From contig NZ_JADMKC010000033.1 of the NCBI RefSeq assembly GCF_018780105.1, positions 1 to 64,000 of the forward strand: a stretch of 64,000 nt of DNA. The letters run 5' to 3'. Position numbers and translations under genes: made by a program. The first letter of the stretch is position 1, and each line of letters starts with the position of its first letter. This DNA comes from Thiobacillus sp. (GTDB lineage: Bacteria > Pseudomonadota > Gammaproteobacteria > Burkholderiales > Thiobacillaceae). Of this stretch, positions 1-64,000 are shown piece after piece. Below the pieces are notes generated by a model that made no database searches, was not told the origin of the DNA, and was given only the letters and a program-made list of their open reading frames with translations.

Positions 1-2
1 CC

Positions 3-89
3 GGCACCCGCTACGAGGCGATCCCCGACGACTGGAGTTGCCCCGATTGCGGCGTAACCAAGACGGACTTCTACTGCTTCGACGACTGA
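3..89 (+). CDS. Rubredoxin, C-terminal fragment (5' end outside window)
   Basis: The window opens inside a reading frame encoding 28 residues that end at a TGA at 87-89. The fragment carries the second rubredoxin iron-binding loop, Trp-Ser-Cys-Pro-Asp-Cys-Gly, preceded by the usual IPDDW stretch. Rubredoxins are small one-iron electron carriers with two CxxC loops; the first loop lies outside the window. The tail FYCFDD has an extra Cys. It converges with the GGDEF/EAL gene. The motif is short but characteristic. Confidence 0.8.
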   Translation, partial: GTRYEAIPDDWSCPDCGVTKTDFYCFDD

Positions 90-137
90 CGGCCGGCCAC
101 GCCCAAGCCAGCCGCCTGAACAGCAGTTTTCAGGGAT

Positions 138-2819
138 TCATCTGGACCGGGTTTCAAGCCAGGCCAGAAACTCCGCTTGCGGCATGGGCTTGCCAAACCA
201 GTAGCCCTGCAGGTAATCGACCCCCAGATCGCGCAGCTTCTGCGCCGTCGCCGCATCCTCGACCCCTTCCGCCACGGTTTTCAGGCCGAACAGCTGAGCC
301 AGGTTGATGATGGCCTGAACCATGCTGCGACCGGACGGCTCGTCGAGGCGGCGCACGAAACTGATATCGATTTTCAGTTCGTCGGCGCGCATTTCATGCA
401 GCTGCGAGAGCGACGAATAGCCGGTTCCGAAGTCATCGATGGCGATGCCGAAGCCTGCCTTCCGCAGTTCAGTCACCCGCTCGGCGCCATTCTGCACGTC
501 GCTCAGGGCCACGCTTTCGGTCACCTCCAGCACCAGCATGGAATGCTCGAGACCGCGCTCGTCGAACTCCCTCAGCAGATGCTGGGTGAACGAGGGCGTG
601 AACAGCTGGCGCTTGGAGATATTGACTGCGAGCGCCACTTTTTCGCCCCGGGCATGCCACACCTGCGCGGCATCCAGACTGGACTTCATGATGTGCAACC
701 CCAGTTCGCCGATCAGACCCAAGCTCTCGGCCATGGGGATGAAGGTACTCGGGCTGACCCAGCCGTATTCGCCGTCATGCCAGCGCGCCAGCACCTCGGC
801 CGCGTGGCACTTGCCGCTGCGTGCATCGACGATGGGCTGGAACCAGGTTTCGATCTTGCCCTGATTGACCGCCAGGGTGAGGTGACTCTGGATGTAGAGC
901 TCGCGCCGTCCCGGCTCGCTGCGCTCCATGTCCTGGAAGTAGCAGACCTGGTTGCGCCCCTGCGACTTGGCAAAGAACATGGCGCGATCCGCCTGCGAAA
1001 ACAGCACCTCGATATCCACGCCATCGCTCGGGTAGACGACCGCCCCCATGCTGAAGGTGACGCGGATTTCGTTGCCGTCGAGGATCAGCGGAGGCTGCAG
1101 CGACTGGACGATCTTTTCGGTCACGTTGCGAATCGCATGCATCGACTGCATGTCCGGCAGCAGCAGCACGAACTCATCCCCGCCCCAACGCGCCAGGGTA
1201 TCGCCGCTGCGCAGACTGGCACGCAGCCGCTCGGCGAACGTCACCAGCAGGCGGTCGCCGGCCTTGTGGCCGAGGGTGTCGTTGATGACCTTGAAATTGT
1301 CGAGGTCGATGAAGCAGACCCCCACCAGATGACGGTTGCGCTCGGCGATGCTCAAGGCATTCTTGATGCGGTCTTCCAGCAGGATGCGGTTGGGCAGCTC
1401 GGTGAGCGCGTCGTGCAGCGCCATGTGGGTGATCTGCCGCTCGTTCAGATAGGTCTGGGTAATGTCGCGCAACACGCCGCGGATGCCGGTCACTTTGCCG
1501 TTTTTGTGCGTGTTCGGGAGCAGCTGGCACTCGACCCAGGTTTCATGCTTGACCACCCATTGCGGACGCAGCCGGAAACGCAGGCTGATCTGCTGTTTCT
1601 CGCCCGCGAACAGGGTGTTCAGTTGCGTTTGCAGCATTTCGACGTCTTCGGCGTGAATGTCTTCGAATATCGATACGCCGATCGCGTCCTTGCGATGCAC
1701 GATCTTGTTCCAGCCCGGGCTGGCGCGCAGGATGATGCCCGCCACGCTCAACTCGACGACCGCCTCTTCCAGCAAGGACAAGGTCTCCAGGTAATACTGC
1801 TGCTCCTGCGCCCGGCTCTGGATCGTCTCCATCATCTGCTCGAAGGCGGCGGCGGTTTCGCCGATTTCATCTGCATTCTGGCGCGCCGGTTCCAGTTCGG
1901 CGACCAGGGCTTCGCGCGTTTCGCCTTCGGCATACAGGCGGGCGCCCTTGCCCAGAGTCTCGATGCGATAGGCCGTCCGCGCCAGCCAGCGCCCCACCGA
2001 AAGCCAGATCAGCAGCGTCAGCAGCGCGATGGCGCTGCCGGTACGCAGGATGAAACTGGAATAGGGCAGTTGGTCGACGACCTCGCGATAAATTTCCAGC
2101 ATCGGTCCGGCCGCAAGTTCGCTTGCCGCCTGCCCGTCTGACCAGGGCAGCTCGATGCGCAAGGTGTTTTCGCCGCTGGGCGGCGGCGTGTCGTGCGACT
2201 GGGCGACCAGCTGGCCGTGATAACTGAGCTGCAGGTGGGCCTGCGGAATGACGATTTCCCGCAAGGTCGAATTGGACAGGGATTTGAACAGGATCAGGCG
2301 CCCTTCGCCGCGCGGCCCGAGCCAGATCGGAAACTGGAACACACGGTAAAGCTGGTGGAATTGCGGCACATAAATCCATGTCGCCTGCTCGCCGAACAGG
2401 GATTTCAGCGAGTCCGATTCGGAACCGTGATGAAAGATCACCTGATTGCCGCCGTCCAGAATGAGCAGGTTCGAGAACTCGCTCAGCGTCCATTGGGCGT
2501 TCAGATAAGCGGTGAGCTTGGGTTGCGCTATCGCGTCCGGCTCTTCGAGAAAGCGCAGATATTCGAGACGGGACTGCGCCTGCTTGGCCGCGGTGGACCA
2601 GGCGATTTCCCGCCGCGGCAGCACGGCGCTGTAATGCTCCAGCAGCTGGTTTTGCTGTAGCGCGAGATCGCGTTCCCGGATGTTGGACAGGGTCCAGCTG
2701 GCCGCCAGCAAAATGATGACGGCGGCGATCAGGATGGTAAGCGCAAGATGCCAGTAGGCCTGCCGGCGCAAGCCTCCCGAGAAGAACGCCGTCAGGCGCT
2801 GCCGCAAACACGGTTCCAT
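138..2819 (-). CDS. Membrane sensor with PAS, GGDEF and EAL domains (c-di-GMP turnover)
   Basis: This 893-residue protein has a transmembrane helix near 24-42, a periplasmic region to about 255, a second helix near 258-276, a HAMP-like linker, a PAS-like segment around 350-465, then GGDEF and EAL domains. GGDEF is intact (RWGGDEF near residue 546) with an RSGD inhibitory site five residues upstream, so cyclase activity is plausible. The EAL signature reads EVLARW, a conservative variant, and the downstream DDFGTGYSS, LKID, EGVE and QGYWFGKP motifs are present, so phosphodiesterase activity is also plausible. It follows a binding-protein gene on the same strand by 128 bp, which suggests the binding protein supplies the periplasmic input. 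Which activity dominates cannot be read from sequence. Confidence 0.93.
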   Translation of the reverse strand: MEPCLRQRLTAFFSGGLRRQAYWHLALTILIAAVIILLAASWTLSNIRERDLALQQNQLLEHYSAVLPRREIAWSTAAKQAQSRLEYLRFLEEPDAIAQPKLTAYLNAQWTLSEFSNLLILDGGNQVIFHHGSESDSLKSLFGEQATWIYVPQFHQLYRVFQFPIWLGPRGEGRLILFKSLSNSTLREIVIPQAHLQLSYHGQLVAQSHDTPPPSGENTLRIELPWSDGQAASELAAGPMLEIYREVVDQLPYSSFILRTGSAIALLTLLIWLSVGRWLARTAYRIETLGKGARLYAEGETREALVAELEPARQNADEIGETAAAFEQMMETIQSRAQEQQYYLETLSLLEEAVVELSVAGIILRASPGWNKIVHRKDAIGVSIFEDIHAEDVEMLQTQLNTLFAGEKQQISLRFRLRPQWVVKHETWVECQLLPNTHKNGKVTGIRGVLRDITQTYLNERQITHMALHDALTELPNRILLEDRIKNALSIAERNRHLVGVCFIDLDNFKVINDTLGHKAGDRLLVTFAERLRASLRSGDTLARWGGDEFVLLLPDMQSMHAIRNVTEKIVQSLQPPLILDGNEIRVTFSMGAVVYPSDGVDIEVLFSQADRAMFFAKSQGRNQVCYFQDMERSEPGRRELYIQSHLTLAVNQGKIETWFQPIVDARSGKCHAAEVLARWHDGEYGWVSPSTFIPMAESLGLIGELGLHIMKSSLDAAQVWHARGEKVALAVNISKRQLFTPSFTQHLLREFDERGLEHSMLVLEVTESVALSDVQNGAERVTELRKAGFGIAIDDFGTGYSSLSQLHEMRADELKIDISFVRRLDEPSGRSMVQAIINLAQLFGLKTVAEGVEDAATAQKLRDLGVDYLQGYWFGKPMPQAEFLAWLETRSR

Positions 2820-2947
2820 AATGGGCGTTCAGTGCCCGCAAGCGCTGCTCGCGCCGCGCCCGGCCGGATTGAACGGCCAGCGTATGCGGGCGACCCAGCG
2901 GACAGGTCGGGTAAGGAGGCAAACGAGCATGGGGTGCGGATCGCGTT

Positions 2948-3967
2948 CTACTGATTAACCCATTTATCGGCTATGAGTCCCTGAATACTCATCCCCGGGG
3001 GTAAAGGCACTTTCGTCTCGATCAGGAATTGCCTGCTCGCCTCGACCTCTGCAGGCTTGAAACGCCCGTCCGAGCTGAACAGATTGGGGATCCGCTTGAT
3101 CGGATTGATCAGATCCTGCCGCAACTCCGCATCTTCCACCCCCAGCTTGGCCACGATCTCTTCGGCCTTGCGCTGCTGCATCCAGCGCAGGCTGCGCTTC
3201 AGCATGGCCGTCATCAGTTCGATCTGGTGCGGCTGACGCTCGACGACTTCACGCGGGCATGCCAGCACCGCACGGATGTGTTTTGCCCACCCCACACGGC
3301 CCAGCGCGCTGGGCTCGGACAGGCTGGCCAGTTGCAGACCGATTTTCTTGCGCACCAGGGTACCGGCCAGCGGCTCCTCGCAGAAAACCGCATCCACCAT
3401 GCCGCTGACCAGGCTACCCTGCATGCCGGCCAGATTCTGGTTGGTCTGCACCCAGCGGACTTCGTTGCTGCGCACGCCGTGTTCGGCCAGCCAGAGCTCC
3501 AGCATTACCTGCAGGTAGGTTTTCGACGTCACGCTCCCCATCGGGATGCCGATGCTGCGTCCCCGCAGATCGCTCAGCTTGCGCACCGAGCTGGCCAGAT
3601 CGGGCCGGATCAGCACCGAATAAGGCGGCACGCCGCTGCTCAGGACCGCAATGGCCGCAACCGGCTTGTGTTTGGCGATAAAGGCCGGCAGGGCGGTAAA
3701 CGCGACCCCGGCAAACTGGGCATTGCCCGCCAGCGCATCTTCCAGCGCCAGAATGCCGCTCGGCAGGTAACGAATGGCCAGTTGCACGCCCAGCGCCTGG
3801 TCTATTCCCAGCTTCGGTATCAGTTCGATCGGCAGGAAGGGCAGCAGGTGCGGCCCGGGGATATTCACCCGGATGACGGCAGGCCCGGCATCCTGTGCGG
3901 CCTGGGCCCTGAAACCCCCCAGCATGGCTGAAGCAGCCAGGCCCTTGAGCATGGTTCGACGTTGCAT
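2948..3967 (-). CDS. Periplasmic substrate-binding protein, NMT1/SsuA-like
   Basis: The 339-residue product begins with a twin-arginine-type signal (QRRTMLKG then a hydrophobic stretch ending FRAQAAQ). It then reads as a type 2 periplasmic binding protein of the NMT1/TauA/SsuA group (PSGILALEDALAGNAQFAGVAF, LRGRSIGIPMGS and MVDAVFCEEP regions). The ATG at 3967 is chosen because GAGGGAG lies six bases upstream; an in-frame GTG at 3982 lacks this. No ABC permease or ATPase gene is adjacent. The next gene downstream is the GGDEF/EAL protein, so a sensory rather than transport role is inferred. The ligand is unknown. Confidence 0.85.
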   Translation of the reverse strand: MQRRTMLKGLAASAMLGGFRAQAAQDAGPAVIRVNIPGPHLLPFLPIELIPKLGIDQALGVQLAIRYLPSGILALEDALAGNAQFAGVAFTALPAFIAKHKPVAAIAVLSSGVPPYSVLIRPDLASSVRKLSDLRGRSIGIPMGSVTSKTYLQVMLELWLAEHGVRSNEVRWVQTNQNLAGMQGSLVSGMVDAVFCEEPLAGTLVRKKIGLQLASLSEPSALGRVGWAKHIRAVLACPREVVERQPHQIELMTAMLKRSLRWMQQRKAEEIVAKLGVEDAELRQDLINPIKRIPNLFSSDGRFKPAEVEASRQFLIETKVPLPPGMSIQGLIADKWVNQ

Positions 3968-4166
3968 CGCGTTCTCCCTCACTCATCCAGAGCCCGGCAC
4001 GCTGCGAGCCGTTCCGCGGCGTCGGCGTATCCGGTCAGCACCGTCTGCAGGTGCCCCGCCAACACTCATTAACTTAATTTATTCTGATTATCCGACTCCA
4101 TTGTAAAACACACCTCCCGGCCGCGTCTCCCTGGCGCATTCTTTCGCATAGCGCCGCCATTGGCGC

Positions 4167-4197
4167 TTGACCTTCCCGCCCTGGTAAAGCCAACGCT
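4167..4197 (+). promoter_or_regulatory. CueR-type promoter upstream of the copZ-like gene
   Basis: A TTGACC -35 element at 4167-4172 runs into an interrupted dyad (ACCTTCCC ... TGGTAAAG), followed after a 19-bp spacer by a weak -10 (AACGCT, 4192-4197). The long spacer with a CCTTCCC dyad is the hallmark of MerR/CueR copper promoters. The -10 is poor, so this copy is less certain than the one before copA. Confidence 0.6.
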
Positions 4198-4238
4198 GTC
4201 TCCCACGGTAGATTTGACCGGGCAACAGGAGACGCTTC

Positions 4239-4439
4239 ATGATCCAGTTCCAGATTCAGGGCATGCGCTGCAGCGGCTGCGCCAACAAGATCACCCAGGC
4301 CATCCTCAAGTGCGACGCTTCGGCTGTCGTGATGGCCGACCTCGAATCGCGCTGCGTCAGCATCGCTAGCGATCTGCCCGCCGCTTCACTGCGAAACATC
4401 ATTTCGGCGCTCGGCTATCACGTAGGCGATCCAGGCTGA
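4239..4439 (+). CDS. CopZ-like heavy-metal-associated domain protein
   Basis: A single HMA domain of 66 residues. The metal loop reads GMRCSGCANK, a CxxC motif near residues 11-14, with the usual hydrophobic pattern and a closing ALGYHV segment. Such proteins carry Cu(I) in the cytoplasm and hand it to CopA. An AGGAG-like site lies upstream of the ATG. It sits 99 bp before copA with its own CueR-type promoter, supporting a copper-chaperone role; other soft metals are possible. Confidence 0.85.
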   Translation: MIQFQIQGMRCSGCANKITQAILKCDASAVVMADLESRCVSIASDLPAASLRNIISALGYHVGDPG

Positions 4440-4478
4440 CCCCGGCCCCGCCCCTGCGAAGAGGCTTGAACAAACGGC

Positions 4479-4509
4479 TTGACCCTCCCATGATAGGAAG
4501 GTTTACGGT
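4479..4509 (+). promoter_or_regulatory. CueR-type promoter upstream of copA
   Basis: TTGACC at 4479-4484 and TACGGT at 4504-4509 are separated by 19 bp. The spacer holds the dyad ACCCTCCC-ATGAT-AGGAAGGT. This matches the layout of Cu(I)-responsive MerR promoters, in which the regulator untwists an over-long spacer. A CueR homologue is encoded at the end of the same operon. Confidence 0.85.
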
Positions 4510-4538
4510 GCAGTTATCGCATCGAAAAGGAGTTCGGC

Positions 4539-6911
4539 ATGACCCACTTATCCGTAGCCATCCAGGGCATGACCTGCGCCAGCTGCTCAGCGCGGGTTGA
4601 AAAAATCCTCAAACAGTTGCCGGGCGTGACCGACGCCACGGTGAATCTCGCCACCGAGACCGCGACGGTGTCGGGCGAAACCGACGCCACGGTAGTGAAG
4701 CAGGCGATCGAGAAGGCCGGCTTCAGCGTACCGACCGAATCCTGCGCCCTCGACATCAGCGGCATGACCTGCGCCAGCTGTTCGGCGCGGGTGGAGAAGG
4801 CACTCGGCAAGGTACCGGGCGTGCTCGAGGCCAGCGTCAACCTCGCCACCGAGCAGGCCACCGTAAAGCTGGCGCAGGGCACCTCGCCCGCCGCGCTGAT
4901 CGCCGCGGTCGAGCGTGCCGGCTACGGCGCGCAGCTGCCGGCGCCGGCGGGTACCGTACCGGCGGCACCCGCACGCGCGCTGCCCGACTGGTGGCCGGTG
5001 GCAATGGCAATGGCACTGTCGCTACCCCTGATCGCCCCGATGTTCGCCAGCCTGTTCGGCGCGCACTGGATGCTGCCGGGCTGGCTGCAGTGGCTGCTCG
5101 CCACCCCGGTGCAGTTCTGGCTCGGCGCGCGCTTTTATCGCGCCGGCTGGAAGGCGCTCATGGCCGGCAGCGGCAACATGGACCTGCTGGTGGCGGTAGG
5201 CACCAGTGCAGCGTACGGCCTTTCGGTCTACCTGCTGCTGGCCCACGCCGATGCGATGCATCTCTACTTCGAAGCCTCGGCGGTGGTGATCAGCCTGGTG
5301 CTGCTCGGCAAATGGCTGGAAGCCCGCGCCAAGCGCCAGACCACCGAAGCGATCCGAGCCCTGCAGGCGCTGCGCCCGGCCACCGCGCGCGTGCGCCACG
5401 ACGGCGTCGACCGCGATCTGCCGATCGAAGCCGTGCGCGTCGGCGACGTGGTGGTGATCCGCCCCGGCGAGCGCGTGCCGGTCGATGCGGAAATCGTCGA
5501 GGGCAGCAGCCAGGTCGACGAATCGATGCTCACCGGCGAATCGCTGCCGGTCGACAAGCAGCCCGGCGACGCACTGACCGGCGGCGCGATCAACGCCCAC
5601 GGCGTGCTGATCGCGCGCACCACGGCGGTCGGCACCGAGACCGTACTGGCGCGCATCATCCGCCTGGTCGAGGACGCGCAGGCGGCGAAGGCGCCGATCC
5701 AGCGCCTGGTCGACAAGGTCAGCGCGGTGTTCGTGCCGGTGGTGATGGCGGTCGCACTCGTCACCTTCGTCGGCTGGTGGGCGTATGGCGGCGAGGTCGA
5801 GACCGCCATCCTCAACGCCGTCGCGGTGCTGGTGATCGCCTGCCCATGCGCGCTCGGGCTCGCCACCCCGACCGCGATCATGGCCGGCACCGGCGTCGCC
5901 GCACAGCACGGCATCCTGATCAAGGACGCCGAAGCGCTGGAACTCGCGCACAAGATCAGCACCGTGGTATTCGACAAGACCGGCACCCTCACCGACGGCA
6001 CGCCGCACGTCGCCGCCTGCGTGGCGGCCGCCGGCCATGATCGCAACGACGTGCTGGCGCTCGCTGCCGGCCTGCAGGCAGGCAGCGAGCATCCGCTGGC
6101 GCGTGCGGTGCAGGCCGAAGCGTCCGCGGCGGGGATCTCGCCGCGGCCCGCTCGCGCGCAGCAGGCGCTGCCCGGGCGCGGCATGGCCGGCGAGGTGGCG
6201 GGCGAAGACTACTGGCTCGGCAATCGCCGCCTGATGGACGAGAACGGCGTCGACATCACCGCGCTCGACGCCGCTGCCGCCGAGCAGGAAGCCGCCGGGC
6301 GCAGCGTGTCATGGCTCGCGCATGCCGGCGACCGTCGCGTGCTCGGCCTGCTGGCGTTCGGCGACGCAGTCAAGGCCACTGCAGCAACGGGGATGGCGCG
6401 CCTGAAAGCTCTGAACGTCGACACCGTGATGCTCACCGGCGACAACCGCGGCGCCGCGCAGGCGGCGGCGGCGATGCTCGGCATCGACCGTGTGCTGGCC
6501 GAGGTATTGCCGGCCGACAAGGCCGAGCACGTGAGCGCACTCAAGGCCGACGGCAAAACCGTGGCGATGGTGGGCGACGGCGTCAACGACGCGCCCGCGC
6601 TGGCCGCCGCCGACGTCGGCATCGCCATGTCCTCCGGCAGCGACGTTGCCATGCATACCGCCGGCATCACCCTGATGCGCGGCGACCCGGCGCTGGTGGC
6701 CGACGCCATCGACATTTCCAAGCGCACCTACGCCAAGATCCGGCAGAACCTGTTCTGGGCCTTCGTCTACAACGTGGTGGGCATTCCGCTTGCGGCATTC
6801 GGTTTTCTGAGCCCGGTGATCGCCGGCGCAGCGATGGCGTTCTCCAGCGTCAGCGTGGTGACCAACGCACTCACGCTCAAGCGCTGGCGGCCGGAAGGAG
6901 GGAGGAAATGA
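4539..6911 (+). CDS. copA: Cu(+)-exporting P1B-type ATPase CopA
   Basis: The 790-residue protein has two N-terminal HMA domains, each with [13 protein letters not shown] (about residues 8-20 and 76-88). These are followed by the P1B transmembrane core with the CPC metal site (VIACPCALG, near residue 433), the phosphorylation motif DKTGTLT (near 477), the SEHPLA motif of the nucleotide domain and [10 protein letters not shown] (near 677). It ends with the [10 protein letters not shown] helix typical of Cu(I) pumps. It exports Cu(I) from cytoplasm to periplasm at the cost of ATP. An AAGGAG site precedes the ATG. Its TGA overlaps the ATG of the regulator gene, so the two are translationally coupled. 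Confidence 0.97.
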
Positions 6912-7315
6912 ACATCGGCGAAGTCGCCCGCGCCAGCGGCGTGTCGGCCAAGATGATCCGCCACTACGAAAGCATCGGCCTCATCCGCACAAGCAGCCGC
7001 ACCCTGGCAGGCTACCGGCAATACCATGAACGCGATGCCCACCTGTTGCGCTTCATCCGTCGCGCGCGCGACCTCGGATTCTCGCTCGCACAGATCCGGC
7101 AATTGCTGTTGCTGTGGGACGACCCCGAACGCGCCAGCGCCGACGTCAAGCGCCTCGCCAAGGCACACATCGCCGATCTCGATGCCCGTATCGCCGCGCT
7201 GACCGAAATGCGCACCACGCTGCTTGCCCTGGCCCGCGCCTGCCACGGCGACCAGCGGCCCGACTGCCCTATCCTGCAAGGGTTGGTCGAACCGGCCTCG
7301 CAGCAGGGTCACTGA
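6908..7315 (+). CDS. cueR: CueR-like MerR-family copper-responsive regulator
   Basis: The 135-residue protein has an N-terminal MerR winged helix ([20 protein letters not shown]), a dimerisation coiled coil and a C-terminal metal loop with Cys112 and Cys120 (C-x7-C). This is the spacing and numbering used by CueR for Cu(I). The start overlaps the copA stop (ATGA) and is preceded by GGAGGGAGG. It should activate the two 19-bp-spacer promoters at 4167 and 4479, giving a self-contained copper efflux circuit. Ag(I) or Au(I) response is also possible. Confidence 0.92.
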
Positions 7316-7334
7316 GTGCAGAAACGTTCCGCCT

Positions 7335-7489
7335 ACTCGTGCCCCACTGCGGTCGGAACCGGCGCACGCACCGGGCGGCCGTTCTTCTGCACCGGAGCAA
7401 AGCGCGTGGGACGGAACGCCTGCCGTCAAATACACCAGGCGGGACGACGCTCACCACCTCGACATCGTTGACGCGACCATCGGCTTCCA
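7335..7489 (-). pseudogene. Remnant of a tonB 3' end
   Basis: On the minus strand this stretch encodes pieces matching the C-terminus of the intact TonB at 8099-8848 (LEADGRVNDVEVV, PPGVFD, then in another frame RFAPVQKNGRPVRA). A deletion of roughly ten bases near 7425 puts the halves in different frames. Only the last quarter of the gene remains. It abuts a copA remnant on the opposite strand. Confidence 0.75.
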
Positions 7490-7530
7490 GCGTCAGCGTG
7501 GTGAGCAATGCCCTGCTGCTGCAGCGCTGG
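7486..7530 (+). pseudogene. Remnant of a copA 3' end
   Basis: Fifteen codons read SSVSVVSNALLLQRW, the closing helix of a Cu-ATPase, against [15 protein letters not shown] in the intact copA. The first 18 bases are identical to copA. The rest of the ATPase is missing, and the sequence fuses directly to the tonB remnant at a shared TTCCAG. Confidence 0.7.
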
Positions 7531-7649
7531 CACCCTGAATCCGAGTCGCCGGAAAAGACCGGGGGTAAAATCCGGGGCATGCTGAAAGCCTGTTCGGCAA
7601 CATTCCAACCCTTGCGCCAAACGTGGCGACATCACGCAGGAGAATCAGA

Positions 7650-8069
7650 ATGAAACGAATATTTTTTGCAGCCGCACTTGCCATCGTCACACCGGTACAC
7701 GCGACCGATGTCGGCGTTTCCATCAGCGTCGGCCAGCCCGGTTTCTACGGACGCATCGACATCGGCGACTTTCCGCCGCCACACTTCGTCTATCCGGAAC
7801 CCCTGATCATCGAGCGGGGACCGATACACCGCCCGCCGGTCTACCTGCACGTCCCGCCCGGCCACGCCAAGAACTGGCGCAAGTACTGTGGCCAATACCA
7901 TGCCTGCGGCGAGCGCGTCTACTTTGTTCAGGATAGCTGGTATCAGAACGAGTACGTTCCGCGTTACCAGGAAAAACACCATGGCAAACCGGGCAAGAAC
8001 AGCAAAGGCAACCATGGAAAAGACCATAACGGCCAGGGCAACAAGCACGGCCATGACTACGATGACTGA
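7650..8069 (+). CDS. Exported protein with His/Lys/Gly-rich tail, unknown function
   Basis: The 139-residue product starts at an ATG preceded by CAGGAGAATCAGA and has a Sec signal peptide (MKRIFFAAALAIVTPVHA). The mature part is rich in Pro, Tyr and His around residues 45-80 (PPPHFVYPEP, HRPPVYLHVPPGHAKNW). It contains two Cys near the YCGQYHACG segment and ends in a charged tail with repeated HGK and HG units. The His-rich tail and the copper operon upstream are compatible with periplasmic metal binding, but this is only an inference. It converges with tonB. Confidence 0.8.
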   Translation: MKRIFFAAALAIVTPVHATDVGVSISVGQPGFYGRIDIGDFPPPHFVYPEPLIIERGPIHRPPVYLHVPPGHAKNWRKYCGQYHACGERVYFVQDSWYQNEYVPRYQEKHHGKPGKNSKGNHGKDHNGQGNKHGHDYDD

Positions 8070-8098
8070 TACCTGAAAACCCGGGGCAGGCGCGGCGA

Positions 8099-8848
8099 TC
8101 AACGCCGATCCTGGCCCGCCCAGTCGTACACCACTTCGATCTGTACCAGCGCCCGCACCGGGCGGCCATTTTTCTGCGCCGGCGCAAAGCGCGCGGTACG
8201 AAACGCCTGCAGTGCCGATTCGTCGAACACGCCGGGCGGACTGGCGCTCAGGACTTCGAGGTCGCTGACGCGGCCGTCGGCCTGCAACTTCAACTGCAGA
8301 CGCAGCTTGCCGGACACGCGCCGACGGTCGGCATCGGCCGGATAAACCGGTATCACTTCATGCAGCGCACGCGGATGCACATCGACATCGCGCGCGCTGT
8401 AGTAAGTGAGGTCGACTGCGCTGGTGATGGCGGTTGCCGGCGCGGGGGCTGGCGGCGGCACGGCAACGGCCGGCTCAGCGGACGCTACGGGATCAGCAGG
8501 CGCAGGTGCGGGAGCGGGTGGCACGTCCGGCGGCAGCGCCACTTGAGGCCGGGCGACCGGCAGCATATCCACAGCCTCGCTCGGCACCAGCCTGGGTGTT
8601 TCCGTCGGGACTTCCGGCGGGTTCGCTCCAGTTGCAGGTGGCTGGACAGCGGCCACCGATGCGGCCTGCCGCGACACCAGCCGCGCTTCGATCACCGTTT
8701 CGCCCAGGCTGACGGGTGCGGGCGGCGCCACCTGCACCAGCGCGATCAAGGCGGCATGCAGCCCCAGCGAAATCCACCCGGCAACCAGCACGCGTTGCGC
8801 GCGCGGCGAAATCGGCGGCAGGGTGGGCTCCTCGAAAGGCATGTTCAT
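8099..8848 (-). CDS. TonB-family energy transducer
   Basis: The 249-residue protein has a short cytoplasmic N-terminus, one transmembrane helix (about 20-42, VLVAGWISLGLHAALIALVQ), a Pro/Ala-rich periplasmic linker to about residue 150 and a TonB C-terminal domain (VSGKLRLQLKLQADGRVSDL ... ALQAFRTARFAP). TonB couples the proton motive force to outer-membrane receptors. No exbB/exbD genes are adjacent. A decayed copy of its 3' end lies at 7335-7489. It is distinct from the second TonB-like protein at 52740. Confidence 0.88.
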   Translation of the reverse strand: MNMPFEEPTLPPISPRAQRVLVAGWISLGLHAALIALVQVAPPAPVSLGETVIEARLVSRQAASVAAVQPPATGANPPEVPTETPRLVPSEAVDMLPVARPQVALPPDVPPAPAPAPADPVASAEPAVAVPPPAPAPATAITSAVDLTYYSARDVDVHPRALHEVIPVYPADADRRRVSGKLRLQLKLQADGRVSDLEVLSASPPGVFDESALQAFRTARFAPAQKNGRPVRALVQIEVVYDWAGQDRR

Positions 8849-8923
8849 GAATCCACCCGCACGGCACGGTAAACGCGCTGCGCTGGCCTAAAATAGGCCG
8901 CAGAAAAATTGCGGGAATCAACC

Positions 8924-9724
8924 ATGAAAAGACTCGTCATTGCGGCCGCCATCTTAGCATCGGCGCACGGCTGGGCCGGTGCGGGTAGCGCAGACGAAAT
9001 CAGCCTGACCCAGCACACGCTCAAGGCCGCCGACGGCTCCGCGGTGCCGGTCGAGATCGCCACCCCGGCCGGCAAGGGGCCATTCCCGCCGGTGCTGTTC
9101 ATCCATGCCAAGCGCGGCTACGAAGGCGACGAACGCGCCCACGTCCGCGAACTCGCCGCGCAGGGTTTTCTGGTGGTCGCCCCTGACTGGCAGAGCGGCC
9201 GCTTCATCGAACGCTGGCCGTCGGCGCACAACCCGGAGACCGAGCTCGATGTCGAAGCCGGGCTGGATTACCTGAAGTCGCTGCCGAATGCGTGCAAGCA
9301 GCCGGTCGGCGTGGTCGGCCTGTCGCGCGGTCCGTATTACGCGATCCGCCTGGCGGCCAAACGCGGCCCTGAACTTGCCGCCATCGTCAGCTACTACGGC
9401 CACATGCAGAATCCCAACGCACCGGAACCGGACCAGCTGTTCCGCATCGCGCCCGAAGTCACGCAGATCACGACCCCGATACTGTTCCTGATCGGCGACG
9501 CCGATTACGAACTGCGTCGCATGAACAGCGGTCGCGCCTTTTACGCCCTGTGGGAACGCGGTGTGCCGGTGGAATGGCAGGAATACCCGATGGCGCGGCG
9601 CGCGTTTGATTTCCGCCCGGATCAGACGCCCGAGGAAAAGATTGCGGCGCGGCATGCGCGCGAACGTGCGAAAAACTGGTTGATGAAGTGGATGCAGTTG
9701 ACGCCCGACATGCGCTGCTCGTGA
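8924..9724 (+). CDS. Exported dienelactone hydrolase-family protein lacking the usual catalytic His
   Basis: An alpha/beta hydrolase of 266 residues with a signal peptide ending near residue 23 (ASAHGWAGAGSA). The nucleophile elbow reads GLSRG with Ser134, and an acid is present in LIGDADYE (Asp192 or Asp194). Where the family has a His after the last strand (YPGAGHAF), this protein has YPMARRAFDF, with Arg226 in that place. It may be inactive, use another base or have a binding role. The ATG at 8924 is preferred over an upstream TTG because it gives a clean signal peptide. It is transcribed divergently from tonB. Confidence 0.8.
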   Translation: MKRLVIAAAILASAHGWAGAGSADEISLTQHTLKAADGSAVPVEIATPAGKGPFPPVLFIHAKRGYEGDERAHVRELAAQGFLVVAPDWQSGRFIERWPSAHNPETELDVEAGLDYLKSLPNACKQPVGVVGLSRGPYYAIRLAAKRGPELAAIVSYYGHMQNPNAPEPDQLFRIAPEVTQITTPILFLIGDADYELRRMNSGRAFYALWERGVPVEWQEYPMARRAFDFRPDQTPEEKIAARHARERAKNWLMKWMQLTPDMRCS

Positions 9725-9785
9725 ATCGCCCGTGCATGCGCCCGTTCCCCCGCCCCTCCTTGTCGAATCCTGTCCTGTACACATC

Positions 9786-12092
9786 ATGACCGCACGCAAA
9801 GCCTCTTTCAGCCACGCCCTTTTCGGCTTGCTGCTCCTCGTCGGCACTGCGCAAGGCCAGGCGCAAAACCTGATTCCCGGCATGAAATCCGGCGCTTCCA
9901 GCCAGACGGCGGCCCAGAACAAACCGGATGCCGAGGCCGACTCGCTCGACGCGCAGGTCAAGACCCTCCAGCAACGGCTGGCCAAGCTGCAAAGCCAGAT
10001 CCTGCAGGTTCCGCCAGTCGAGGCCAGCGACGCGGAATGGAATCAATACCTGCAGCGACAAACCAGCGAAGCGCGCACGCTGACTGCGCATGTCAACGCG
10101 CTGAACGATCTGGCGGAAGAGCGGCGCACCGAAGAAGACCGGGCTGCAGCCCGCAATACCTGGAAAGGATTTGGCCAGAAACCGCCCTACACCATCGAGC
10201 TGGCCGACAACTGGTGGGCGCAGGTGCGGCGCATCGGCCGCGAAATCGAAGCGACCCGGGTTGAGCAGCGTCTGATCGACAACATGTTCGAGCAGGAGAA
10301 AAAAAACCTGAAGGCGGCGCAACAGGCGAAGCGCCTGGCGGACGAACAGCTGCAGACCTCGGACGAACTCGCGCAGGCGGCGCGCTTGCGCTGGCTGGCC
10401 GAACTGGCCGGAGCCGGCAACCGCCAATCGGAAAACCGCCTTGGCCTGTTTGAAGCGCTGCGCAATTTGCAAGAAGAAACAGCGGCCAACCTGCAGACCC
10501 AGCAGCAATGGCTGGAGAGCAAGGCGACAGAGGCCAGCCGCTCGCTGACGTTCAGCCTGCAGGAAAGGGACCGGCTGCTTGCCAGGCTGGCCGAACAGTC
10601 GCAAGCGATCACGCAAAAGACCGCGCTGGCGGAAAAGGAGGAACAGCAGGCACAGACCGCGCTGGGCCGCATCAGGGCACAACTTGCGACAGGCCGGTCT
10701 TCCCCCGAGTTGCTGCAACAACTGGAAACCGCCCGCGTCGAAACCGACGTGGCCGATGGCAGGATGAGCTCGCTGCGGCTGCTGAATTACGGCAACAGCC
10801 TGATGCAACAAGCCTGGCAACAACGCTATCAGGGGATGCAGGCGCACGACAGCCAAACCGTCAGGCAATCCGAAAGCATGCTCCAGGCTTACCAGGCGCG
10901 GATGGGCGAATGGCGCAGCGCCGTGCGCGCGGATAGCGATCGGGTCCAGGCCAGCCTGGCCCTGCTGGGCACCCAGCTCGCGGAATGGAAACCCGGGCAA
11001 GGCGACCGGCAACAGGTCGAACGGCAATACCAGGCGTACCAGACGCGCGACGCCCTGCTACGGCAGAACCAGAGCCAGATTGAGCAGTTGGAAGGCATGC
11101 TCTACAACTGGCAGCAGATCGGCCAGCTCGCCAGCCAGGAACTGAGCTGGAGCGGCCGTCTGCGTGGCGCGTGGATCACGACCGCCGGCGCCATCACGGC
11201 CGTGTGGAATTTCGAACTGATCACCGTCGACGACACCATCGTGGTCGAGGGCCGCGAGATCACCGGCAAGCGCAGCGTGACCCTGGGCAAGCTGGTGCAG
11301 GTGCTGCTGATTCTGGTGCTGGGATTGTGGCTCACCGGCCGCATCAGCGCCTATGCGCGGCGCTGGATGTTGAAGCGGTATGCCGGCGACGAAAGCGCAG
11401 CGCTGCTATGGCTGCGGCTGGCCAGTATCGGCATGGGCGTCGGGCTGGTGGTGCTGGCGCTGATCACCGCGCATATTCCGCTCACCGCATTTGCCTTCAT
11501 GGGTGGCGCGCTCGCCCTCGGCCTCGGATTTGGTGCGCAGAACATCCTCAACAACTTCATCAGCGGCATGATCCTACTGGTGGAAAAACCCATCAAGCTG
11601 GGTGACATCGTGGAAGTCGACGGCATCCGCGGCCGCGTACACGACATCGGCAGCCGCTGCTGCCAGGTGCAGCGTTACGACGGCATCGACATGCTGATTC
11701 CGAACAGCGTGTTCCTGGAGCGAACCGTCACCAACTGGACGCTGTCCGACCAGTTGCTGCGTTTTTCTGTGACAGTCGGCATCGCCTACGGATCGCCCAT
11801 CGAAACGGCCATGCGGCTGGTGCGCGAGGCGGTGACCGACCATGCCTCCGTGCTCAAGGTGCCGATGCCGCTGGTGCTGCTGGAAGACTTCGGCGACAAC
11901 GCGCTGCTGCTGCGCGTCGATTACTGGCTGGACATCAGCCTACAGGACAACAGCCGCCAGGTCGCCAGCGAAATCCGCCTCGGCATCGACAAGCGCTTCG
12001 CCGAACACGGCATCGCCATCCCCTTCCCGCAACGCGATGTCCATCTCGACAGCCGCGAACCGATCCGGGTGGAGATGGTGGCCGCCACCTGA
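9786..12092 (+). CDS. Large MscS/KefA-type mechanosensitive channel
   Basis: The 768-residue protein has a signal peptide (ends near TAQGQAQ) and a long periplasmic, Gln/Ala/Leu-rich coiled-coil region (about 50-470). Membrane helices lie near 501-600, followed by a cytoplasmic MscS domain. The pore helix and beta domain are clear: FMGGALALGLGFGAQNILNNFISGMILL followed by EKPIKLGDIVEVDG. This architecture matches KefA/MscK-like channels, which release solutes on hypo-osmotic shock. The ATG at 9786 is chosen because it begins the signal peptide; no good ribosome site is visible. An upstream GTG at 9732 is the alternative. Confidence 0.9.
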   Translation: MTARKASFSHALFGLLLLVGTAQGQAQNLIPGMKSGASSQTAAQNKPDAEADSLDAQVKTLQQRLAKLQSQILQVPPVEASDAEWNQYLQRQTSEARTLTAHVNALNDLAEERRTEEDRAAARNTWKGFGQKPPYTIELADNWWAQVRRIGREIEATRVEQRLIDNMFEQEKKNLKAAQQAKRLADEQLQTSDELAQAARLRWLAELAGAGNRQSENRLGLFEALRNLQEETAANLQTQQQWLESKATEASRSLTFSLQERDRLLARLAEQSQAITQKTALAEKEEQQAQTALGRIRAQLATGRSSPELLQQLETARVETDVADGRMSSLRLLNYGNSLMQQAWQQRYQGMQAHDSQTVRQSESMLQAYQARMGEWRSAVRADSDRVQASLALLGTQLAEWKPGQGDRQQVERQYQAYQTRDALLRQNQSQIEQLEGMLYNWQQIGQLASQELSWSGRLRGAWITTAGAITAVWNFELITVDDTIVVEGREITGKRSVTLGKLVQVLLILVLGLWLTGRISAYARRWMLKRYAGDESAALLWLRLASIGMGVGLVVLALITAHIPLTAFAFMGGALALGLGFGAQNILNNFISGMILLVEKPIKLGDIVEVDGIRGRVHDIGSRCCQVQRYDGIDMLIPNSVFLERTVTNWTLSDQLLRFSVTVGIAYGSPIETAMRLVREAVTDHASVLKVPMPLVLLEDFGDNALLLRVDYWLDISLQDNSRQVASEIRLGIDKRFAEHGIAIPFPQRDVHLDSREPIRVEMVAAT

Positions 12093-12148
12093 TGCACCCA
12101 CCCAGCCCGTTCAACCCGCCCAGCCTGCTCAAGCCTGAAAGGAAACCG

Positions 12149-12601
12149 ATGAAACCCGCGCAGCTTTTCCCCCTGCTGCTCGCTGCCCTGGTGAGCTCCC
12201 CCAGCGTTGCGGACGAACTCTACAAATCGGTCGACAGCGCGGGCAACGTGACCTACTCCTCCACCCCGCCGCAGGGCGTCAAGGTGGAAAAGGTGGAGGT
12301 CGCGCCACCGCCCAGCGAAGCGGAAGTCCAGGCCGCCGAAGCCCGCCTGAAAAAGAACGCCGCCCAGGCGGAGGAACTGGAAGCCGAGCGGCGGGAGAAG
12401 GAAGCCGTAGAGGCCGAGCGCGAAGCGGAATCCGAGCGCCAGCGGGCGGCGCAGCAGCCGGTGCAGCCGGTGGTGATTGAAACGCCGGTGTATGTGCCGC
12501 AGCCGGTGTATTACCCGCCGCCCGGTGCAGGCTTTCCGCCTGGCATGCCGACCAACAGACCGATCCCGATTGCACCGCGGCCGACGCCGCAGCCGCGCTG
12601 A
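12149..12601 (+). CDS. DUF4124-domain exported protein with Glu-rich coiled coil
   Basis: The 150-residue protein has a Sec signal peptide (PAQLFPLLLAALVSSPSVA) and an N-terminal DUF4124 domain (ELYKSVDSAGNVTYSSTPP). A highly charged helix rich in Glu, Ala and Arg (about 55-110) and a Pro-rich tail follow. DUF4124 proteins are envelope proteins of unknown biochemical role. The ATG at 12149 has AAAGGAAA upstream. It lies 57 bp after the MscS-type gene on the same strand and could be cotranscribed. Confidence 0.85.
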   Translation: MKPAQLFPLLLAALVSSPSVADELYKSVDSAGNVTYSSTPPQGVKVEKVEVAPPPSEAEVQAAEARLKKNAAQAEELEAERREKEAVEAEREAESERQRAAQQPVQPVVIETPVYVPQPVYYPPPGAGFPPGMPTNRPIPIAPRPTPQPR

Positions 12602-12613
12602 GTTACCTGACCG

Positions 12614-14296
12614 TCAGCTCGCCAGCAACACGAACAGCAGGAGCAGGTTCAGGCCGATCGAGAGCGCCGCGACCAGCGGCCACGCGCCTGCCGCCGAACG
12701 CTCGATCAGCGGCGTGCGGCGGCGCAGCAGCGGATTGGCTTCGCCGCGTTCCAGCGCCAGCAGCATTTCCTCGGCCGTCTCGAAACGTTGCGCGGGATCG
12801 CGCGCAACCGCCTTCAGCAACACGTTTTCCAGCCACGGCGGAATGTCCGGCCGGGCCCGCGATGGCGGCGCCGGTTCGCCGAATTTGGGACGCTGGAACG
12901 GCTCGATTTCGCCGTAGGGGTACTTGCGCGTCAACAGGTGATACACGCTCACGCCGACGGCGTAGAGATCGCTCTGCGGGCTGGCCTCCGCGCTGTTGAA
13001 AAGTTCGGGCGCCATGTAGCTCGGGGTGCCGGGCTGGGCATGCAGTTCGCGTGTGTCGAGCGTGGGACAGCGCGCCACCCCCAGGTCGAGAATGCGCAGC
13101 TTGCCTGCGGGGTCGACATGCAGGTTGGCCGGTTTGATGTCGCGATGCACGATGTCGAGCCGATGCAGCGCAGCCAGGCCTTTCAGCACCCGGATCATCA
13201 GGGTGACGGCCTCCACTGGCGAGAAATGCTGGCCGGCGTCGAGCTTGTCCTGCAGCGTCGCGCCTTCGTGATAGCGCACTGCGAAGTACAGAAAGTTGCG
13301 GCCGGGCAGCGCCAGCACGTCGGGGAAATAGTGCGAATGCACCCGCTTCAGAAACCATTCCTCGGCCAGCAGCCGGCACGCCGCGTCGGCGTCGCCTGCG
13401 AGGATGGGCTGCAGGGTTTTGAGCGCCCAGCGCTGACCGGTTTTTTCATGCCGCGCGCGGTAGACCAGCGCGTCGCGCCCGTTGTGCAGCAGGTCCTCGA
13501 TCACGAAGTCGTCGAGCCGGGCGCCGGCGTTCAGCTTGCCGGGCAAGGGCAGGTCGCGCGCGTCGCTCAGCGTGGATTCGTCCGTCCCCAGCTCGGCCAC
13601 CCGCACCACCAGCGCGGTCGCATTGTCCTGCCCGCCCTGCGCGTGCGCCGCCTCGACCAGCGCATCCGCAACCCGCTGCGGCGCGTCGTGCAGCTTCAGC
13701 AGGCGGTGCAGGTCGAGCTGGCCGAGCGGCTCCCACACGCCGTCGCAGGCGATCAGAAAAACATCGCCCGCCAGCAGATCGCCCTCGCCGAAATCCGGCA
13801 ACACGTGGGTGTCCAGTCCGAGCGCGCGCTTCAGCACATGCGACATGCCGGGGGTTTCCCACACGTGATCGACGGTCAGCTGCGCCAGCGTTTCGCCGCG
13901 CAGGCGATACAGACGGGTGTCGCCTACATGAGCGTAGTGAAATCTGCGGCCGCGCAGCACCAGACTGGTGAGCGTGGTCGCCATGCCGCCGGCATCGGTG
14001 CGCGACGCCGTCTGCCCCGACAGCCAGCGATTGATCGCCGCCAGCACTGCGCCCAGCGCGTGCGGTGTCTCCCAGGAGTCGGGGGTGGCGTAGTAGTCGG
14101 CGAGCAGATTGCGCACCGACGTCTCGGCCGCCTCGCGCCCGTGCGAGCCGCCCGACACGCCATCGGCCACCACCGCCAGCATGCCCTTGGTCGCCGCCAG
14201 CTGCGGATCGGCGGGCTCGACGAAACCGCCGAAGTCTTCGTTGCGCTCACGCGGACCGGTGGCGGTGGCGTAGCCGAAATCGAGTTTCAGGGGCAT
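12614..14296 (-). CDS. Fused PP2C-type phosphatase / Ser-Thr protein kinase of the nitrate cluster
   Basis: Residues 1 to about 240 form a PP2C-like phosphatase (RNEDFG, VVADGVSGG, DGVWEPL and GQDNATALV metal motifs). Residues from about 255 to 520 form a Hanks-type kinase with HRDIKPANL and an APE motif (GTPSYMAPELF); the activation DFG is DLG. A single C-terminal membrane helix (about 536-558) anchors it. Kinase/phosphatase genes of this type recur in proteobacterial nitrate-assimilation clusters, and here it follows the nitrate transporter. A role in controlling transporter or reductase by reversible phosphorylation is inferred. No ribosome site is visible: a heptamer array occupies the leader. 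Confidence 0.9.
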   Translation of the reverse strand: MPLKLDFGYATATGPRERNEDFGGFVEPADPQLAATKGMLAVVADGVSGGSHGREAAETSVRNLLADYYATPDSWETPHALGAVLAAINRWLSGQTASRTDAGGMATTLTSLVLRGRRFHYAHVGDTRLYRLRGETLAQLTVDHVWETPGMSHVLKRALGLDTHVLPDFGEGDLLAGDVFLIACDGVWEPLGQLDLHRLLKLHDAPQRVADALVEAAHAQGGQDNATALVVRVAELGTDESTLSDARDLPLPGKLNAGARLDDFVIEDLLHNGRDALVYRARHEKTGQRWALKTLQPILAGDADAACRLLAEEWFLKRVHSHYFPDVLALPGRNFLYFAVRYHEGATLQDKLDAGQHFSPVEAVTLMIRVLKGLAALHRLDIVHRDIKPANLHVDPAGKLRILDLGVARCPTLDTRELHAQPGTPSYMAPELFNSAEASPQSDLYAVGVSVYHLLTRKYPYGEIEPFQRPKFGEPAPPSRARPDIPPWLENVLLKAVARDPAQRFETAEEMLLALERGEANPLLRRRTPLIERSAAGAWPLVAALSIGLNLLLLFVLLAS

Positions 14297-14304
14297 GGGG
14301 ACGG

Positions 14305-14360
14305 GAGCGGTGAGCGGTGAGCGGTGAGCGGTGAGCGGTGAGCGGTGAGCGGTGAGCGGT
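14305..14360. repeat. Tandem heptamer array, 8 x GAGCGGT
   Basis: Eight exact copies of GAGCGGT run from 14305 to 14360, beginning 9 bases upstream of the kinase/phosphatase start. A related but opposite array (units of the ACCGCTT type) lies at about 14400-14428, so the transcript could fold back. Degenerate heptamers of the same family recur at 39760-39787. Confidence 0.92.
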
Positions 14361-14427
14361 GAGCAGGATTATAGGTTGGCGCGTCAGCACGACGCGCACA
14401 CCGCTCCCCGCTTACCGCTTACCGCCC

Positions 14428-15639
14428 TTAAACCTTCGCCCCCGCAATCGCCGCCGCGCCCCAAGTGGTGCGCCAGCGCTGTTTCACCACGGTCAGCCCA
14501 AGCAGCGCGACCACACTCAGCCCGGCGAAAATCAACAGTCCCAGCTGATAGCTGCCGGTCTGCCCTTTGATGTAGCCCAAGCTCGCTGCCAGATAAAAGC
14601 CGCCGACGCCGCCGGCCATGCCGACCATGCCGGTCATCACGCCGATTTCCTTGCGGAAGCGCTGCGGCACCAGCTGGAACACGGCGCCGTTGCCAAAGCC
14701 GAGCGTGCCCATGGCGAGCATGAATCCTGCCAGCGCCAGCCAGGCGCTGTCCGCACCAAAGCTGACGACGACCAGAAACGCGGCGGCCAGCGAATACACC
14801 ACCAGCAAGGTGCGGATGCCGCCGATGCGGTCGGCCAGCATGCCGCCCATCGGCCGCACTAGCGAGCCGGCGAACACGCAGGCGGCGGTGAAATAGCCCG
14901 CGTGCACCGGCGTCATGCCGTACTGGTCGTGGAAATAAATGGTGAGGCTGGAGGCCAGGCCGACGAAGCCGCCGAAGGTGACGAAGTAGAAGAACATGAA
15001 CCACCAGGCGTCGCGGTCTTTCAGCACGTTCAGGTACTGGTGCAGCGATTTCGGCGGAGGGCAGTCGGGCGCGTCCTTGGCGAAAAAGAGGTAGACCAGA
15101 AACGCCACACCGACCGGAATCAGCGCGATGCCGAACACGTTGCCCCAGCCGAAGGCCACAGCGAGGCTGGGCGCGAACAGCGCCGCGAACACGGTGCCGG
15201 AGTTGCCCGCGCCAGCGATGCCGAGCGCTGTGCCCTGATGCTGCGGCGGATACCAGCGCGACGCCAGCGGCAGCGCCACCGCAAAAGCCGCGCCGGCAAA
15301 GCCGAGCAGCACGCCGAGAATCAGCACCTCGCGGTAACTGTGAATACCCGCCAGCCACGCCCACAGCAAGCCCGCGATCACCACCAGCTGGCCGATCAGG
15401 CCGGCCATTTTCGGCTTGAGGTGGTCGACCAGCACGCCCATCACGATACGCAGCAGCGCGCCCGCCAGTACCGGTGTGGCCACCATCATGCCCTTCTGGG
15501 CGGCAGTGAGGCCGAGGGTTTCGGCAATCTGCACGCCGAGCGGGCCAAGCATCACCCACACCATGAAAGCGATGTCGAAATAGAGAAAGGCTGATAAAAG
15601 GGTAGGCGTGTGCCCCGACTTCCAGAAGTCGCGTGTCAT
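14428..15639 (-). CDS. Nitrate/nitrite transporter, NarK/NasA type (major facilitator)
   Basis: The 403-residue protein has about twelve hydrophobic segments. It carries the two glycine-rich nitrate signatures of the NNP family, GIAGAGNSGTVFAA in the first half and GMVGMAGGVGGFYLA in the second, and a conserved Arg in the helix LLRIVMGVLVDHL. It imports nitrate for assimilation, since it lies in one run with nirB, nirD and the kinase. A small hairpin precedes it. Functionally it corresponds to transporters called NasA or NarK in other species. Confidence 0.93.
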   Translation of the reverse strand: MTRDFWKSGHTPTLLSAFLYFDIAFMVWVMLGPLGVQIAETLGLTAAQKGMMVATPVLAGALLRIVMGVLVDHLKPKMAGLIGQLVVIAGLLWAWLAGIHSYREVLILGVLLGFAGAAFAVALPLASRWYPPQHQGTALGIAGAGNSGTVFAALFAPSLAVAFGWGNVFGIALIPVGVAFLVYLFFAKDAPDCPPPKSLHQYLNVLKDRDAWWFMFFYFVTFGGFVGLASSLTIYFHDQYGMTPVHAGYFTAACVFAGSLVRPMGGMLADRIGGIRTLLVVYSLAAAFLVVVSFGADSAWLALAGFMLAMGTLGFGNGAVFQLVPQRFRKEIGVMTGMVGMAGGVGGFYLAASLGYIKGQTGSYQLGLLIFAGLSVVALLGLTVVKQRWRTTWGAAAIAGAKV

Positions 15640-15657
15640 GGTGATGCTCCTGCCGAA

Positions 15658-15674
15658 GGGCGGATTTTCCGCCC
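15658..15674 (-). other. Short hairpin in the leader of the nitrate transporter gene
   Basis: GGGCGGA and TCCGCCC flank a three-base loop, 19 bases upstream of the transporter ATG. It has no following T-run, so it is not a convincing terminator. It could tune expression within the operon; this is inferred only from structure. Confidence 0.4.
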
Positions 15675-15710
15675 GTATAAGTTATGTTTTTTGGACTACG
15701 GTCGTGCTGT

Positions 15711-16043
15711 TCAGGCTACCGCGCTGGCGGCCGCCACGGGGTCGAGCCACACCCGCCCCGCTTCGATCTTGACTGGAAACTCGCGGGCGCAGCCCTCGTC
15801 CGGGGGAACCGCGCAGCCGGCGATCAGTTCGATATTCCAGCCATGCAGCGGGCAGGTCACCCTGCGGCCGTGCACGATGCCTTGCGACAGCGGGCCACCC
15901 TTGTGCGGGCAGCGGTCTTCCAGCGCAAACACTTCATCGTCGGCGTTGCGGAACACGGCAATCGCGAGTGCGCCGTGATTCACCACGCGCGCGCCGAGCT
16001 TGGGAATCTCGGTCAAATCGCATACTTCAAGCCATTGGGTCAT
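15711..16043 (-). CDS. nirD: Nitrite reductase small subunit NirD with intact Rieske site
   Basis: A 110-residue Rieske-fold protein. The iron-sulfur ligands are all present: Cys45-Pro-His47 and Cys64-Pro-Leu-His67. Many enteric NirD proteins lack these, so this one probably binds a [2Fe-2S] cluster. It pairs with NirB to form the NADH-dependent assimilatory nitrite reductase. It starts 36 bp after the nirB stop on the same strand. Confidence 0.92.
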   Translation of the reverse strand: MTQWLEVCDLTEIPKLGARVVNHGALAIAVFRNADDEVFALEDRCPHKGGPLSQGIVHGRRVTCPLHGWNIELIAGCAVPPDEGCAREFPVKIEAGRVWLDPVAAASAVA

Positions 16044-16079
16044 GTTGCTTCCTTGTTATTCAGAGTCAGTTAAAACGCG

Positions 16080-18527
16080 TCAAACCGTCAGCGCAGCAAA
16101 CTCTTGCGCGTACTTGCCTTCCTGGGTGCGCTCCAGCCACGGGTCTTTTTCGACCGACAGGGCAAACACCAGGCGCTCGTACAGCGCTTTACGGCCTTCG
16201 TGGTCGTCGAGAATTTTCTTCTTCACGTAATCCAGCCCCACGCGTTCAACGTAGTGCACGGTGCGGTCGAGATAGCGCCCTTCTTCGCGGTACAGCTGCA
16301 GGAAGGCGCCGGAATATTCCATCACCTCGGCTTCGGTCTTGACCTTGATCAGGAACTGCGCGACTTCGGTCTTGATGCCGCCGTTGCCGGCGACATAGAT
16401 TTCCCAGCCGGAGTCGACGCCGATGATGCCGACGTCCTTGATCGCGACTTCGGCGCAGTTGCGCGGGCAGCCCGACACCGCGAGCTTGACCTTGTGCGGC
16501 GCCCACATCTTGAAGAAGGCTTTTTCCAGATCAATGCCCATCTGCGTCGAGTTCTGCGTGCCGAAACGGCACCACTCCGAACCGACGCAGGTCTTCACCG
16601 TGCGCAGCGCCTTGCCGTAGGCGTGGCCCGACGGCATGTCGAGGTCGGCCCACACTTTTGGCAGGTCGGCTTTTTTCACGCCGAGCAGGTCGATACGCTG
16701 GCCGCCGGTGACGTGTACCGTGGGAATGTTGTACTTCTCGGCCACGGTGGCGATGCGGCGCAATTCCGACGGCGTGGTGTTGCCACCCCACATGCGCGGA
16801 ATCACCGAATAGGTGCCGTCCTTCTGGATGTTGGCGTGGGCGCGTTCGTTGATGAAGCGCGACTGCGGGTCGTCCTCCGCCTCACCCGGCCAGGTCGAGA
16901 TCAGGTAATAGTTCAGCGCTGTGCGGCAGCTGGCACAGCCGTTGGGTGTGCTCCACTGCATGAATTCCTGCACCTGCGGAATCGTCAGCAATTTGTTCTG
17001 GCGGATCGCGGCGCGCACTTCTTCGTGGGTGTGCTCGGTGCAGCCGCACATCGATTTGGTTTTCGGCGTGGCCGAATAATCGCCGCCCACCGTCACCGCC
17101 AGAATCTGCTCGACCAGACCGGTGCAGGAACCGCACGAGCCCGAGGCCTTGGTGTGCTTGCGCACGTCTTCCAGCGTGAACAGGCCCTTCTCGCGGATCG
17201 CCTTGACGATGTCGCCCTTGCACACGCCGTTACAGCCGCACACTTCCATGTCGTCGGTCATTGACGCGGCCTTGTTGATGCCGCTGTGGCCAAGGTTGCC
17301 GCAGTGGTCCTGGCCGAACATCAGATGGTCGCGCAATTCGTTGATGTTCTTGCCGTCGCGCAGCAGCGAGAAATACCACGCGCCGTCCACGGTGTCGCCG
17401 TACATCACGCCGCCGACCAGCTTGTTGTCGCGGATCACCAGCTTCTTGTAGACGCCGCCGATGGGGTCGGAATAGAGAATGGATTCGGTGCCCTCGCCGC
17501 CCATGAAATCGCCGGCGGAAAACAGGTCGATGCCGGTGACCTTGAGCTTGGTCGAGGTGACCGAACCCTGGTAGCGGCTGATGCCGTGCTGCGCCAGATG
17601 GTTGGCCACCACCTTGGCCTGCTCGAACAGCGGCGCCACCAGACCGTAGGCAATGCCGCGGTGCGCGGCACATTCGCCCACCGAATAAATGCGCGGATCG
17701 AAAGTCTGCATGGTGTCGTTCACCACGATGCCGCGGTTGCAATGCAGGCCGGAGGACTCGGCCAGTTCGGTATTCGGACGGATGCCGACCGCCATCACGA
17801 CCAGGTCGGCCGGTGCGGAATCGCCGTCCTTGAACTTGATCGCGCAGACCCGGCCCGACTCGCCGCGCACCAGTTCCGCCGTCTGTTTCTGCAGCAGGAA
17901 TTTCATGCCTTTTTCTTCCAGGCTCTTTTGCAGCAGGCGCGCCGCCGGTTCGTCGAGCTGGCGCTCCATCAGCCACGGACCGATATGCACGACCGATACC
18001 TGCATGCCGCGCTTCATCAGGCCATTGGCCGCCTCCAACCCGAGCAGGCCGCCGCCGATCACCACTGCGTGCTGATACTGGCTGGAGGCCTGAACCATCG
18101 CGTCGACGTCGGCGATATCGCGAAAGCCGATGACGCCGGGCAGGTCCGCGCCGGGGACCGGCAGGATGAACGGATTGGAACCAGTCGCCAGCAGCAGACG
18201 ATCGTAGCCGACGCGCATGCCGTCCTCCGTTTCGACTGCGCGCGCGTTGCGGTCGATCTTCACCACTTTCTGGCCGACATGCAGCGTGATGTTGTTTTCG
18301 CTGTACCAGTCGAGCGGGTTCAGCACGATGTCGTCCACCGTCTGCTCGCCCGCCAGCACCGGCGACAGCAGGATGCGGTTGTAGTTGGGGTGCGGTTCGG
18401 CGCCGAACACCGTGACTTCGTACAGGTCTGGGGCGAGCTTCAGCAGTTCTTCCAGCGCACGCACGCCGGCCATGCCGTTGCCAACCATCACCAGCTTCAT
18501 TTTCTTGGCGGGGGTGCTCATATCCAT
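16080..18527 (-). CDS. nirB: NAD(P)H-dependent assimilatory nitrite reductase large subunit NirB
   Basis: The 815-residue protein starts with an FAD-binding Rossmann motif (VMVGNGMAGVRALEEL). It continues through the NAD domain (VVIGGGLLGLEAANGL) and carries two BFD-like iron-sulfur segments (CGCNGVCKGD ... GSCGSCTG and CGCTEH ... NGCASC). The C-terminal half is the siroheme/[4Fe-4S] domain, with Cys ligands around TCVGSEWCRFG and SGCPRNCAE. It reduces nitrite to ammonium in six electrons. A GAGAG site precedes the ATG at 18527, and a sigma-54 promoter lies about 40 bp further upstream. It heads the nirB-nirD-transporter-kinase run. Confidence 0.96.
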   Translation of the reverse strand: MDMSTPAKKMKLVMVGNGMAGVRALEELLKLAPDLYEVTVFGAEPHPNYNRILLSPVLAGEQTVDDIVLNPLDWYSENNITLHVGQKVVKIDRNARAVETEDGMRVGYDRLLLATGSNPFILPVPGADLPGVIGFRDIADVDAMVQASSQYQHAVVIGGGLLGLEAANGLMKRGMQVSVVHIGPWLMERQLDEPAARLLQKSLEEKGMKFLLQKQTAELVRGESGRVCAIKFKDGDSAPADLVVMAVGIRPNTELAESSGLHCNRGIVVNDTMQTFDPRIYSVGECAAHRGIAYGLVAPLFEQAKVVANHLAQHGISRYQGSVTSTKLKVTGIDLFSAGDFMGGEGTESILYSDPIGGVYKKLVIRDNKLVGGVMYGDTVDGAWYFSLLRDGKNINELRDHLMFGQDHCGNLGHSGINKAASMTDDMEVCGCNGVCKGDIVKAIREKGLFTLEDVRKHTKASGSCGSCTGLVEQILAVTVGGDYSATPKTKSMCGCTEHTHEEVRAAIRQNKLLTIPQVQEFMQWSTPNGCASCRTALNYYLISTWPGEAEDDPQSRFINERAHANIQKDGTYSVIPRMWGGNTTPSELRRIATVAEKYNIPTVHVTGGQRIDLLGVKKADLPKVWADLDMPSGHAYGKALRTVKTCVGSEWCRFGTQNSTQMGIDLEKAFFKMWAPHKVKLAVSGCPRNCAEVAIKDVGIIGVDSGWEIYVAGNGGIKTEVAQFLIKVKTEAEVMEYSGAFLQLYREEGRYLDRTVHYVERVGLDYVKKKILDDHEGRKALYERLVFALSVEKDPWLERTQEGKYAQEFAALTV

Positions 18528-18568
18528 CTTGCTCTCAACTCCGGTATCAATAGGCTTGAGTTTATGTA

Positions 18569-18584
18569 AGCAAGAGCAATGCCA
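18569..18584 (-). promoter_or_regulatory. Sigma-54 promoter of nirB
   Basis: On the minus strand the sequence is TGGCATTGCTCTTGCT: the -24 GG and -12 GC elements are separated by the required ten bases. It is 42 bases from the nirB ATG, giving a leader of about 32 nt. The gap 18528-18963 is shared with the divergent CZB gene; I see no second strong promoter in it. Confidence 0.75.
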
Positions 18585-18658
18585 TCCTCATAAATGCACG
18601 GGACGCATTGAATGAATTGGGATTTTTCCAGTGACCCGATTGCATCACCCCCTTGACG

Positions 18659-18675
18659 GGCACCAGATAAGTGCA
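18659..18675. promoter_or_regulatory. NtrC-like enhancer site upstream of nirB
   Basis: GCACC-AGATA-AGTGC is an imperfect match to the NtrC dyad GCACC-N5-GGTGC with one mismatch. It lies about 75-90 bp upstream of the sigma-54 -24 element, a usual enhancer position. The identification is by consensus only. Confidence 0.5.
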
Positions 18676-18963
18676 CGTATCAAGACTGCGCACCATATGG
18701 CGGCGAAACAGGATTTTTTGCCCATTTTAAGTGCGCGGTCATTTCGGTTCCACAACGTCGCGCAGCGGTTCTGCCTGCAAATCGAGCACCGCGACAGCAC
18801 GGATGCACTCGTACTGGACCAGACGCCTTATTTCAGCGCATCTAAACCAGCCCGCTACCCGGATGGAAAGACCCGGTTTCTGTATCCCGATAAATTTTCC
18901 GCTAAAAAAAATTGCGGCCATGCCGTTATTGATTTCAGGGTTTACTCGTTCATCGGAGCTGGT

Positions 18964-19398
18964 ATGACAATCAAAAGCGATATCGAAGAGGCCATTGCCG
19001 TGCATGGTGCCTGGAAAGCCACATTCCGAAATTTTCTGAGCGGTAAGGTTGAGCTGGATTTATCCAGTGTTGGCCGCGCCGATGCCTGTAAATTGGGTAT
19101 ATGGCTGAATGATGGGGGGCGCAGGAAGCTATCGCCAGAGAACTACGCTAAAGCCTGCGAAATGCATGACCGATTTCATCAAGTGGCCGGTGAGATTGTC
19201 CACAACATCAAGCAGAAAAACTTCGAGGCCGCGCGACAGTCACTTGCTTCGGGCGGCGATTTCGACCGGGCCAGCCATGCGGTATGCGCCTTTCTGCGAA
19301 AATTGACCCTGCACGACAACCACAAACCGGCAACGCCGACGCATGACGCCGCAGCGACCCCTGAAGCGACCACTCAAGCCACCGAAAAACGAGACTGA
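18964..19398 (+). CDS. CZB (chemoreceptor zinc-binding) domain protein
   Basis: The 144-residue protein is almost entirely one CZB domain, with the expected zinc ligands His (AVHGAWKATFRNFL), Cys (DACKLGIWL) and two His (MHDRFHQVA). A low-complexity Thr/Ala/Pro tail follows. CZB domains usually sit in chemoreceptors or diguanylate cyclases and sense zinc or redox state. Here the domain is free-standing, divergent from nirB and convergent with nasA, so it may report on nitrate metabolism or partner a kinase elsewhere; that is inference. The ATG at 18964 is used because the upstream extension has no family similarity. Confidence 0.82.
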   Translation: MTIKSDIEEAIAVHGAWKATFRNFLSGKVELDLSSVGRADACKLGIWLNDGGRRKLSPENYAKACEMHDRFHQVAGEIVHNIKQKNFEAARQSLASGGDFDRASHAVCAFLRKLTLHDNHKPATPTHDAAATPEATTQATEKRD

Positions 19399-19496
19399 AG
19401 CCGCCGGCTGTACACAACGCGACCAGCAGCACACGCTCAAGCTCAACCGGATCGTTCAAAACAGCATGACCGCTCTATTTCTTCCCGGCTAGTTCC

Positions 19497-22178
19497 CTAC
19501 CCCACAGCCGGTTTAGCCGCCAGCAACCGCTTCAACTCAGGCACGCATGATCCGCACTCGGTGCCGCATTTGAGCGTGGCCTGCAAGGCGGCAAGGTCGG
19601 CGCCGGCGGCAATGGCGGCGACGATATCCGGCTCGGCTACGTCGAGGCAGTTGCAAATGATGCGGCCGCGGCCGATGCCGCCCGCCGGCGGCTGCGTCAC
19701 CGGCGCCAGTAGCCAGGCGCGCACGTCCATCGCGGAGGCGCCGGCGGCGATCAGATCCTTGAGCCAGTCCTGCGCGGCGGTTTCGCCGGACAGGCGGGCG
19801 CCGGTGATGACGCCCTCCTCCACCCGTGCCTTTTTCCAGATGCCGCGCCGCGCATCCTGGTAGTTCATGGTCAGCAGCGGATCGTCCAGCCCGAAGGCGG
19901 CGTCCATTTCCTGCACCAGCGCTTCCGGCAGCGGCCCGACGCTTGCCGCCTGGAACACCAGCACGGTCTTGTCGCGCCCGGTGAGGCTGGCGGTGGCGTA
20001 ATCGAAGTGCGCCAGGAAGGGCTGCGCCCGCCGCAGCAGGGTGGCGCCGTCGCCGCGCCGCATGATCGCGCGCCGGTACGGCAGCTCGGTTTTTTCGACC
20101 TGCACCGCGCAATGCTTGAGTTCGGGCTGGCGCGACACCGGGTCGAACGCGTCCAGCGTCAGCGCGTTCACGCCCTGCCCAGCCATGAAGCGGCCGCCCC
20201 AGTGCATGGGCATGAAGGTCTGCCCGGCACGCAGTTCGTCGCTGGCCGCCACTTTGACGACCAGACTGCCGCGCCGGCTTTTCACCCGCACCAGTTCACC
20301 GTCGGCAAGGCGGCGGCGCGCCATGTCGCTGCGCGCCATCGACAGCAGCGGCTCTTCGACATGAGAATACAGCCGCGCCACCAGCCCGGTACGGCTCATG
20401 CCGTGCCACTGGTCGCGCAGGCGGCCGGTGTTCAGATGCAGCGGGTAACGCGCGTCGATGGCTTCGGACACCGGACAGTAGGCTGCGTTGTGGAAGCGCG
20501 CGCGGCCGCTGGCGGTGGGGTAGAGGCCGTCGGCATACAGGCGGACCGTGCCCGCATCGCTTCCTGCGGCAAACGGCCATTGCCGCGGCGCCTGTTCCAG
20601 CAGCGCATAGGATAGCCCGGTGATGTCGAGATCGCGCCCGCGCGTCGATTCGCGGTGTTCGTTGAAAATGGCCTCGGCGTCGGCGTACGGGAACAGGCGC
20701 GCACCCTTCTCCGGCAACAGCCGCCGCGCGAAATCGCAGACGATGGCCCAGTCGGGGCGCGCTTCGCCCGGCGGCGGCACCGCTGCATGGACGCGCGATA
20801 TGCAGCGCTCGGAATTGGTCACCGTGCCCTCGGTTTCGCCCCAGCTCGTGGCGGGCAGCAGCACGTCGGCGTAGCGGGCTGTTTCGGTATCGGCGAAGGC
20901 CTCTTGCAGCACCACGCATTCGGCCACTTGCAAGGCCTCGTGCACCAGCGCCTGGTTCGGCAGCGACTGCGCGGGGTTGGTGCAGGCGATCCACAGCGCC
21001 TTGATTTCGCCGCGCTTCACCGCCTCGAACATTTCGATCGCGGTCTTGCCCGGCGTCGCCGGCACGTCGTCCACCCCCCACAGCGCGGCGACCTCGGCGC
21101 GGTGTTCAGGGTTGGCGAGATCGCGGTGCGCCGACAGCAGATTGGCCAGACCACCGACTTCGCGCCCACCCATCGCGTTGGGCTGGCCGGTGAGCGACAG
21201 CGGCGCGGCGCCCGGCTTGCCGATCTGGCCGGTCGCCAGGTGCAGGTTGATGAGGCTGGCATTCTTGTCGGTGCCGCAACTGGACTGGTTGAGACCCTGG
21301 CAATACAGCGACAGCGTCGGTCCCTGGGCGAACCATCGCGCCGCCTGCACGATGTCGGCCGCGGCGACGCCGCAGATCGGCGCGACTTTTTCCGGCGAAT
21401 ACTCGCGCACGCTGGCGCGCAGCGCGTCCCAGCCTTCGGTGTGCGCGGCGATGTAATCGCGGTCGATCAGCTCTTCCCACAGCATCACGTTGAGCATGGC
21501 GTGGAACAGCGCCACATCGGTGCCGGGCAGGATCGACAAATGCAGATCGGCCTCCGCCGCCGTATCGGTGCGGCGCGGATCCACCACGATCAGCTTGAGC
21601 GCGGGGTTGGCCTTGCGCGCCGCCTCGATGCGGCGAAACAAGATGGGATGGGCGAAAGCGGTGTTCGACCCGGCGATGAAAATCACCCCGGCGTGGTCGA
21701 TGTCGTCGTAGCAGCCGGGCGGCGAATCCGCGCCCAGCGTGGCCTTGTAGCCCGCCACCGCCGACGACATGCAGAGGCGCGAGTTGGTGTCGACGTTGTT
21801 GGTGCCGATCAGGCCTTTGGCCAGCTTGTTGAAGGCGTAATACGCCTCAGTGGTGAGCTGGCCGGAGATATAGAAGCCCACCGCGTCCGGCCCGTGTTCG
21901 CGGATGACGGCGCCGAAAGTGTCGGCGACATGGTCGAGCGCCGCCGCCCAGCTCGTTTTCTGGCGCAATGCGGCGCGGTCAGTGCGCAATTCGGGATGGA
22001 GCGCCCGCCCGCCGGCCTGCGCCGACAAATGCAGGTTCGCGCCCTTGGTGCAAAGCTTGCCCTGATTGGCCGGATGCGCCGGATCGCCACGCACGCCGGT
22101 GATTGTTCCGGCTTCGGTTTCGATCAACACCCCGCAGCCGGTCCCGCAATAACAACAAACAGATGAAACGATAGACAT
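19497..22178 (-). CDS. nasA: Assimilatory nitrate reductase catalytic subunit NasA with C-terminal BFD-like domain
   Basis: This is a molybdopterin oxidoreductase of about 893 residues. The N-terminus holds the [4Fe-4S] ligands CCYCGTGCG and the fourth Cys in GKLCTKG. The middle is the bis-MGD catalytic core, and the C-terminus adds a BFD-like [2Fe-2S] segment (IICNCLDV ... KCGTECGSC), as in NasA/NasC enzymes. It reduces nitrate to nitrite in the cytoplasm, feeding NirBD. The ATG at 22178 is preferred over 22184 because GAGG lies seven bases upstream of it; the difference is two residues. It is transcribed from its own sigma-54 promoter, apart from the nirB run. Confidence 0.94.
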   Translation of the reverse strand: MSIVSSVCCYCGTGCGVLIETEAGTITGVRGDPAHPANQGKLCTKGANLHLSAQAGGRALHPELRTDRAALRQKTSWAAALDHVADTFGAVIREHGPDAVGFYISGQLTTEAYYAFNKLAKGLIGTNNVDTNSRLCMSSAVAGYKATLGADSPPGCYDDIDHAGVIFIAGSNTAFAHPILFRRIEAARKANPALKLIVVDPRRTDTAAEADLHLSILPGTDVALFHAMLNVMLWEELIDRDYIAAHTEGWDALRASVREYSPEKVAPICGVAAADIVQAARWFAQGPTLSLYCQGLNQSSCGTDKNASLINLHLATGQIGKPGAAPLSLTGQPNAMGGREVGGLANLLSAHRDLANPEHRAEVAALWGVDDVPATPGKTAIEMFEAVKRGEIKALWIACTNPAQSLPNQALVHEALQVAECVVLQEAFADTETARYADVLLPATSWGETEGTVTNSERCISRVHAAVPPPGEARPDWAIVCDFARRLLPEKGARLFPYADAEAIFNEHRESTRGRDLDITGLSYALLEQAPRQWPFAAGSDAGTVRLYADGLYPTASGRARFHNAAYCPVSEAIDARYPLHLNTGRLRDQWHGMSRTGLVARLYSHVEEPLLSMARSDMARRRLADGELVRVKSRRGSLVVKVAASDELRAGQTFMPMHWGGRFMAGQGVNALTLDAFDPVSRQPELKHCAVQVEKTELPYRRAIMRRGDGATLLRRAQPFLAHFDYATASLTGRDKTVLVFQAASVGPLPEALVQEMDAAFGLDDPLLTMNYQDARRGIWKKARVEEGVITGARLSGETAAQDWLKDLIAAGASAMDVRAWLLAPVTQPPAGGIGRGRIICNCLDVAEPDIVAAIAAGADLAALQATLKCGTECGSCVPELKRLLAAKPAVG

Positions 22179-22202
22179 GGACATACCTCGCGCGAAGAAT
22201 AA

Positions 22203-22218
22203 AGCACGGCGGATGCCA
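22203..22218 (-). promoter_or_regulatory. Sigma-54 promoter of nasA
   Basis: The minus strand reads TGGCATCCGCCGTGCT, with the -24 GG and -12 GC again ten bases apart. It differs from consensus by GTGC in place of TTGC. It sits about 25 bases upstream of the nasA start. The same element type precedes nirB. Confidence 0.65.
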
Positions 22219-22311
22219 GCTCATTTAATAAGCGTGGATTCATAAGCTTGGCAGGTTCGGCCCCACAATCGAACACATTGCGTGTTCGACAGGTGTGCAT
22301 AACGCCTCCCG

Positions 22312-22330
22312 CATGCCACAAATTGGTGCA
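22312..22330. promoter_or_regulatory. NtrC-like enhancer site upstream of nasA
   Basis: On the minus strand the left half is a perfect TGCACCA, followed by a five-base spacer and TGGCATG, in which only TGG matches the TGGTGCA half. It lies about 95-110 bp upstream of the nasA -24 element. Confidence 0.45.
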
Positions 22331-22477
22331 CAAAGCCCCGAACAAACCACGAGCGCTCGCGAGTTGCTTCTTAATGAAGCACTCCCTGCTTCAACAACGC
22401 GCCGCATAACGTGTCGCCATTGACGCCTCAGTGGCCTGGATTTATCGCACCAGCACTGCGCCCACATCTGATATGAA

Positions 22478-22546
22478 TACGGCAAGCTCAACGTCCAGGT
22501 CACCTTGCAGGACGCACTGGAAGCCGTCACCGGCGAATTCAAGTAG
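22478..22546 (+). pseudogene. Fragment of a CorC/HlyC-type CBS-domain protein
   Basis: An open stretch of 22 codons ends VQVTLQDALEAVTGEFK and stop. This resembles the VTLQDxLEAxxGE segment of CBS domains in CorC/HlyC-type transporters. Nothing upstream continues the frame. It is one of several decayed pieces in the 22.2-23.2 kb gap, which otherwise holds no intact gene. Confidence 0.45.
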
Positions 22547-22998
22547 CGCGCCTTAACGCTCGATCAACGCGTCGGTAAAAATGACGGTACGAACACCTCC
22601 CCATGCCACCGGATCACCCATGTTACGGACGTGAGCAGGCCCCGGGTGCCACGCCACAAGCTGAGCTTTTCAGAATGATCTGTAGGGGCACGGCGCTCCT
22701 CCGGATGCGTGCAGCCCAAGCCGAAAGCCGGTATCCACCCTGTCACGCATCTCCAACTGCCGAGGGTGCTTGCTAATTGCCGCCTCGACACGGATGATGG
22801 ATTACCGCCAACCCAAACAGGCGCCTGAATCCCCCCTCTCAAACAGAAGCTCTCAACGCATTGGTTTACTGGACTTTTTCCACGGCAGCGCCGCCGACCA
22901 GGATGGCACAAGCGTTGCTGTTAATCAGTCACACCTCCTCACCAATGAGTGCGTCATGTAACAGCAATTCGGGGCAACACGAACAGGGCGATGTGACG

Positions 22999-23093
22999 CC
23001 GAGCGTCTACACCTTGCGCAGCGGGCTCATCACACTCATAGTCGAGCTGCCCTACGACGGCCAGCACGCAAACGCGATGCGGCTTCGTCGCCG
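22999..23093 (+). pseudogene. Fragment of a Crp/Fnr-type gene
   Basis: The stretch encodes SVYTLRSGLITLIVELP and YDGQH. It matches the intact regulator just downstream (CVYTLRSGRIKLKVDLP, NGGQR), in the effector beta-roll region. Flanking parts of the gene are missing, so this is the relic of a duplicated regulator. Confidence 0.7.
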
Positions 23094-23246
23094 AATGCAC
23101 AGTTCGCCAGCTGGTTTCGGCTGTGTAACAAAATGTTTACACCGCGTCACGCCACAGGCTTCCCTTTCTAGAAAGGTGTGTTGATTTTTGATGGTTCCAA
23201 ACAGTCCGTTGGTTAACTCCGCCTCGTCAGAACGGGGATTCGTTCA

Positions 23247-23948
23247 ATGAAGCCCAATTGCACCAATATTGAGTGGCACGGCCGTGCCAAATGCACCGCC
23301 TGCGAGGTACGCAATTTTGCCTTGTTCTCGGGGCTGTCGAGTCAAGAGCTGGATTCGATTCTGCGGCCCATCGACAACCTACATGTCCCGCAACATGCAG
23401 TGCTGTATGAAGAAGGGGCGTCCGCATTCTGTGTCTACACCCTGCGCAGCGGACGCATCAAGCTCAAGGTCGACCTGCCCAACGGGGGTCAGCGCATCGT
23501 GCGTCTGCTCCGGGCGGGCGATGTGGTGGGGTTGGAAACGCTTGTGGACGATCGCTACCACCACACTGCCATCGCCTTGCAGGACGCGGATGTCTGCCGC
23601 ATCCCGCGAGAGGTGGTGACGCAACTGGATCAGACCAATCCCGGCATTCACCAGGCGCTGCAACAACGCTGGCAAAGGTCGGTCGACCAGGCCGACCATT
23701 TCATCGTGGCACTATCCACCGGACCCGCGGAAGCCCGCATGGCACGGCTGCTGATCACGCTCGACTGCACGGGTGAGCACCCGGAAACCATACCCAGTCG
23801 CGAAGACATGGGGGCGCTGCTCGGCATCACCACCGAAACTGCCAGCCGCATCGTGGCGGAGTTCAAGCGGCGCGGACTGATCCATGCAGACAAAAGCAAT
23901 GAATTTGTCTGCGATCAAACAGGCTTGTCCAAGCTGGCTCATTGCTGA
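23247..23948 (+). CDS. Crp/Fnr-family transcriptional regulator
   Basis: The 233-residue protein has an N-terminal Cys-rich tip (C5, C16, C19), a cyclic-nucleotide-type beta-roll, a dimer helix and a C-terminal helix-turn-helix (SREDMGALLGITTETASR). The recognition helix has the E--SR pattern of FNR, which reads TTGAT-N4-ATCAA. Cys117 aligns with the fourth FNR ligand. The usual third N-terminal Cys, six residues after CxxC, is absent, so a classical FNR cluster is uncertain; C5 could substitute. A perfect FNR box stands just downstream, before the next gene. Confidence 0.9.
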   Translation: MKPNCTNIEWHGRAKCTACEVRNFALFSGLSSQELDSILRPIDNLHVPQHAVLYEEGASAFCVYTLRSGRIKLKVDLPNGGQRIVRLLRAGDVVGLETLVDDRYHHTAIALQDADVCRIPREVVTQLDQTNPGIHQALQQRWQRSVDQADHFIVALSTGPAEARMARLLITLDCTGEHPETIPSREDMGALLGITTETASRIVAEFKRRGLIHADKSNEFVCDQTGLSKLAHC

Positions 23949-23974
23949 TGTCGCTAATTTACAACACTGTTGTA

Positions 23975-23988
23975 TTGATAATTATCAA
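23975..23988. promoter_or_regulatory. Perfect FNR box upstream of the triple-barrel gene
   Basis: TTGAT-AATT-ATCAA is a perfect palindrome matching the FNR consensus. A -10-like TAAAAT lies at 24017-24022, giving roughly class II spacing (about -47). The regulator encoded immediately upstream has the matching E--SR recognition helix. Confidence 0.8.
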
Positions 23989-24091
23989 TCGAAAAAAACG
24001 CCCACCGAAGGCACATTAAAATTGCCCAAAGTTTTTCCTAACTAACTGATATCCAATAAAAAGGCGGGTTACCCGCCTGCGGAGGATTCCA

Positions 24092-26749
24092 ATGAAATAT
24101 GCTTTGAAACCGCTTGCCGCATGCATGGCGGCTGCGTTTGGTGTGGCTGCGTGCAACGTGTGGGCCGCCCCGCCTGCCGCAGCGCCCGTGCAAGGCCAGA
24201 GCCCCGCCGGGGTGGGTGCCGGTACACAGTCAGGCGTCACCTCCCCTGCTCCCACGATTTCTCCGGTACTGGCACCCCGTTCCAGTGAATCGGTGTTCCC
24301 GGGCCAGCCGACCGAATACCCCGGCATCCCATGGGGTTCGTTCCTGGTGTATCCCGAACTGTCGCTGGCCGCCACCTACGATGACAACATCTACGCGGAA
24401 CGCACCAACGTCAGCGCAGATTTCATCTACACCCTGACACCCACGCTTGCGCTGAAATCCAACTGGACGCAGCACGCGCTGAATCTGGATCTGGGTGGGG
24501 ATATCGACCGTTACCGCGGCAACGACTCGGAAGACGTCACGGATTATTGGCTGGGCTTCGACGGCCACTACGATCTGGGTGCCAAATCCAATCTCTTTGG
24601 CGGTGCCCGCCACTCGCGCGATCATGAAGACCGCTCCACACCGGGCTCGCGGAACCCCACTGCCGAGCTTAACCCGACCGCGTACTACCACGACGAGGCG
24701 CATCTTGGCCTGGCCCACTCATCCGGCGCTTTCCGTCTGCGCGTCGGCGGCACCTACGACCAGTACGACTACGAAGATGGCGTCTCCAGCCTCGGCGTCG
24801 CGGTCGACAACGATTATCGCGACCATGTGCTGGACTCGCTGGGCGCGCGATTGGGGTATGTACTGTCCCCGCAATACGAACTGTTTGGCCAGTTTGCGAC
24901 CGACAACCGCGAATACGACAACCTGATCCCGAGTCAGGCATTCAATCGCGATTCGGACGGCTACCGTGCCGCCGTCGGAGTGAGATTCACCCTGCAGCCC
25001 CAGCGTCTGGTCGGCGAGGTGTTCGCCGGCGCCATGCGCCAGGATTATGACTACAGCGGATTTTCCGACATCAGCCAGCCGTATTTCGGCGCGCTGGCCG
25101 TGTGGAAACCGACATCGCAAGTGACGGCTACCGGCTTCATCGATCGCACGCTGGAAGAAACCACCGTCAACGATGGCACCGTTTATGCGTCCGGCTCGCT
25201 CGACACCACCTACGGCTTCGAGGTCGAGCACCAGCTCAGCAGCAAGCTGTCAGTCAATGGCCGCGCAGCCTACACGCGCAGCGACTTCCAGAACTACGAC
25301 CGCCTCGACACCATCATCGACGCTGGCGCCGGACTGCGTTATTTCGTGGCACCGCAGATCTACCTGGGTGCCGATTTGCGCATCACCGACCGCGACTCCA
25401 ACGACCTCAATGGGCAATACGCCAGCAACCAGATCATGGTCAACATTGGCTACACCCCGGCGCGCAACCGGGACTATTCCATCATTCCCGAAGCCGAGGC
25501 GGGCGCACCCGAAGCGCCGCGCACGCCAGGCCTGTTTTCCGGCTTCTATCTCGGCGCCCAGTTGGGACATGGCGCGCTGACCACCAAAACCCTGGGCACG
25601 CGCGGCGCCGGTACGGATGAAGCCGACATGGGCGGATTCGGCGGCAACTATGGCTTGTTTGGCGGCTGGGGCACCGAGATCAACGACTGGTATCTCGGCG
25701 TCGAACTCGATGCCAGCGACAGCAATGCCAGCTGGTTTCACAACAAGGACAAACCAGACGCGGTCACCACCTATATCGACAAGGATTACAGCTATGGCCT
25801 GAGCGCCCGCGTTGGCTACCTGTTCGATGGCGGCATGCTGTACGGCAAGCTGGGCGCGGTGAGCACAAAATACCGCACCTACTACACCCAAAACGATAGT
25901 CTGGCCGGTGCCTTCGCGCAGGAACACGACGAAGACGCCACCCGCTGGGGCGTGGGCCTGGAAATCCCGGCGTCGCGCAATCTGTTCGTGCGCACGGATT
26001 ACAGCCACACCCGCTATGACGGCAACACCCTGCCTTATCTGGCCACCGGTGTCGTCGAAACGGAAGTCTTCGACACCAGCGTGTCCATATTCAGCGTCGG
26101 TCTCGGCTGGCGTTTTGGCGATGAGGGGCCCACATTGCCCTCACGCTCGGCGACTGAACTGCGCGGCCTGTATCTGGGCGCCAGCCTCGGCTATGGCACG
26201 CTGGGCACCTCGGCAACCGGGACGCACGACATTGGCGTGGCGCCTGTTTCCTTTACCGGCGACTTCGCGAATTCGGGCTTTTCCGGCGGCATCTTCACCG
26301 GCTACGGCTACACCTTCAACCAGATCTATGTCGGTCTGGAACTGGACGCAGAGGCCGCCAACTTTGGCTGGTATCACGTACGCGACACCGGCGGCCCCGG
26401 CGGCCGCGATTTTTCGGCGGAAAAAACCGGCAGCTACGGCGCTGCGCTGCGGGTTGGCTATGTCGTCGACAACGGCAGCCTGCTGTACGGCCAGGTTGGG
26501 CCCGTTCAGACCCGCTTCAACACGCACTACAGAGTGGGGAACAATGTGACCGACCTGAGCAATACGCGCAACGGAACCCGGATTGGCGTCGGCGCCGAGA
26601 TCCAGGCTGCGGAAAACGCGTTTGTCCGCATGGACTACAGCCACACCCACTACGGTGAGGTTGACTTTGTATCCGCGAACAATCTGGACGAGATGAGTTT
26701 CGAGAACAGCGAAAACCTGTTCCGCCTGGGACTTGGTTTCCGTTTTTAA
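24092..26749 (+). CDS. Outer-membrane protein with three predicted beta-barrels in tandem
   Basis: The 885-residue protein has a signal peptide to about residue 26 (ACNVWA) and a Pro/Ala-rich linker. A barrel of roughly 390 residues (about 80-470) resembles putative beta-barrel porin 2/EpsL-type proteins (YPELSLAATYDDNIYAE). Two OmpA/Opa-like eight-strand repeats follow, starting FSGFYLGAQLGHG (about 485) and LRGLYLGASLGYG (about 690). Each ends in an aromatic strand, the last being LFRLGLGFRF, a good BAM signal. Three barrels in one chain are unusual. A GGAGG site precedes the ATG, and an AGGCGGGT/ACCCGCCT hairpin (24062-24078) abuts it. Its role is unknown; export or surface display of the next genes' products is inferred. 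Confidence 0.8.
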   Translation: MKYALKPLAACMAAAFGVAACNVWAAPPAAAPVQGQSPAGVGAGTQSGVTSPAPTISPVLAPRSSESVFPGQPTEYPGIPWGSFLVYPELSLAATYDDNIYAERTNVSADFIYTLTPTLALKSNWTQHALNLDLGGDIDRYRGNDSEDVTDYWLGFDGHYDLGAKSNLFGGARHSRDHEDRSTPGSRNPTAELNPTAYYHDEAHLGLAHSSGAFRLRVGGTYDQYDYEDGVSSLGVAVDNDYRDHVLDSLGARLGYVLSPQYELFGQFATDNREYDNLIPSQAFNRDSDGYRAAVGVRFTLQPQRLVGEVFAGAMRQDYDYSGFSDISQPYFGALAVWKPTSQVTATGFIDRTLEETTVNDGTVYASGSLDTTYGFEVEHQLSSKLSVNGRAAYTRSDFQNYDRLDTIIDAGAGLRYFVAPQIYLGADLRITDRDSNDLNGQYASNQIMVNIGYTPARNRDYSIIPEAEAGAPEAPRTPGLFSGFYLGAQLGHGALTTKTLGTRGAGTDEADMGGFGGNYGLFGGWGTEINDWYLGVELDASDSNASWFHNKDKPDAVTTYIDKDYSYGLSARVGYLFDGGMLYGKLGAVSTKYRTYYTQNDSLAGAFAQEHDEDATRWGVGLEIPASRNLFVRTDYSHTRYDGNTLPYLATGVVETEVFDTSVSIFSVGLGWRFGDEGPTLPSRSATELRGLYLGASLGYGTLGTSATGTHDIGVAPVSFTGDFANSGFSGGIFTGYGYTFNQIYVGLELDAEAANFGWYHVRDTGGPGGRDFSAEKTGSYGAALRVGYVVDNGSLLYGQVGPVQTRFNTHYRVGNNVTDLSNTRNGTRIGVGAEIQAAENAFVRMDYSHTHYGEVDFVSANNLDEMSFENSENLFRLGLGFRF

Positions 26750-26784
26750 CCATGGCGTTCCGTCGCACATTCAGTCACAAATGA

Positions 26785-26826
26785 TTGAGAAAGATCAATG
26801 TCTTTCTTAAAAAGAGTTGCTACTCT
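26785..26826 (+). promoter_or_regulatory. FNR-type promoter upstream of the 391-residue exported protein
   Basis: TTGAG-AAAG-ATCAA (26785-26798) differs from the FNR consensus at one base. TACTCT at 26821-26826 fits a -10 and places the box centre at about -41.5 from the expected start, the class II FNR position. Together with the box at 23975 this suggests coordinated control. Confidence 0.7.
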
Positions 26827-26916
26827 CAAATTGTAGGAAAAGAGGGTTCAGTACTCCGGTCGCAAGGCCAGGGACAAATAGTCGCAGTCTTTATATCAAT
26901 GGAGAAAGAGAAACAT

Positions 26917-28092
26917 ATGACACACCCCACATACAATTTTAAAAAACTGATCCTCACGGGCGGTACCATGTTTGCCATGCTGGCGGTGCCGCTGGCTGTT
27001 AATACAGTGACCGGGTTGGATCTGGGCGTAATTTCGGATGCCCAAGCCGCCGAGGAGGGTGGCGCATCCAAAAAAGGCAGCGCCACCAAGGGCGGCACCA
27101 AGAAAGGTTCTGCCAACAAGGGCGGCCAGGGCAAGGGCGGTTCTAGCAACAAAATTTTCCGTGCACCGGTTGACACGGCCGAAGACAGCGACCGTCCGGC
27201 CTGGGCGGGCGTGAAGGGCGGCAAAGCGGGCGGCGGCGGCAAGCCGGGCGGCGCAGGCACCAAGAAGGGTGATCTGTTTGGCGATATGGTCATCCTGCTG
27301 CGCGACAGCAACGGTGTACCCATCCTGACCGCCGACGGTCTGGTGCAGGTGATCGCGTATTACTACCCGGAAGGCAGCACCACGCTGGTTCCGCTGAAGG
27401 ACTCCGCCGGCAATCTGGTGGTGATTCCCTACAACGCGGAAGGTGACTTGTTGCCGACGGTTACCCTTGACGGCAAGACCTATGATGTCGTCGGCGCCGA
27501 GGTCGATCTGGGTCGTCTGAGCGTGGCGCGCGCACCGGAAAAAGTGCTGCAGCATTCGCTGGACGAAGCGCTGAGCAAGCTCACCGCCACCGGTGTCGTG
27601 ATTGGCTTGGACGCGGCCGGTCGCCTGACGGTGAATGGCGTGGCCATCGACTCGCCGCTGGAAAATCTGGCGTTGTACGATGCGTATATGACCGGGACAC
27701 TTCCGTCGACCCTGACGCTGCCGACCGGGTTCACCCCCGCTTCGCTGCTGGCCGCCGCTGCCGACAAGACCGGCGACATCAAGATTGACACCGTGGTCTA
27801 CATGAACTCCATCCTGGGGATCAACAATCTGGCCTCGGGTACTTACTACAACTTCGACACCTACAACTATGATCGCTACACCACCTGGAAGAATGCGACC
27901 GCAACCGTGCTGGTGCTGAAGGATGGCGTGTATGTGCCGACCGTGGTGAACCTGTACGAGACGCTGTTCAACAGCACCAACTGGATCGACCCGACGCCCA
28001 CCGTCGGCGATGCCGGCGCCGATGACTTCGCGGCTGCTGCAGACGACTACCTGACCGTGATCCAGTTCATTCACGACAACGAAGTTCGTTAA
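26917..28092 (+). CDS. Large exported protein of unknown function, Lys/Gly-rich N-terminus
   Basis: The 391-residue product has a long signal peptide (hydrophobic to about residue 45, ending DAQAAEE). A low-complexity Lys/Gly/Ser region (about 46-120, units such as KGG and KKGS) follows, then a globular part starting GDLFGDMVILLRDSNGVPIL, rich in beta-type sequence and ending VIQFIHDNEVR. No Cys occurs in the mature part. I do not recognise a characterised family. The ATG at 26917 is chosen because an AAAGAG site and the signal peptide follow from it. Its FNR-type promoter and its place after the triple barrel suggest a periplasmic or surface substrate made under low oxygen. Confidence 0.75.
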   Translation: MTHPTYNFKKLILTGGTMFAMLAVPLAVNTVTGLDLGVISDAQAAEEGGASKKGSATKGGTKKGSANKGGQGKGGSSNKIFRAPVDTAEDSDRPAWAGVKGGKAGGGGKPGGAGTKKGDLFGDMVILLRDSNGVPILTADGLVQVIAYYYPEGSTTLVPLKDSAGNLVVIPYNAEGDLLPTVTLDGKTYDVVGAEVDLGRLSVARAPEKVLQHSLDEALSKLTATGVVIGLDAAGRLTVNGVAIDSPLENLALYDAYMTGTLPSTLTLPTGFTPASLLAAAADKTGDIKIDTVVYMNSILGINNLASGTYYNFDTYNYDRYTTWKNATATVLVLKDGVYVPTVVNLYETLFNSTNWIDPTPTVGDAGADDFAAAADDYLTVIQFIHDNEVR

Positions 28093-28097
28093 TCGGC

Positions 28098-28123
28098 TCA
28101 CCGGGCGGCTGGCCGCCCGGTGA
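28098..28123 (+). terminator. Intergenic hairpin, possible attenuator
   Basis: TCACCGGGCGG and CCGCCCGGTGA form an 11-bp perfect stem around CTGG, directly after the 391-residue gene and 27 bases before the next start. There is no T-run, so it may limit 3' decay or read-through rather than fully terminate. Confidence 0.55.
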
Positions 28124-28149
28124 AGTGCACTTAACAGGAGTTATTCAAG

Positions 28150-28482
28150 ATGCAGGCTTACAGCAAATGGGCAGCGGTTCTGTTGCTGACCGCAGGTCTG
28201 GCAGTGGGTAGCGCAGGCAGTTTTGCGGCCGATAGCCATTCGGACGGCGGCCATTCCTCCGGTCACTCGGGCGGCAAGGGCAAGGGTCCGAAGTACATGG
28301 GTGGCGACCGTGGCACGAGCCACAGCAGCAGTTCGCACAAGGGTGGCAGTCAACACCATGACAGCTCGGAAGGCGGCAGCAAGTCGGTGGAAGACAAGGT
28401 TTTTCACGGCAAGTCGGGGGGCAGCAAATCTGGCGGCCACGAAACCGGCGGCGAAGATGGCGGAACCGAGCACACTCACTAA
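28150..28482 (+). CDS. Exported Gly/Ser/His-rich protein
   Basis: The 110-residue protein has a Sec signal peptide (WAAVLLLTAGLAVGSAGSFA). The mature chain is mostly Gly, Ser, His and Lys (GGHSSGHSGGKGKGPKYMGG, SHSSSSHKGG) with a short conserved-looking core, SKSVEDKVFHGKSG. About a dozen His residues suggest metal binding or a disordered surface role. Its Lys/Gly/Ser-rich character echoes the N-terminal region of the preceding 391-residue protein, so the two may share a partner or cell location. Function unknown. Confidence 0.75.
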   Translation: MQAYSKWAAVLLLTAGLAVGSAGSFAADSHSDGGHSSGHSGGKGKGPKYMGGDRGTSHSSSSHKGGSQHHDSSEGGSKSVEDKVFHGKSGGSKSGGHETGGEDGGTEHTH

Positions 28483-28497
28483 CGCAGGCACGATGCA

Positions 28498-28536
28498 AAG
28501 CAAATGGGGCACACGATTCGTGTGCCCCATTTGCTT
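28498..28536 (+). terminator. Strong hairpin terminator
   Basis: Perfect 18-bp arms starting AAGCAAATGGGG close over a three-base ATT loop, 15 bases after the stop codon. The stem starts with A/T pairs (AAGCAAA ... TTTGCTT), giving a short U-tract in both directions. Confidence 0.8.
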
Positions 28537-28707
28537 GTGGGCGCCGGGCTTTTCTGGCCATTGAAACACACTGACACAAACTGAAACGGGCAAGTAACGC
28601 CGTAGAAAGATCCCTTGCTTACGATGCCCTCCATCAGCTGACGCGAACGTTCAACACGCGATCGCAGCACGCTGAATGACATGTTCAACTTTTATGGGAA
28701 TACCGTT

Positions 28708-28878
28708 ATGAAAAACATTCTTCAGGTTGCAGTGCTCACCTCTTTCCTCGCATCGTTCTCGGCTTTCGCCCATCACCCCGCCGAAGATATCGTCGATGAA
28801 GACATCTATGAAATGATCGATGAGAATGTGGCCGACACGCCGCACGCCGATCTGGATTTCACCAGCATGGGGCTGTAA
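28708..28878 (+). CDS. Small exported protein, acidic, unknown function
   Basis: The 56-residue product has a signal peptide (ILQVAVLTSFLASFSAFA). The mature part is an acidic peptide of about 36 residues (DIVDEDIYEMIDENVADTPHA) with two adjacent His at its start. The compact acidic motif looks conserved rather than random. It follows the FNR-linked exported genes behind a terminator and has its own downstream terminator, so it is a separate transcript. Function unknown. Confidence 0.7.
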   Translation: MKNILQVAVLTSFLASFSAFAHHPAEDIVDEDIYEMIDENVADTPHADLDFTSMGL

Positions 28879-28932
28879 TCGCACAACGGATTGATCCGGG
28901 CAAATACGCCCGGTCATTCCCGTGAACGAACA

Positions 28933-28975
28933 AGGCCGGCTTGCTGACGGGGAAACTTCGCCAGCAAGCCGGCCT
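28933..28975 (+). terminator. Hairpin terminator after the small exported gene
   Basis: AGGCCGGCTTGCTG and CAGCAAGCCGGCCT form a 14-bp perfect stem with a 15-base loop, followed by GCATTTTG. It lies between the small gene and the convergent lipoprotein gene and may serve both. Confidence 0.75.
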
Positions 28976-29015
28976 GCATTTTGTCCCGAGCCAGTGCGGT
29001 TTGACCGTGCATGGT

Positions 29016-30275
29016 TTAACGCCGCGCCGTGACCGTCCCACCGCCGTCCGTTTCCAGGATCAATGCGCCGTCCGCGCCGAACCGGAAACGCCGCACCTGA
29101 CTCAGCAACTGCATAAACCGGCTTTCCTGCTGCATCAATGTCGGCACGCAGGCCATCAGGGTCATCGCGGTTTTCGACGACATACTCAGGCCTTCGCCGC
29201 TCAGGTGGTAGCTACCGCTGTAGCGATTGCACGAAGCGCTGCCGGCCAGCTGGCCATCCGCGTCGAAGTTGAGCGTGGCGCGCGAGCCGTCGACCATGCC
29301 GGCGCCGCCGATGTCTTCGACCACCCACTCGCCGCCCTGCAGCAGGCTGGCCGGATCGCCGCCGCACCCGCGCAGGGTGCGGCCGTCCAGCACCACGCTG
29401 ACCGTATCCGGGCGCGGCAGGCCGCTCATGCTGTCGACACACAAACGGGGCGAGACCGTCACCTGCAGGTTCGGCGCCACGGCATAGCGCCGCACGCTGG
29501 CGATGGATTCGGCAACCGGCGTTGGCGACTCGATGCGGGTTTTGCCATCGGCCGTGGTAAACAGCGTGCGCACGCCCATTTCGAGTTGCCAGCCCGGTTC
29601 GTTGCCGCCGGCACGGAAGGCCACGGTGGCGGTATCGGCGCGCACGCATTCGGAATAGGCGTGGCCGCGGATTGTCAGGCGGGCGCGTTCGCCCTTGGAC
29701 CAGAACAGCGTCGTCGGGTCGTCGACCGTCACGTAGCGCGCGCCCGACGCCGTCTCTGCCTGCAGCAGGTGGTATTGCGCGTCGCCCAGCTGCAACCGCA
29801 GCTTGTCGCCAAACTGCTCGGTCTGGATCAACTGGTCGCCGCAGCGCCATGAAAACATCTGTGGCGCCTCGCCCTGCACGGCCAGCAGCGTGAGCGTGCC
29901 GAGATCGACCGCAGCCTGCTGCGGATCGATGGGCGCCGCCGCGCTCAGCCACTTCACCTCGCCGTCCTGCTCGATCGACCCGCGCACGCTGTAGGTTTTG
30001 CCGGCAACCAAAGCGGGCCGGCTGGCCGACAGCGCGAACGGAATCGGCACCTGCCTGCCAGCCAGCACCCTCCGCTGGACGGCAATCGGCGCGCTCGCAC
30101 CGGCTTCGCGCAACTCGACCACCGCGACGCTGTCGGGCGGCAGAGCGATCCGCTCGCGGTACGCCAGCGCGCCCGTGATCGGCAGCTCCGATGGCTTCAG
30201 CGCCGATTCTCCCGCACACCCGGCCAATACGCCGACAGACACCATTGCCCAAATTGCAGCACGCAGCATTCCCAT
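29016..30275 (-). CDS. Multidomain envelope lipoprotein (YscW-like, MliC-like, META)
   Basis: The 419-residue protein has a lipobox (GVLAGC, Cys near residue 20). An N-terminal YbaY/YscW-type domain (ITGALAYRERIALPPDSVAVVEL) comes first, then a MliC-like lysozyme-inhibitor domain (FSWRCGDQLIQT ... ECVRA), a COG3650-like NEPGW segment, and a C-terminal META domain (WVVEDIGGAGMVDGSRATL ... CNRYSGSY). The set matches envelope-stress lipoproteins, and inhibition of host or competitor lysozyme is plausible from MliC. GGGAG stands just before the ATG. It converges with the small exported gene and is followed upstream by a MITE-like element. Confidence 0.85.
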   Translation of the reverse strand: MGMLRAAIWAMVSVGVLAGCAGESALKPSELPITGALAYRERIALPPDSVAVVELREAGASAPIAVQRRVLAGRQVPIPFALSASRPALVAGKTYSVRGSIEQDGEVKWLSAAAPIDPQQAAVDLGTLTLLAVQGEAPQMFSWRCGDQLIQTEQFGDKLRLQLGDAQYHLLQAETASGARYVTVDDPTTLFWSKGERARLTIRGHAYSECVRADTATVAFRAGGNEPGWQLEMGVRTLFTTADGKTRIESPTPVAESIASVRRYAVAPNLQVTVSPRLCVDSMSGLPRPDTVSVVLDGRTLRGCGGDPASLLQGGEWVVEDIGGAGMVDGSRATLNFDADGQLAGSASCNRYSGSYHLSGEGLSMSSKTAMTLMACVPTLMQQESRFMQLLSQVRRFRFGADGALILETDGGGTVTARR

Positions 30276-30305
30276 TTTCTCCCGGTAAAAACTCAGAGGG
30301 CTCTA

Positions 30306-30567
30306 GGGCCTGTTCACACTAATTTCACACCTGCGGCGAGGCCGATTCAAGATGCAGCCCGCGAAGCAGTCCGCTTGCTGTGCGGGCACAGCAAGCGGAC
30401 TGCGACAAAGAGATGCGCTTGAATCGGCCCGCCCCTTCGGGTTGCCGCGAGAAAGCGCGTCTGCGGCGTTGCGTCCCTTGGCAAGGGATGGCCCTTGCCA
30501 AGGGACGCGCCTTGCATCCATCGCTTTCTCGCGGCAACGCAGGTGCGAAATTAGTGTGAACAGGCCC
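30306..30567. mobile_element. MITE-like element with 30-bp terminal inverted repeats
   Basis: The 30-bp ends at 30306-30335 (starting GGGCCTGTTCACACTAATTT) and 30538-30567 are inverted copies with one mismatch. The 262-bp body encodes no protein. It is built from nested palindromes: a GCAGTCCGCTTGCTGTGC arm with its complement, CCTTGGCAAGG-type arms, and GTTGCCGCGAGAAAGCG with its complement near the ends. This is the structure of a non-autonomous transposable element. A clean target duplication was not found. It sits five bases after the queD stop. Confidence 0.8.
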
Positions 30568-30572
30568 CTGCT

Positions 30573-30929
30573 TCAATCCCCGCGATAGACGCAACCGCTA
30601 TCGTGGGTCTCCATCACCTTGATCTGCGACAGGCCCGGCAGTTCGGGCTTGATCCGCCGCCACAGCCACAGCGCCAGATTCTCGCTGGTCGGGTTGTCCA
30701 GGCCGGCTATATCGTTGAGATAACGGTGATCGAGCGCCGCATGCACCGGCTGCCAAGCCGCCTCGATGTCGGCGAAATCGAGCACCCAGCCAAGCGTAGG
30801 ATCGACCTCGCCGCTGAGCGTGAGCTCGACCTCGAACGAATGGCCATGCAGGCGCGAACAGGGATGGGCTGCGGGCAAGGCCGGCAGGCGGCGCGCGCAT
30901 TGCAGGTGAAAGCGGCGAAAGATTTCCAT
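30573..30929 (-). CDS. queD: 6-carboxytetrahydropterin synthase QueD (PTPS family)
   Basis: The 118-residue protein has the PTPS/QueD fold motifs: a zinc site built from His in FHLQCARRL and from HGHSFEVEL, the catalytic Cys in HPCSRLHGH, DHRYLND and PTSENLALW. It makes 6-carboxytetrahydropterin from dihydroneopterin triphosphate in queuosine/7-deazaguanine synthesis. No other queuosine genes are nearby. The 3' end lies against the MITE-like element but appears complete. Confidence 0.9.
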   Translation of the reverse strand: MEIFRRFHLQCARRLPALPAAHPCSRLHGHSFEVELTLSGEVDPTLGWVLDFADIEAAWQPVHAALDHRYLNDIAGLDNPTSENLALWLWRRIKPELPGLSQIKVMETHDSGCVYRGD

Positions 30930-31054
30930 GCGCCATTCTCGCGCAAGTCTCCGGGGCTGGCTATGCGGCCGCGGCCGATTCGAGCCTGCGCCGCGCTATC
31001 GGCGCGCCGGCTCAACAGCTAAACTGCCGCCCATCCGGTTTGTCGTGAATAACC

Positions 31055-31492
31055 ATGCTGATTCAAGGTTTGTCGCTTGCTGCTTTCGTATTGCTCTGCC
31101 TCACCGCCTGCTCGCAAGACCGCGGCGCCACACTCAGTGCGCCCGACGCCTATGCACGCGCCGAGGCCGGCAGTCTCACCCTGATCGACGTGCGGCATGC
31201 CGACGAATGGCGACAGACCGGCGTGGCCAAGGGCGCGCTGCATATCGACATGACCGGCACGCAGGGTGAAGCAGGCTTCGTTCGCGAAGTGACGCGCAGC
31301 GTGGGCGGCAACCTGCGCACGCCGATTGGCCTGCTGAGCCTCGCCGGCAACCGCGCCGCCAATGCCCGCGATGCCCTGCGCGCAGCCGGCTTCACCGAGG
31401 TCTACGTCATCCCGGAAGGCATGCAGGGCAACGGCAACGGGCCGGGCTGGATTGAACGCGGTCTGCCGATGGAGCCGTGTCCGGACTGCTGA
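31055..31492 (+). CDS. Rhodanese-like lipoprotein without catalytic Cys
   Basis: The 145-residue protein has a lipobox-type signal (LLCLTAC, Cys19) and a rhodanese fold (LTLIDVRHADEW). In the active loop it reads IGLLSLAGNR: Ser95 replaces the nucleophilic Cys found in its neighbour (IGLICRTGNR). It therefore cannot act as a sulfurtransferase by the usual mechanism and may bind ligands or be decaying. It and the next gene are clearly a tandem duplication, alike along their whole length including a Cys pair at the C-terminus. Confidence 0.85.
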   Translation: MLIQGLSLAAFVLLCLTACSQDRGATLSAPDAYARAEAGSLTLIDVRHADEWRQTGVAKGALHIDMTGTQGEAGFVREVTRSVGGNLRTPIGLLSLAGNRAANARDALRAAGFTEVYVIPEGMQGNGNGPGWIERGLPMEPCPDC

Positions 31493-31541
31493 GGGCGCGA
31501 CGCCATCCAGACCCAAGAACATTTTTCAAGCTGGAGCTTTC

Positions 31542-31988
31542 ATGTTGATGCAACGCCTTACCCTCGTCACTGCGGCGGCCTTCATGCTGCTGTCGATCAA
31601 TGCCTGTTCGCAGGACAGCGGCCCCACCCTCGCCGCGCCGGATGCTTATGCCCAGGCGCAGGCCGGCAAGCTCACCCTGATCGATATCCGCCGCCCGGAC
31701 GAATGGAAACAGACCGGCGTGGCGAAGGACGCGCTGCAGATCAACATGGCGCATCCGCAAGGCGATGCCGGCTTCGTCGCGCAGGTGACGGCCGAAACCG
31801 GCGGCGACAAGAACGTGCCGATCGGCCTGATCTGCCGCACCGGCAACCGCACCACGCAGATGCAACGGGTGTTGACGGAGGCGGGTTTCACCCAGGTGTA
31901 CAACATCAAGGAAGGCATGGCCGGCAGCGGCGCTGGGCCGGGCTGGGTCGCGCGCGGCCTGCCGGTAGAGGCGTGCGAGCGCTGCTAA
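31542..31988 (+). CDS. Rhodanese-like lipoprotein, intact active site
   Basis: The 148-residue paralogue of the preceding gene has a lipoprotein signal (LLSINAC, Cys22) and an intact rhodanese loop CRTGNR with Cys98. It should lie in the periplasm and transfer sulfane sulfur, which fits a sulfur-oxidising lifestyle if the host is Thiobacillus-like. The start at 31542 has GGAG six bases upstream. It ends with a Cys pair (EACERC). Confidence 0.88.
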   Translation: MLMQRLTLVTAAAFMLLSINACSQDSGPTLAAPDAYAQAQAGKLTLIDIRRPDEWKQTGVAKDALQINMAHPQGDAGFVAQVTAETGGDKNVPIGLICRTGNRTTQMQRVLTEAGFTQVYNIKEGMAGSGAGPGWVARGLPVEACERC

Positions 31989-32394
31989 AAAAGACCCTGC
32001 CTCGGCAATGAACACAGGGGTCAAATTCAGGCCGTAAGATACGCCACTCCCACACGGCATCGTTGCTGTAATAAGCAATCTGAACCTGCACCCGGCAGGG
32101 CATCAATTCCCCCGCCTGAGCGGGTAGCACCCTCCGACTCGCCATCGTGCGTCAAGTCTGTCGCACCTGAGCACGCACTCAGGCGAGGGTGCGCGTCACC
32201 ATCAGCACACATCCTGAAATAAACCTGACATGTTGGCTCGCTAGGATGCACCTCGTACGAGTCGATTCAAGGTGGGCGCGCACGTTTACTGAGCGTACAC
32301 CGTATGGTGAAAAACCAGTTCATTTTGCGTTCATCGCGCTGCTCCCATCGAGCCTGTACACCCTTCCCTCTAATTCACATACAGGATTTCTGCT
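31989..32394. other. Gene-free stretch before the PhoX-family gene
   Basis: No credible gene was found in these 406 bases. A short motif near 32012 (GAACACAGGGGTCAAATTCA) resembles ends often left by transposase-associated repeats, but too little remains to assign. GCACCCTC near 32126 and GAGGGTGC near 32185 are inverted, giving a possible large hairpin. The promoter of the next gene presumably lies in the AT-richer last 80 bases. Confidence 0.4.
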
Positions 32395-33780
32395 ATGACA
32401 CTCAAGAAGCTTTCACTCGCAATCGGCCTGATGCTGGTAGGTTCGTCCGCTTTCGCCTCTGGAACGTCCTTCGAAGACTTCACCCCCATGACCGGCGACG
32501 TCGGTGCCGGCACGCTGCCTGAGGCCGCCCCCTACAAGCTGTCCTCGCCGCACTTCAGCCAGATGACCATCGTGGCCCGTGACCCGGCCCAGGCGACCCG
32601 TTTCGACAGCGGCAACTACGACATGCACACCGTCAACGAGAACGGCCCCGAAGCCGGCCGCTTCCTGTTCACCGTGTACGAAACCGACCAGGCTGGCATC
32701 CAGCGTACCGATCTGCGCACCATGCAGACCACCACCATCTGGTCGAGCCCGGCTGCAGCCCCCGCATTGAACAGCCACGTGGCCTTCGATGCTTCGCGCT
32801 GGACCCCGTGGGGCACGTTGCTCACAGCTGAAGAATCGTGGAGCGATCCGGCCGGCCCGACCAGCATGTACGGCCGCCTGTTCGAGGTGACCAACCCACT
32901 GGCTGACGCCGCCGATATCGTGATCAAGCACCGCGACATCCTGCCGCGCGTGTCGCACGAAGGCCTGGCGTTCGACAACAAGAACAACCTGTACTTCATT
33001 GACGAGCGCAACGACAGCCACATCTTCAAGTTCACCTCGGCCAATCCGCAAGCCGACAACGGCGACGATTTCTTCGCTGCCGGCCAGACCTTCGTGCTGC
33101 GCGTGGGCGACGGCACGGTTGAAGAAGCCACCGGTGCTGCCACCTGGATTCCGCTGACCGACGCCAATGGCGTTGCCCTGCCGGGCGCCGTGGTCGTCAC
33201 CGACCCCAACGGCCTGACTGCGATCGACGGCCGCGCCACTCCGAACCTGCCCGCTTTCCTCGGCACCAACTTCGACCGTCCTGAAGATCTGGAAATCAAG
33301 ACACTGAAGCATGGCAAGCAGATGCTGTTCGTCGCCACCACCACCAACCACAAGGTGTTCTCGATCGACCTGCGCAGCAACACGGTCAAACTGTTCGCCA
33401 GCCGCAACACGCTGGACATGGCCACCGGCGCCCCCGTCGGCACCCCGTTCACCAACCCGGACAACCTGGCGATCGACGCCGATGGCAACATCTATATCGT
33501 CGAAGATCAGGCGGGCGGAGTGGAAGACCTCTGGTTTGCCAAGGACGAGAACAACGACGGCGTGGCCGAAGCCGTTGGCAAGTGGGCCAGCCTGTCGACC
33601 GTCGGCGCGGAAAGCACCGGCCTGTACTTCGACCCCTTCAAGTCGAACACAGCCTACGTCAACGTGCAGCACCCCGATAGCGGCGTCGACCGCACCATCA
33701 TGATCACCACGCCGTGCCAGAAGACCAAGGGCGACGATGGCCATCACTACGGCCACGACAAAGGCCACGACAAGGACTGA
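32395..33780 (+). CDS. PhoX-family (DUF839) secreted protein
   Basis: The 461-residue product has a Sec-type signal peptide (LSLAIGLMLVGSSAFA). The PhoX/DUF839 signatures follow: TPWGTLLTAEE, HEGLAFD, DRPEDLEIK, NPDNLAID and a closing AESTGLYFDP. PhoX enzymes are calcium/iron-dependent phosphomonoesterases of the periplasm or surface. They usually carry Tat signals, so the Sec-like signal here is a difference. The C-terminus is His/Asp/Lys-rich (HHYGHDKGHDKD) and may bind metal. Phosphatase activity is inferred from family. Confidence 0.82.
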   Translation: MTLKKLSLAIGLMLVGSSAFASGTSFEDFTPMTGDVGAGTLPEAAPYKLSSPHFSQMTIVARDPAQATRFDSGNYDMHTVNENGPEAGRFLFTVYETDQAGIQRTDLRTMQTTTIWSSPAAAPALNSHVAFDASRWTPWGTLLTAEESWSDPAGPTSMYGRLFEVTNPLADAADIVIKHRDILPRVSHEGLAFDNKNNLYFIDERNDSHIFKFTSANPQADNGDDFFAAGQTFVLRVGDGTVEEATGAATWIPLTDANGVALPGAVVVTDPNGLTAIDGRATPNLPAFLGTNFDRPEDLEIKTLKHGKQMLFVATTTNHKVFSIDLRSNTVKLFASRNTLDMATGAPVGTPFTNPDNLAIDADGNIYIVEDQAGGVEDLWFAKDENNDGVAEAVGKWASLSTVGAESTGLYFDPFKSNTAYVNVQHPDSGVDRTIMITTPCQKTKGDDGHHYGHDKGHDKD

Positions 33781-33840
33781 AACCTGATCTGATCCTGCTG
33801 TTCCGTTCGCCGTAGCCAGACCTGGCGGCGGATAAAACAA

Positions 33841-33872
33841 AGCCCCGCACGCGCACGCGTGCGGGGCTTTTT
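33841..33872 (+). terminator. Rho-independent terminator after the PhoX-family gene
   Basis: AGCCCCGCACGC and GCGTGCGGGGCT form a 12-bp stem with a four-base loop, followed by a run of T. It separates this gene from the ATP-grasp cluster; the rest of the gap to 34087 holds only an AT-rich promoter-like stretch. Confidence 0.92.
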
Positions 33873-34087
33873 CAATGGGGCATTGTGTTGGCATACCCGC
33901 CTCAAAAAGAGGCCCCATTCGCCCCACACCGGTGCGCGGTGCGCTGGATACCCCCCAACAGCGCCAACATCACATTGATTAAAAACAGCTTTCCAAGCTG
34001 GCACAGAGGCTGCTATTCAATAAATTAGGATCAATACAAGTACGCGACCATTTCAAATAATAAAGGTGCGCGAAGATCGGAGACCGG

Positions 34088-35539
34088 ATGATGAAGATTG
34101 ATTGCGGAACGTATCCGCTGACAGGCGGGTTCGACGAATTGCTGGAGGCGGCGGGCAAGCCGCGCCCCAGCGCCGAGGGTCTGTGCGACTATTTTGCCGG
34201 GCTGCCGGCCGATGAACTGGAGGCGCGCCACCGTGCGGTGGACGCCGCGATCATGGCCGCAGGCATCACCTTCACGGTGTATTCCGAGGCCGGCAATATC
34301 GACCGCGCATGGCCGTTCGACGTGGTGCCGCGCATCATCGAAAAATCCGAGTGGGACGGCATCGAGGCCGGCCTCAAGCAGCGCCTGAAGGCGCTCAACC
34401 TGTTCATCGACGACATCTACCACGAACAGAAGATCATCCAGGACGGCGTGTTCCCCGCCGAGGTGCTGGCCGATTCGAAAAACTTCCGCCAGGCCTGCGT
34501 CGGCGCCAATCCGCCGTTCGGGGTGTGGGCGCACATCTGCGGCACCGACCTCGTGCGCGACGGCGACGGAACCTTCTACGTGCTGGAGGACAACCTGCGC
34601 GTGCCTTCGGGCGTTTCGTACATGCTGGAAAACCGCCAGCTGATGAAGCGCCTGTTCCCCGAGCTGTTCGCGCGCTACGACGTGCTGCCGGTCGACAGCT
34701 ACACCGCGCAGCTGTACGACATGCTGGCCGCACTGTCGCCGCGCTCGGGCGATCGCCCGGAAATCGCCGTGCTTACCCCGGGCGTCTACAACTCGGCGTA
34801 TTTCGAGCATTCGTATCTGGCGCAGCAGATGGGCGCGTACCTGGTCGAAGGCTCCGACCTGGTCGTGCTCGACGACGACTGCGTCTACATGAAAACCATC
34901 GAGGGCCTGACCCGGCTCGACGTCATCTACCGTCGGGTCGACGACGATTTCATCGACCCCGAAGTCTTCCGCGCCGACTCCACCCTCGGCGTGCCCGGCC
35001 TGATGCGCGCCTGGAAAGCCGGCAAGGTCGGCATCGCCAACGCGCCCGGTTCCGGGGTCGCCGACGACAAGGTGGTCTACGCCTACGTGCCGCAGATGAT
35101 CGAGTATTACCTCGGCGAAAAAGCCATCCTGCCCAACGTGCCGAGCTACCTGTGCATGCACCAGGAGGACTGCGACTATGTGCTGGCCAACCTGGACAAG
35201 CTGGTGGTGAAACCGGCCAACGAATCCGGCGGCTACGGCATGCTGATCGGACCGAAATCGACCGCGGAAGAGCAGGCGACCTTCGCCCGGCTGATCCGGG
35301 AAAACCCGCGCAACTACATGGCGCAGCCCACGCTGTCGCTGTCCACCGTGCCGACGCTGTGCGACGGCGCCATCGAGCCGCGCCATGTCGATCTGCGGCC
35401 GTTCATCCTGCAATCGAAGGACATCAACGTCACCCGCGGTGGCCTCACGCGCGTGGCCTTGCGACGCGGGTCGCTGGTGGTGAACTCATCGCAGGGCGGC
35501 GGTAGCAAGGACACATGGATTGTGCAGGGGGTGATCTGA
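34088..35539 (+). CDS. Circularly permuted ATP-grasp type 2 protein
   Basis: The 483-residue protein matches circularly permuted ATP-grasp proteins that are regularly paired with alpha-E proteins. Visible signatures include VYSEAGNIDRAWPFDVVPRI, GVWAHICGTDLVRDGDG, VLEDNLRVPSGVSYMLENR, KPANESGGYGMLIGP and a final SSQGGGSKDTWI. These enzymes are predicted peptide ligases, joining amino acids to a peptide or protein with ATP. A GGAG site precedes the ATG. Its TGA overlaps the ATG of the alpha-E gene, so the two are coupled. The substrate is unknown. Confidence 0.9.
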   Translation: MMKIDCGTYPLTGGFDELLEAAGKPRPSAEGLCDYFAGLPADELEARHRAVDAAIMAAGITFTVYSEAGNIDRAWPFDVVPRIIEKSEWDGIEAGLKQRLKALNLFIDDIYHEQKIIQDGVFPAEVLADSKNFRQACVGANPPFGVWAHICGTDLVRDGDGTFYVLEDNLRVPSGVSYMLENRQLMKRLFPELFARYDVLPVDSYTAQLYDMLAALSPRSGDRPEIAVLTPGVYNSAYFEHSYLAQQMGAYLVEGSDLVVLDDDCVYMKTIEGLTRLDVIYRRVDDDFIDPEVFRADSTLGVPGLMRAWKAGKVGIANAPGSGVADDKVVYAYVPQMIEYYLGEKAILPNVPSYLCMHQEDCDYVLANLDKLVVKPANESGGYGMLIGPKSTAEEQATFARLIRENPRNYMAQPTLSLSTVPTLCDGAIEPRHVDLRPFILQSKDINVTRGGLTRVALRRGSLVVNSSQGGGSKDTWIVQGVI

Positions 35540-36495
35540 TGCTGGCACGCGTAGCTGAAAACCTGTACTGGATGGCGCGCTATCTCGAACGCGCCGAAGA
35601 CACCGCACGGCTGATCAACGCCACCACCATGCTGCTGATGGACATGCCGCGCGGCGCCAGCTTCGGCTGGGAAGACCTGCTGAAAGTGGTGGGGCTGGAC
35701 GAGGCCTTCCACAAACACTACGACGAAGCGAGCGAGACCGCCGTGATGAGTTTTCTCATCCAGGACGAGCGCAATCCGTCGTCGATTTTCGCTTGCGTGC
35801 GGATGGCGCGCGAGAACACCCGCACCTTCCGCGAGGTGCTGCCGCGCGAATCCTGGGAATGGGTCAACGAGCTGTATCTCTACACCAGCACCCATCTCGG
35901 CCACGCGCTCGACCGCCGTAAACGCTTCGAAGTGCTGACTGAAATCATCCGTCGCCGTCAGGCAGTGGTCGGGCTGCTGTCCGGCACGATGAGCCGCGAC
36001 GACGGCTTCCAGTTCATGCGGCTGGGGCGCAACGTCGAACGCGCCGACATGACCTCGCGCGTGCTCGACGTCAGCTACGCCATCAACCTGCCCTATCAAA
36101 ACAGCCAGTATTACGACCTGATCTGGATGAGCGTGCTGCATGCGCTGTCGGCGCACCAGATGTACCGCCGCCACGTCGGCGTGCATGCGCGCGGCCACAA
36201 GGTGCTGGGTTTCCTGCTCAACGATCTGCTGTTCCCGCGCAGCGTGCGCCACTGCCTGCACGAAATCCAGTTTGCGCTCGGCGAGCTGCCGGGCGCCGAG
36301 CCGATGCGGCGCTTGCAGGGCATGCTCGACCTGGTCGACCGCGCCGACTACCGCGCACTGGCGGCCAACGGCCTGCACGAGTTCTGCGACGACATCCAGA
36401 AGCGGCTGGCCGACCTCAACGGCATCATCAGCCAGACATACTTCCGTGCGGCGCATCCGCAAAAAATGTCCCAATCCCTTTTCAGTCTGGTTTGA
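35539..36495 (+). CDS. Alpha-E domain protein
   Basis: The 318-residue, mostly helical protein begins MLARVAENLYWMARYLERAEDTARL, the hallmark of the alpha-E family, with the second repeat of this motif around FMRLGRNVERADMTSRVLDV. It has no known enzymatic residues and is predicted to act with the ATP-grasp protein as a partner or scaffold. It overlaps the ATP-grasp gene by one base and ends four bases before the HPPD-like gene. Confidence 0.9.
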   Translation: MLARVAENLYWMARYLERAEDTARLINATTMLLMDMPRGASFGWEDLLKVVGLDEAFHKHYDEASETAVMSFLIQDERNPSSIFACVRMARENTRTFREVLPRESWEWVNELYLYTSTHLGHALDRRKRFEVLTEIIRRRQAVVGLLSGTMSRDDGFQFMRLGRNVERADMTSRVLDVSYAINLPYQNSQYYDLIWMSVLHALSAHQMYRRHVGVHARGHKVLGFLLNDLLFPRSVRHCLHEIQFALGELPGAEPMRRLQGMLDLVDRADYRALAANGLHEFCDDIQKRLADLNGIISQTYFRAAHPQKMSQSLFSLV

Positions 36496-36499
36496 TCCC

Positions 36500-37732
36500 A
36501 TGACCGTCTCGCTCAGTTTCCCCCGCGTCGGCGACAAGCAGAACTCACCGCAGTTCGAAGATTATCTGGGCCAGCTGCTCAACGAGCGCGACCGCATCGG
36601 CCTGACCGAAGCGATCCGCCAGATCGACGCGCTGATGATCACCGTCGAGCCCAGCCATGCGGTCGCCTACCTCGCCGAGCTGTGCGTGATGACGCCGTAC
36701 CATTACCTGGTCACGCTGGAAACCGAGACGCACTACACCCACATCCTGCGCATCGACATGAGCGCGCCCGACATCCTGGTGCGCGAAGTGAAAGACCCCA
36801 ATGTGCGCGGCATTTTTCGCAGCCTCAACGAGGTCTACCCGATCGGCGCAGTCAAGCCCAACTCGCGCTACATGGGCGAAGTGCTGCGCGTGACCGACCC
36901 GCACGCGGTGGTCGACATGCAGAAGGCGCGCGACATCCGCTTCTTCAACCAGGATCAGATCCGCAAGCTGGAACTGCCGGGCAACATGGCGGTGGTCAAA
37001 CCCAGCCCCTACACCCACAACATCGTCGCCTACTGGGAGCGGCCCGAAACCGACATCCGCGTCTACGCGCTCGGCTGGAGCAGCATCCGCGACGACATGC
37101 AGGCCGCGTACGAAGCCGCCAAGGCGACGCAAAAGCGACTCGGTATCGACACGCTGCTGCTGCCGATCGACCACCTGGCCACCCGCATCTACAGCCAGAA
37201 CCGCGAGGCAGCCATCCTCGAGTACCTGACCCTGACGAGCTATTACTTCTGGGGCGCCTACGACATCGAAGACCAGAATTCCTCGACCAACGTCACCAAG
37301 AGCGTGCACTACGCCAACGAGCTCGAATGTCCGGCCAAGGTATTCACCGCCGCCAACCACCCCTACTTCATGAACCACCTGCTGACCGAATCGCCAACCG
37401 AGGCCTTCGTGCGCAACTTCGGCCCGCGCCTGCACCACGTTGCCGTGGCGGTGAAAGACGGCGAAACCGCCGAGCTCGCCAACATCGACTTTGTGGTCAA
37501 TTCGCTGCGCGATTGCGGACAGAAATTCCTGCTCGATGTCATCGGTTCGAAGGAAGCAGGGCTCAAGCAGATCTTCTCCAGCGCGTCGGAATACTCCTCG
37601 CTGATCATCGAGTACGTCCAGCGCTTCGGCGGCTTCCAGGGCTTTTTTACCAAGGACAACGTGGCCGAACTCACGCATGCCGCCGGAGTTGAGGAAAGCC
37701 TGCGCGAACTGCAGGCCGAAGCGCAAGCCTGA
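36500..37732 (+). CDS. 4-hydroxyphenylpyruvate dioxygenase-like (VOC superfamily) protein
   Basis: The 410-residue protein has a C-terminal half resembling HPPD. His225 (LPIDHLATRIY), His313 (LHHVAVAV) and Glu371 (LIIEYVQRFGG) sit where HPPD has its 2-His-1-carboxylate iron ligands. GLKQIFS and GFFTKDN match the family C-terminus. The N-terminal half is divergent. It starts four bases after the alpha-E gene and so belongs to the ATP-grasp operon. This suggests an Fe(II) oxygenase acting on the ligase product, rather than tyrosine catabolism, since no hmg or fah genes are near. Confidence 0.75.
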   Translation: MTVSLSFPRVGDKQNSPQFEDYLGQLLNERDRIGLTEAIRQIDALMITVEPSHAVAYLAELCVMTPYHYLVTLETETHYTHILRIDMSAPDILVREVKDPNVRGIFRSLNEVYPIGAVKPNSRYMGEVLRVTDPHAVVDMQKARDIRFFNQDQIRKLELPGNMAVVKPSPYTHNIVAYWERPETDIRVYALGWSSIRDDMQAAYEAAKATQKRLGIDTLLLPIDHLATRIYSQNREAAILEYLTLTSYYFWGAYDIEDQNSSTNVTKSVHYANELECPAKVFTAANHPYFMNHLLTESPTEAFVRNFGPRLHHVAVAVKDGETAELANIDFVVNSLRDCGQKFLLDVIGSKEAGLKQIFSSASEYSSLIIEYVQRFGGFQGFFTKDNVAELTHAAGVEESLRELQAEAQA

Positions 37733-37833
37733 TTCAAAACCGCCGGATTGATGCGCAAAAAAAACGCTCAAGCCGGCATCGTTTTAACCGATACATCAGC
37801 AATCGATTAAATACTTATTTTGTGGAGCAAACC

Positions 37834-38124
37834 ATGGATCGCGACACCCTGAACGAAATGGTGAAACTGAAATTTGGCGCCCGCAAGGCGGGCGGTCCTG
37901 AAATCGATCTGGTGAAGCTGGCCGCCGACGCCGGCTACGCCGACAGCATACTCAGCGCGGTGGAAAACCTGCCCGACGAATCGCTGGTGCTGCTGGCCAT
38001 GACCCTGCGCGACAAATTCGGCCTGCTCGCTGCCAAGCCCACGCAAGCGGCTCCCACACCAGAACCCGTCAAGGAAAAAACTGCCGAACCCGTTCAACGC
38101 TACATCGGCGGCGCACGCGGCTGA
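37834..38124 (+). CDS. Small hypothetical protein
   Basis: The 96-residue protein is unrecognised. Its first 70 residues look like a compact helical domain (LNEMVKLKFGARKAGGPEIDLVKLAADAGYAD), and the end is Pro/Lys/Glu-rich with QRYIGGARG. The ATG at 37834 is preceded by GGAG. It is 101 bp after the HPPD-like gene on the same strand and could be the last member of that operon. It has no signal peptide. Confidence 0.65.
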   Translation: MDRDTLNEMVKLKFGARKAGGPEIDLVKLAADAGYADSILSAVENLPDESLVLLAMTLRDKFGLLAAKPTQAAPTPEPVKEKTAEPVQRYIGGARG

Positions 38125-38366
38125 CAGCTGGGCAGACCACCCGCAACAGGTGATCGCCGGCACGCGGCGCGACCTGCCCGTGCCTTGCAAATCCATTTCT
38201 CCGGCCTATACAGATGTCAGGCTTGGCTGCTGCCGGAGCGACTCCATTCCCGCCCCCCGCACGATAACTGCCGCGTTGCTGAACGCATCCTGGCGCAGCC
38301 GACCTGACTCGCGGCCAGGTGCTGGCAACCCGGCGCATCCCCCTCAACGCAAATGAAAGGCACATC

Positions 38367-38927
38367 ATGAAACTGAGCCATTTTTTAGCATTCGCAACGG
38401 CCACACTGATTTCGCTTTCAGGCCCGGCTGCTTTTGCCGAGTCGGACGTTGAAAAGCAGCGCGCCGAGATCCGGACCACGGTCGACAAGACGCTCACGGA
38501 TTTTTATCAAGCCGATCCGAAGCTCAAAGATGCCGTCGCAAAAGCACCGGGCTATGGCGTATTCACCACATATGGGTTGAGTTTTCTGCTCGGCGGCAGC
38601 GGCGGCAAGGGCTTGGTGCACGACAACAAAACCATGAATGACACGTTCATGTCGCTGGCCCAGGCCAGCGCGGGCTTGCAGATCGGCGCGTCGCAAACCC
38701 GCTATCTGTTCGTGTTCAAGGATGCCAAATCGATGCAGGGCTTCATCGACTCGGGATGGGAAGCGGGCGCCGAAGGCGGCGCGGGGGCCGGCGCCGGCAA
38801 GAAATCGGCGGGTGGCACAGTCGGTCAATTCACCGGCGGCAAGTTGTACAGCCTGACCAAAAACGGCTTCCAGGCGGGCGGCGCCGTAGCCGGCACCAAG
38901 TTCTGGAAGGACAAGGACCTGAACTGA
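38367..38927 (+). CDS. Exported SYLF/Ysc84-domain lipid-binding protein
   Basis: The 186-residue protein has a signal peptide (FLAFATATLISLSGPAAFA). A SYLF/Ysc84 domain follows, with the typical Gly-rich strands (APGYGVFTTYGLSFLLGGSGGKG, FKDAKSMQGFIDSGWEAGAEG). SYLF domains bind phosphoinositides in eukaryotes; the bacterial exported versions are of unknown role. GAAAGG lies before the ATG, and a strong terminator follows. The 242 bp upstream hold no gene. Confidence 0.85.
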   Translation: MKLSHFLAFATATLISLSGPAAFAESDVEKQRAEIRTTVDKTLTDFYQADPKLKDAVAKAPGYGVFTTYGLSFLLGGSGGKGLVHDNKTMNDTFMSLAQASAGLQIGASQTRYLFVFKDAKSMQGFIDSGWEAGAEGGAGAGAGKKSAGGTVGQFTGGKLYSLTKNGFQAGGAVAGTKFWKDKDLN

Positions 38928-38949
38928 GCTCCCGGTTTCCGGCAACACG

Positions 38950-38981
38950 AAAAACGGCCCCTCATCGAAGGGGCCGTTTTT
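38950..38981 (+). terminator. Rho-independent terminator after the SYLF gene
   Basis: AAAAACGGCCCCT and AGGGGCCGTTTTT form a 13-bp stem with a six-base loop, ending in a T-run. The A/T ends also make it work on the other strand, where the ParA-like gene terminates nearby. Confidence 0.93.
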
Positions 38982-39048
38982 CATCTGCCGGACTCAGTCG
39001 TCATTGCTTGCGCCCTGGGGTGGTTTCCATTCAGGTGCGATTAATTAA

Positions 39049-39753
39049 TCAGATATGCAGGCTGTCGATTTCGCTGTAAGCGCTTTTCAGCCACAGCTTG
39101 ACGCGCTGGCGCTCGAGAATGCCGAGTGCATGGTCGTCGGTGCGCTGGGTGGCCGACCAAAAACTGCTGCTGTGGCCGTCGATCTTGATCATGGCGGCTT
39201 CGTGCAGGCGCTTGATATTGATGACGCGTGCATTGAGGTCGAGCGCGCGCTGCTTTTCGCCGGAGGCTTCGAGTAGATCGAAGTTGTCGCCGCGAATATG
39301 ATTTTGCACCAGCACGTAGTTGAGGCGCGCGCCGAAGCGGTCGAGCAGTTTCTTCAGCAGGTCGACCGGGTCGCGGCCCGAGTCCATGACGTGCCAGTAG
39401 CTCAGCACCAGACCCATTTCGCCCGCCAGTTCCAGCACGCCGGAGTCGTCCATCCATTGCGTCAGCGCGTCCTGGGTTTGCGCGGCGAGATCGACCAGGA
39501 TGCAGCGCTGGGTTCCATCAACGGCGGGCTCGGCGATGGCGGCTTCGACGATAGCATCGAGGCTTTCATAACTGTCCACGACGACGGGCGAGGCGTAGCC
39601 CGCATAAAAGCGCATCAGCGCGCCGTGCGAACGATCGGTGTCGAAGCCGAGAAAAGGCTGTTCGTGGTCGATCAGGTATTGCGCAAGCAGGCGCGAGACC
39701 AGCGATTTGCCAACCCCGCCCTTTTCACCGCCGATGAAGTGGATGTGTGCCAT
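39049..39753 (-). CDS. ParA/MinD-like P-loop ATPase
   Basis: The 234-residue protein has a deviant Walker A motif (GGEKGGVGKS, residues about 8-17) with the signature Lys, and GFDTDRSHG as switch region. The rest is typical of ParA-type cytoskeletal ATPases, but there is no ParB or chromosome-partition neighbour. It is encoded 42 bp downstream of the transglutaminase-DUF2126 gene on the same strand. That suggests it positions or regulates that enzyme system rather than DNA; this is an inference. Confidence 0.82.
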   Translation of the reverse strand: MAHIHFIGGEKGGVGKSLVSRLLAQYLIDHEQPFLGFDTDRSHGALMRFYAGYASPVVVDSYESLDAIVEAAIAEPAVDGTQRCILVDLAAQTQDALTQWMDDSGVLELAGEMGLVLSYWHVMDSGRDPVDLLKKLLDRFGARLNYVLVQNHIRGDNFDLLEASGEKQRALDLNARVINIKRLHEAAMIKIDGHSSSFWSATQRTDDHALGILERQRVKLWLKSAYSEIDSLHI

Positions 39754-39759
39754 ATGTGG

Positions 39760-39787
39760 GTGAGCCGTGAGAGGTGAACGGTAAGGG
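39760..39787. repeat. Degenerate heptamer repeats of the GTGAGCG family
   Basis: Four imperfect seven-base units (GTGAGCC, GTGAGAG, GTGAACG, GTAAGGG) lie between the transglutaminase and ParA-like genes. They are related to the eight exact GAGCGGT copies at 14305-14360, so the family is dispersed. Confidence 0.6.
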
Positions 39788-39795
39788 GAAGACGG

Positions 39796-42700
39796 CTAGC
39801 GCCGACGCAGGTCGAGCGTGTGCGGGAATTCGCCGACGTCGGCCACCGGCGGCGGCACCATCGGTCCGGGCGCGCTGCCGCCGGGAATGAAAATGCGCAC
39901 TGTCTCCGCAGACGACTGGGTGGCCGGCATCGGGCTGACGTCAGGCGGATGGCTGAAGCTGCCGATGCTGTGCCCCCAATCCTGAAAGCGCATATGACGG
40001 CGCGACTCGGCCTCCATCGCGTTGACTGGAAAGGTGTCGTAACTGCGCCCGCCGGGGTGCACCACGCGGTAGGTGCAGCCGCCGACGGCGCGGTCGTTCC
40101 AGGTGTCGATCAGGTCGAATACCAGCGGCGAATGGATGCCGATGGTGGGGTGCAGCGCCGACGGCGGCTGCCAGGCGCGGTAGCGCACACCGCAGACGAA
40201 CTCACCATGCACGCCGGTCGGCACCAGCGGCACGCGGTGGCCGTTGCAGGCGAGCACGTAGCGGCTGTCGGTGAGCCCGCTGACCTTGACCTGCAGGCGC
40301 TCGACCGACGAATCGACGTAGCGCGCGGTGCCAAGGCTGGTGTTTTCTTCGCCCAGCACGTTCCACGGTTCGATCGCGGTACGCAGTTCGACGGCGATGT
40401 CGCCGAGCTGCAGGGTGCCGTGGCGCGGGAAACGGAATTCCAGGAACGGCTTGTACCAGTCGAGCTGGAACGGGAAGCCGGCGATGTTGAGGTCGTCGAT
40501 GACGTCCTTCAGGTCGGCCCACAAATAATGCGGCAGCATGTAGCGGTCGTGCAGCAGCGTGCCCCAGCGCACCAGCGGCTTGCGGTAGGGCTCGTTCCAG
40601 AAGCGCGCAACCAGCGCGCGCAACAGCAGCATCTGCGCCAGGCTCATGCGCAGGTGCGGCGGCATTTCGAAGCCGCGAAACTCGAGCAGGCCGAGCCGCC
40701 CGCTGGCGCTGTCGGGCGAATACAGCTTGTCGATGCAGAACTCCGAGCGGTGCGTGTTGCCGGTAAGGTCGGTGAGTAGATTGCGCAACAGGCGGTCCAC
40801 CAGCCACGGCTGCGGGGTGTCGCCGATGGGCATTTGCTGGAACGCGATTTCGAGTTCGTACAGCCGTTCGATGCGGCCTTCGTCGACGCGCGGCGCCTGG
40901 CTGGTGGGGCCGATGAACATGCCGGAGAACAGATACGACAGCGCCGGGTGGTGCTGCCAGTAGGTGATCAGGCTGGCCAGCACATCGGGACGGCGCAGGA
41001 AGGGGCTGTCGGCAGGCGTCGCACCGCCGAGCGTGACATGGTTGCCGCCGCCGGTGCCGGCGTGGCGGCCGTCGAGCATGAACTTCTCGGCAGCAAGCCT
41101 GGACAGCCGCGCCTCTTCGTATACCAGCGTCGTCGTGTCCACCAGTTGCTGCCAGTTGTGCGCGGGGTGGATGTTGACCTCGATGACGCCGGGGTCGGGG
41201 GTGACCAGCAGCTTTTCCAGACGCCCATCGGACGGCGGCGCATAGCCTTCGATCACCAGCGGAAAATTGTGCGCGGCGGCGCTGGCTTCGACCGCCGCCA
41301 GCAGGTCGAGGTAGTGTTCGAGCGTGGTGGTCGGCGGCATGAAGACGTACAGACAGCCGCCGCGCGCCTCGACGCACAAGGCGGTGTGCGGCACCGCAAC
41401 GCTCAACCTCGCCGATGCGGTTTGCGGATGCAGCTCGGGATGCTCGGGGTCGTCCGCACCGAATGGCGCAGGCGTGTAGCTGGAAAAACGCGCGGCGATT
41501 TCGCCATGAAAATCGGCCAGCGGCGGCTGGGCGGCAAAGGGGTCCACCTCGACCCAGGGTTCGCGCTCGTCCTCCGCCACCCACGGCAGCGAATTCAGCG
41601 GCAGGCGCAGGCCGATCGGCGCGTCGCCCGGGGTGAGATACAGACGGTCGCGCCGGGTCTTCCACGGCGCGCTGTGCCACGGATGTTCGCCGCCGTCCTT
41701 TTCACTCCCGCGCCAGGCCAGCGGCAGCACGTAGCCGGTCGGCGTATTCAGGCCGCGCGACAATTTGTTGGCCAGCGAGCCGCGCAGGCTGGCGCTGTCG
41801 AGTTCGGCGTGGCCGGGCTCCACATTGGGCGGCAGTTCCGCCTCCTGCAGCAGCGCAGCGAGCGCGTCTTCGTACACCGGCTGCGCGTAGCGCATCGCCA
41901 GCCCAAGATGCTGCGCCAGGGTCTTGGCGAAGTGCCGCGCGTCGATCACGCTGCGGCCGCTGTCCTGCTCCGCCTCGGCCAGCAGCGCCGGGTTCCGCCA
42001 CATCGGCACGCCGTCCTTGCGCCAGTAGATCCCCAGCGCCCAGCGCGGCAACGGCTCGCCCGGATACCACTTGCCCTGCCCGGTGTGCAGCAGCGCGCCG
42101 GGCGCCAGACGTTCGCGCAAGCGCCGCGCCAGCACTTCGGCGCGCTCCCTTTTGTGGCGACCGAAAGCATCTGTGTTCCATTCTGGTGCTTCCATGTCAT
42201 CGATCGAGACAAACGTGGGCTCGCCGCCGTGGGTCAGGCGCACGTCGCTGGCCAGCAACTTGTCATCGACCGCATAACCGAGTGCCAGAATCGCCGCCCA
42301 CGCGTCGTCGCTATACGGTAGCGTCACGCGCGGATCTTCACGAATGCGGCTGACGGTATTGGAAAACTCGAACTCGACCTCGCACGTATCGGTCATGCCC
42401 TCGATCGGTGCGGCGGAAGACGGCTGCGGCGTGGCGGCGAGCGGAATGTGGCCTTCGCCGGCGAATAGTCCCGAAGTCGGGTCCAGCCCGATCCAGCCCG
42501 CGCCGGGCAGATACACCTCGGTCCAGGCGTGCAGGTCGGTGAAGTCTTTCTCGGTACCCGACGGGCCGTCGAGCGATTTTTCGTCGGCGGTGAGCTGCAC
42601 CAGATAGCCCGACACGAAACGCGCCGCCAGGCCCAGATGGCGCAGGATCTGCACCAGCAGCCAGGCCGAGTCGCGGCACGAGCCAAGCGCCTTCTGCAGC

Positions 42701-43215
42701 GTCTCTTCCGGCGTCTGCACCCCGGGCTCCATGCGCACGGTGTAGGCGATGTCGCGCTGCAGGCGCTGGTTCAGCGCCACCAGAAAATCGTTGCAGTGCA
42801 CCCGCTCGCGCGGCACCTGATCCAGCCAGCCCTGCAACAGCGGCCCCGCCGGCTCGGTCTCGAGGTAGGGCGTCAGCTCGCGCTTCAGGGCTGCGTCGTA
42901 GTCGAACGGATAGTGCTCGGCGCTCTCCTCGACGAAGTAATCGAAGGGGTTGATCACCGTCAGATCGGCGATCACCTCGACGTCGACCGAAAATTCGCGC
43001 GTCGCCTCCGGGAACACCAGCCGCGCCAGATAGTTGCCGAACGGATCCTGCTGCCAGTTGATGAAGTGCGTCTCCGGCGTGATCTTCAGCGAGTAGGCGA
43101 GGATGGGCGTGCGCGAATGCGGCGCCGGACGCAGCCGCACCACGTGCGGGCTCAGCGAGACGCGGCGGTCGAACTTGTAGACGGTGGTGTGGCGGATGGC
43201 GACGTGGATGCTCAT
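39796..43215 (-). CDS. Transglutaminase-like / DUF2126 fusion protein
   Basis: This large protein (1139 residues) has an N-terminal bacterial transglutaminase N domain and a transglutaminase core with Cys180 (GSCRDSAW), His229 (LHAWTEVY) and Asp245 (LDPTSG). The C-terminal two thirds match DUF2126. Such fusions are regular companions of circularly permuted ATP-grasp and alpha-E genes. The core could act as a peptidase or transamidase on the ligase product. The cluster is split in two opposite strands here, joined only by the SYLF gene and terminator. Confidence 0.92.
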
Positions 43216-43258
43216 GGCGACAGTCAGTGTGCGGACTGACTGTTACAAGCAAAGGTCG
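43203..43258. repeat. 56-bp direct repeat, copy A
   Basis: This stretch (starting CGTGGATGCTCATGGCGACA) matches 52084-52139 at 46 of 56 positions by hand alignment. It covers the start codon of the transglutaminase gene and its upstream region. The two copies bracket the whole YCII/VOC block. Confidence 0.75.
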
Positions 43259-43293
43259 AGCCAGCGTTTTCAATCTATATTTGTCATGGGCCG

Positions 43294-43320
43294 TGTCGAT
43301 TTTTACCGTACTGGCACGTC
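43294..43320 (+). promoter_or_regulatory. ECF sigma promoter 1 (TGTCGA-N17-CGTC)
   Basis: TGTCGA (43294-43299) and CGTC (43317-43320, followed by GTA) are exactly 17 bases apart, 54 bases before the first YCII gene. The same pair with identical spacing occurs at 45217 and 48678. It is presumably read by the ECF42-type factor encoded at 50778. Confidence 0.8.
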
Positions 43321-43373
43321 GTAGTAGCAGAGACCATTTTGATTCCCGGTCCGCTTTTTTACAGGAGTCCATC

Positions 43374-43781
43374 ATGCGCTACATGCTCATCGTCAAGGCC
43401 ACCCCGGAGTCCGAGGCTGAAACCACCCCGGCGCCCGAGGCCGAATTGCTGGCCGAGATGGCCGACTACCATGAGCAATTGATGAAGGCCGGCGTGCTGC
43501 TCGACGGCTCGGGCCTGAAACCCAGTTCGCATGGCTGGCGCATCCGCTACGACGGCGACGCACGCAGCGTCATCGACGGGCCGTTCGCCGAAACGAAGGA
43601 GTTGATCGCCGGTTACACCCTCATCCAGGTGAAATCGCGCGAAGAGGCGATGGAATGGGCGCGGCGTTTTCCCAACCCGGCCGGGCGCGGCAAACCGGCG
43701 GAAATCGAAGTGCGGCCGCTGTACGAGCTGGACGACTTCGCGCCGTCGCCGGAGATCGAACGCATGCGCGAAATATTCTGA
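43374..43781 (+). CDS. YCII/DGPF-domain protein 1
   Basis: The 135-residue protein has the YCII fold with the DGPF motif (SVIDGPFAETKELIAGYTLIQ, about 66-86), matching ECF42-linked proteins. YCII proteins are small ferredoxin-like barrels, sometimes with a hydrolase or dehalogenase role, but most are uncharacterised. It lies directly after an ECF-type promoter and heads a run of small genes. GGAG precedes the ATG. Confidence 0.88.
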   Translation: MRYMLIVKATPESEAETTPAPEAELLAEMADYHEQLMKAGVLLDGSGLKPSSHGWRIRYDGDARSVIDGPFAETKELIAGYTLIQVKSREEAMEWARRFPNPAGRGKPAEIEVRPLYELDDFAPSPEIERMREIF

Positions 43782-43837
43782 CCTTAACTTGTGAATAGCC
43801 GAACCCTTTCTTTATAACTTTTCCAAGGAGCCCTGCC

Positions 43838-44308
43838 ATGACCGCCCCCGTCAAACCCATCCCCGAAGGCATGCACAGCCTGACCCCCCACCTCGTCTGC
43901 CGCGACGCGAACGCGGCAATGGACTTCTACATCTCCGCCTTCGGCGCGCGCGACGGCGGCCGCCTGCCCGGCCCCGACGGCAAGCTCATGCACGGCATGA
44001 TGTGGATCGGCGATTCCGCGCTGATGCTGGTCGACGAAAACCCGCAATGGGGCATGCATAGTCCGCTCGGCCTGAACGGCACGCCGGTAATCGTCCACCT
44101 GTATGTCGAGGACGTCGACGCGACGATGGCGCGCGCGGTTGAAGCCGGCGCGACGCTGACCATGCCCGCCACCGACATGTTCTGGGGCGACCGCTACGGC
44201 CAGGTGCGCGACCCGTTCGGCCACCAGTGGTCGATCGCGACGCATATCCGCGACATGTCACCCGAAGAAATTCAGGCAGCGTCGAAAACCGGCTGCGTAG
44301 GCGCCTGA
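43838..44308 (+). CDS. VOC-family protein (PhnB/glyoxalase-like) 1
   Basis: The 156-residue protein has a vicinal-oxygen-chelate fold (HLVCRDANAAMDFYISAFGA ... QVRDPFGHQWSIATH). The pattern RDPFGHxW is shared with the protein at 44735. Metal or substrate is not determinable. It starts 56 bp after the YCII gene and has an AAGGAG site. Confidence 0.88.
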   Translation: MTAPVKPIPEGMHSLTPHLVCRDANAAMDFYISAFGARDGGRLPGPDGKLMHGMMWIGDSALMLVDENPQWGMHSPLGLNGTPVIVHLYVEDVDATMARAVEAGATLTMPATDMFWGDRYGQVRDPFGHQWSIATHIRDMSPEEIQAASKTGCVGA

Positions 44309-44325
44309 CGCTGGGGGAATCAGCT

Positions 44326-44673
44326 ATGACATACACAGGAAGCTGTCACTGCGGCCACGTCCGCTTCGAAGTCGAAGGCACACTCGATGGGGCGATGGCG
44401 TGCAACTGCTCGATCTGCCAACGGAAAGGGTCGCTGCTGTGGTTTGTCCCGCGCGACCGCCTGCGCCTGCTCACGCCCGAGGAAAACTGCGCGACCTACA
44501 CATTCGGCCCACACACGATCAAGCACCGCTTCTGCCCGAAATGCGGCATCCATCCGTATGGCGAAGCCACAGATCCGGCCGGAACCCGAATGGCTGCCAT
44601 CAATATTCGATGCCTCGATCAAGTCGATCTGGAAAGCGTTCCCGTTAAACATTTCGATGGCCGGGCAATTTAA
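44326..44673 (+). CDS. GFA-family (CENP-V/GFA) zinc protein
   Basis: The 115-residue protein has the GFA zinc ligands Cys7-x-Cys9, Cys26-x-Cys28-x2-Cys31 and Cys70-x2-Cys73. The family is named for glutathione-dependent formaldehyde-activating enzymes, though most members are uncharacterised. It begins 17 bp after the VOC gene. The start with MTYTGSCHCG is the usual one. Confidence 0.88.
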   Translation: MTYTGSCHCGHVRFEVEGTLDGAMACNCSICQRKGSLLWFVPRDRLRLLTPEENCATYTFGPHTIKHRFCPKCGIHPYGEATDPAGTRMAAINIRCLDQVDLESVPVKHFDGRAI

Positions 44674-44734
44674 TGACATCGCGCGCGTACCGTCGTGGGC
44701 GAAATTGCAGTCGCTACCCCCCAGGAGACTTGCG

Positions 44735-45184
44735 ATGAAGATCGAAGAAGTGTTCGCCTATCTGTGCGTATCCAACGCCGATGCCGCCATCGATTTCTAC
44801 CGGCGCGCCTTCGGCGGCGCCGAAAAACTCCGCCTGGTCGAACCCGGCGGACGCATCGGCCATGCCGAACTCGCCTTCGGCGCCGCGACCATCATGCTCA
44901 GCGACGAGTTTCCCGAATGCGGCATCCGTTCGCCGACGGCCATCGGCGCCACGCCGGTGACGATCCACCTGCACGTGGATGACGCCGACGCCATGATCGC
45001 CAGCGCGCTGGCCGCGGGCGCAACGCTCCAACGCGCGGCCGAGGATCATTTCTACGGCGAACGTTCCGGAACCGTGACCGATCCTTTTGGCCATCGCTGG
45101 TTGATCGGCCATGCCATCGAGGCGGTCGAGCCCGACGAGATGCAGCGCCGTTACACGGCTGCGGCGAAGGACGACGCGGGATGA
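44735..45184 (+). CDS. VOC-family protein 2
   Basis: The 149-residue glyoxalase-fold protein (YLCVSNADAAIDFYRRAFGG ... GTVTDPFGHRWLIGHAIE) closely resembles VOC protein 1 in layout, so the two probably arose by duplication. A CAGGAG site precedes the ATG. It is in one run with the GFA gene. Substrate unknown. Confidence 0.88.
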   Translation: MKIEEVFAYLCVSNADAAIDFYRRAFGGAEKLRLVEPGGRIGHAELAFGAATIMLSDEFPECGIRSPTAIGATPVTIHLHVDDADAMIASALAAGATLQRAAEDHFYGERSGTVTDPFGHRWLIGHAIEAVEPDEMQRRYTAAAKDDAG

Positions 45185-45216
45185 GCGATCGGTCGCGCGA
45201 AATTTTTTCGAACCGT

Positions 45217-45243
45217 TGTCGATTCGGCTCGACCTGGTTCGTC
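45217..45243 (+). promoter_or_regulatory. ECF sigma promoter 2 (TGTCGA-N17-CGTC)
   Basis: TGTCGA (45217-45222) and CGTC (45240-45243, followed by GTA) are separated by 17 bases, 58 bases before the next VOC start. It is identical in both boxes and spacing to promoter 1. Confidence 0.8.
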
Positions 45244-45301
45244 GTATCCATGCGGAAACACACGGGCGCCGCATTGCTCAACCCGAACGAAAGGAATCAT
45301 C

Positions 45302-45688
45302 ATGCAAACCAACCCCGTCATCTGGTTCGAAATCTACGTGCAGGACATGGCGCGCGCGAAAGCGTTTTACGAAACCCTGCTGCAGCGCACCCTGGAAAAA
45401 CTCAACACGCCCGACACGCTGGAAGGCGGCGTTGAATTGTGGGCCTTTCCCATGGACTCGACGGCCATGGGTGCGTCCGGGGCGCTGGTAAAAATGGAAG
45501 GGTGCGGCTCGGGCGGCGGCGGCACGCTGGTGTATTTCACCTGCGAGGATTGCGCCGTGGAAGCCGCGCGCGCCGCGCCGGCCGGCGGCAGCGTTCTCAA
45601 GGAGAAGTTCGCCATCGGCGAATACGGCCACATCGCCCTGATCAATGACACCGAAGGCAACGTCGTCGGCCTGCACTCGATGAAATAA
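45302..45688 (+). CDS. VOC-family protein 3
   Basis: The 128-residue single-domain VOC protein begins NPVIWFEIYVQDMARAKAFYETLL and ends IALINDTEGNVVGLHS, like small enzymes or binding proteins of the glyoxalase superfamily. It contains a Gly-rich loop (GCGSGGGGTLVYF). AAGGAA precedes the ATG. It is the first gene after the second ECF-type promoter. Confidence 0.86.
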   Translation: MQTNPVIWFEIYVQDMARAKAFYETLLQRTLEKLNTPDTLEGGVELWAFPMDSTAMGASGALVKMEGCGSGGGGTLVYFTCEDCAVEAARAAPAGGSVLKEKFAIGEYGHIALINDTEGNVVGLHSMK

Positions 45689-45740
45689 GCGGCGCGCCAT
45701 GTGGTGGAAAGCCCATTCACTCTCGAACAAGGAAAATCCC

Positions 45741-46097
45741 ATGCGTTACCTGTTGATGATCGTAGAACCACGCGGCGCGCGCGAAGCGCGCAGCGAGGAC
45801 GAAGGCCGCGCGCTCTACGCCGAAATGGTCGAATTCGGCCAGCGGCTCGCCGCACGCGGGCAGTTGATTGCCAGCGAATCGCTGCGCCCGGACAGCCACG
45901 GCGTGCGCGTGCAACAGCGCGGCGAGACGCCCTCGCTGGTCGACGGCCCCTTCGCCGAAGCACGCGAAATGGTCGGCGGCTTCTATCTCGTCGAATGCGC
46001 CGGCCGCGACGCGGCGCTGACCATCGCCCAGGACTGCCCGGCCGCGCGCTTCGCCACCGTCGAGGTGCGCGAATGCGCGCCGTGCTACGTGCAATGA
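45741..46097 (+). CDS. YCII/DGPF-domain protein 2
   Basis: The 118-residue protein has MRYLLMIVEP at the start and the DGPF motif (SLVDGPFAEAREMVGGFYLVE). It is a paralogue of the proteins at 43374 and 48812. It contains two Cys close to the C-terminus (ECAPCYVQ). It follows VOC protein 3 by 52 bp. Confidence 0.87.
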   Translation: MRYLLMIVEPRGAREARSEDEGRALYAEMVEFGQRLAARGQLIASESLRPDSHGVRVQQRGETPSLVDGPFAEAREMVGGFYLVECAGRDAALTIAQDCPAARFATVEVRECAPCYVQ

Positions 46098-46215
46098 AAC
46101 CCGGAAAAACAGGGCGATGACCCAATCCCGGCCCTCGAACGTTTCACGCGTTCATTGACGCGCGGATCGATGCGCGTGCGGAGATGTGCAGACCTCAATC
46201 TCATGGAGAAATATC

Positions 46216-46701
46216 ATGACAAAGATCGCCAAGAACACGATTTGCCTTTGGTTTGACCGAACCGCCGAGGACGCGGCGCAGTTCTACGCCGCCACCTTTC
46301 CCGATTCCTCGGTCGACGCGGTGTATCGCGCACCGGGAGATTTTCCTTCCGGGAAGCAAGGGGATGTGTTGACGGTCAGTTTCACCGTGATGGGCATTCC
46401 GTGCCTCGGGCTCAACGGAGGCCCCGCATTCAGTCACAGCGAAGCGTTCTCGTTTCAGGTTGCGACCGATGACCAGGCCGAAACGGACCGCTACTGGAAC
46501 GCAATCGTCGGCAATGGCGGCGAGGAGAGTGAGTGTGGCTGGTGCAAGGACAAATGGGGATTGTCCTGGCAAATCACGCCACGGGCGCTGATGGACGCGA
46601 TCGCCGACCCCGATCCTGCTGCCGCCAAACGCGCGTTTGATTCGATGATGACCATGCGAAAAATTGACATCGCCACGATCGAGGCGGCGCGCCGTGGCTA
46701 A
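46216..46701 (+). CDS. PhnB-like VOC protein (3-demethylubiquinone-methyltransferase-like)
   Basis: The 161-residue protein has the PhnB/3-dmu-9_3-mt signatures: TICLWFDRTAEDAAQFYAATF, LGLNGGPAF, WCKDKWGLSWQITP and a closing MRKIDIATIEAA. Despite the domain name such proteins are not proven methyltransferases. A relic of a second copy lies at 48748. TGGAGAAA precedes the ATG. Confidence 0.87.
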   Translation: MTKIAKNTICLWFDRTAEDAAQFYAATFPDSSVDAVYRAPGDFPSGKQGDVLTVSFTVMGIPCLGLNGGPAFSHSEAFSFQVATDDQAETDRYWNAIVGNGGEESECGWCKDKWGLSWQITPRALMDAIADPDPAAAKRAFDSMMTMRKIDIATIEAARRG

Positions 46702-46767
46702 AATTTCCGGCGTTCAAGCGGAGACCGCGATACCGGGCGAAGCGCCATCATCCTTGAGGAGTCTTTC

Positions 46768-47172
46768 ATGCAAGTAACCGTTGAAACCACCGTGGCCGCG
46801 CCGGTCGATGCCGTCTGGCGCGCCTACACCACCCCCGAGGACATCGTGCAGTGGAACGCCGCCTCGGACGACTGGCACACCACGCGGGCCGAAGTCGACC
46901 TGCGCGAAGGCGGCGCCTTCTCCGCGCGCATGGAAGCCAGGGACGGCAGCCAGGGCTTCGATTTTGCCGGCACCTACACCCGCATCGTGCCGCACCGCCT
47001 GATCGAATACGTCTTCGGCGACCGCCACGCGCGCGTCGAGTTCGACGAAACGGCCGACGGCGTACGTGTGCGCGTCGCCTTCGACCCCGAAACCACGTTC
47101 CCGGTCGAGTATCAGCGCGCGGGCTGGCAAGCGATTCTCGATAACTTCACGCGCCACGTGGCGGCGCGCTGA
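46768..47172 (+). CDS. AHSA1/SRPBCC-domain protein
   Basis: The 134-residue START-like fold protein opens MQVTVETTVAAPVDAVWRAYTTPEDIVQWNA, the AHSA1 signature, and closes WQAILDNFTRHV. Members bind hydrophobic ligands. GAGGAG stands before the ATG. It is 66 bp after the PhnB-like gene. Confidence 0.88.
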   Translation: MQVTVETTVAAPVDAVWRAYTTPEDIVQWNAASDDWHTTRAEVDLREGGAFSARMEARDGSQGFDFAGTYTRIVPHRLIEYVFGDRHARVEFDETADGVRVRVAFDPETTFPVEYQRAGWQAILDNFTRHVAAR

Positions 47173-47199
47173 CGCATATACTCGAACAAGGAGAGTGAG

Positions 47200-48312
47200 A
47201 TGCCCCGTATTCGTGTTTTGGTTGGAACGCGCAAGGGCGCGTTCATCCTGACCTCCGACGCGGCCCGTAACGACTGGCAGGTGAGCGGGCCGCATTTCGG
47301 CGGCTGGGAAATCTTTCATATCGCAGGCTCGCCGGCGAACCCCGACCGGCTCTATGCCTCGCAGACCAGCAGCTGGTTCGGCCAGGTGATCCAGCGTTCC
47401 GACGACGGCGGCGCAACCTGGAACCCGGTCGGCAACGATTTCGCCTACGTCGGCGACCCCGGCACGCATCTGTATTACGACGGCACGGCCAAGCCGTGGG
47501 CGTTCAAGCGCGTGTGGCATCTGGAACCTTCGCCGACCGACCCGGACACGGTCTATGCGGGTGTGGAAGACGCCGCGCTGTTCCGCTCGACCGACGGCGG
47601 GCTGACCTGGCAGGAACTGCCCGCCCTGCGCGAACAGCAGGGCGCGAAATGGATGCCCGGCGCGGGCGGTATGTGTCTGCACACGATTCTGCTCGACCCG
47701 GTGAACCCGGCGCGGATGTACGTGGCGATCTCGGCGGCCGGTGCGTTCCGCAGCGACGACGGCGGCGCGAGCTGGAAACCGGTCAACCGTGGCCTGCATT
47801 CGCAATATATTCCAGACCCGCAAGCCGAAGTCGGCCACTGCGTGCACCGCATCGCGATGCATCCGGCGCGGCCCGAGACGCTGTTCATGCAGAAGCACTG
47901 GGATGTGATGCGCAGCGACGATGCCGGCGATTCGTGGTTCGAAATCAGCGGCAACCTGCCCAGCGATTTCGGCTTCGCGATGGCGGTGCATGCGCACGAA
48001 CCCGACACCGTCTACGTCGTGCCGATCCTGAGCGATTCCGAGCACTACCCGCCCGAGGGCAAGCTACGCGTGTATCGCAGCAAGGCGGGTGGCAACGCCT
48101 GGGAAGCGTTGACCGACGGCCTGCCGCAGCAGCACTGCTATGTCAATGTGCTGCGCGACGCGATGGCAGTCGACAGTCTTGATCCCTGCGGCGTGTACTT
48201 CGGCACCACCGGTGGCCAGGTCTACGTCTCACCCGACGCGGGCGACCACTGGCAGGCGATCGTGCGCGACCTGCCGGCCGTGCTCTCGGTCAGCGTACAG
48301 ACGCTGCCCTGA
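47200..48312 (+). CDS. BNR-repeat beta-propeller protein
   Basis: The 370-residue protein has five Asp-box (BNR) motifs: [32 protein letters not shown] and SPDAGDHW. It thus forms a propeller. It has no signal peptide and lacks the Arg triad context of sialidases, so it is not called one. It is followed by a MoaD-like gene with a one-base gap, a pairing that suggests function together. GGAG precedes the ATG. Confidence 0.87.
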
Positions 48313-48313
48313 C

Positions 48314-48637
48314 ATGGCTGCCGATCTCGACAGGCACACCGTCCGCGTCGTGCTGCCGTACCACCTGTACACGCTGGCGCGGTGCAGCACCACCGAGGTC
48401 GAGCTCGACCTGACCGGCCCAGTCACACTCGCCGCCGTGCTCGACGCGCTCGAAGCGGCCTACCCCATGCTCGCCGGTGCCGTGCGCGACCGTGTCACGG
48501 GTCAGCGCCGCCCGCTGGTGCGCTTCTACGCCTGCCAGGACGATCTCTCGAATATCGCGCCCGATGCGCTGCTGCCATATGAGGTCGCCGCCGGACGCGA
48601 ACCGCTGGTCGTCGTCGGCGCCATCGCGGGCGGCTGA
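48314..48637 (+). CDS. MoaD/ThiS-like small protein ending in Gly-Gly
   Basis: The 107-residue protein resembles the ubiquitin-like MoaD/ThiS fold ([19 protein letters not shown]) and terminates exactly in AIAGG. A C-terminal Gly-Gly is what sulfur-carrier proteins need for adenylation and thiocarboxylation. No E1-like gene is adjacent. It starts one base after the BNR stop. Confidence 0.78.
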
Positions 48638-48677
48638 AGCCCAGAACGATGCCACACGCAGAAAATTCATCTCTCGC

Positions 48678-48704
48678 TGTCGAATTCGCCTGTTTCCGTG
48701 CGTC
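48678..48704 (+). promoter_or_regulatory. ECF sigma promoter 3 (TGTCGA-N17-CGTC)
   Basis: TGTCGA (48678-48683) and CGTC (48701-48704, followed by GTT) have the same 17-base spacing as promoters 1 and 2. It precedes a decayed PhnB-like gene end and the YCII gene at 48812. Confidence 0.78.
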
Positions 48705-48747
48705 GTTAAAATGAGTCCGGAGAGTTCGGGCAACGCAGTAGACATCC

Positions 48748-48801
48748 ATGCGGATGAAAAAAATCGACATCGCCGCGCTCGAACGCGCGGCAGAAGCTTG
48801 A
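48748..48801 (+). pseudogene. 3' remnant of a PhnB-like VOC gene
   Basis: Seventeen codons, MRMKKIDIAALERAAEA and stop, match the C-terminal MRKIDIATIEAA of the intact PhnB-like protein at 46216. The rest of the gene is gone, so it is a deletion scar left between promoter 3 and the YCII gene. Confidence 0.7.
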
Positions 48802-48811
48802 GGACGCAGCC

Positions 48812-49186
48812 ATGAAATTCATTTGCCTGATTTGCGCCGAACAGATGATGGAACACCTCGAACCCGCCGACGCGGCGGGACATTTCGCCGAGTACGCCGC
48901 GTTCACCGAGGCGATCAAGCGCGAGGGCCATTTCGTTTCCGGCAACCGCCTGACCCCGCCCGGCACGGCGAAAACCGTGCGCGTGCGCGATGGCCAGGCG
49001 CACATCACCGACGGGCCCTTCGCCGAAACGCGGGAGTTGCTCGGCGGCTACTACCTGATCGAAGCGCCGGACATGGACACGGCGCTTGCAATCGCCGCCC
49101 GCATCCCCGGCGCGCAGCGCGGCTGCGTGGAAGTGCGGCCGATCGCGGACGATGCGCCGACCCGCGCGCTGCGGCTGGATGGTTGA
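48812..49186 (+). CDS. YCII/DGPF-domain protein 3
   Basis: The 124-residue protein starts MKFICLICAEQMMEHL and has the DGPF motif (AHITDGPFAETRELLGGYYLIE). It is the third paralogue in the block, lies under ECF-type promoter 3, and is closest to the DGPF proteins found with ECF42 factors. Start chosen at the ATG after GAGG at about 48800. Confidence 0.88.
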   Translation: MKFICLICAEQMMEHLEPADAAGHFAEYAAFTEAIKREGHFVSGNRLTPPGTAKTVRVRDGQAHITDGPFAETRELLGGYYLIEAPDMDTALAIAARIPGAQRGCVEVRPIADDAPTRALRLDG

Positions 49187-49350
49187 CCAGCCCCGAATCG
49201 GAATGAAAAGGCAGAACCCCGAATTTCCCTTTGCCACGCTGGAATCAGACGTCGGCGGAAATACGTTCCTTCGGCGTGCGTGCTGGTTCACCCGAATACC
49301 GGGAAAGCATTCCCGACCACTAAACTTTTTGAAGCGCAGAGGAACTCGCA

Positions 49351-49989
49351 ATGACCATCATCATTACCGCCTTCGAACGATCGCCCGACGGCGGCAAGGG
49401 GCTGGCGCGTGACACGCGCGTGCGCTGGGCGATTGAGGAGGTGGGCCGGCCTTACGAGGTTCGTCTGCTTTCGTTTTCTGCAATGAAGGAACCCGCGCAT
49501 CTGGCGCTGCATCCGTTCGGGCAAATCCCCACCTACGAAGAGGGCGACCTCGTGCTGTTCGAGTCCGGCGCGATCGTCCTGCATATCGCCGATCACAATG
49601 CGGGGCTGTTGCCCGACGATGCCAATGCCCGGGCGCGTGCGATTACATGGGTGTTTGCCGCGCTCAACACCGTGGAGCCGCCGATCCTCGACCTCGCAAA
49701 CGCAAAGATACTTGAGGGCAACAAATCCTGGAGTATGGCGCGTCTGCCGCTGGTCGAAGATCGCGTGCGCGTCCGCATGCGCCTGCTTGCTGCTCGCTTG
49801 GGCGATGCCGACTGGCTCAATGGCGCGTTCAGTGCGGGCGACCTGATGATGGTGTCCGTGCTGCTCAGGTTGAGAGCATCGGGCATTCTTGACGAATTCC
49901 CGAATCTCGCTACGTATGTCGCCCGCGGCGAAGCGCGGCCCGCCTACCAGCGGGCTTTCGCCGCCCAATTGGCGATCAACGCCGGCTAG
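49351..49989 (+). CDS. Glutathione S-transferase family protein
   Basis: The 212-residue protein has a thioredoxin-fold N-terminus with HPFGQIPTYEEGDLVLFESGAIVLHIAD, the GST glutathione-site pattern, and a helical C-domain with AGDLMMVSVLLRL. GAGG precedes the ATG. It lies 164 bp after the YCII gene, and no ECF-type promoter box was found in this gap. Confidence 0.9.
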   Translation: MTIIITAFERSPDGGKGLARDTRVRWAIEEVGRPYEVRLLSFSAMKEPAHLALHPFGQIPTYEEGDLVLFESGAIVLHIADHNAGLLPDDANARARAITWVFAALNTVEPPILDLANAKILEGNKSWSMARLPLVEDRVRVRMRLLAARLGDADWLNGAFSAGDLMMVSVLLRLRASGILDEFPNLATYVARGEARPAYQRAFAAQLAINAG

Positions 49990-50006
49990 TCAAAGGAGAA
50001 CGACTC

Positions 50007-50408
50007 ATGGTCAAACAAATCTTCGTCAATCTACCCGTGGCCGATCTAAAGGCGTCCATCGCCTTCTTCGCCCAGCTCGGCTTCAGCTTCAACCCGGACT
50101 TCACCGACGACACCGCCACCTGCATGATCGTCGGCGAGAATATCTACGCCATGCTGCTCACGCGCGAACGCTTCGCCGGCTTTGCCCCGCATCCGCCCGC
50201 CGACGCGCGCGCCGCGACCGAGGTACTGCTGGCCTTGCAGCTCGACAGCCGGGATGCGGTAGACACGATGGTGCGCGAGGCGGTGGCTGCCGGCGGCAAC
50301 ACCTACAGCGCGCCGCAGGATCACGGCTTCATGTATCAGCACGGCTTTCAGGACCCGGATGGACACGTCTGGGAAGTGTTCCAGATGAATCCCGTGCAAG
50401 GAGGCTGA
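50007..50408 (+). CDS. VOC-family protein 4
   Basis: The 133-residue protein has the VOC pattern (IFVNLPVADLKASIAFFAQLGF ... DPDGHVWEVFQM). It resembles lactoylglutathione lyase-like proteins, but a specific reaction cannot be given. It follows the GST gene by 17 bp with an AAAGGAG site. Confidence 0.88.
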   Translation: MVKQIFVNLPVADLKASIAFFAQLGFSFNPDFTDDTATCMIVGENIYAMLLTRERFAGFAPHPPADARAATEVLLALQLDSRDAVDTMVREAVAAGGNTYSAPQDHGFMYQHGFQDPDGHVWEVFQMNPVQGG

Positions 50409-50409
50409 C

Positions 50410-50781
50410 ATGGCCTATGTCGATGGCTACGTGCTGCCGGTTCCGCTGGCGAAGCTTGCCGATTATCGCCACCTCGCACGCAAGGCCGGCAAGATATGGA
50501 TCGAACACGGCGCGCTGGAAGTCCACGAATGCGTCGCCGACGACGTGCAGCCCGGCAAGCTCACCTCGTTTCCGCAGGCGGTGAAGCGGAAGCCGGACGA
50601 GACGGTGGTGTTTTCCTGGATCGTGTTCAAATCGCGCAGGGATCGCGACCGAGTGAACGCGAAGGTGATGGCCGATCCTCGGCTGGCCTTCATGGCGAGC
50701 GCCGATCCCGCGGTACTGCCCTTCGACGGCAAGCGCATGTTCTGGGGCGGCTTCAAACCTATGGTCAGTCTGGTGCGATGA
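50410..50781 (+). CDS. DUF1428-family protein
   Basis: The 123-residue protein begins MAYVDGYVLPVPLAKLADYR and has the GKRMFWGGF signature at the end, matching DUF1428. Its start is one base after the preceding stop (TGAC-ATG), and its last codons overlap the sigma-factor start. It is therefore in the same operon. Function unknown. Confidence 0.87.
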   Translation: MAYVDGYVLPVPLAKLADYRHLARKAGKIWIEHGALEVHECVADDVQPGKLTSFPQAVKRKPDETVVFSWIVFKSRRDRDRVNAKVMADPRLAFMASADPAVLPFDGKRMFWGGFKPMVSLVR

Positions 50782-52046
50782 CGACTGCTGCCGATACCCT
50801 TGCTGCCATCTGGCACATCGAATCGGCCAAGGTCGTCGCGGCGGTCGCGCGACTCACGCGCGACCTGGGGCTGGCAGAGGAATGCGCGCAGGACGCGCTG
50901 GTGGCAGCGCTGGAGCACTGGCCGACGGAAGGCGTGCCCGACAATCCCGCTGCCTGGCTCACCACAGCAGCCAAACGGCGCGCGCTCGACATCCTGCGCC
51001 ACCGCACGCAGGCCGCGCCCAAGCACGTCGAGCTGGCGGTCGAGCTCGATACGCAGCACGCCATCCGCGAAGCCGATTTCGCTGAGGCGGTGGATGCTGC
51101 GCTCGACGACGACATCGGCGACGATTTGCTCGCGCTCGTCTTCACCGCCTGTCATCCACTGCTCTCGCCGGAAGCCCGCGCGGCCTTGACCCTGAAAGTG
51201 GTCGGCGGCCTGTCGGTGGAGGAGATCGCGCGCGCCTACCTCAAGCCCACCGCCACCATTGCACAGCGCATCGTGCGTGCCAAGCGCAGCCTGGCCGAAG
51301 CGCGCGTGCCCTTCGAAACGCCGCGCGGCGCGGAACTGCACGCGCGGCTGCCGTCGGTGCTGGAAGTGCTCTACCTGATTTTCAACGAAGGCTATGCCGC
51401 CACAGCGGGTGACGACTGGATGCGTCCCGCGCTGTGCGAGGAAGCACAGCGCTTGGGCCGGGTGCTCGCCAGCCGCCTGCCAGACGTCGCCGAGGTGCAT
51501 GGCTTGCTCGCGCTGATGGAAATCCAGGCATCCCGACTCGCCGCGCGCGTCGATGCGTTGGGTCAGCCGGTGCTGTTGATGGATCAGGACCGCACGCGTT
51601 GGGATCGCCTGCTGATCCGTCGCGGGCTGGCCGCGCTGGCACACGCCGAGAGCTTGCCGGGCCCGTTCGGTCCCTACACCCTGCAAGCTGCCATCGCCGC
51701 CTGTCACGCCCGTGCCGCTGTTGCCGCCGACACCGACTGGTCGCGCATCGCCGCGCTCTACGACGCGCTGGCGCAAGTCGCGCCCTCGCCGGTGGTGGCG
51801 CTCAATCGCGCCGTCGCCGTCGGCATGGCGCACGGCCCGGCGGCCGGGCTGGAACTGGTCGAGGCGCTCGTTACCGAACCGGCGCTCAAGACCTATCACC
51901 TGCTGCCGGCGGTACGCGGCGATCTGCTGGCCAAGCTGGATCGCATCGAAGAAGCGCGCGCCGAATTCGCGCGCGCTGCACAGTTGGCGCAGAACGCGCG
52001 GGAGCGGGCTTTGTTGCTGGCGCGGGCGGCGAAAACCGGGAAGTGA
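50778..52046 (+). CDS. ECF sigma factor, ECF42-like, with C-terminal extension
   Basis: The 422-residue protein has sigma region 2 near the N-terminus (ESAKVVAAVARLTRDLGLAEECAQDALVAAL) and region 4 near 125-175 (LSPEARAALTLKVVGGLSVEEIARAYL). A long C-terminal TPR-like helical extension replaces an anti-sigma partner. ECF42 factors have this shape and control DGPF/YCII genes. Three TGTCGA-N17-CGTC promoters lie in the block upstream. It overlaps DUF1428 by four bases. Confidence 0.9.
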   Translation: MTTAADTLAAIWHIESAKVVAAVARLTRDLGLAEECAQDALVAALEHWPTEGVPDNPAAWLTTAAKRRALDILRHRTQAAPKHVELAVELDTQHAIREADFAEAVDAALDDDIGDDLLALVFTACHPLLSPEARAALTLKVVGGLSVEEIARAYLKPTATIAQRIVRAKRSLAEARVPFETPRGAELHARLPSVLEVLYLIFNEGYAATAGDDWMRPALCEEAQRLGRVLASRLPDVAEVHGLLALMEIQASRLAARVDALGQPVLLMDQDRTRWDRLLIRRGLAALAHAESLPGPFGPYTLQAAIAACHARAAVAADTDWSRIAALYDALAQVAPSPVVALNRAVAVGMAHGPAAGLELVEALVTEPALKTYHLLPAVRGDLLAKLDRIEEARAEFARAAQLAQNARERALLLARAAKTGK

Positions 52047-52083
52047 GTGAGCCAGGCCCGGTTCACCCTGGCGCGCGCTGCAT

Positions 52084-52139
52084 CGTGGATGCGTATGGTG
52101 ACAGTCAGTAAGCGGACTATCTGTTACAAACAAGGGGCG
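52084..52139. repeat. 56-bp direct repeat, copy B
   Basis: Copy of 43203-43258 with ten mismatches, lying 37 bases after the sigma-factor stop codon. It contains no start codon in the corresponding place. Whether it marks an insertion boundary is inferred from position only. Confidence 0.75.
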
Positions 52140-52739
52140 GGGCAGATGGCGAGCTGAGAATAGAAACGGCGTTACTACATGTTCGATTCGTCCATCTGAT
52201 ATACAGCGCTTGTCAGGACAGACATTCCGTTCGCGCCAGCTACAGCTTTCGACCCGATTCTGTCTTCCAGCAGACCGCTTCATCTGTCCGGTGCTCGGCC
52301 AGAACCGACGGTGGCGTACTGCGCCACCTAGGTCAGTGCACCGCGCACCGGCCATTGGCTAGAAATGCCGCTTAATGGCCGCTTTCAACTTCAGCGAATG
52401 CGTACTCCAGACCCACTTAGGACTGTTAAGCGCCGGTGTGTGAAAGTCCGATTCGGGATCAGAAACGGTCATCCAGCCCAGGATATTCAGTCGGCTAATT
52501 CTGGCTGACATCAGTAGGTTACCGTTCACTAATCCAAAACTTCTTTGTAATTTTCGACAGCAGTGTTGACAAAATCTGACGGTGATTGCTGATCAGAGGA
52601 TGTCGGATACAAAAAGCGGGGGATCAGGTTGGTCATCCGATTGCTTGTCATATTCCCTTGCAATGATGGGCAAATTCAAATAGTTCCTGGAAGAACGAGG
52701 TGGCACGAGGCTGCGGGAAGCGGCAGTGTGCAGCCAACC
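52140..52739. other. Gene-free stretch before the second TonB-like gene
   Basis: These 600 bases are less GC-rich than the flanks and hold no credible gene. A TTGACA near 52566 could be a -35 for the following gene, but no good -10 was found. It separates the sigma-factor regulon from the TonB/receptor cluster. Confidence 0.5.
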
Positions 52740-53519
52740 ATGACGATGATCCCAGATGCGATGCGTCTACCGTTGACTTTCGGCCTGTCCGGCGCGCTGC
52801 ATGCCGTAGCCTTGTCAGGTTTCGCGCCACCACCTACCACTGCCCTGCCGTCGCTGTCCATCCAGGTCCGTCTGCTTGATGAGCATCCTATCCAGTTAGT
52901 TGGGCCGATCCCTGTCGGTATACCAGACACCAGAACCGCCCAGGCATTGCATCCCAAGCCACCCCAAAGCCGCCATGCCTCTGTGGGTTCGTCGTTCCAC
53001 TCTCCTGCCATGGCACCAGCAGAGGAGTCGTCGGCTGTGACGCCTGCAGCGGAGGTCGCGCGCCTATCTGAGACTGTAAAGGGTCAGGTGCGTCACTCCG
53101 AACCGTTGGATAGCGCTGCTCTACCCACTCCAGGAACGTCAGCCCTATTGCCTCTTGCACTTCCCAGCACTGCAGTAATCGGCAGCCTGCCGGGGTCGCC
53201 TGGCGGCGACTCACCTAAGGCCACAAGCATGTTGGCGGGCACGCTCGCTGCCCCCTACCAGGCGCCCAAGGTCCTGCGTTCCATTGCCCCCGAGTACCCC
53301 GAAGAGGCCCGCTGGGAGAAGCGGACGGGGCTGGCGACCCTGGGCTTTCGCGTGGAGGCCGACGGTTCGGTGGTCGAGGTCAGGATGCTGCATTCCTCTG
53401 GCCATGCCGACCTGGATGCGGCAGCGGTGGAGTCGTTGCGCCATTGGCGTTTTGTACTCCCTACGGGAGGGGCACCTGCCTCTTGGTACCGCTACCTTTT
53501 CCGGTTCGAATTGACCTGA
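52740..53519 (+). CDS. TonB-like C-terminal-domain protein
   Basis: The 259-residue protein has a membrane helix near residues 8-30 (MRLPLTFGLSGALHAVALSG), a Pro/Ser-rich linker to about 180 and a TonB C-terminal domain (APEYPEEARWEKRTGLATLGFRVEADGSVVEV ... ESLRHWRF). No exbB/exbD are near. Its position ahead of the receptor and phosphoesterases suggests it powers that receptor. The start is not firm: the ATG at 52740 is used, and 52746 or 52761 are possible. No good ribosome site is visible. Confidence 0.78.
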   Translation: MTMIPDAMRLPLTFGLSGALHAVALSGFAPPPTTALPSLSIQVRLLDEHPIQLVGPIPVGIPDTRTAQALHPKPPQSRHASVGSSFHSPAMAPAEESSAVTPAAEVARLSETVKGQVRHSEPLDSAALPTPGTSALLPLALPSTAVIGSLPGSPGGDSPKATSMLAGTLAAPYQAPKVLRSIAPEYPEEARWEKRTGLATLGFRVEADGSVVEVRMLHSSGHADLDAAAVESLRHWRFVLPTGGAPASWYRYLFRFELT

Positions 53520-53632
53520 TGCACTGGCAGAAGACATACCTGATCGGCACTCAGAGCAGACACCCATTTCAAGCGCGGAACCACTGCACCCAGCGCGCGC
53601 TAACCCTCAAATTTTGTTAGGAAGAAAAAGCT

Positions 53633-53710
53633 ATGAAGCTCCTCCGATTTCAGCCGCCCCGATATAGCGAACTCAAGCTGCGCGAGGCCTCCTCACGCCG
53701 CAGGTGCTGA
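53633..53710 (+). CDS. Short ORF of 25 residues, doubtful
   Basis: MKLLRFQPPRYSELKLREAS then a few Arg and a Cys, preceded by TAGGAAGAAAAAGCT. It has no recognisable family and may be a truncated gene start. A hairpin (CCGGTTTCC/GGAAACCGG) lies at 53758-53783. Confidence 0.3.
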   Translation: MKLLRFQPPRYSELKLREASSRRRC

Positions 53711-53857
53711 ACAACATCAGACATGGATCGGCGAGGGCATGACGCCGCTCAAGTAAGCCGGTTTCCTTCCCAGCGGAAACCGGTGTTGGTCGATTGGACC
53801 GACACCCCGGCATCCCCTACGGACGCCACCCCACCCAACTGTATTCAGGAGATTCAT

Positions 53858-56806
53858 ATGCATCACCTCCAAATCAAACGCAAGACCCTGAGCCTGCTCA
53901 TCGCTGCCAGCTTCACCGCCACCTCCGGCGCCGCTCTGGCCAAGGATTCTGTCAGCCTCCCCTACAAGCACGGCAATGATCTGCTAATAGGCGAAATGCT
54001 TCCCACCGGCGTACGCATTACCCCCGAGGCGGCCAGCGGTGCCATGTTCCAGACCCTCAACCCCGATTTGCCAACCAACCCCGATTTCGTGGCCGGCCAG
54101 GCAGTGGCTACCAGCACCAGCCCGGACGGCAACACACTGCTCATCCTTACCAGTGGTTATAACCGCAATAACGGCCCAACCGGCAGCCGCGTCGCCACTG
54201 AGTCCAACGAGTACGTCTTCGTCTATGACATATCCGCCGACAAGCCTGTCAAACGCCAGGTCATCCAGGTACCCAACACCTTCAACGGCATTGCCTGGAA
54301 TCCCAGCGGCTTTGAGTTCTACGTTTCCGGCGGCGTCGACGACAACATCCATGTCTATGGCCTGCAAGCCGACACCTGGACCGAACAGGCCGCCATCACG
54401 CTGGGGCATGGCAATGTTGGCCTTGGTATCAACGTGCGCCCTGTCGCTGCTGGCATGGCCGTCACCCAGGACGGAAAACGCCTGGTGGTCGCCAACATGC
54501 AGAACGAAAGCGTCAGCGTGGTCGATCTGGTGACCCGTGCCGAGATTGCCGAACTAGATCTGCGCCCCGGCAAGATCGATCCCACTCAGACCGGTGTGCC
54601 GGGCGGTTCCTATCTCTACTGGGTGGCGATCAAGGGCAACGGTAAAGCCTATGTAACCAGTCAGCGCGACAGCGAGGTGGTAGTGCTGGACATCGCCGCC
54701 GCTCAGCCAGCTGTGGTCAACCGTTTCAGCGTAGGTGGGCAGCCAAACAAGATGCTGCTGAACCGCGATCAGTCCCGCCTGTTCGTGGCAAACGGCAACA
54801 GCGACAGCGTCTCGGTGATCGACACCAATACCGACACCGTGCTGGATGAATTCAACGTCACCGCCCCCAAGCGCGTGCTATCCAAAGCCGAAAAGCTGCG
54901 CGGCGCCAACCCCAATAGCTTGGCTTTGACACCGGACGAGCGCTTCCTTCTGGTCACCAACGGCGGTACCAACTCCGTGGCCGTGGTGAAGCTCGGCCGG
55001 ATGGAACACGAAGGCCGCGCCATGTACGAAGGCCGTGACGAGGCACGCGAGGATGAGCGCAAGAGCAGAGTGATTGGTCTGATCCCTACCGGTTGGTACC
55101 CCAACTCAGTGAGTCTGAGCAAGAACGGCGACACGCTCTACGTAGTCAACGGCAAGAGCAACACCGGCCCCAACTCGGGCGCCTGCCGAAACACCACATC
55201 CATCGTGGCGGGCTCTCTCAATGACTGTAACGCCAACAACCAATACGTTTGGCAGATCACCAAGGCGGGCTTTTTGAGTATGCCCATGCCCGAAGAGCGG
55301 GAGCTGGCCAAGCTCACCTGGCAGGTGGCGAAGAACAACGGCTTCTCCAAGACCGACAAACACGACCAAGCCCAAGAGGCGATGGCCTTCCTGCGCAACA
55401 AGATCAAACACGTGATCTACGTGGTGAAGGAAAATCGCACCTACGATCAGGTGCTGGGAGATCTGGAGAAAGGCAACGGCGACCCTAGCCTGACGCTCTT
55501 CCCCGAACCCATTTCCCCTAACCATCACGCCTTGGCCCGCAAGTACGTGACCCTCGACAATTTTCATGACAGCGGCAGTACAAGCAACGACGGTTGGAAC
55601 TGGACGACCGCAGCGCGCACAACCGATTACACCGAGAAAACGATCATGGTGAACTACGCCGGGCGCGGCTTTACTTACGACTGGGAAGGTGCCAATCGCA
55701 ACATCAACGTGAGCCTGCCCACCACCGCCGAGCGTATCGCCCAGGACCCGGCCAATCCCAACGACCCAGACCTGCTGGCTGGTACGGCGGACGTGGCCGC
55801 GCCGGACACCGCCGAGGAGGCTGGCGCCGGTTATTTGTGGGACGGAGCCTTGCGCGCCGGGCTGAGTATTCGCAACTACGGCTTCTTCGTAGGCAACCTA
55901 GCCAGTTCCAACGCTATGACCGAAGAGCAATTGGCTCGCCCCTATGACAACAACTTGGTGCAGGTTGGATCCCGCAAGCAGGCGCTTGCCCCGCACACCG
56001 ATCTCTACTACCGCGGCTACGATCAAAACAACGCCGACTTCTATCTTTTGAAAGAGTGGGAGCGAGAGTTCGACCAGTACGCAGCCAAAGGCGAACTGCC
56101 CAACCTGTCGTTTGTGCGACTGCCCCACGACCACTTCGGCAACTACGCCACAGCCAAGTTCGGGGTGAATACCGTGGAGACACAAATGGCTGACAATGAC
56201 TATGCCATCGGGCTGCTGGTGGAGAAGGTGGCAAACAGTCCATTCAAGGACGACACCCTGATCTTCATCGTCGAGGACGACGCTCAGAATGGTCCCGATC
56301 ATGTGGATGCCCACCGCAGCATCGCCTACGTGGTGGGACCCTATGTGAAACAGGGCGCCTTGGTGTCCGAGCACTACACCACGGTGAGCATGCTGCGCAC
56401 CATCGAAGATATCCTGGGCATCAAGCCTATGGGCATCACCGATGGCCTGGCCCTTCCCATGGCGGAGTTGTTCGAGAAGAAGAAGCGTCCCTGGGGCTAC
56501 TCAGCCCTGGTTCCCGAGGTGTTGCGTACCACCGGGTTGCCATTGCCGGAGCGCACAGCCGCTAACTCTCTGCCACCCACCGGATTGACCATGATCTACG
56601 CCAAGCCCAAGCACAGCGCCGAATACTGGGCCGAGGCCATGGGAGGCCAGGACTTCTCCGTTGAGGACAACCTGGACGAACCGCGCTTTAACCGCACCCT
56701 ATGGCAGGGGTTGAAGGACGCGCCTTACCCCAGCGAACGTCATGGCCGCGACCTGTCCGAAGAGCGTACCAAGCTGCCTGACAGCTTGAGCCTACAGCAA
56801 CGCTAG
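53858..56806 (+). CDS. Secreted YncE-like propeller / phosphoesterase fusion 1
   Basis: The 982-residue protein has a signal peptide (LSLLIAASFTATSGAALA). A YVTN/YncE-type beta-propeller (about 45-480; repeats such as LFVANGNSDSVSVIDTNTDTV) is followed by an alkaline-phosphatase-superfamily phosphoesterase domain from about 515. The motif VVKENRTYDQVLGD carries the metal-binding Glu/Asn, and FIVEDDAQNGPDHVDAHRS the second metal site. The proposed nucleophile region is SNDGWNWTTAARTTDY. A CAGGAG site precedes the ATG. A terminator follows. Its partner is the similar protein at 59009 and the receptor between them. Confidence 0.9.
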   Translation: MHHLQIKRKTLSLLIAASFTATSGAALAKDSVSLPYKHGNDLLIGEMLPTGVRITPEAASGAMFQTLNPDLPTNPDFVAGQAVATSTSPDGNTLLILTSGYNRNNGPTGSRVATESNEYVFVYDISADKPVKRQVIQVPNTFNGIAWNPSGFEFYVSGGVDDNIHVYGLQADTWTEQAAITLGHGNVGLGINVRPVAAGMAVTQDGKRLVVANMQNESVSVVDLVTRAEIAELDLRPGKIDPTQTGVPGGSYLYWVAIKGNGKAYVTSQRDSEVVVLDIAAAQPAVVNRFSVGGQPNKMLLNRDQSRLFVANGNSDSVSVIDTNTDTVLDEFNVTAPKRVLSKAEKLRGANPNSLALTPDERFLLVTNGGTNSVAVVKLGRMEHEGRAMYEGRDEAREDERKSRVIGLIPTGWYPNSVSLSKNGDTLYVVNGKSNTGPNSGACRNTTSIVAGSLNDCNANNQYVWQITKAGFLSMPMPEERELAKLTWQVAKNNGFSKTDKHDQAQEAMAFLRNKIKHVIYVVKENRTYDQVLGDLEKGNGDPSLTLFPEPISPNHHALARKYVTLDNFHDSGSTSNDGWNWTTAARTTDYTEKTIMVNYAGRGFTYDWEGANRNINVSLPTTAERIAQDPANPNDPDLLAGTADVAAPDTAEEAGAGYLWDGALRAGLSIRNYGFFVGNLASSNAMTEEQLARPYDNNLVQVGSRKQALAPHTDLYYRGYDQNNADFYLLKEWEREFDQYAAKGELPNLSFVRLPHDHFGNYATAKFGVNTVETQMADNDYAIGLLVEKVANSPFKDDTLIFIVEDDAQNGPDHVDAHRSIAYVVGPYVKQGALVSEHYTTVSMLRTIEDILGIKPMGITDGLALPMAELFEKKKRPWGYSALVPEVLRTTGLPLPERTAANSLPPTGLTMIYAKPKHSAEYWAEAMGGQDFSVEDNLDEPRFNRTLWQGLKDAPYPSERHGRDLSEERTKLPDSLSLQQR

Positions 56807-56826
56807 AGCTGCGCTAACAGGCTTTT

Positions 56827-56857
56827 GGGCGGACAGCCATGGCTGTCCGCCCATTTT
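56827..56857 (+). terminator. Palindromic terminator after fusion 1
   Basis: GGGCGGACAGCCATGGCTGT continuing to CCGCCC is a perfect 26-base palindrome, followed by ATTTTCG. It sits 20 bases after the stop and before the receptor gene, so the receptor has its own promoter or read-through. Confidence 0.85.
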
Positions 56858-56954
56858 CGTTAACCCCACAACTCCACCCCCACGTCTGCAAGTCGGGCTT
56901 CAAGCCGACTATCAGCACCATTTTCGACCTTCTGCTCAGTACACAGTCTGAAAA

Positions 56955-58976
56955 ATGAAACCCCATCACACTCCCTATTCTCTTAACGCGCTTTTCCTCG
57001 CTCTGACCGTATTTTCCAGCCCGCCCTGCGCCGCCGACAGCGAACCCACTCCGGAGATAGTGGTCACCGCCACCCGCGTTGAGCGGGAGGTGTTCAACAC
57101 CCCCCAAGCGGTGACCGTGCTGGATGATCTGGCTGTCGAGCAGGCCAATACCGGCACCACCCCGGACATCCTGTCCGGCGCGGAGGGCGTGTTCATCCAG
57201 AAGACCAACCCCGGCGGCGGATCGCCCTTTATCCGAGGCCTCACAGGCAAGCAGGTGCTCATCCTGGTGGATGGGGTGCGAGTGAACAATTCCTACTACC
57301 GCTTTGGCCCCCACCAGTACCTCAACACGCTCGACCCTAACCTGGTCGAGCGCATTGAGGTCGTGCGCGGCCCTAGCTCGGTGCTCTACGGCAGCGACGC
57401 TCTGGCCGGCGTGATCAATGTTATTACCCGCAAACGTGCGAACTTTTCCGACGCTCGGGGGATGGAAGGTCTGGTTGCCCTGCACGGCGCGAGTGCCGAT
57501 GCGAGCCTGACCGGACGCCTGCAGGTGGAAGGTAACCTCAACCAACTGGGGTACATCGGCGGGATCAGCGGCAAGCGCTTCAACAGCCTGGAAGGCGGCG
57601 GTGAAGTGGGCGAGCAGCGACCTACCGCCTACGACGAGCTGGGTGGCGATCTGAAGCTCAACTATCGACTGGGTGGGGGTGGGGAGCTGATTTTCTCCCA
57701 CCAGTACAACCGCCAGTTCGACGTGCCCAAGACCAGCGAAGTAACCCTGGGAGACAAGCTCAAGTTCAACTACGAGCCCCAGCTGCGCGCGCTGAGCTAT
57801 CTGGAATACCAGAGCCGGCACGACGAGGCCGCGACCATTTCCGGCGTGAAACTCAATATCTCCTTCAACCGCCAGAAGGAAGGCGAGGAGATCGTCAAGG
57901 TCTCCACTCCTACCGTGGAGACCCGTGAGATCACCGAGGTGAAGACCCTGGGCGCCACCACCCAGTTCACCAGCAAGCTTGGACGTGCCCAACGCCTTAC
58001 CTACGGCTTCGATTACTACCGGGACAAGTACGACACCAGCAAGACCAGCATCGACCTGACTACTGGCGCAACCACGTCCGCCGTGCCTGGCACCCCGGAT
58101 GGCGCCGAATATGAAAGCTGGGGGCTCTACCTGCAGGACGAAGTACGCTTCACCGATCGTTTGGAAGTCATTCTGGGCGCACGCTATGCCCATTTCGAGG
58201 CGAATGGAGCCATCGGCGCCAACCAGTTGAGCCTGTCCGATGGCGAACTGACCGGCAGCATCAACGGCCTCTACCGCTTGGCTCCGCGCTGGAACCTGGT
58301 GGCAGGTCTTGCCCAAGGTTATCGGGCGCCCAACATGGAGGACTTCTTTGGCCGGGTCGATTTCGTCACCGAGATCCCCAATACCCAGCTCACACCGGAG
58401 CACTCGTTAAGCAAAGAGATCGGGGTGAAGTTCTACTCTCCCCTCACATCGGGCGATTTCTATCTTTTTCACACCACCTACGACGATCTCATCGACCGTG
58501 TCACCGTAGCCCCTAATGTCACGCAGCGGCAGAACATTCAGCGTGCACTGATCAAAGGGGCTGAGTTGGGAATAAAGCACAGCTTCTCAGACCGTTGGTC
58601 AGCGACCGGCAATCTGACCTACACGTGGGGCGAGGATAGTGATACCCAACAGCCTCTGCGCCGCATTCCCCCGTTGAACGGCAGCCTGCACCTGCGCTAC
58701 GCCCCGGATGACCACTCCTGGTACGAGGTCTACAGCCTGTTCGCCGATCGCCAGGATCGCTTGTCCTCAGGCGATCTCTCGGACCCCCGCATCCCCATCG
58801 GCGGCACACCGGGCTACGGCACCCTCAACCTCAAGGCCGGATTTAAGCCTGCGCAGAAACAAGACCTGCTGGTGAGCCTGGAAAACCTCACCGACGTCCA
58901 ATACAAATCCCACGGCTCCGGCGTTTACGCGCCAGGCCTCAACCTCGCGGTGACCTGGCGGCTTGCCCTCCAGTGA
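56955..58976 (+). CDS. TonB-dependent outer-membrane receptor
   Basis: The 673-residue protein has a signal peptide to about residue 27, a TonB box (PEIVVTATR), a plug domain (RGLTGKQVLILVDGVRVNNSY, VRGPSSVLYGSDALAGVINVITR) and a 22-strand barrel. It ends ITW-type (NLAVTWRLALQ), with a C-terminal strand. It should import a substrate too big for porins. It is 33 bp before fusion 2 and thus in one unit with it. Substrate unknown; heme, siderophore, PQQ-like cofactor or phosphoester are options. Confidence 0.92.
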   Translation: MKPHHTPYSLNALFLALTVFSSPPCAADSEPTPEIVVTATRVEREVFNTPQAVTVLDDLAVEQANTGTTPDILSGAEGVFIQKTNPGGGSPFIRGLTGKQVLILVDGVRVNNSYYRFGPHQYLNTLDPNLVERIEVVRGPSSVLYGSDALAGVINVITRKRANFSDARGMEGLVALHGASADASLTGRLQVEGNLNQLGYIGGISGKRFNSLEGGGEVGEQRPTAYDELGGDLKLNYRLGGGGELIFSHQYNRQFDVPKTSEVTLGDKLKFNYEPQLRALSYLEYQSRHDEAATISGVKLNISFNRQKEGEEIVKVSTPTVETREITEVKTLGATTQFTSKLGRAQRLTYGFDYYRDKYDTSKTSIDLTTGATTSAVPGTPDGAEYESWGLYLQDEVRFTDRLEVILGARYAHFEANGAIGANQLSLSDGELTGSINGLYRLAPRWNLVAGLAQGYRAPNMEDFFGRVDFVTEIPNTQLTPEHSLSKEIGVKFYSPLTSGDFYLFHTTYDDLIDRVTVAPNVTQRQNIQRALIKGAELGIKHSFSDRWSATGNLTYTWGEDSDTQQPLRRIPPLNGSLHLRYAPDDHSWYEVYSLFADRQDRLSSGDLSDPRIPIGGTPGYGTLNLKAGFKPAQKQDLLVSLENLTDVQYKSHGSGVYAPGLNLAVTWRLALQ

Positions 58977-59008
58977 TCCGCAAACCTGCAACTGAAATGG
59001 AGAACTTC

Positions 59009-61567
59009 ATGGTACCCAAAATCAAACTTCTTACCGCTATCGTATCTGGCCTGCTTGTCAGCGGAACGATCGCCCAAGCGGCCAGCCCGGACCTTCTGAC
59101 CCGCCCTGCCGGCCCCAGCGCCGACGGCCGGACCGGCATCACGCCCAACAACTGGCAGATTACCCCCGCCGGCGAAAAGATCCGCGTCGGCCACGTGCCC
59201 CTGAGCATGATTCTCAGCCCGGACGGCAAGGATCTGCTGATCAGCAACAACGGCTACGGCCAGCACTCCCTGATGCGTGTCGATCGCGAAAACCTCACCA
59301 TCCGCGAAAGCATTCCCTACGACTCGCCGGAGGGTCTGTTCATCGGCCTGGCCGCCAGCAAGGATGGCAAACACATCTATGCCTCGGGCGGCCACACCAA
59401 CATGGTGCGGGTCTATGAAGTGACGGCCTCGGGTATGGCCGAGACCGGCCAGATCCAGGTTGATCCGCGCCGCAAGGGCGGCTTCATCACTGGCCTGGCC
59501 CTGTCCACCGACGAGAACCGGCTGTTCGTGGCCAACCACCAGGGCGGTGACGTGGCGGTGATCGACCCGATCGCCGGCACGGTCACCCACCGCATTCCCA
59601 TGGGGGCCAGCGCCGACCCGTATAACGTCAGTATGTTCCCCTACGGTGTACTGCTCAGTGCCGACGGCAAGAAGCTGTATGTGTCCAACTGGAAGGAAGG
59701 CACCATTGCCGTGGTGGACGTAAACAATCCGGATGCCGCCACCGTGGTCAGGCACATTCCGGTCGGCCAGCACCCCAATGCCATGGTCTTCAGCCCCACC
59801 GGCGACCGGCTGTATGTGGCCAACGCCAACAGCGACAGTGTCTCTGTGATCGACACCGCCACCGACACCACGCTGTTCGACATCGACGTGCGGCCCTACA
59901 AGAACGCTCCCTACAGCAGCGCGCCCAACGCCCTGGTCGTGTCCCCGGACGGCGAGACCCTCTATGTGCTGAACGCAGGCGAGAACGCCGTGGTAGTGGT
60001 CGAACTAGAAGGCCAGGAAAAGGAACACGGCAAGCGCGCGCGCAAAGTGGACGATGAGAAGCACTACGAGGTGAAAGGCCGCATTCCCACCGGCTGGTAT
60101 CCCACAGCGCTCACCATCAGCCCGACCGGCGACAAGCTCTATGTGGCCAACTCCAAGGATGTGGGCCTGGGCCAGAACGCCAACCCACAGACCTACATCG
60201 GCGACCAGATGATCGGCTCCCTGTCCGTGATCGACGTACCCAACGAGGGAACACTCAAGCGCTACACCCGCCAGGTCAGTGAGAACAACATGGTGGCCCG
60301 GGGCAAGGCCGCAGTGGCCGGTGGCGAGAAGGGTGAGGGCCATGCCCACGCCAGCATCCTGAAGCAACTACCCATCGAGCACGTGGTTTACATCCTCAAG
60401 GAAAACCGCACGTACGACCAAGTGTTCGGCGACCTGCCGGGCGGCAAAGGCGACCCCAGCCTGCTCATGTTCGACGACCAAAGCGCGCCTAACCACCGCC
60501 GCCTGGCCAGCGATTTCGTGCTGCTGGACAATACCTACTGCGACGCAGAGATCAGCAAGGACGGCCATGAGTGGTCTATGGGCGGCAACGCCACGGACTA
60601 CACCATGAAGGTCTGGCCGAGCGATTATTCTGGCCGCGGCACCCTGATCAACAGGGCCTTGATTGCGATCACCAACGTGCCCGGCGGCTATCTGTGGGAT
60701 GCCGCCAAGGAGGCCGGCATCAGCTACCGCTCCTACGGTGAATATGTGATCAATGGCAAGAAAAATGCGGATGGCAGCTACGCACCGGCCACCACTCATA
60801 TGCCCGCCCTGGCGGATCATTTCTCGCCCATGTACCGTACCTACGACCTCAAACACATGGACAAGACACGTGCTGATGTCTGGCTCAAGGAGTTCGAGGC
60901 CTACAAGAAGACAGGCGGCTTCCCCAACCTGTCCATCATCAGCCTGCCCAACGATCACCTGGCTGGCACGAGTCCCGGCTATCCCACGCCCCAAGCCATG
61001 ATGGCGGACAACGACTTAGCTCTGGGTCGTATTGTGGACGCCATTTCCCATTCACGCTTTTGGCCAAACACCCTGATCATGGTCATTGAGGACGACACCC
61101 AGGACGGTTTTGACCACGTGGATACCCACCGTACGCCGGCCCTGCTTATCAGCCCCTATGTCAAGCGCAAGGCCGTGGACAACACCCACTACAGTACCGT
61201 GTCCATGATCCGCACGGCCGGGGTTCTGTTGGGATTCAAGCCCATGAGCCAGTTCGACGCGGCAGCCATCACCATGGAGAACAGCTTCACCGTCAAACCG
61301 GACTTCACCCCCTACGAACACGTCGTGCCTGCTCAGGATCTCTATGAGATGAACCCCACCCTGGCTTCGCTGCAGGGGCAGAAACGCCAGCTCGCCGAAC
61401 GCTCCATGAAGCTCGATCTGGCAGAAGTGGACGCAGCGGATATGCACGAATACAACGACATTCTGTGGAAGGCGATCAAAGGCACCCAACCTATGCCGCA
61501 TCTGACTAATCGGCAGCGCGAACCTGGTATCCGCGAAGTGCTACTGCTCTCTCGGCTTAACAAGTAA
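59009..61567 (+). CDS. Secreted YncE-like propeller / phosphoesterase fusion 2
   Basis: The 852-residue paralogue of fusion 1 has a signal peptide (LLTAIVSGLLVSGTIAQA), a YVTN-type propeller (repeats LYVANANSDSVSVIDTATDTT) and a phosphoesterase domain from about 465. Its motifs are LKENRTYDQVFGD, SKDGHEWSMGGNATDY and MVIEDDTQDGFDHVDTHR. The start at 59009 is chosen because TGGAG precedes it and it begins a signal peptide. It follows the receptor by 32 bp. In enteric bacteria yncE neighbours the receptor yncD; this may be a related pair with an added enzyme domain. Confidence 0.9.
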   Translation: MVPKIKLLTAIVSGLLVSGTIAQAASPDLLTRPAGPSADGRTGITPNNWQITPAGEKIRVGHVPLSMILSPDGKDLLISNNGYGQHSLMRVDRENLTIRESIPYDSPEGLFIGLAASKDGKHIYASGGHTNMVRVYEVTASGMAETGQIQVDPRRKGGFITGLALSTDENRLFVANHQGGDVAVIDPIAGTVTHRIPMGASADPYNVSMFPYGVLLSADGKKLYVSNWKEGTIAVVDVNNPDAATVVRHIPVGQHPNAMVFSPTGDRLYVANANSDSVSVIDTATDTTLFDIDVRPYKNAPYSSAPNALVVSPDGETLYVLNAGENAVVVVELEGQEKEHGKRARKVDDEKHYEVKGRIPTGWYPTALTISPTGDKLYVANSKDVGLGQNANPQTYIGDQMIGSLSVIDVPNEGTLKRYTRQVSENNMVARGKAAVAGGEKGEGHAHASILKQLPIEHVVYILKENRTYDQVFGDLPGGKGDPSLLMFDDQSAPNHRRLASDFVLLDNTYCDAEISKDGHEWSMGGNATDYTMKVWPSDYSGRGTLINRALIAITNVPGGYLWDAAKEAGISYRSYGEYVINGKKNADGSYAPATTHMPALADHFSPMYRTYDLKHMDKTRADVWLKEFEAYKKTGGFPNLSIISLPNDHLAGTSPGYPTPQAMMADNDLALGRIVDAISHSRFWPNTLIMVIEDDTQDGFDHVDTHRTPALLISPYVKRKAVDNTHYSTVSMIRTAGVLLGFKPMSQFDAAAITMENSFTVKPDFTPYEHVVPAQDLYEMNPTLASLQGQKRQLAERSMKLDLAEVDAADMHEYNDILWKAIKGTQPMPHLTNRQREPGIREVLLLSRLNK

Positions 61568-61587
61568 TATCGGCTGACGCAAGCCGC

Positions 61588-61619
61588 AAGCCAGCCCTCT
61601 TGTAGGGCTGGCTTTTTTT
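61588..61619 (+). terminator. Rho-independent terminator after fusion 2
   Basis: AAGCCAGCCCT and AGGGCTGGCTT form an 11-bp stem with a five-base loop, followed by seven T. It closes the receptor/phosphoesterase unit. Confidence 0.93.
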
Positions 61620-61994
61620 CGTTTGTTGGAAACGGATTCATACTAGATTGCACATTGTGCGCATCAAGCTTCACCTTGAACGCCTGCTTCGGGTCGGGAA
61701 GCGGGCACTCTCGGCGATCATTCTGACGGTTTCTTCCTGGCGGGAGGGTGAACTCGCAGGAGGTCCAGTAAGCTGCCGTTCGCCGCAACAACGTTTTTGG
61801 CAACGACCGCTTTGGAGCGCGAGGCTGACAGGGTGCTCACGGCCAGGAGCGGTCATTTGAGCCTTTCTCCCACAGCGGACATTCGGTCCGGTTTACCATT
61901 ACATATACAGATAACCTCGACGAAGCGACCATGAATATAGCAATTACGGAACATCAGTATGTTCTGCGTATCTTACTAATACAGACCGGTAACT
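61620..61994. other. Gene-free stretch before the cassette array
   Basis: No integrase gene and no credible ORF were found. The base composition drops towards the right end. An integron integrase would normally be encoded here in the opposite direction, so its absence is notable. Confidence 0.5.
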
Positions 61995-62001
61995 GTTGGG
62001 C
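61995..62001 (+). other. Integron core site at the start of the array (attI-like)
   Basis: GTTGGGC fits the GTTRRRY core recombination site. It has no upstream RYYYAAC partner within about 65 bp, so it is not an ordinary attC and may be an attI. The first cassette ORF starts nine bases after the core. Confidence 0.6.
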
Positions 62002-62009
62002 GTCCTTCT

Positions 62010-62543
62010 ATGGTACTCATTGACGACGGGGACTTGATTCGTGGGCTTGGGTTTGTGGCGCTTTACGCCGCGTACCTTGAGGAAGCCGTTGACGAATGTC
62101 TAAGCGTTGTTGCTGCCCATGATGCTGAGCGCAATGACCGAATTTACCGCTGGCCAACGAGCCAAAAGATTGAGTACCTCCAGCGGCAGTTACAAAAGCA
62201 GGGGCCGCTCTCTGATGAATTGGCGAAATTCCCAAGCATATTGGAGGCGATAGGTGATCTTCTCGAAGAACGAAATCTAGTAATTCATGGCCGCGTTTAT
62301 GCAGTTCCAAATGTTGGCGACGTCCGTATTTCTGGCCGCCCTGGAATTCCTGAAACACAGGCTAACTCTGCGGAGCTTTATGCTTTGGCCAATGACCTAC
62401 ATTCCGCGCGTAACCCCTTGCTCCATGCGTCAATGTTTTCACTGCATCGACAGTTTTCCGCAGTTCAAGAACGCAACGTCGGGGACGCCCAACCCGTCGT
62501 TGCAGGGGATGCCCTGCCTATGGGCGGCGCGCCCCTGAACTAG
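62010..62543 (+). CDS. Integron cassette protein 1, hypothetical
   Basis: The 177-residue protein is mainly helical (LIRGLGFVALYAAYLEEAVDECL, IEYLQRQLQKQG), with a conserved-looking FPSILEAIGDLLEERNLVIHGR segment. Its last codons (GDALPMGGAPLN) run through the attC site and end at the core, as is usual in cassette genes. I do not recognise the family. GC content is lower than in the chromosome to the left. Confidence 0.78.
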   Translation: MVLIDDGDLIRGLGFVALYAAYLEEAVDECLSVVAAHDAERNDRIYRWPTSQKIEYLQRQLQKQGPLSDELAKFPSILEAIGDLLEERNLVIHGRVYAVPNVGDVRISGRPGIPETQANSAELYALANDLHSARNPLLHASMFSLHRQFSAVQERNVGDAQPVVAGDALPMGGAPLN

Positions 62544-62549
62544 TTGGGC
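62487..62549. other. attC recombination site 1
   Basis: GCCCAAC (62487-62493) and GTTGGGC (62543-62549) are the inverted outer cores of a 63-base imperfect palindrome, with CAGGGG and CCCCTG pairing inside. This matches the size and layout of an integron attC. It joins cassettes 1 and 2. Confidence 0.85.
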
Positions 62550-62557
62550 TATTAAGC

Positions 62558-63214
62558 ATGCAGCCGCTAACGCTTGTCACGACTAGATCACCCGACAAAA
62601 TAACACCGTCTATTGCGGCTGGATGCGCTCGTCTAGTTCCAGGGGGAACCCCGATATTCGTTGATCGGCAACCTTTTGCAGAAGCGAGAATTAACAAATG
62701 CACATTCAACGTTCGGAAATTTCTAGCGGACAACCCTGGTGAAATGGTGCTTGGGTGGGAAGTTTGCGTGTGGGATGGAGTGCTCCTTGACTGTATAGGT
62801 CACGCCGTTGTCAAACACGAGGAGCGCCTGCGTTGTGTTACGCCATCTAAGTATGGCGACAGTAGGCTTTTGTTCTTGCCTGACCCGAGGATTTCATTCG
62901 ACTTCGAGGACTCGATGGCAAGAATGCCTGCGAAACAAGTTCCTCTCTCAACGCACCCCGAGGCTCTTCGATTCGTTGAAGTGGACGCAGCAGAGCACAC
63001 AATCAAGATTAAGTACCCTGTGTCCTCCGGGCAAATGATGGTTCAAGGTGAGGACGCCGAGGCGTTACAGCGACTGGCAAGAGAAAAGCAGCGGCTGACT
63101 CTGAAACTCATACTCATGACAAGCGACAACACAACAAAGTGCCCATGTGGCAGCGGAAAGAAGCTTCGAAAATGCCATCGCACCGCCATTGAGCAGATGC
63201 TCAAATTTCAGTAA
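62558..63214 (+). CDS. Integron cassette protein 2 with C-terminal SEC-C motif
   Basis: The 218-residue protein ends in a SEC-C zinc motif (TKCPCGSGKKLRKCH), as in SecA and many accessory proteins. The middle carries no recognised domain. It starts nine bases after the core of attC 1 and is followed by a second attC-like site. Function unknown; the SEC-C tail suggests zinc binding and contact with nucleic acid or protein. Confidence 0.8.
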   Translation: MQPLTLVTTRSPDKITPSIAAGCARLVPGGTPIFVDRQPFAEARINKCTFNVRKFLADNPGEMVLGWEVCVWDGVLLDCIGHAVVKHEERLRCVTPSKYGDSRLLFLPDPRISFDFEDSMARMPAKQVPLSTHPEALRFVEVDAAEHTIKIKYPVSSGQMMVQGEDAEALQRLAREKQRLTLKLILMTSDNTTKCPCGSGKKLRKCHRTAIEQMLKFQ

Positions 63215-63233
63215 AGAGGCTTACGCTGCCTAG

Positions 63234-63297
63234 ACCCAACCCATCATTCCACAGGACCTGCGCGAAAAGTCGCGCAGGTCGGTTCAAATATTTGGGC
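63234..63297. other. attC-like site 2, degenerate core
   Basis: ACCCAAC (63234-63240) and TTTGGGC (63291-63297) bound a 64-base region with a strong inner stem (ACCTGCGCGA/TCGCGCAGGT). The first base of the right core is T instead of the conserved G at which the integrase cuts, so it may be inactive or only a terminator. Confidence 0.6.
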
Positions 63298-63329
63298 ACT
63301 GAGACTAACGCTTTGAGGGCAAGTGGCCA

Positions 63330-64000
63330 ATGTCATCAGATAACGAAATGAAACTCCTAATGGAGCGCCACATAAAGGCCATGGCTGATCATGCTCGCTC
63401 CGAACTGGAAAGATCAGCGGATCTGATCGAACGCTTTAAGCAAATGGCCGCGTCTAAAGGAATTACACTCGCTTCAGATTCCTTTAGCTACATTCAAACA
63501 ATCGGGATCGTTGCCTCCGCGCCTGGCCTCGCGAAAATACTACTGGGAATCACACCGACAGAAAGGGATGGGCTGTTTACATACGAAGAAATTGCACAAC
63601 GCTTGCCACCAAGTCAGTTTCAAGAAGGGTACTTCGTTGGCAGCGACTACATGCTCATGGCTCACCCATGCTATCGCCGCGGAATGCATCCACTGAATAA
63701 TTGGGCTCCAAGCTTTGTTGCCCTATTCTGGAGGCTGGATTCGTCGGATATCAAGAAATACATAGCCATTGACGAAGATCGCGTAAGAATTAATGTCGAT
63801 GATTCCGCCTACGTTGAACTCGACACTTGGTATGGTGCACCTTTCAATGAAGAGATCAGCAAAATAAAGGACGGAACCGTCAAACTCCGCCCACCACTTG
63901 ACTTGGCACCTGGCTACATCGACTCATTTTTCGCGCGGACTTACTGCCTTGATATCAAATGGAGTGCGTCTGGCGAAATCAAGACGTTCCAAGCGCTTGA
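63330..64000 (+). CDS. Integron cassette protein 3, incomplete at right edge
   Basis: An open frame from the ATG at 63330 runs off the window after 223 codons. It starts MSSDNEMKLLMERHIKAMAD, with a helical N-terminus of about 45 residues. A mixed region follows (FTYEEIAQRLPPSQFQEGYFVGSDYMLM, APSFVALFWRLDSSDIKKYIAIDEDRVRI), still open at DIKWSASGEIKTFQAL. No known domain is recognised. It lies 33 bases after attC-like site 2, so it is the third cassette in the array. Confidence 0.8.
   Translation, partial: MSSDNEMKLLMERHIKAMADHARSELERSADLIERFKQMAASKGITLASDSFSYIQTIGIVASAPGLAKILLGITPTERDGLFTYEEIAQRLPPSQFQEGYFVGSDYMLMAHPCYRRGMHPLNNWAPSFVALFWRLDSSDIKKYIAIDEDRVRINVDDSAYVELDTWYGAPFNEEISKIKDGTVKLRPPLDLAPGYIDSFFARTYCLDIKWSASGEIKTFQAL

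Follow-up and report, generated by a model that had tools for sequence, protein, structure and literature searches.

Within the window, by which we mean the whole stretch of 64,000 nucleotides of Thiobacillus sp. DNA that was analysed, a block of 15 genes lies on the plus strand between two direct repeats (Table 1). A preliminary description had placed three promoter motifs in this block, at 43294, 45217 and 48678, and all three were recovered there, with exactly 17 bases between the boxes TGTCGA and CGTC. The count of three TGTCGA-N17-CGTC motifs in the window compares with a mean of 0.24 expected from 100 shuffles, none of which reached three. As had also been claimed, a YCII or VOC gene lies downstream of each motif; by Pfam, the first genes are YCII behind P1, VOC behind P2 and YCII behind P3, and the run behind P3 ends with the sigma gene.

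Table 1 Features of the block and its flanks in the window.
Feature	Position	Strand	Details
Transglutaminase/DUF2126 gene	39796-43215	minus	5' end within left repeat
Left direct repeat, 62 bp	43203..43264		80.6% to right copy; spans 5' end and upstream of transglutaminase/DUF2126 gene
P1, predicted ECF42 promoter	43294..43323	+	-35 TGTCGA 43294-43299, N17, -10 CGTCGTA 43317-43323; YCII start codon 50 bases on
YCII/DGPF protein 1	43374..43781	+	PF03795 E 4.2e-18
VOC (glyoxalase) protein	43838..44308	+	PF00903 E 8.3e-17
GFA (glutathione-dependent formaldehyde-activating) family protein	44326..44673	+	PF04828 E 2.4e-16
VOC protein	44735..45184	+	PF00903 E 1.7e-13
P2, predicted ECF42 promoter	45217..45246	+	-35 TGTCGA 45217-45222, N17, -10 CGTCGTA 45240-45246; VOC start codon 55 bases on
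VOC protein, first behind P2	45302..45688	+	PF00903 E 3.8e-05
YCII/DGPF protein 2	45741..46097	+	PF03795 E 6.4e-17
PhnB-type VOC protein (Pfam 3-dmu-9_3-mt)	46216..46701	+	PF06983 E 1.7e-48
AHSA1/SRPBCC protein	46768..47172	+	PF08327 E 5.6e-23
BNR/Asp-box beta-propeller protein	47200..48312	+	PF15902 E 1.6e-14, PF02012 E 1.2e-11
Small ThiS/MoaD-like protein	48314..48637	+	ends GAIAGG; family match sub-threshold
P3, predicted ECF42 promoter	48678..48707	+	-35 TGTCGA 48678-48683, N17, -10 CGTCGTT 48701-48707; YCII 104 bases on
YCII/DGPF protein 3, first behind P3	48812..49186	+	PF03795 E 5.8e-19
Glutathione S-transferase (GST)	49351..49989	+	PF02798 E 1.1e-12
VOC protein	50007..50408	+	PF00903 E 1.3e-10
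DUF1428 protein	50410..50781	+	PF07237 E 1.2e-40; overlaps sigma start (ATGA)
ECF42-type sigma factor, 422 aa	50778..52046	+	Pfam Sigma70_r2, Sigma70_r4_2, DUF6596
Right direct repeat	52084..52145		37 bases past sigma stop codon

The gene content was listed correctly before for the VOC, GFA, AHSA1, BNR and GST families, while the MoaD-like assignment held only below threshold (best ThiS E 0.024, 8 homologues); the earlier list omitted the PhnB-type VOC gene and the DUF1428 gene. Three YCII/DGPF genes are present in the block. The GFA and GST proteins gave no tblastn match at 96 other ECF42 loci (E 1e-6, over half the protein length), and the GST gene is missing between the same neighbours in genome G033, which has the most similar block.

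The gene closing the block had been taken for an ECF42-like sigma gene, and its product bears this out. At E 0.001 the only sigma regions it matches are 2 and 4 (PF04542, E 2.1e-09; PF08281, E 7.4e-09), and it carries a C-terminal extension of ~230 aa, conserved in 17 aligned sequences, with DUF6596 at residues 190-290 (E 4.3e-37). The genome contains a single DUF6596 match, namely this gene. We use DUF6596 as a marker of ECF42 membership, as suggested by the YCII neighbourhoods and the promoters, and the block promoters fit the ECF42 target form TGTCGR-N17-CG(A/T)C. At E 0.001, Pfam detects no TPR in the extension of the window protein, and a TPR_2 match was found in one of the 70 ORFs scanned behind motif sites at other loci. 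At that threshold, anti-sigma families are likewise without a match among the 15 block proteins.

Across the genome (3,317,970 bp, 62 contigs), TGTCGA-N17-CGTC gave 10 matches versus 8 for the reversed control, indicating that the short motif occurs at a random level genome-wide, and we rejected it as genome-wide evidence. The full form TGTCGA-N17-CGTCGT[A/T] was found at four sites, the three of the block plus a single one on contig C12; the remaining six of the ten short matches do not continue GTA or GTT. Thus, of the frequency check proposed in the preliminary description, the 10-base form came out at chance level while the full motif did not. The three short matches in the block fall inside 8.9 kb, for which the Poisson probability is ~3e-6. 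A looser search for TGTCG-N18-CGTCGTA with up to one mismatch yielded 9 sites versus 37 in the reversed control and provides no evidence. Beyond the four, that search returned one exact site, on contig C51; it falls within an open frame of 498 aa (L037 1270-2766, minus strand) and was set aside, and a candidate at C37:46893 was dropped, its box being CGTCTCC.

The motif is associated with ECF42 genes elsewhere. Around 80 distant ECF42-type sigma genes, TGTCGA-N17-CG[A/T]C was found 71 times on the sigma strand and 6 times on the opposite strand; the sigma-strand sites are spread over 57 of the 80 loci, and 23 have none there. Among the ORFs behind the 71 sites, of which 70 were scanned, 47 encode YCII, 6 PF00903 and 3 DUF6596 proteins, in keeping with the known partnership of YCII and ECF42 that had been invoked. 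A YCII match is present at 73 of the 80 distant and 14 of the 16 related loci, which together make up the 96 (one contig is counted twice, as L079 lies in L152). The 17-spaced TGTCG[AG]/CG[AT]C site is absent from the ECF42 stretches of 4 of the 16 relatives (L077, L079, L086 and L087) and from the Gemmatimonadetes locus L154, the stretches of L086, L087 and L154 being cut by contig ends. In G033, the P1 equivalent has the same boxes and P2 has no motif counterpart; P3 is identical through CGTCGTT in the relative G028.

The fourth full-motif site, on contig C12, lies 49 bases ahead of an AHSA1/SRPBCC gene (PF08327, E 1.5e-30). Homologues of this gene were found in 16 of 60 genomes, and a TGTCG-N18-CGnC site stands upstream of the homologue in 6 of the 9 genomes that have ECF42 and in 0 of the 7 that do not (one-sided Fisher 0.0105, with our own genome, the source of the idea, counted and relatedness uncorrected). 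The sites before the homologue in G005 and G016 are almost identical; the G005 upstream stretch meets a contig end and was read at spacing 17 only. The other three ECF42 genomes (G026, G032 and G042) have no site before theirs.

Taken together, the block is very probably an ECF42 sigma-factor regulon, in which the sigma factor would guide RNA polymerase to TGTCGA-N17-CGTCGT promoters. That the factor has its own promoters, as first proposed, is supported by its family matches, by its being the sole DUF6596 sigma gene of the genome and by the motif at the other ECF42 loci. P1 would drive a YCII-VOC-GFA-VOC run, P2 a VOC-YCII-PhnB-AHSA1-BNR-MoaD-like run, and P3 a YCII-GST-VOC-DUF1428-sigma run, while the fourth promoter would drive the AHSA1/SRPBCC gene on C12. 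Since the P3 run includes the sigma gene, we propose positive autoregulation. Because the block contains no anti-sigma gene, activity is probably gated by the C-terminal extension of the sigma factor, perhaps via a YCII protein. The encoded proteins probably act on small reactive or toxic molecules, either binding or converting them, and a detoxification or stress role is plausible from the family names.

The YCII proteins, and perhaps the VOC proteins, might instead serve mainly as sensors, binding a signal and then the sigma extension, and not only as detoxifying enzymes. We regard this as a tentative possibility: the frequency of YCII genes behind motif sites and at distant ECF42 loci favors it, as does a review that describes YCII as a conserved neighbor, mentions fusions of YCII domains with some ECF factors and suggests a regulatory part (PMC8999054), while the three different YCII paralogues and the many enzyme-like families of the block speak against it.

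The beta-propeller gene (47200) is paired with the small gene at 48314, whose C-terminal GAIAGG is invariant in all eight aligned homologues. This product scores 13.3 bits against the ThiS/MoaD profile, below the family cut-off of 22.5, and five of the eight homologues match at E up to 1. In a class-wide sample, the propeller was found in 40 of 369 genomes (E up to 1e-40, counting our own genome), and 10 of the 39 other propeller genomes have a DUF6596 sigma gene; on this distribution we rejected the idea that the pair is a system specific to ECF42. Directly behind the propeller, a crude ORF rule picks up a Gly-Gly-ending ORF at 12 of 29 loci, and both genes are present at 7 of the 96 ECF42 loci.

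Two of nine stretches (the window and G033) showed direct repeats on either side of the sigma gene, and none were found in the other seven, so that such repeats are not supported as a feature of ECF42 blocks at large; a repeat scan with longer words misses even the window's own pair. G018, G019 and G027, whose genomes have no DUF6596 match, carry a single full copy ahead of DUF2126, and G018 has an apparent empty site, where one copy joins sequence resembling both outer flanks. In the midpoint-rooted DUF2126 tree, G018 falls outside G000, G033, G027 and G019, at a fork below the marked support level. The block may be a self-contained regulatory cassette, with its own sigma factor and promoters, whose entry or exit takes place at one fixed point, the DUF2126 5' end, between the 62-bp repeats, and which gains and loses modules (GFA, GST and the propeller with its Gly-Gly ThiS-like partner), with the unlinked SRPBCC gene holding its promoter only in genomes with the factor; we consider this rather unlikely in its entirety. 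Alternatively, the repeats could be repressor operators, each with an inverted repeat around ACAGTCAGT, rather than insertion scars. A 9+9 inverted repeat 4 bases ahead of the DUF2126 start codon in the left copy and the single full copies in the three genomes are consistent with operators, but the right copy, behind the sigma gene, also retains part of the DUF2126 start region, and the join of outer flanks in G018 likewise argues against them, so that operators too seem improbable.

A chance origin of the motifs, or their use by a different sigma factor, with the block transcribed from ordinary promoters, is very unlikely: the chance-level frequency of the 10-base core and the ECF42 stretches with no site are outweighed by the clustering, the exact spacing, the strand bias around other ECF42 genes and the same arrangement mapped for RpoE10 (PMC6180224). 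The preferred reading is thus an ECF42 regulon that can be read from sequence, in which a full-motif genome search leads to four sites, all before group-typical families and one of them unlinked. It offers a compact, testable regulon for the question of which signal ECF42 factors sense.

A literature search, judged by titles and abstract openings, found no publication on the block itself. Pseudomonas putida ECF-10 (Tettmann et al. 2014), tied to stress and antibiotic response, belongs to ECF42 as the citing papers describe it, and this membership is its likeness to the factor here (cited in PMC8999054, PMC6180224). In the Streptomyces venezuelae ECF42 factors, a C-terminal extension of ~200 residues was essential for activity (Liu et al. 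2018, Wu et al. 2019, as cited in PMC8999054). The extension is shared with our factor, whereas that host, unlike ours, is actinobacterial. The promoter of these factors is reportedly TGTCGA / CG(A/T)C, like the window motif, and their neighborhoods are said to be smaller than the block described here.

The closest description is that of RpoE10, an ECF42 factor of Sinorhizobium meliloti. According to PMC6180224, its promoters with mapped starts have the form TGTCGG-N17-CGTC (spacing counted by us) and precede operons with genes described as glyoxalase-like and hydrophobic-ligand-binding, and over-expression of RpoE10 raised six genes. The same account reports that the YCII-rpoE10 operon, whose motif overlaps the start site, was not raised by RpoE10, so that autoregulation is no rule of the ECF42 group (PMC6180224). 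RpoE10 and the window are alike in the N17 promoters before such operons, in the YCII gene just upstream of the sigma gene and in an unlinked target operon, there on another replicon; they differ in that the -35 box ends in G there and in A here (PMC6180224). The mapped RpoE10 starts also back the assignment of the window promoters to the ECF42 factor (PMC6180224). The promoter type is therefore not new and family knowledge is unchanged, and the shared architecture suggests that the switch and the signal here are of the kind already described for RpoE10.

The three promoter boxes that the preliminary description reported (TGTCGA and CGTC separated by 17 bases and continued by GTA or GTT) are present exactly as described, and each lies on the gene strand before the expected YCII (P1 and P3) or VOC (P2) gene. 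Fifteen genes run in a single direction from 43374 to 52046, and an ATGA overlap joins the DUF1428 gene to the ECF42-type sigma gene. P3 would drive this final gene of its run; therefore, positive autoregulation is predicted. The enzyme families of the block, judged from their names, point to the handling of small reactive compounds.

Features of the block, its surroundings and related stretches
Feature	Location	Strand	Remarks
P1	43294	gene strand	50 bases upstream of YCII gene; followed by YCII, VOC, GFA, VOC
P2	45217	gene strand	55 bases upstream of VOC gene; followed by VOC, YCII, PhnB-type VOC, AHSA1, BNR propeller, small ThiS/MoaD-like protein
P3	48678	gene strand	104 bases upstream of YCII gene; followed by YCII, GST, VOC, DUF1428, sigma
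Asp-box beta-propeller gene, then small GAIAGG-ending gene	47200-48637		
Direct repeat, left	43203-43264		
Direct repeat, right	52084-52145		
Transglutaminase and DUF2126 protein	39796-43215	minus	
TonB-like protein and two large proteins	52629-61567		
Short tandem repeat	14309-14360		period 7, visible as stepped matches
Unlinked AHSA1/SRPBCC gene (own genome, contig C12)	L011 3426-3955		full TGTCGA-N17-CGTCGTA site
Region with second, weaker repeat copy (relative without block)	L090 3039-4349		
Region with second, weaker repeat copy (relative without block)	L091 3420-4731		

The three sites in the window are above chance (0.24 expected). Genome-wide, the search that the preliminary description had proposed came out in favor of the full motif with GTA or GTT (four sites) but not of the 10-base core, which matched 10 times against 8 for the reversed control; therefore, the core alone is uninformative. 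GTA or GTT continues the core in 4 of these 10 matches, three in the block and one on contig C12. This further copy, of the kind that the preliminary description had asked to look for, lies 49 bases upstream of an AHSA1/SRPBCC gene (PF08327, E 1.5e-30), a family that the block already contains. Homologues of this gene are present in 16 of 60 genomes. The 17-spaced site precedes them in six of the nine genomes that carry a DUF6596 sigma gene, our marker for ECF42 (the own genome G000, G035, G016, G005, G051 and G057), was not found upstream in the other three (G026, G032 and G042), and precedes them in none of the seven without the sigma gene (one-sided Fisher 0.0105, counting the own genome, which prompted the test, and uncorrected for relatedness). 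Spacings of 15 to 19 were permitted and every match had 17 (G005 was checked at 17 only); the G005 and G016 sites are nearly the same.

We also scanned 80 sigma loci, the best 80 of at least 590 gathered with an alignment of 17 sigma proteins, with record titles from Proteobacteria, Actinobacteria, Acidobacteria, Gemmatimonadetes and others. TGTCGA-N17-CG[AT]C occurred at 71 sites on the sigma strand (57 of the 80 loci) versus 6 on the other strand, and TGTCGA-N17-CGTCGTA at 10 sites (8 loci) versus 0. Counts at spacings 12, 15, 18 and 21 were raised too, yet on both strands. YCII accounted for 47 of the 70 ORFs scanned behind the 71 sites, one site having no ORF behind it by the rule used; in the genus relatives, sites likewise precede YCII and VOC genes. 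The highest identities among these best 80 of at least 590 loci were 78% (L152, the same contig as relative G035) and 74% (L120), with records very near the window possibly excluded.

A tblastn search of 96 ECF42 loci (80 distant and 16 from relatives, one contig counted twice) found no counterpart covering over half of the GFA or the GST protein, so this block has probably gained genes. A 62-bp direct repeat, 80.6% identical, stands on both sides of the block, near the limits set by the preliminary description. When up to 3 mismatches are allowed, the 29-base core of this repeat has only these two places in the own genome and is present in 5 of 56 genus genomes: G000 and G033, which carry the block, have two copies each, and G018, G019 and G027 have one. 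The lone copy in G018 comes after the DUF2126 start, and ~90 bases past it the sequence resembles that right of the block (82 bp, 78%, E 1.9e-12), an apparent empty site. Because the repeats bracket the block and G018 combines a single copy with flank-like sequence beyond, the whole block was likely inserted or lost at this place. In G027 and G019, which lack the block, about 1.28 kb of other sequence separates the first copy from a second, weaker one. Such direct repeats were not found in a further seven ECF42 stretches from the genus, and a general mobile habit of ECF42 blocks is not supported. The protein adjoining the block (1139 aa) combines transglutaminase and DUF2126 (putative amidoligase) domains.

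The small protein encoded behind the beta-propeller ends in GAIAGG, six residues invariant in 8 aligned homologues. Its match to ThiS is below threshold, and no solved structure matched convincingly (best E 0.17, a flavoprotein; archaeal modifier SAMP1, 0.86). The pair also occurs at ECF42 loci of G051, from another family of the order, and L154, a Gemmatimonadetes bin; similar pairs exist in further lineages, and the propeller gene itself mostly occurs where ECF42 is absent. Elsewhere in the window, a TonB-like protein is followed by two large proteins around a TonB-dependent receptor gene, each of the two matching both a lactonase beta-propeller family and a phosphoesterase family.

The block's system is a member of an already described group, because the consensus in an S. 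venezuelae ECF42 study is reportedly TGTCGA and CG(A/T)C, and RpoE10 promoters as well as the ECF42 extension and YCII neighbor are already published. According to a review, ECF42 factors have a C-terminal extension required for activity and a conserved YCII neighbor (PMC8999054). For the S. meliloti ECF42 factor RpoE10, promoters with mapped starts are described, which read TGTCGG-N17-CGTC when we counted the spacing on the sequences in Table 1 of that study (PMC6180224).
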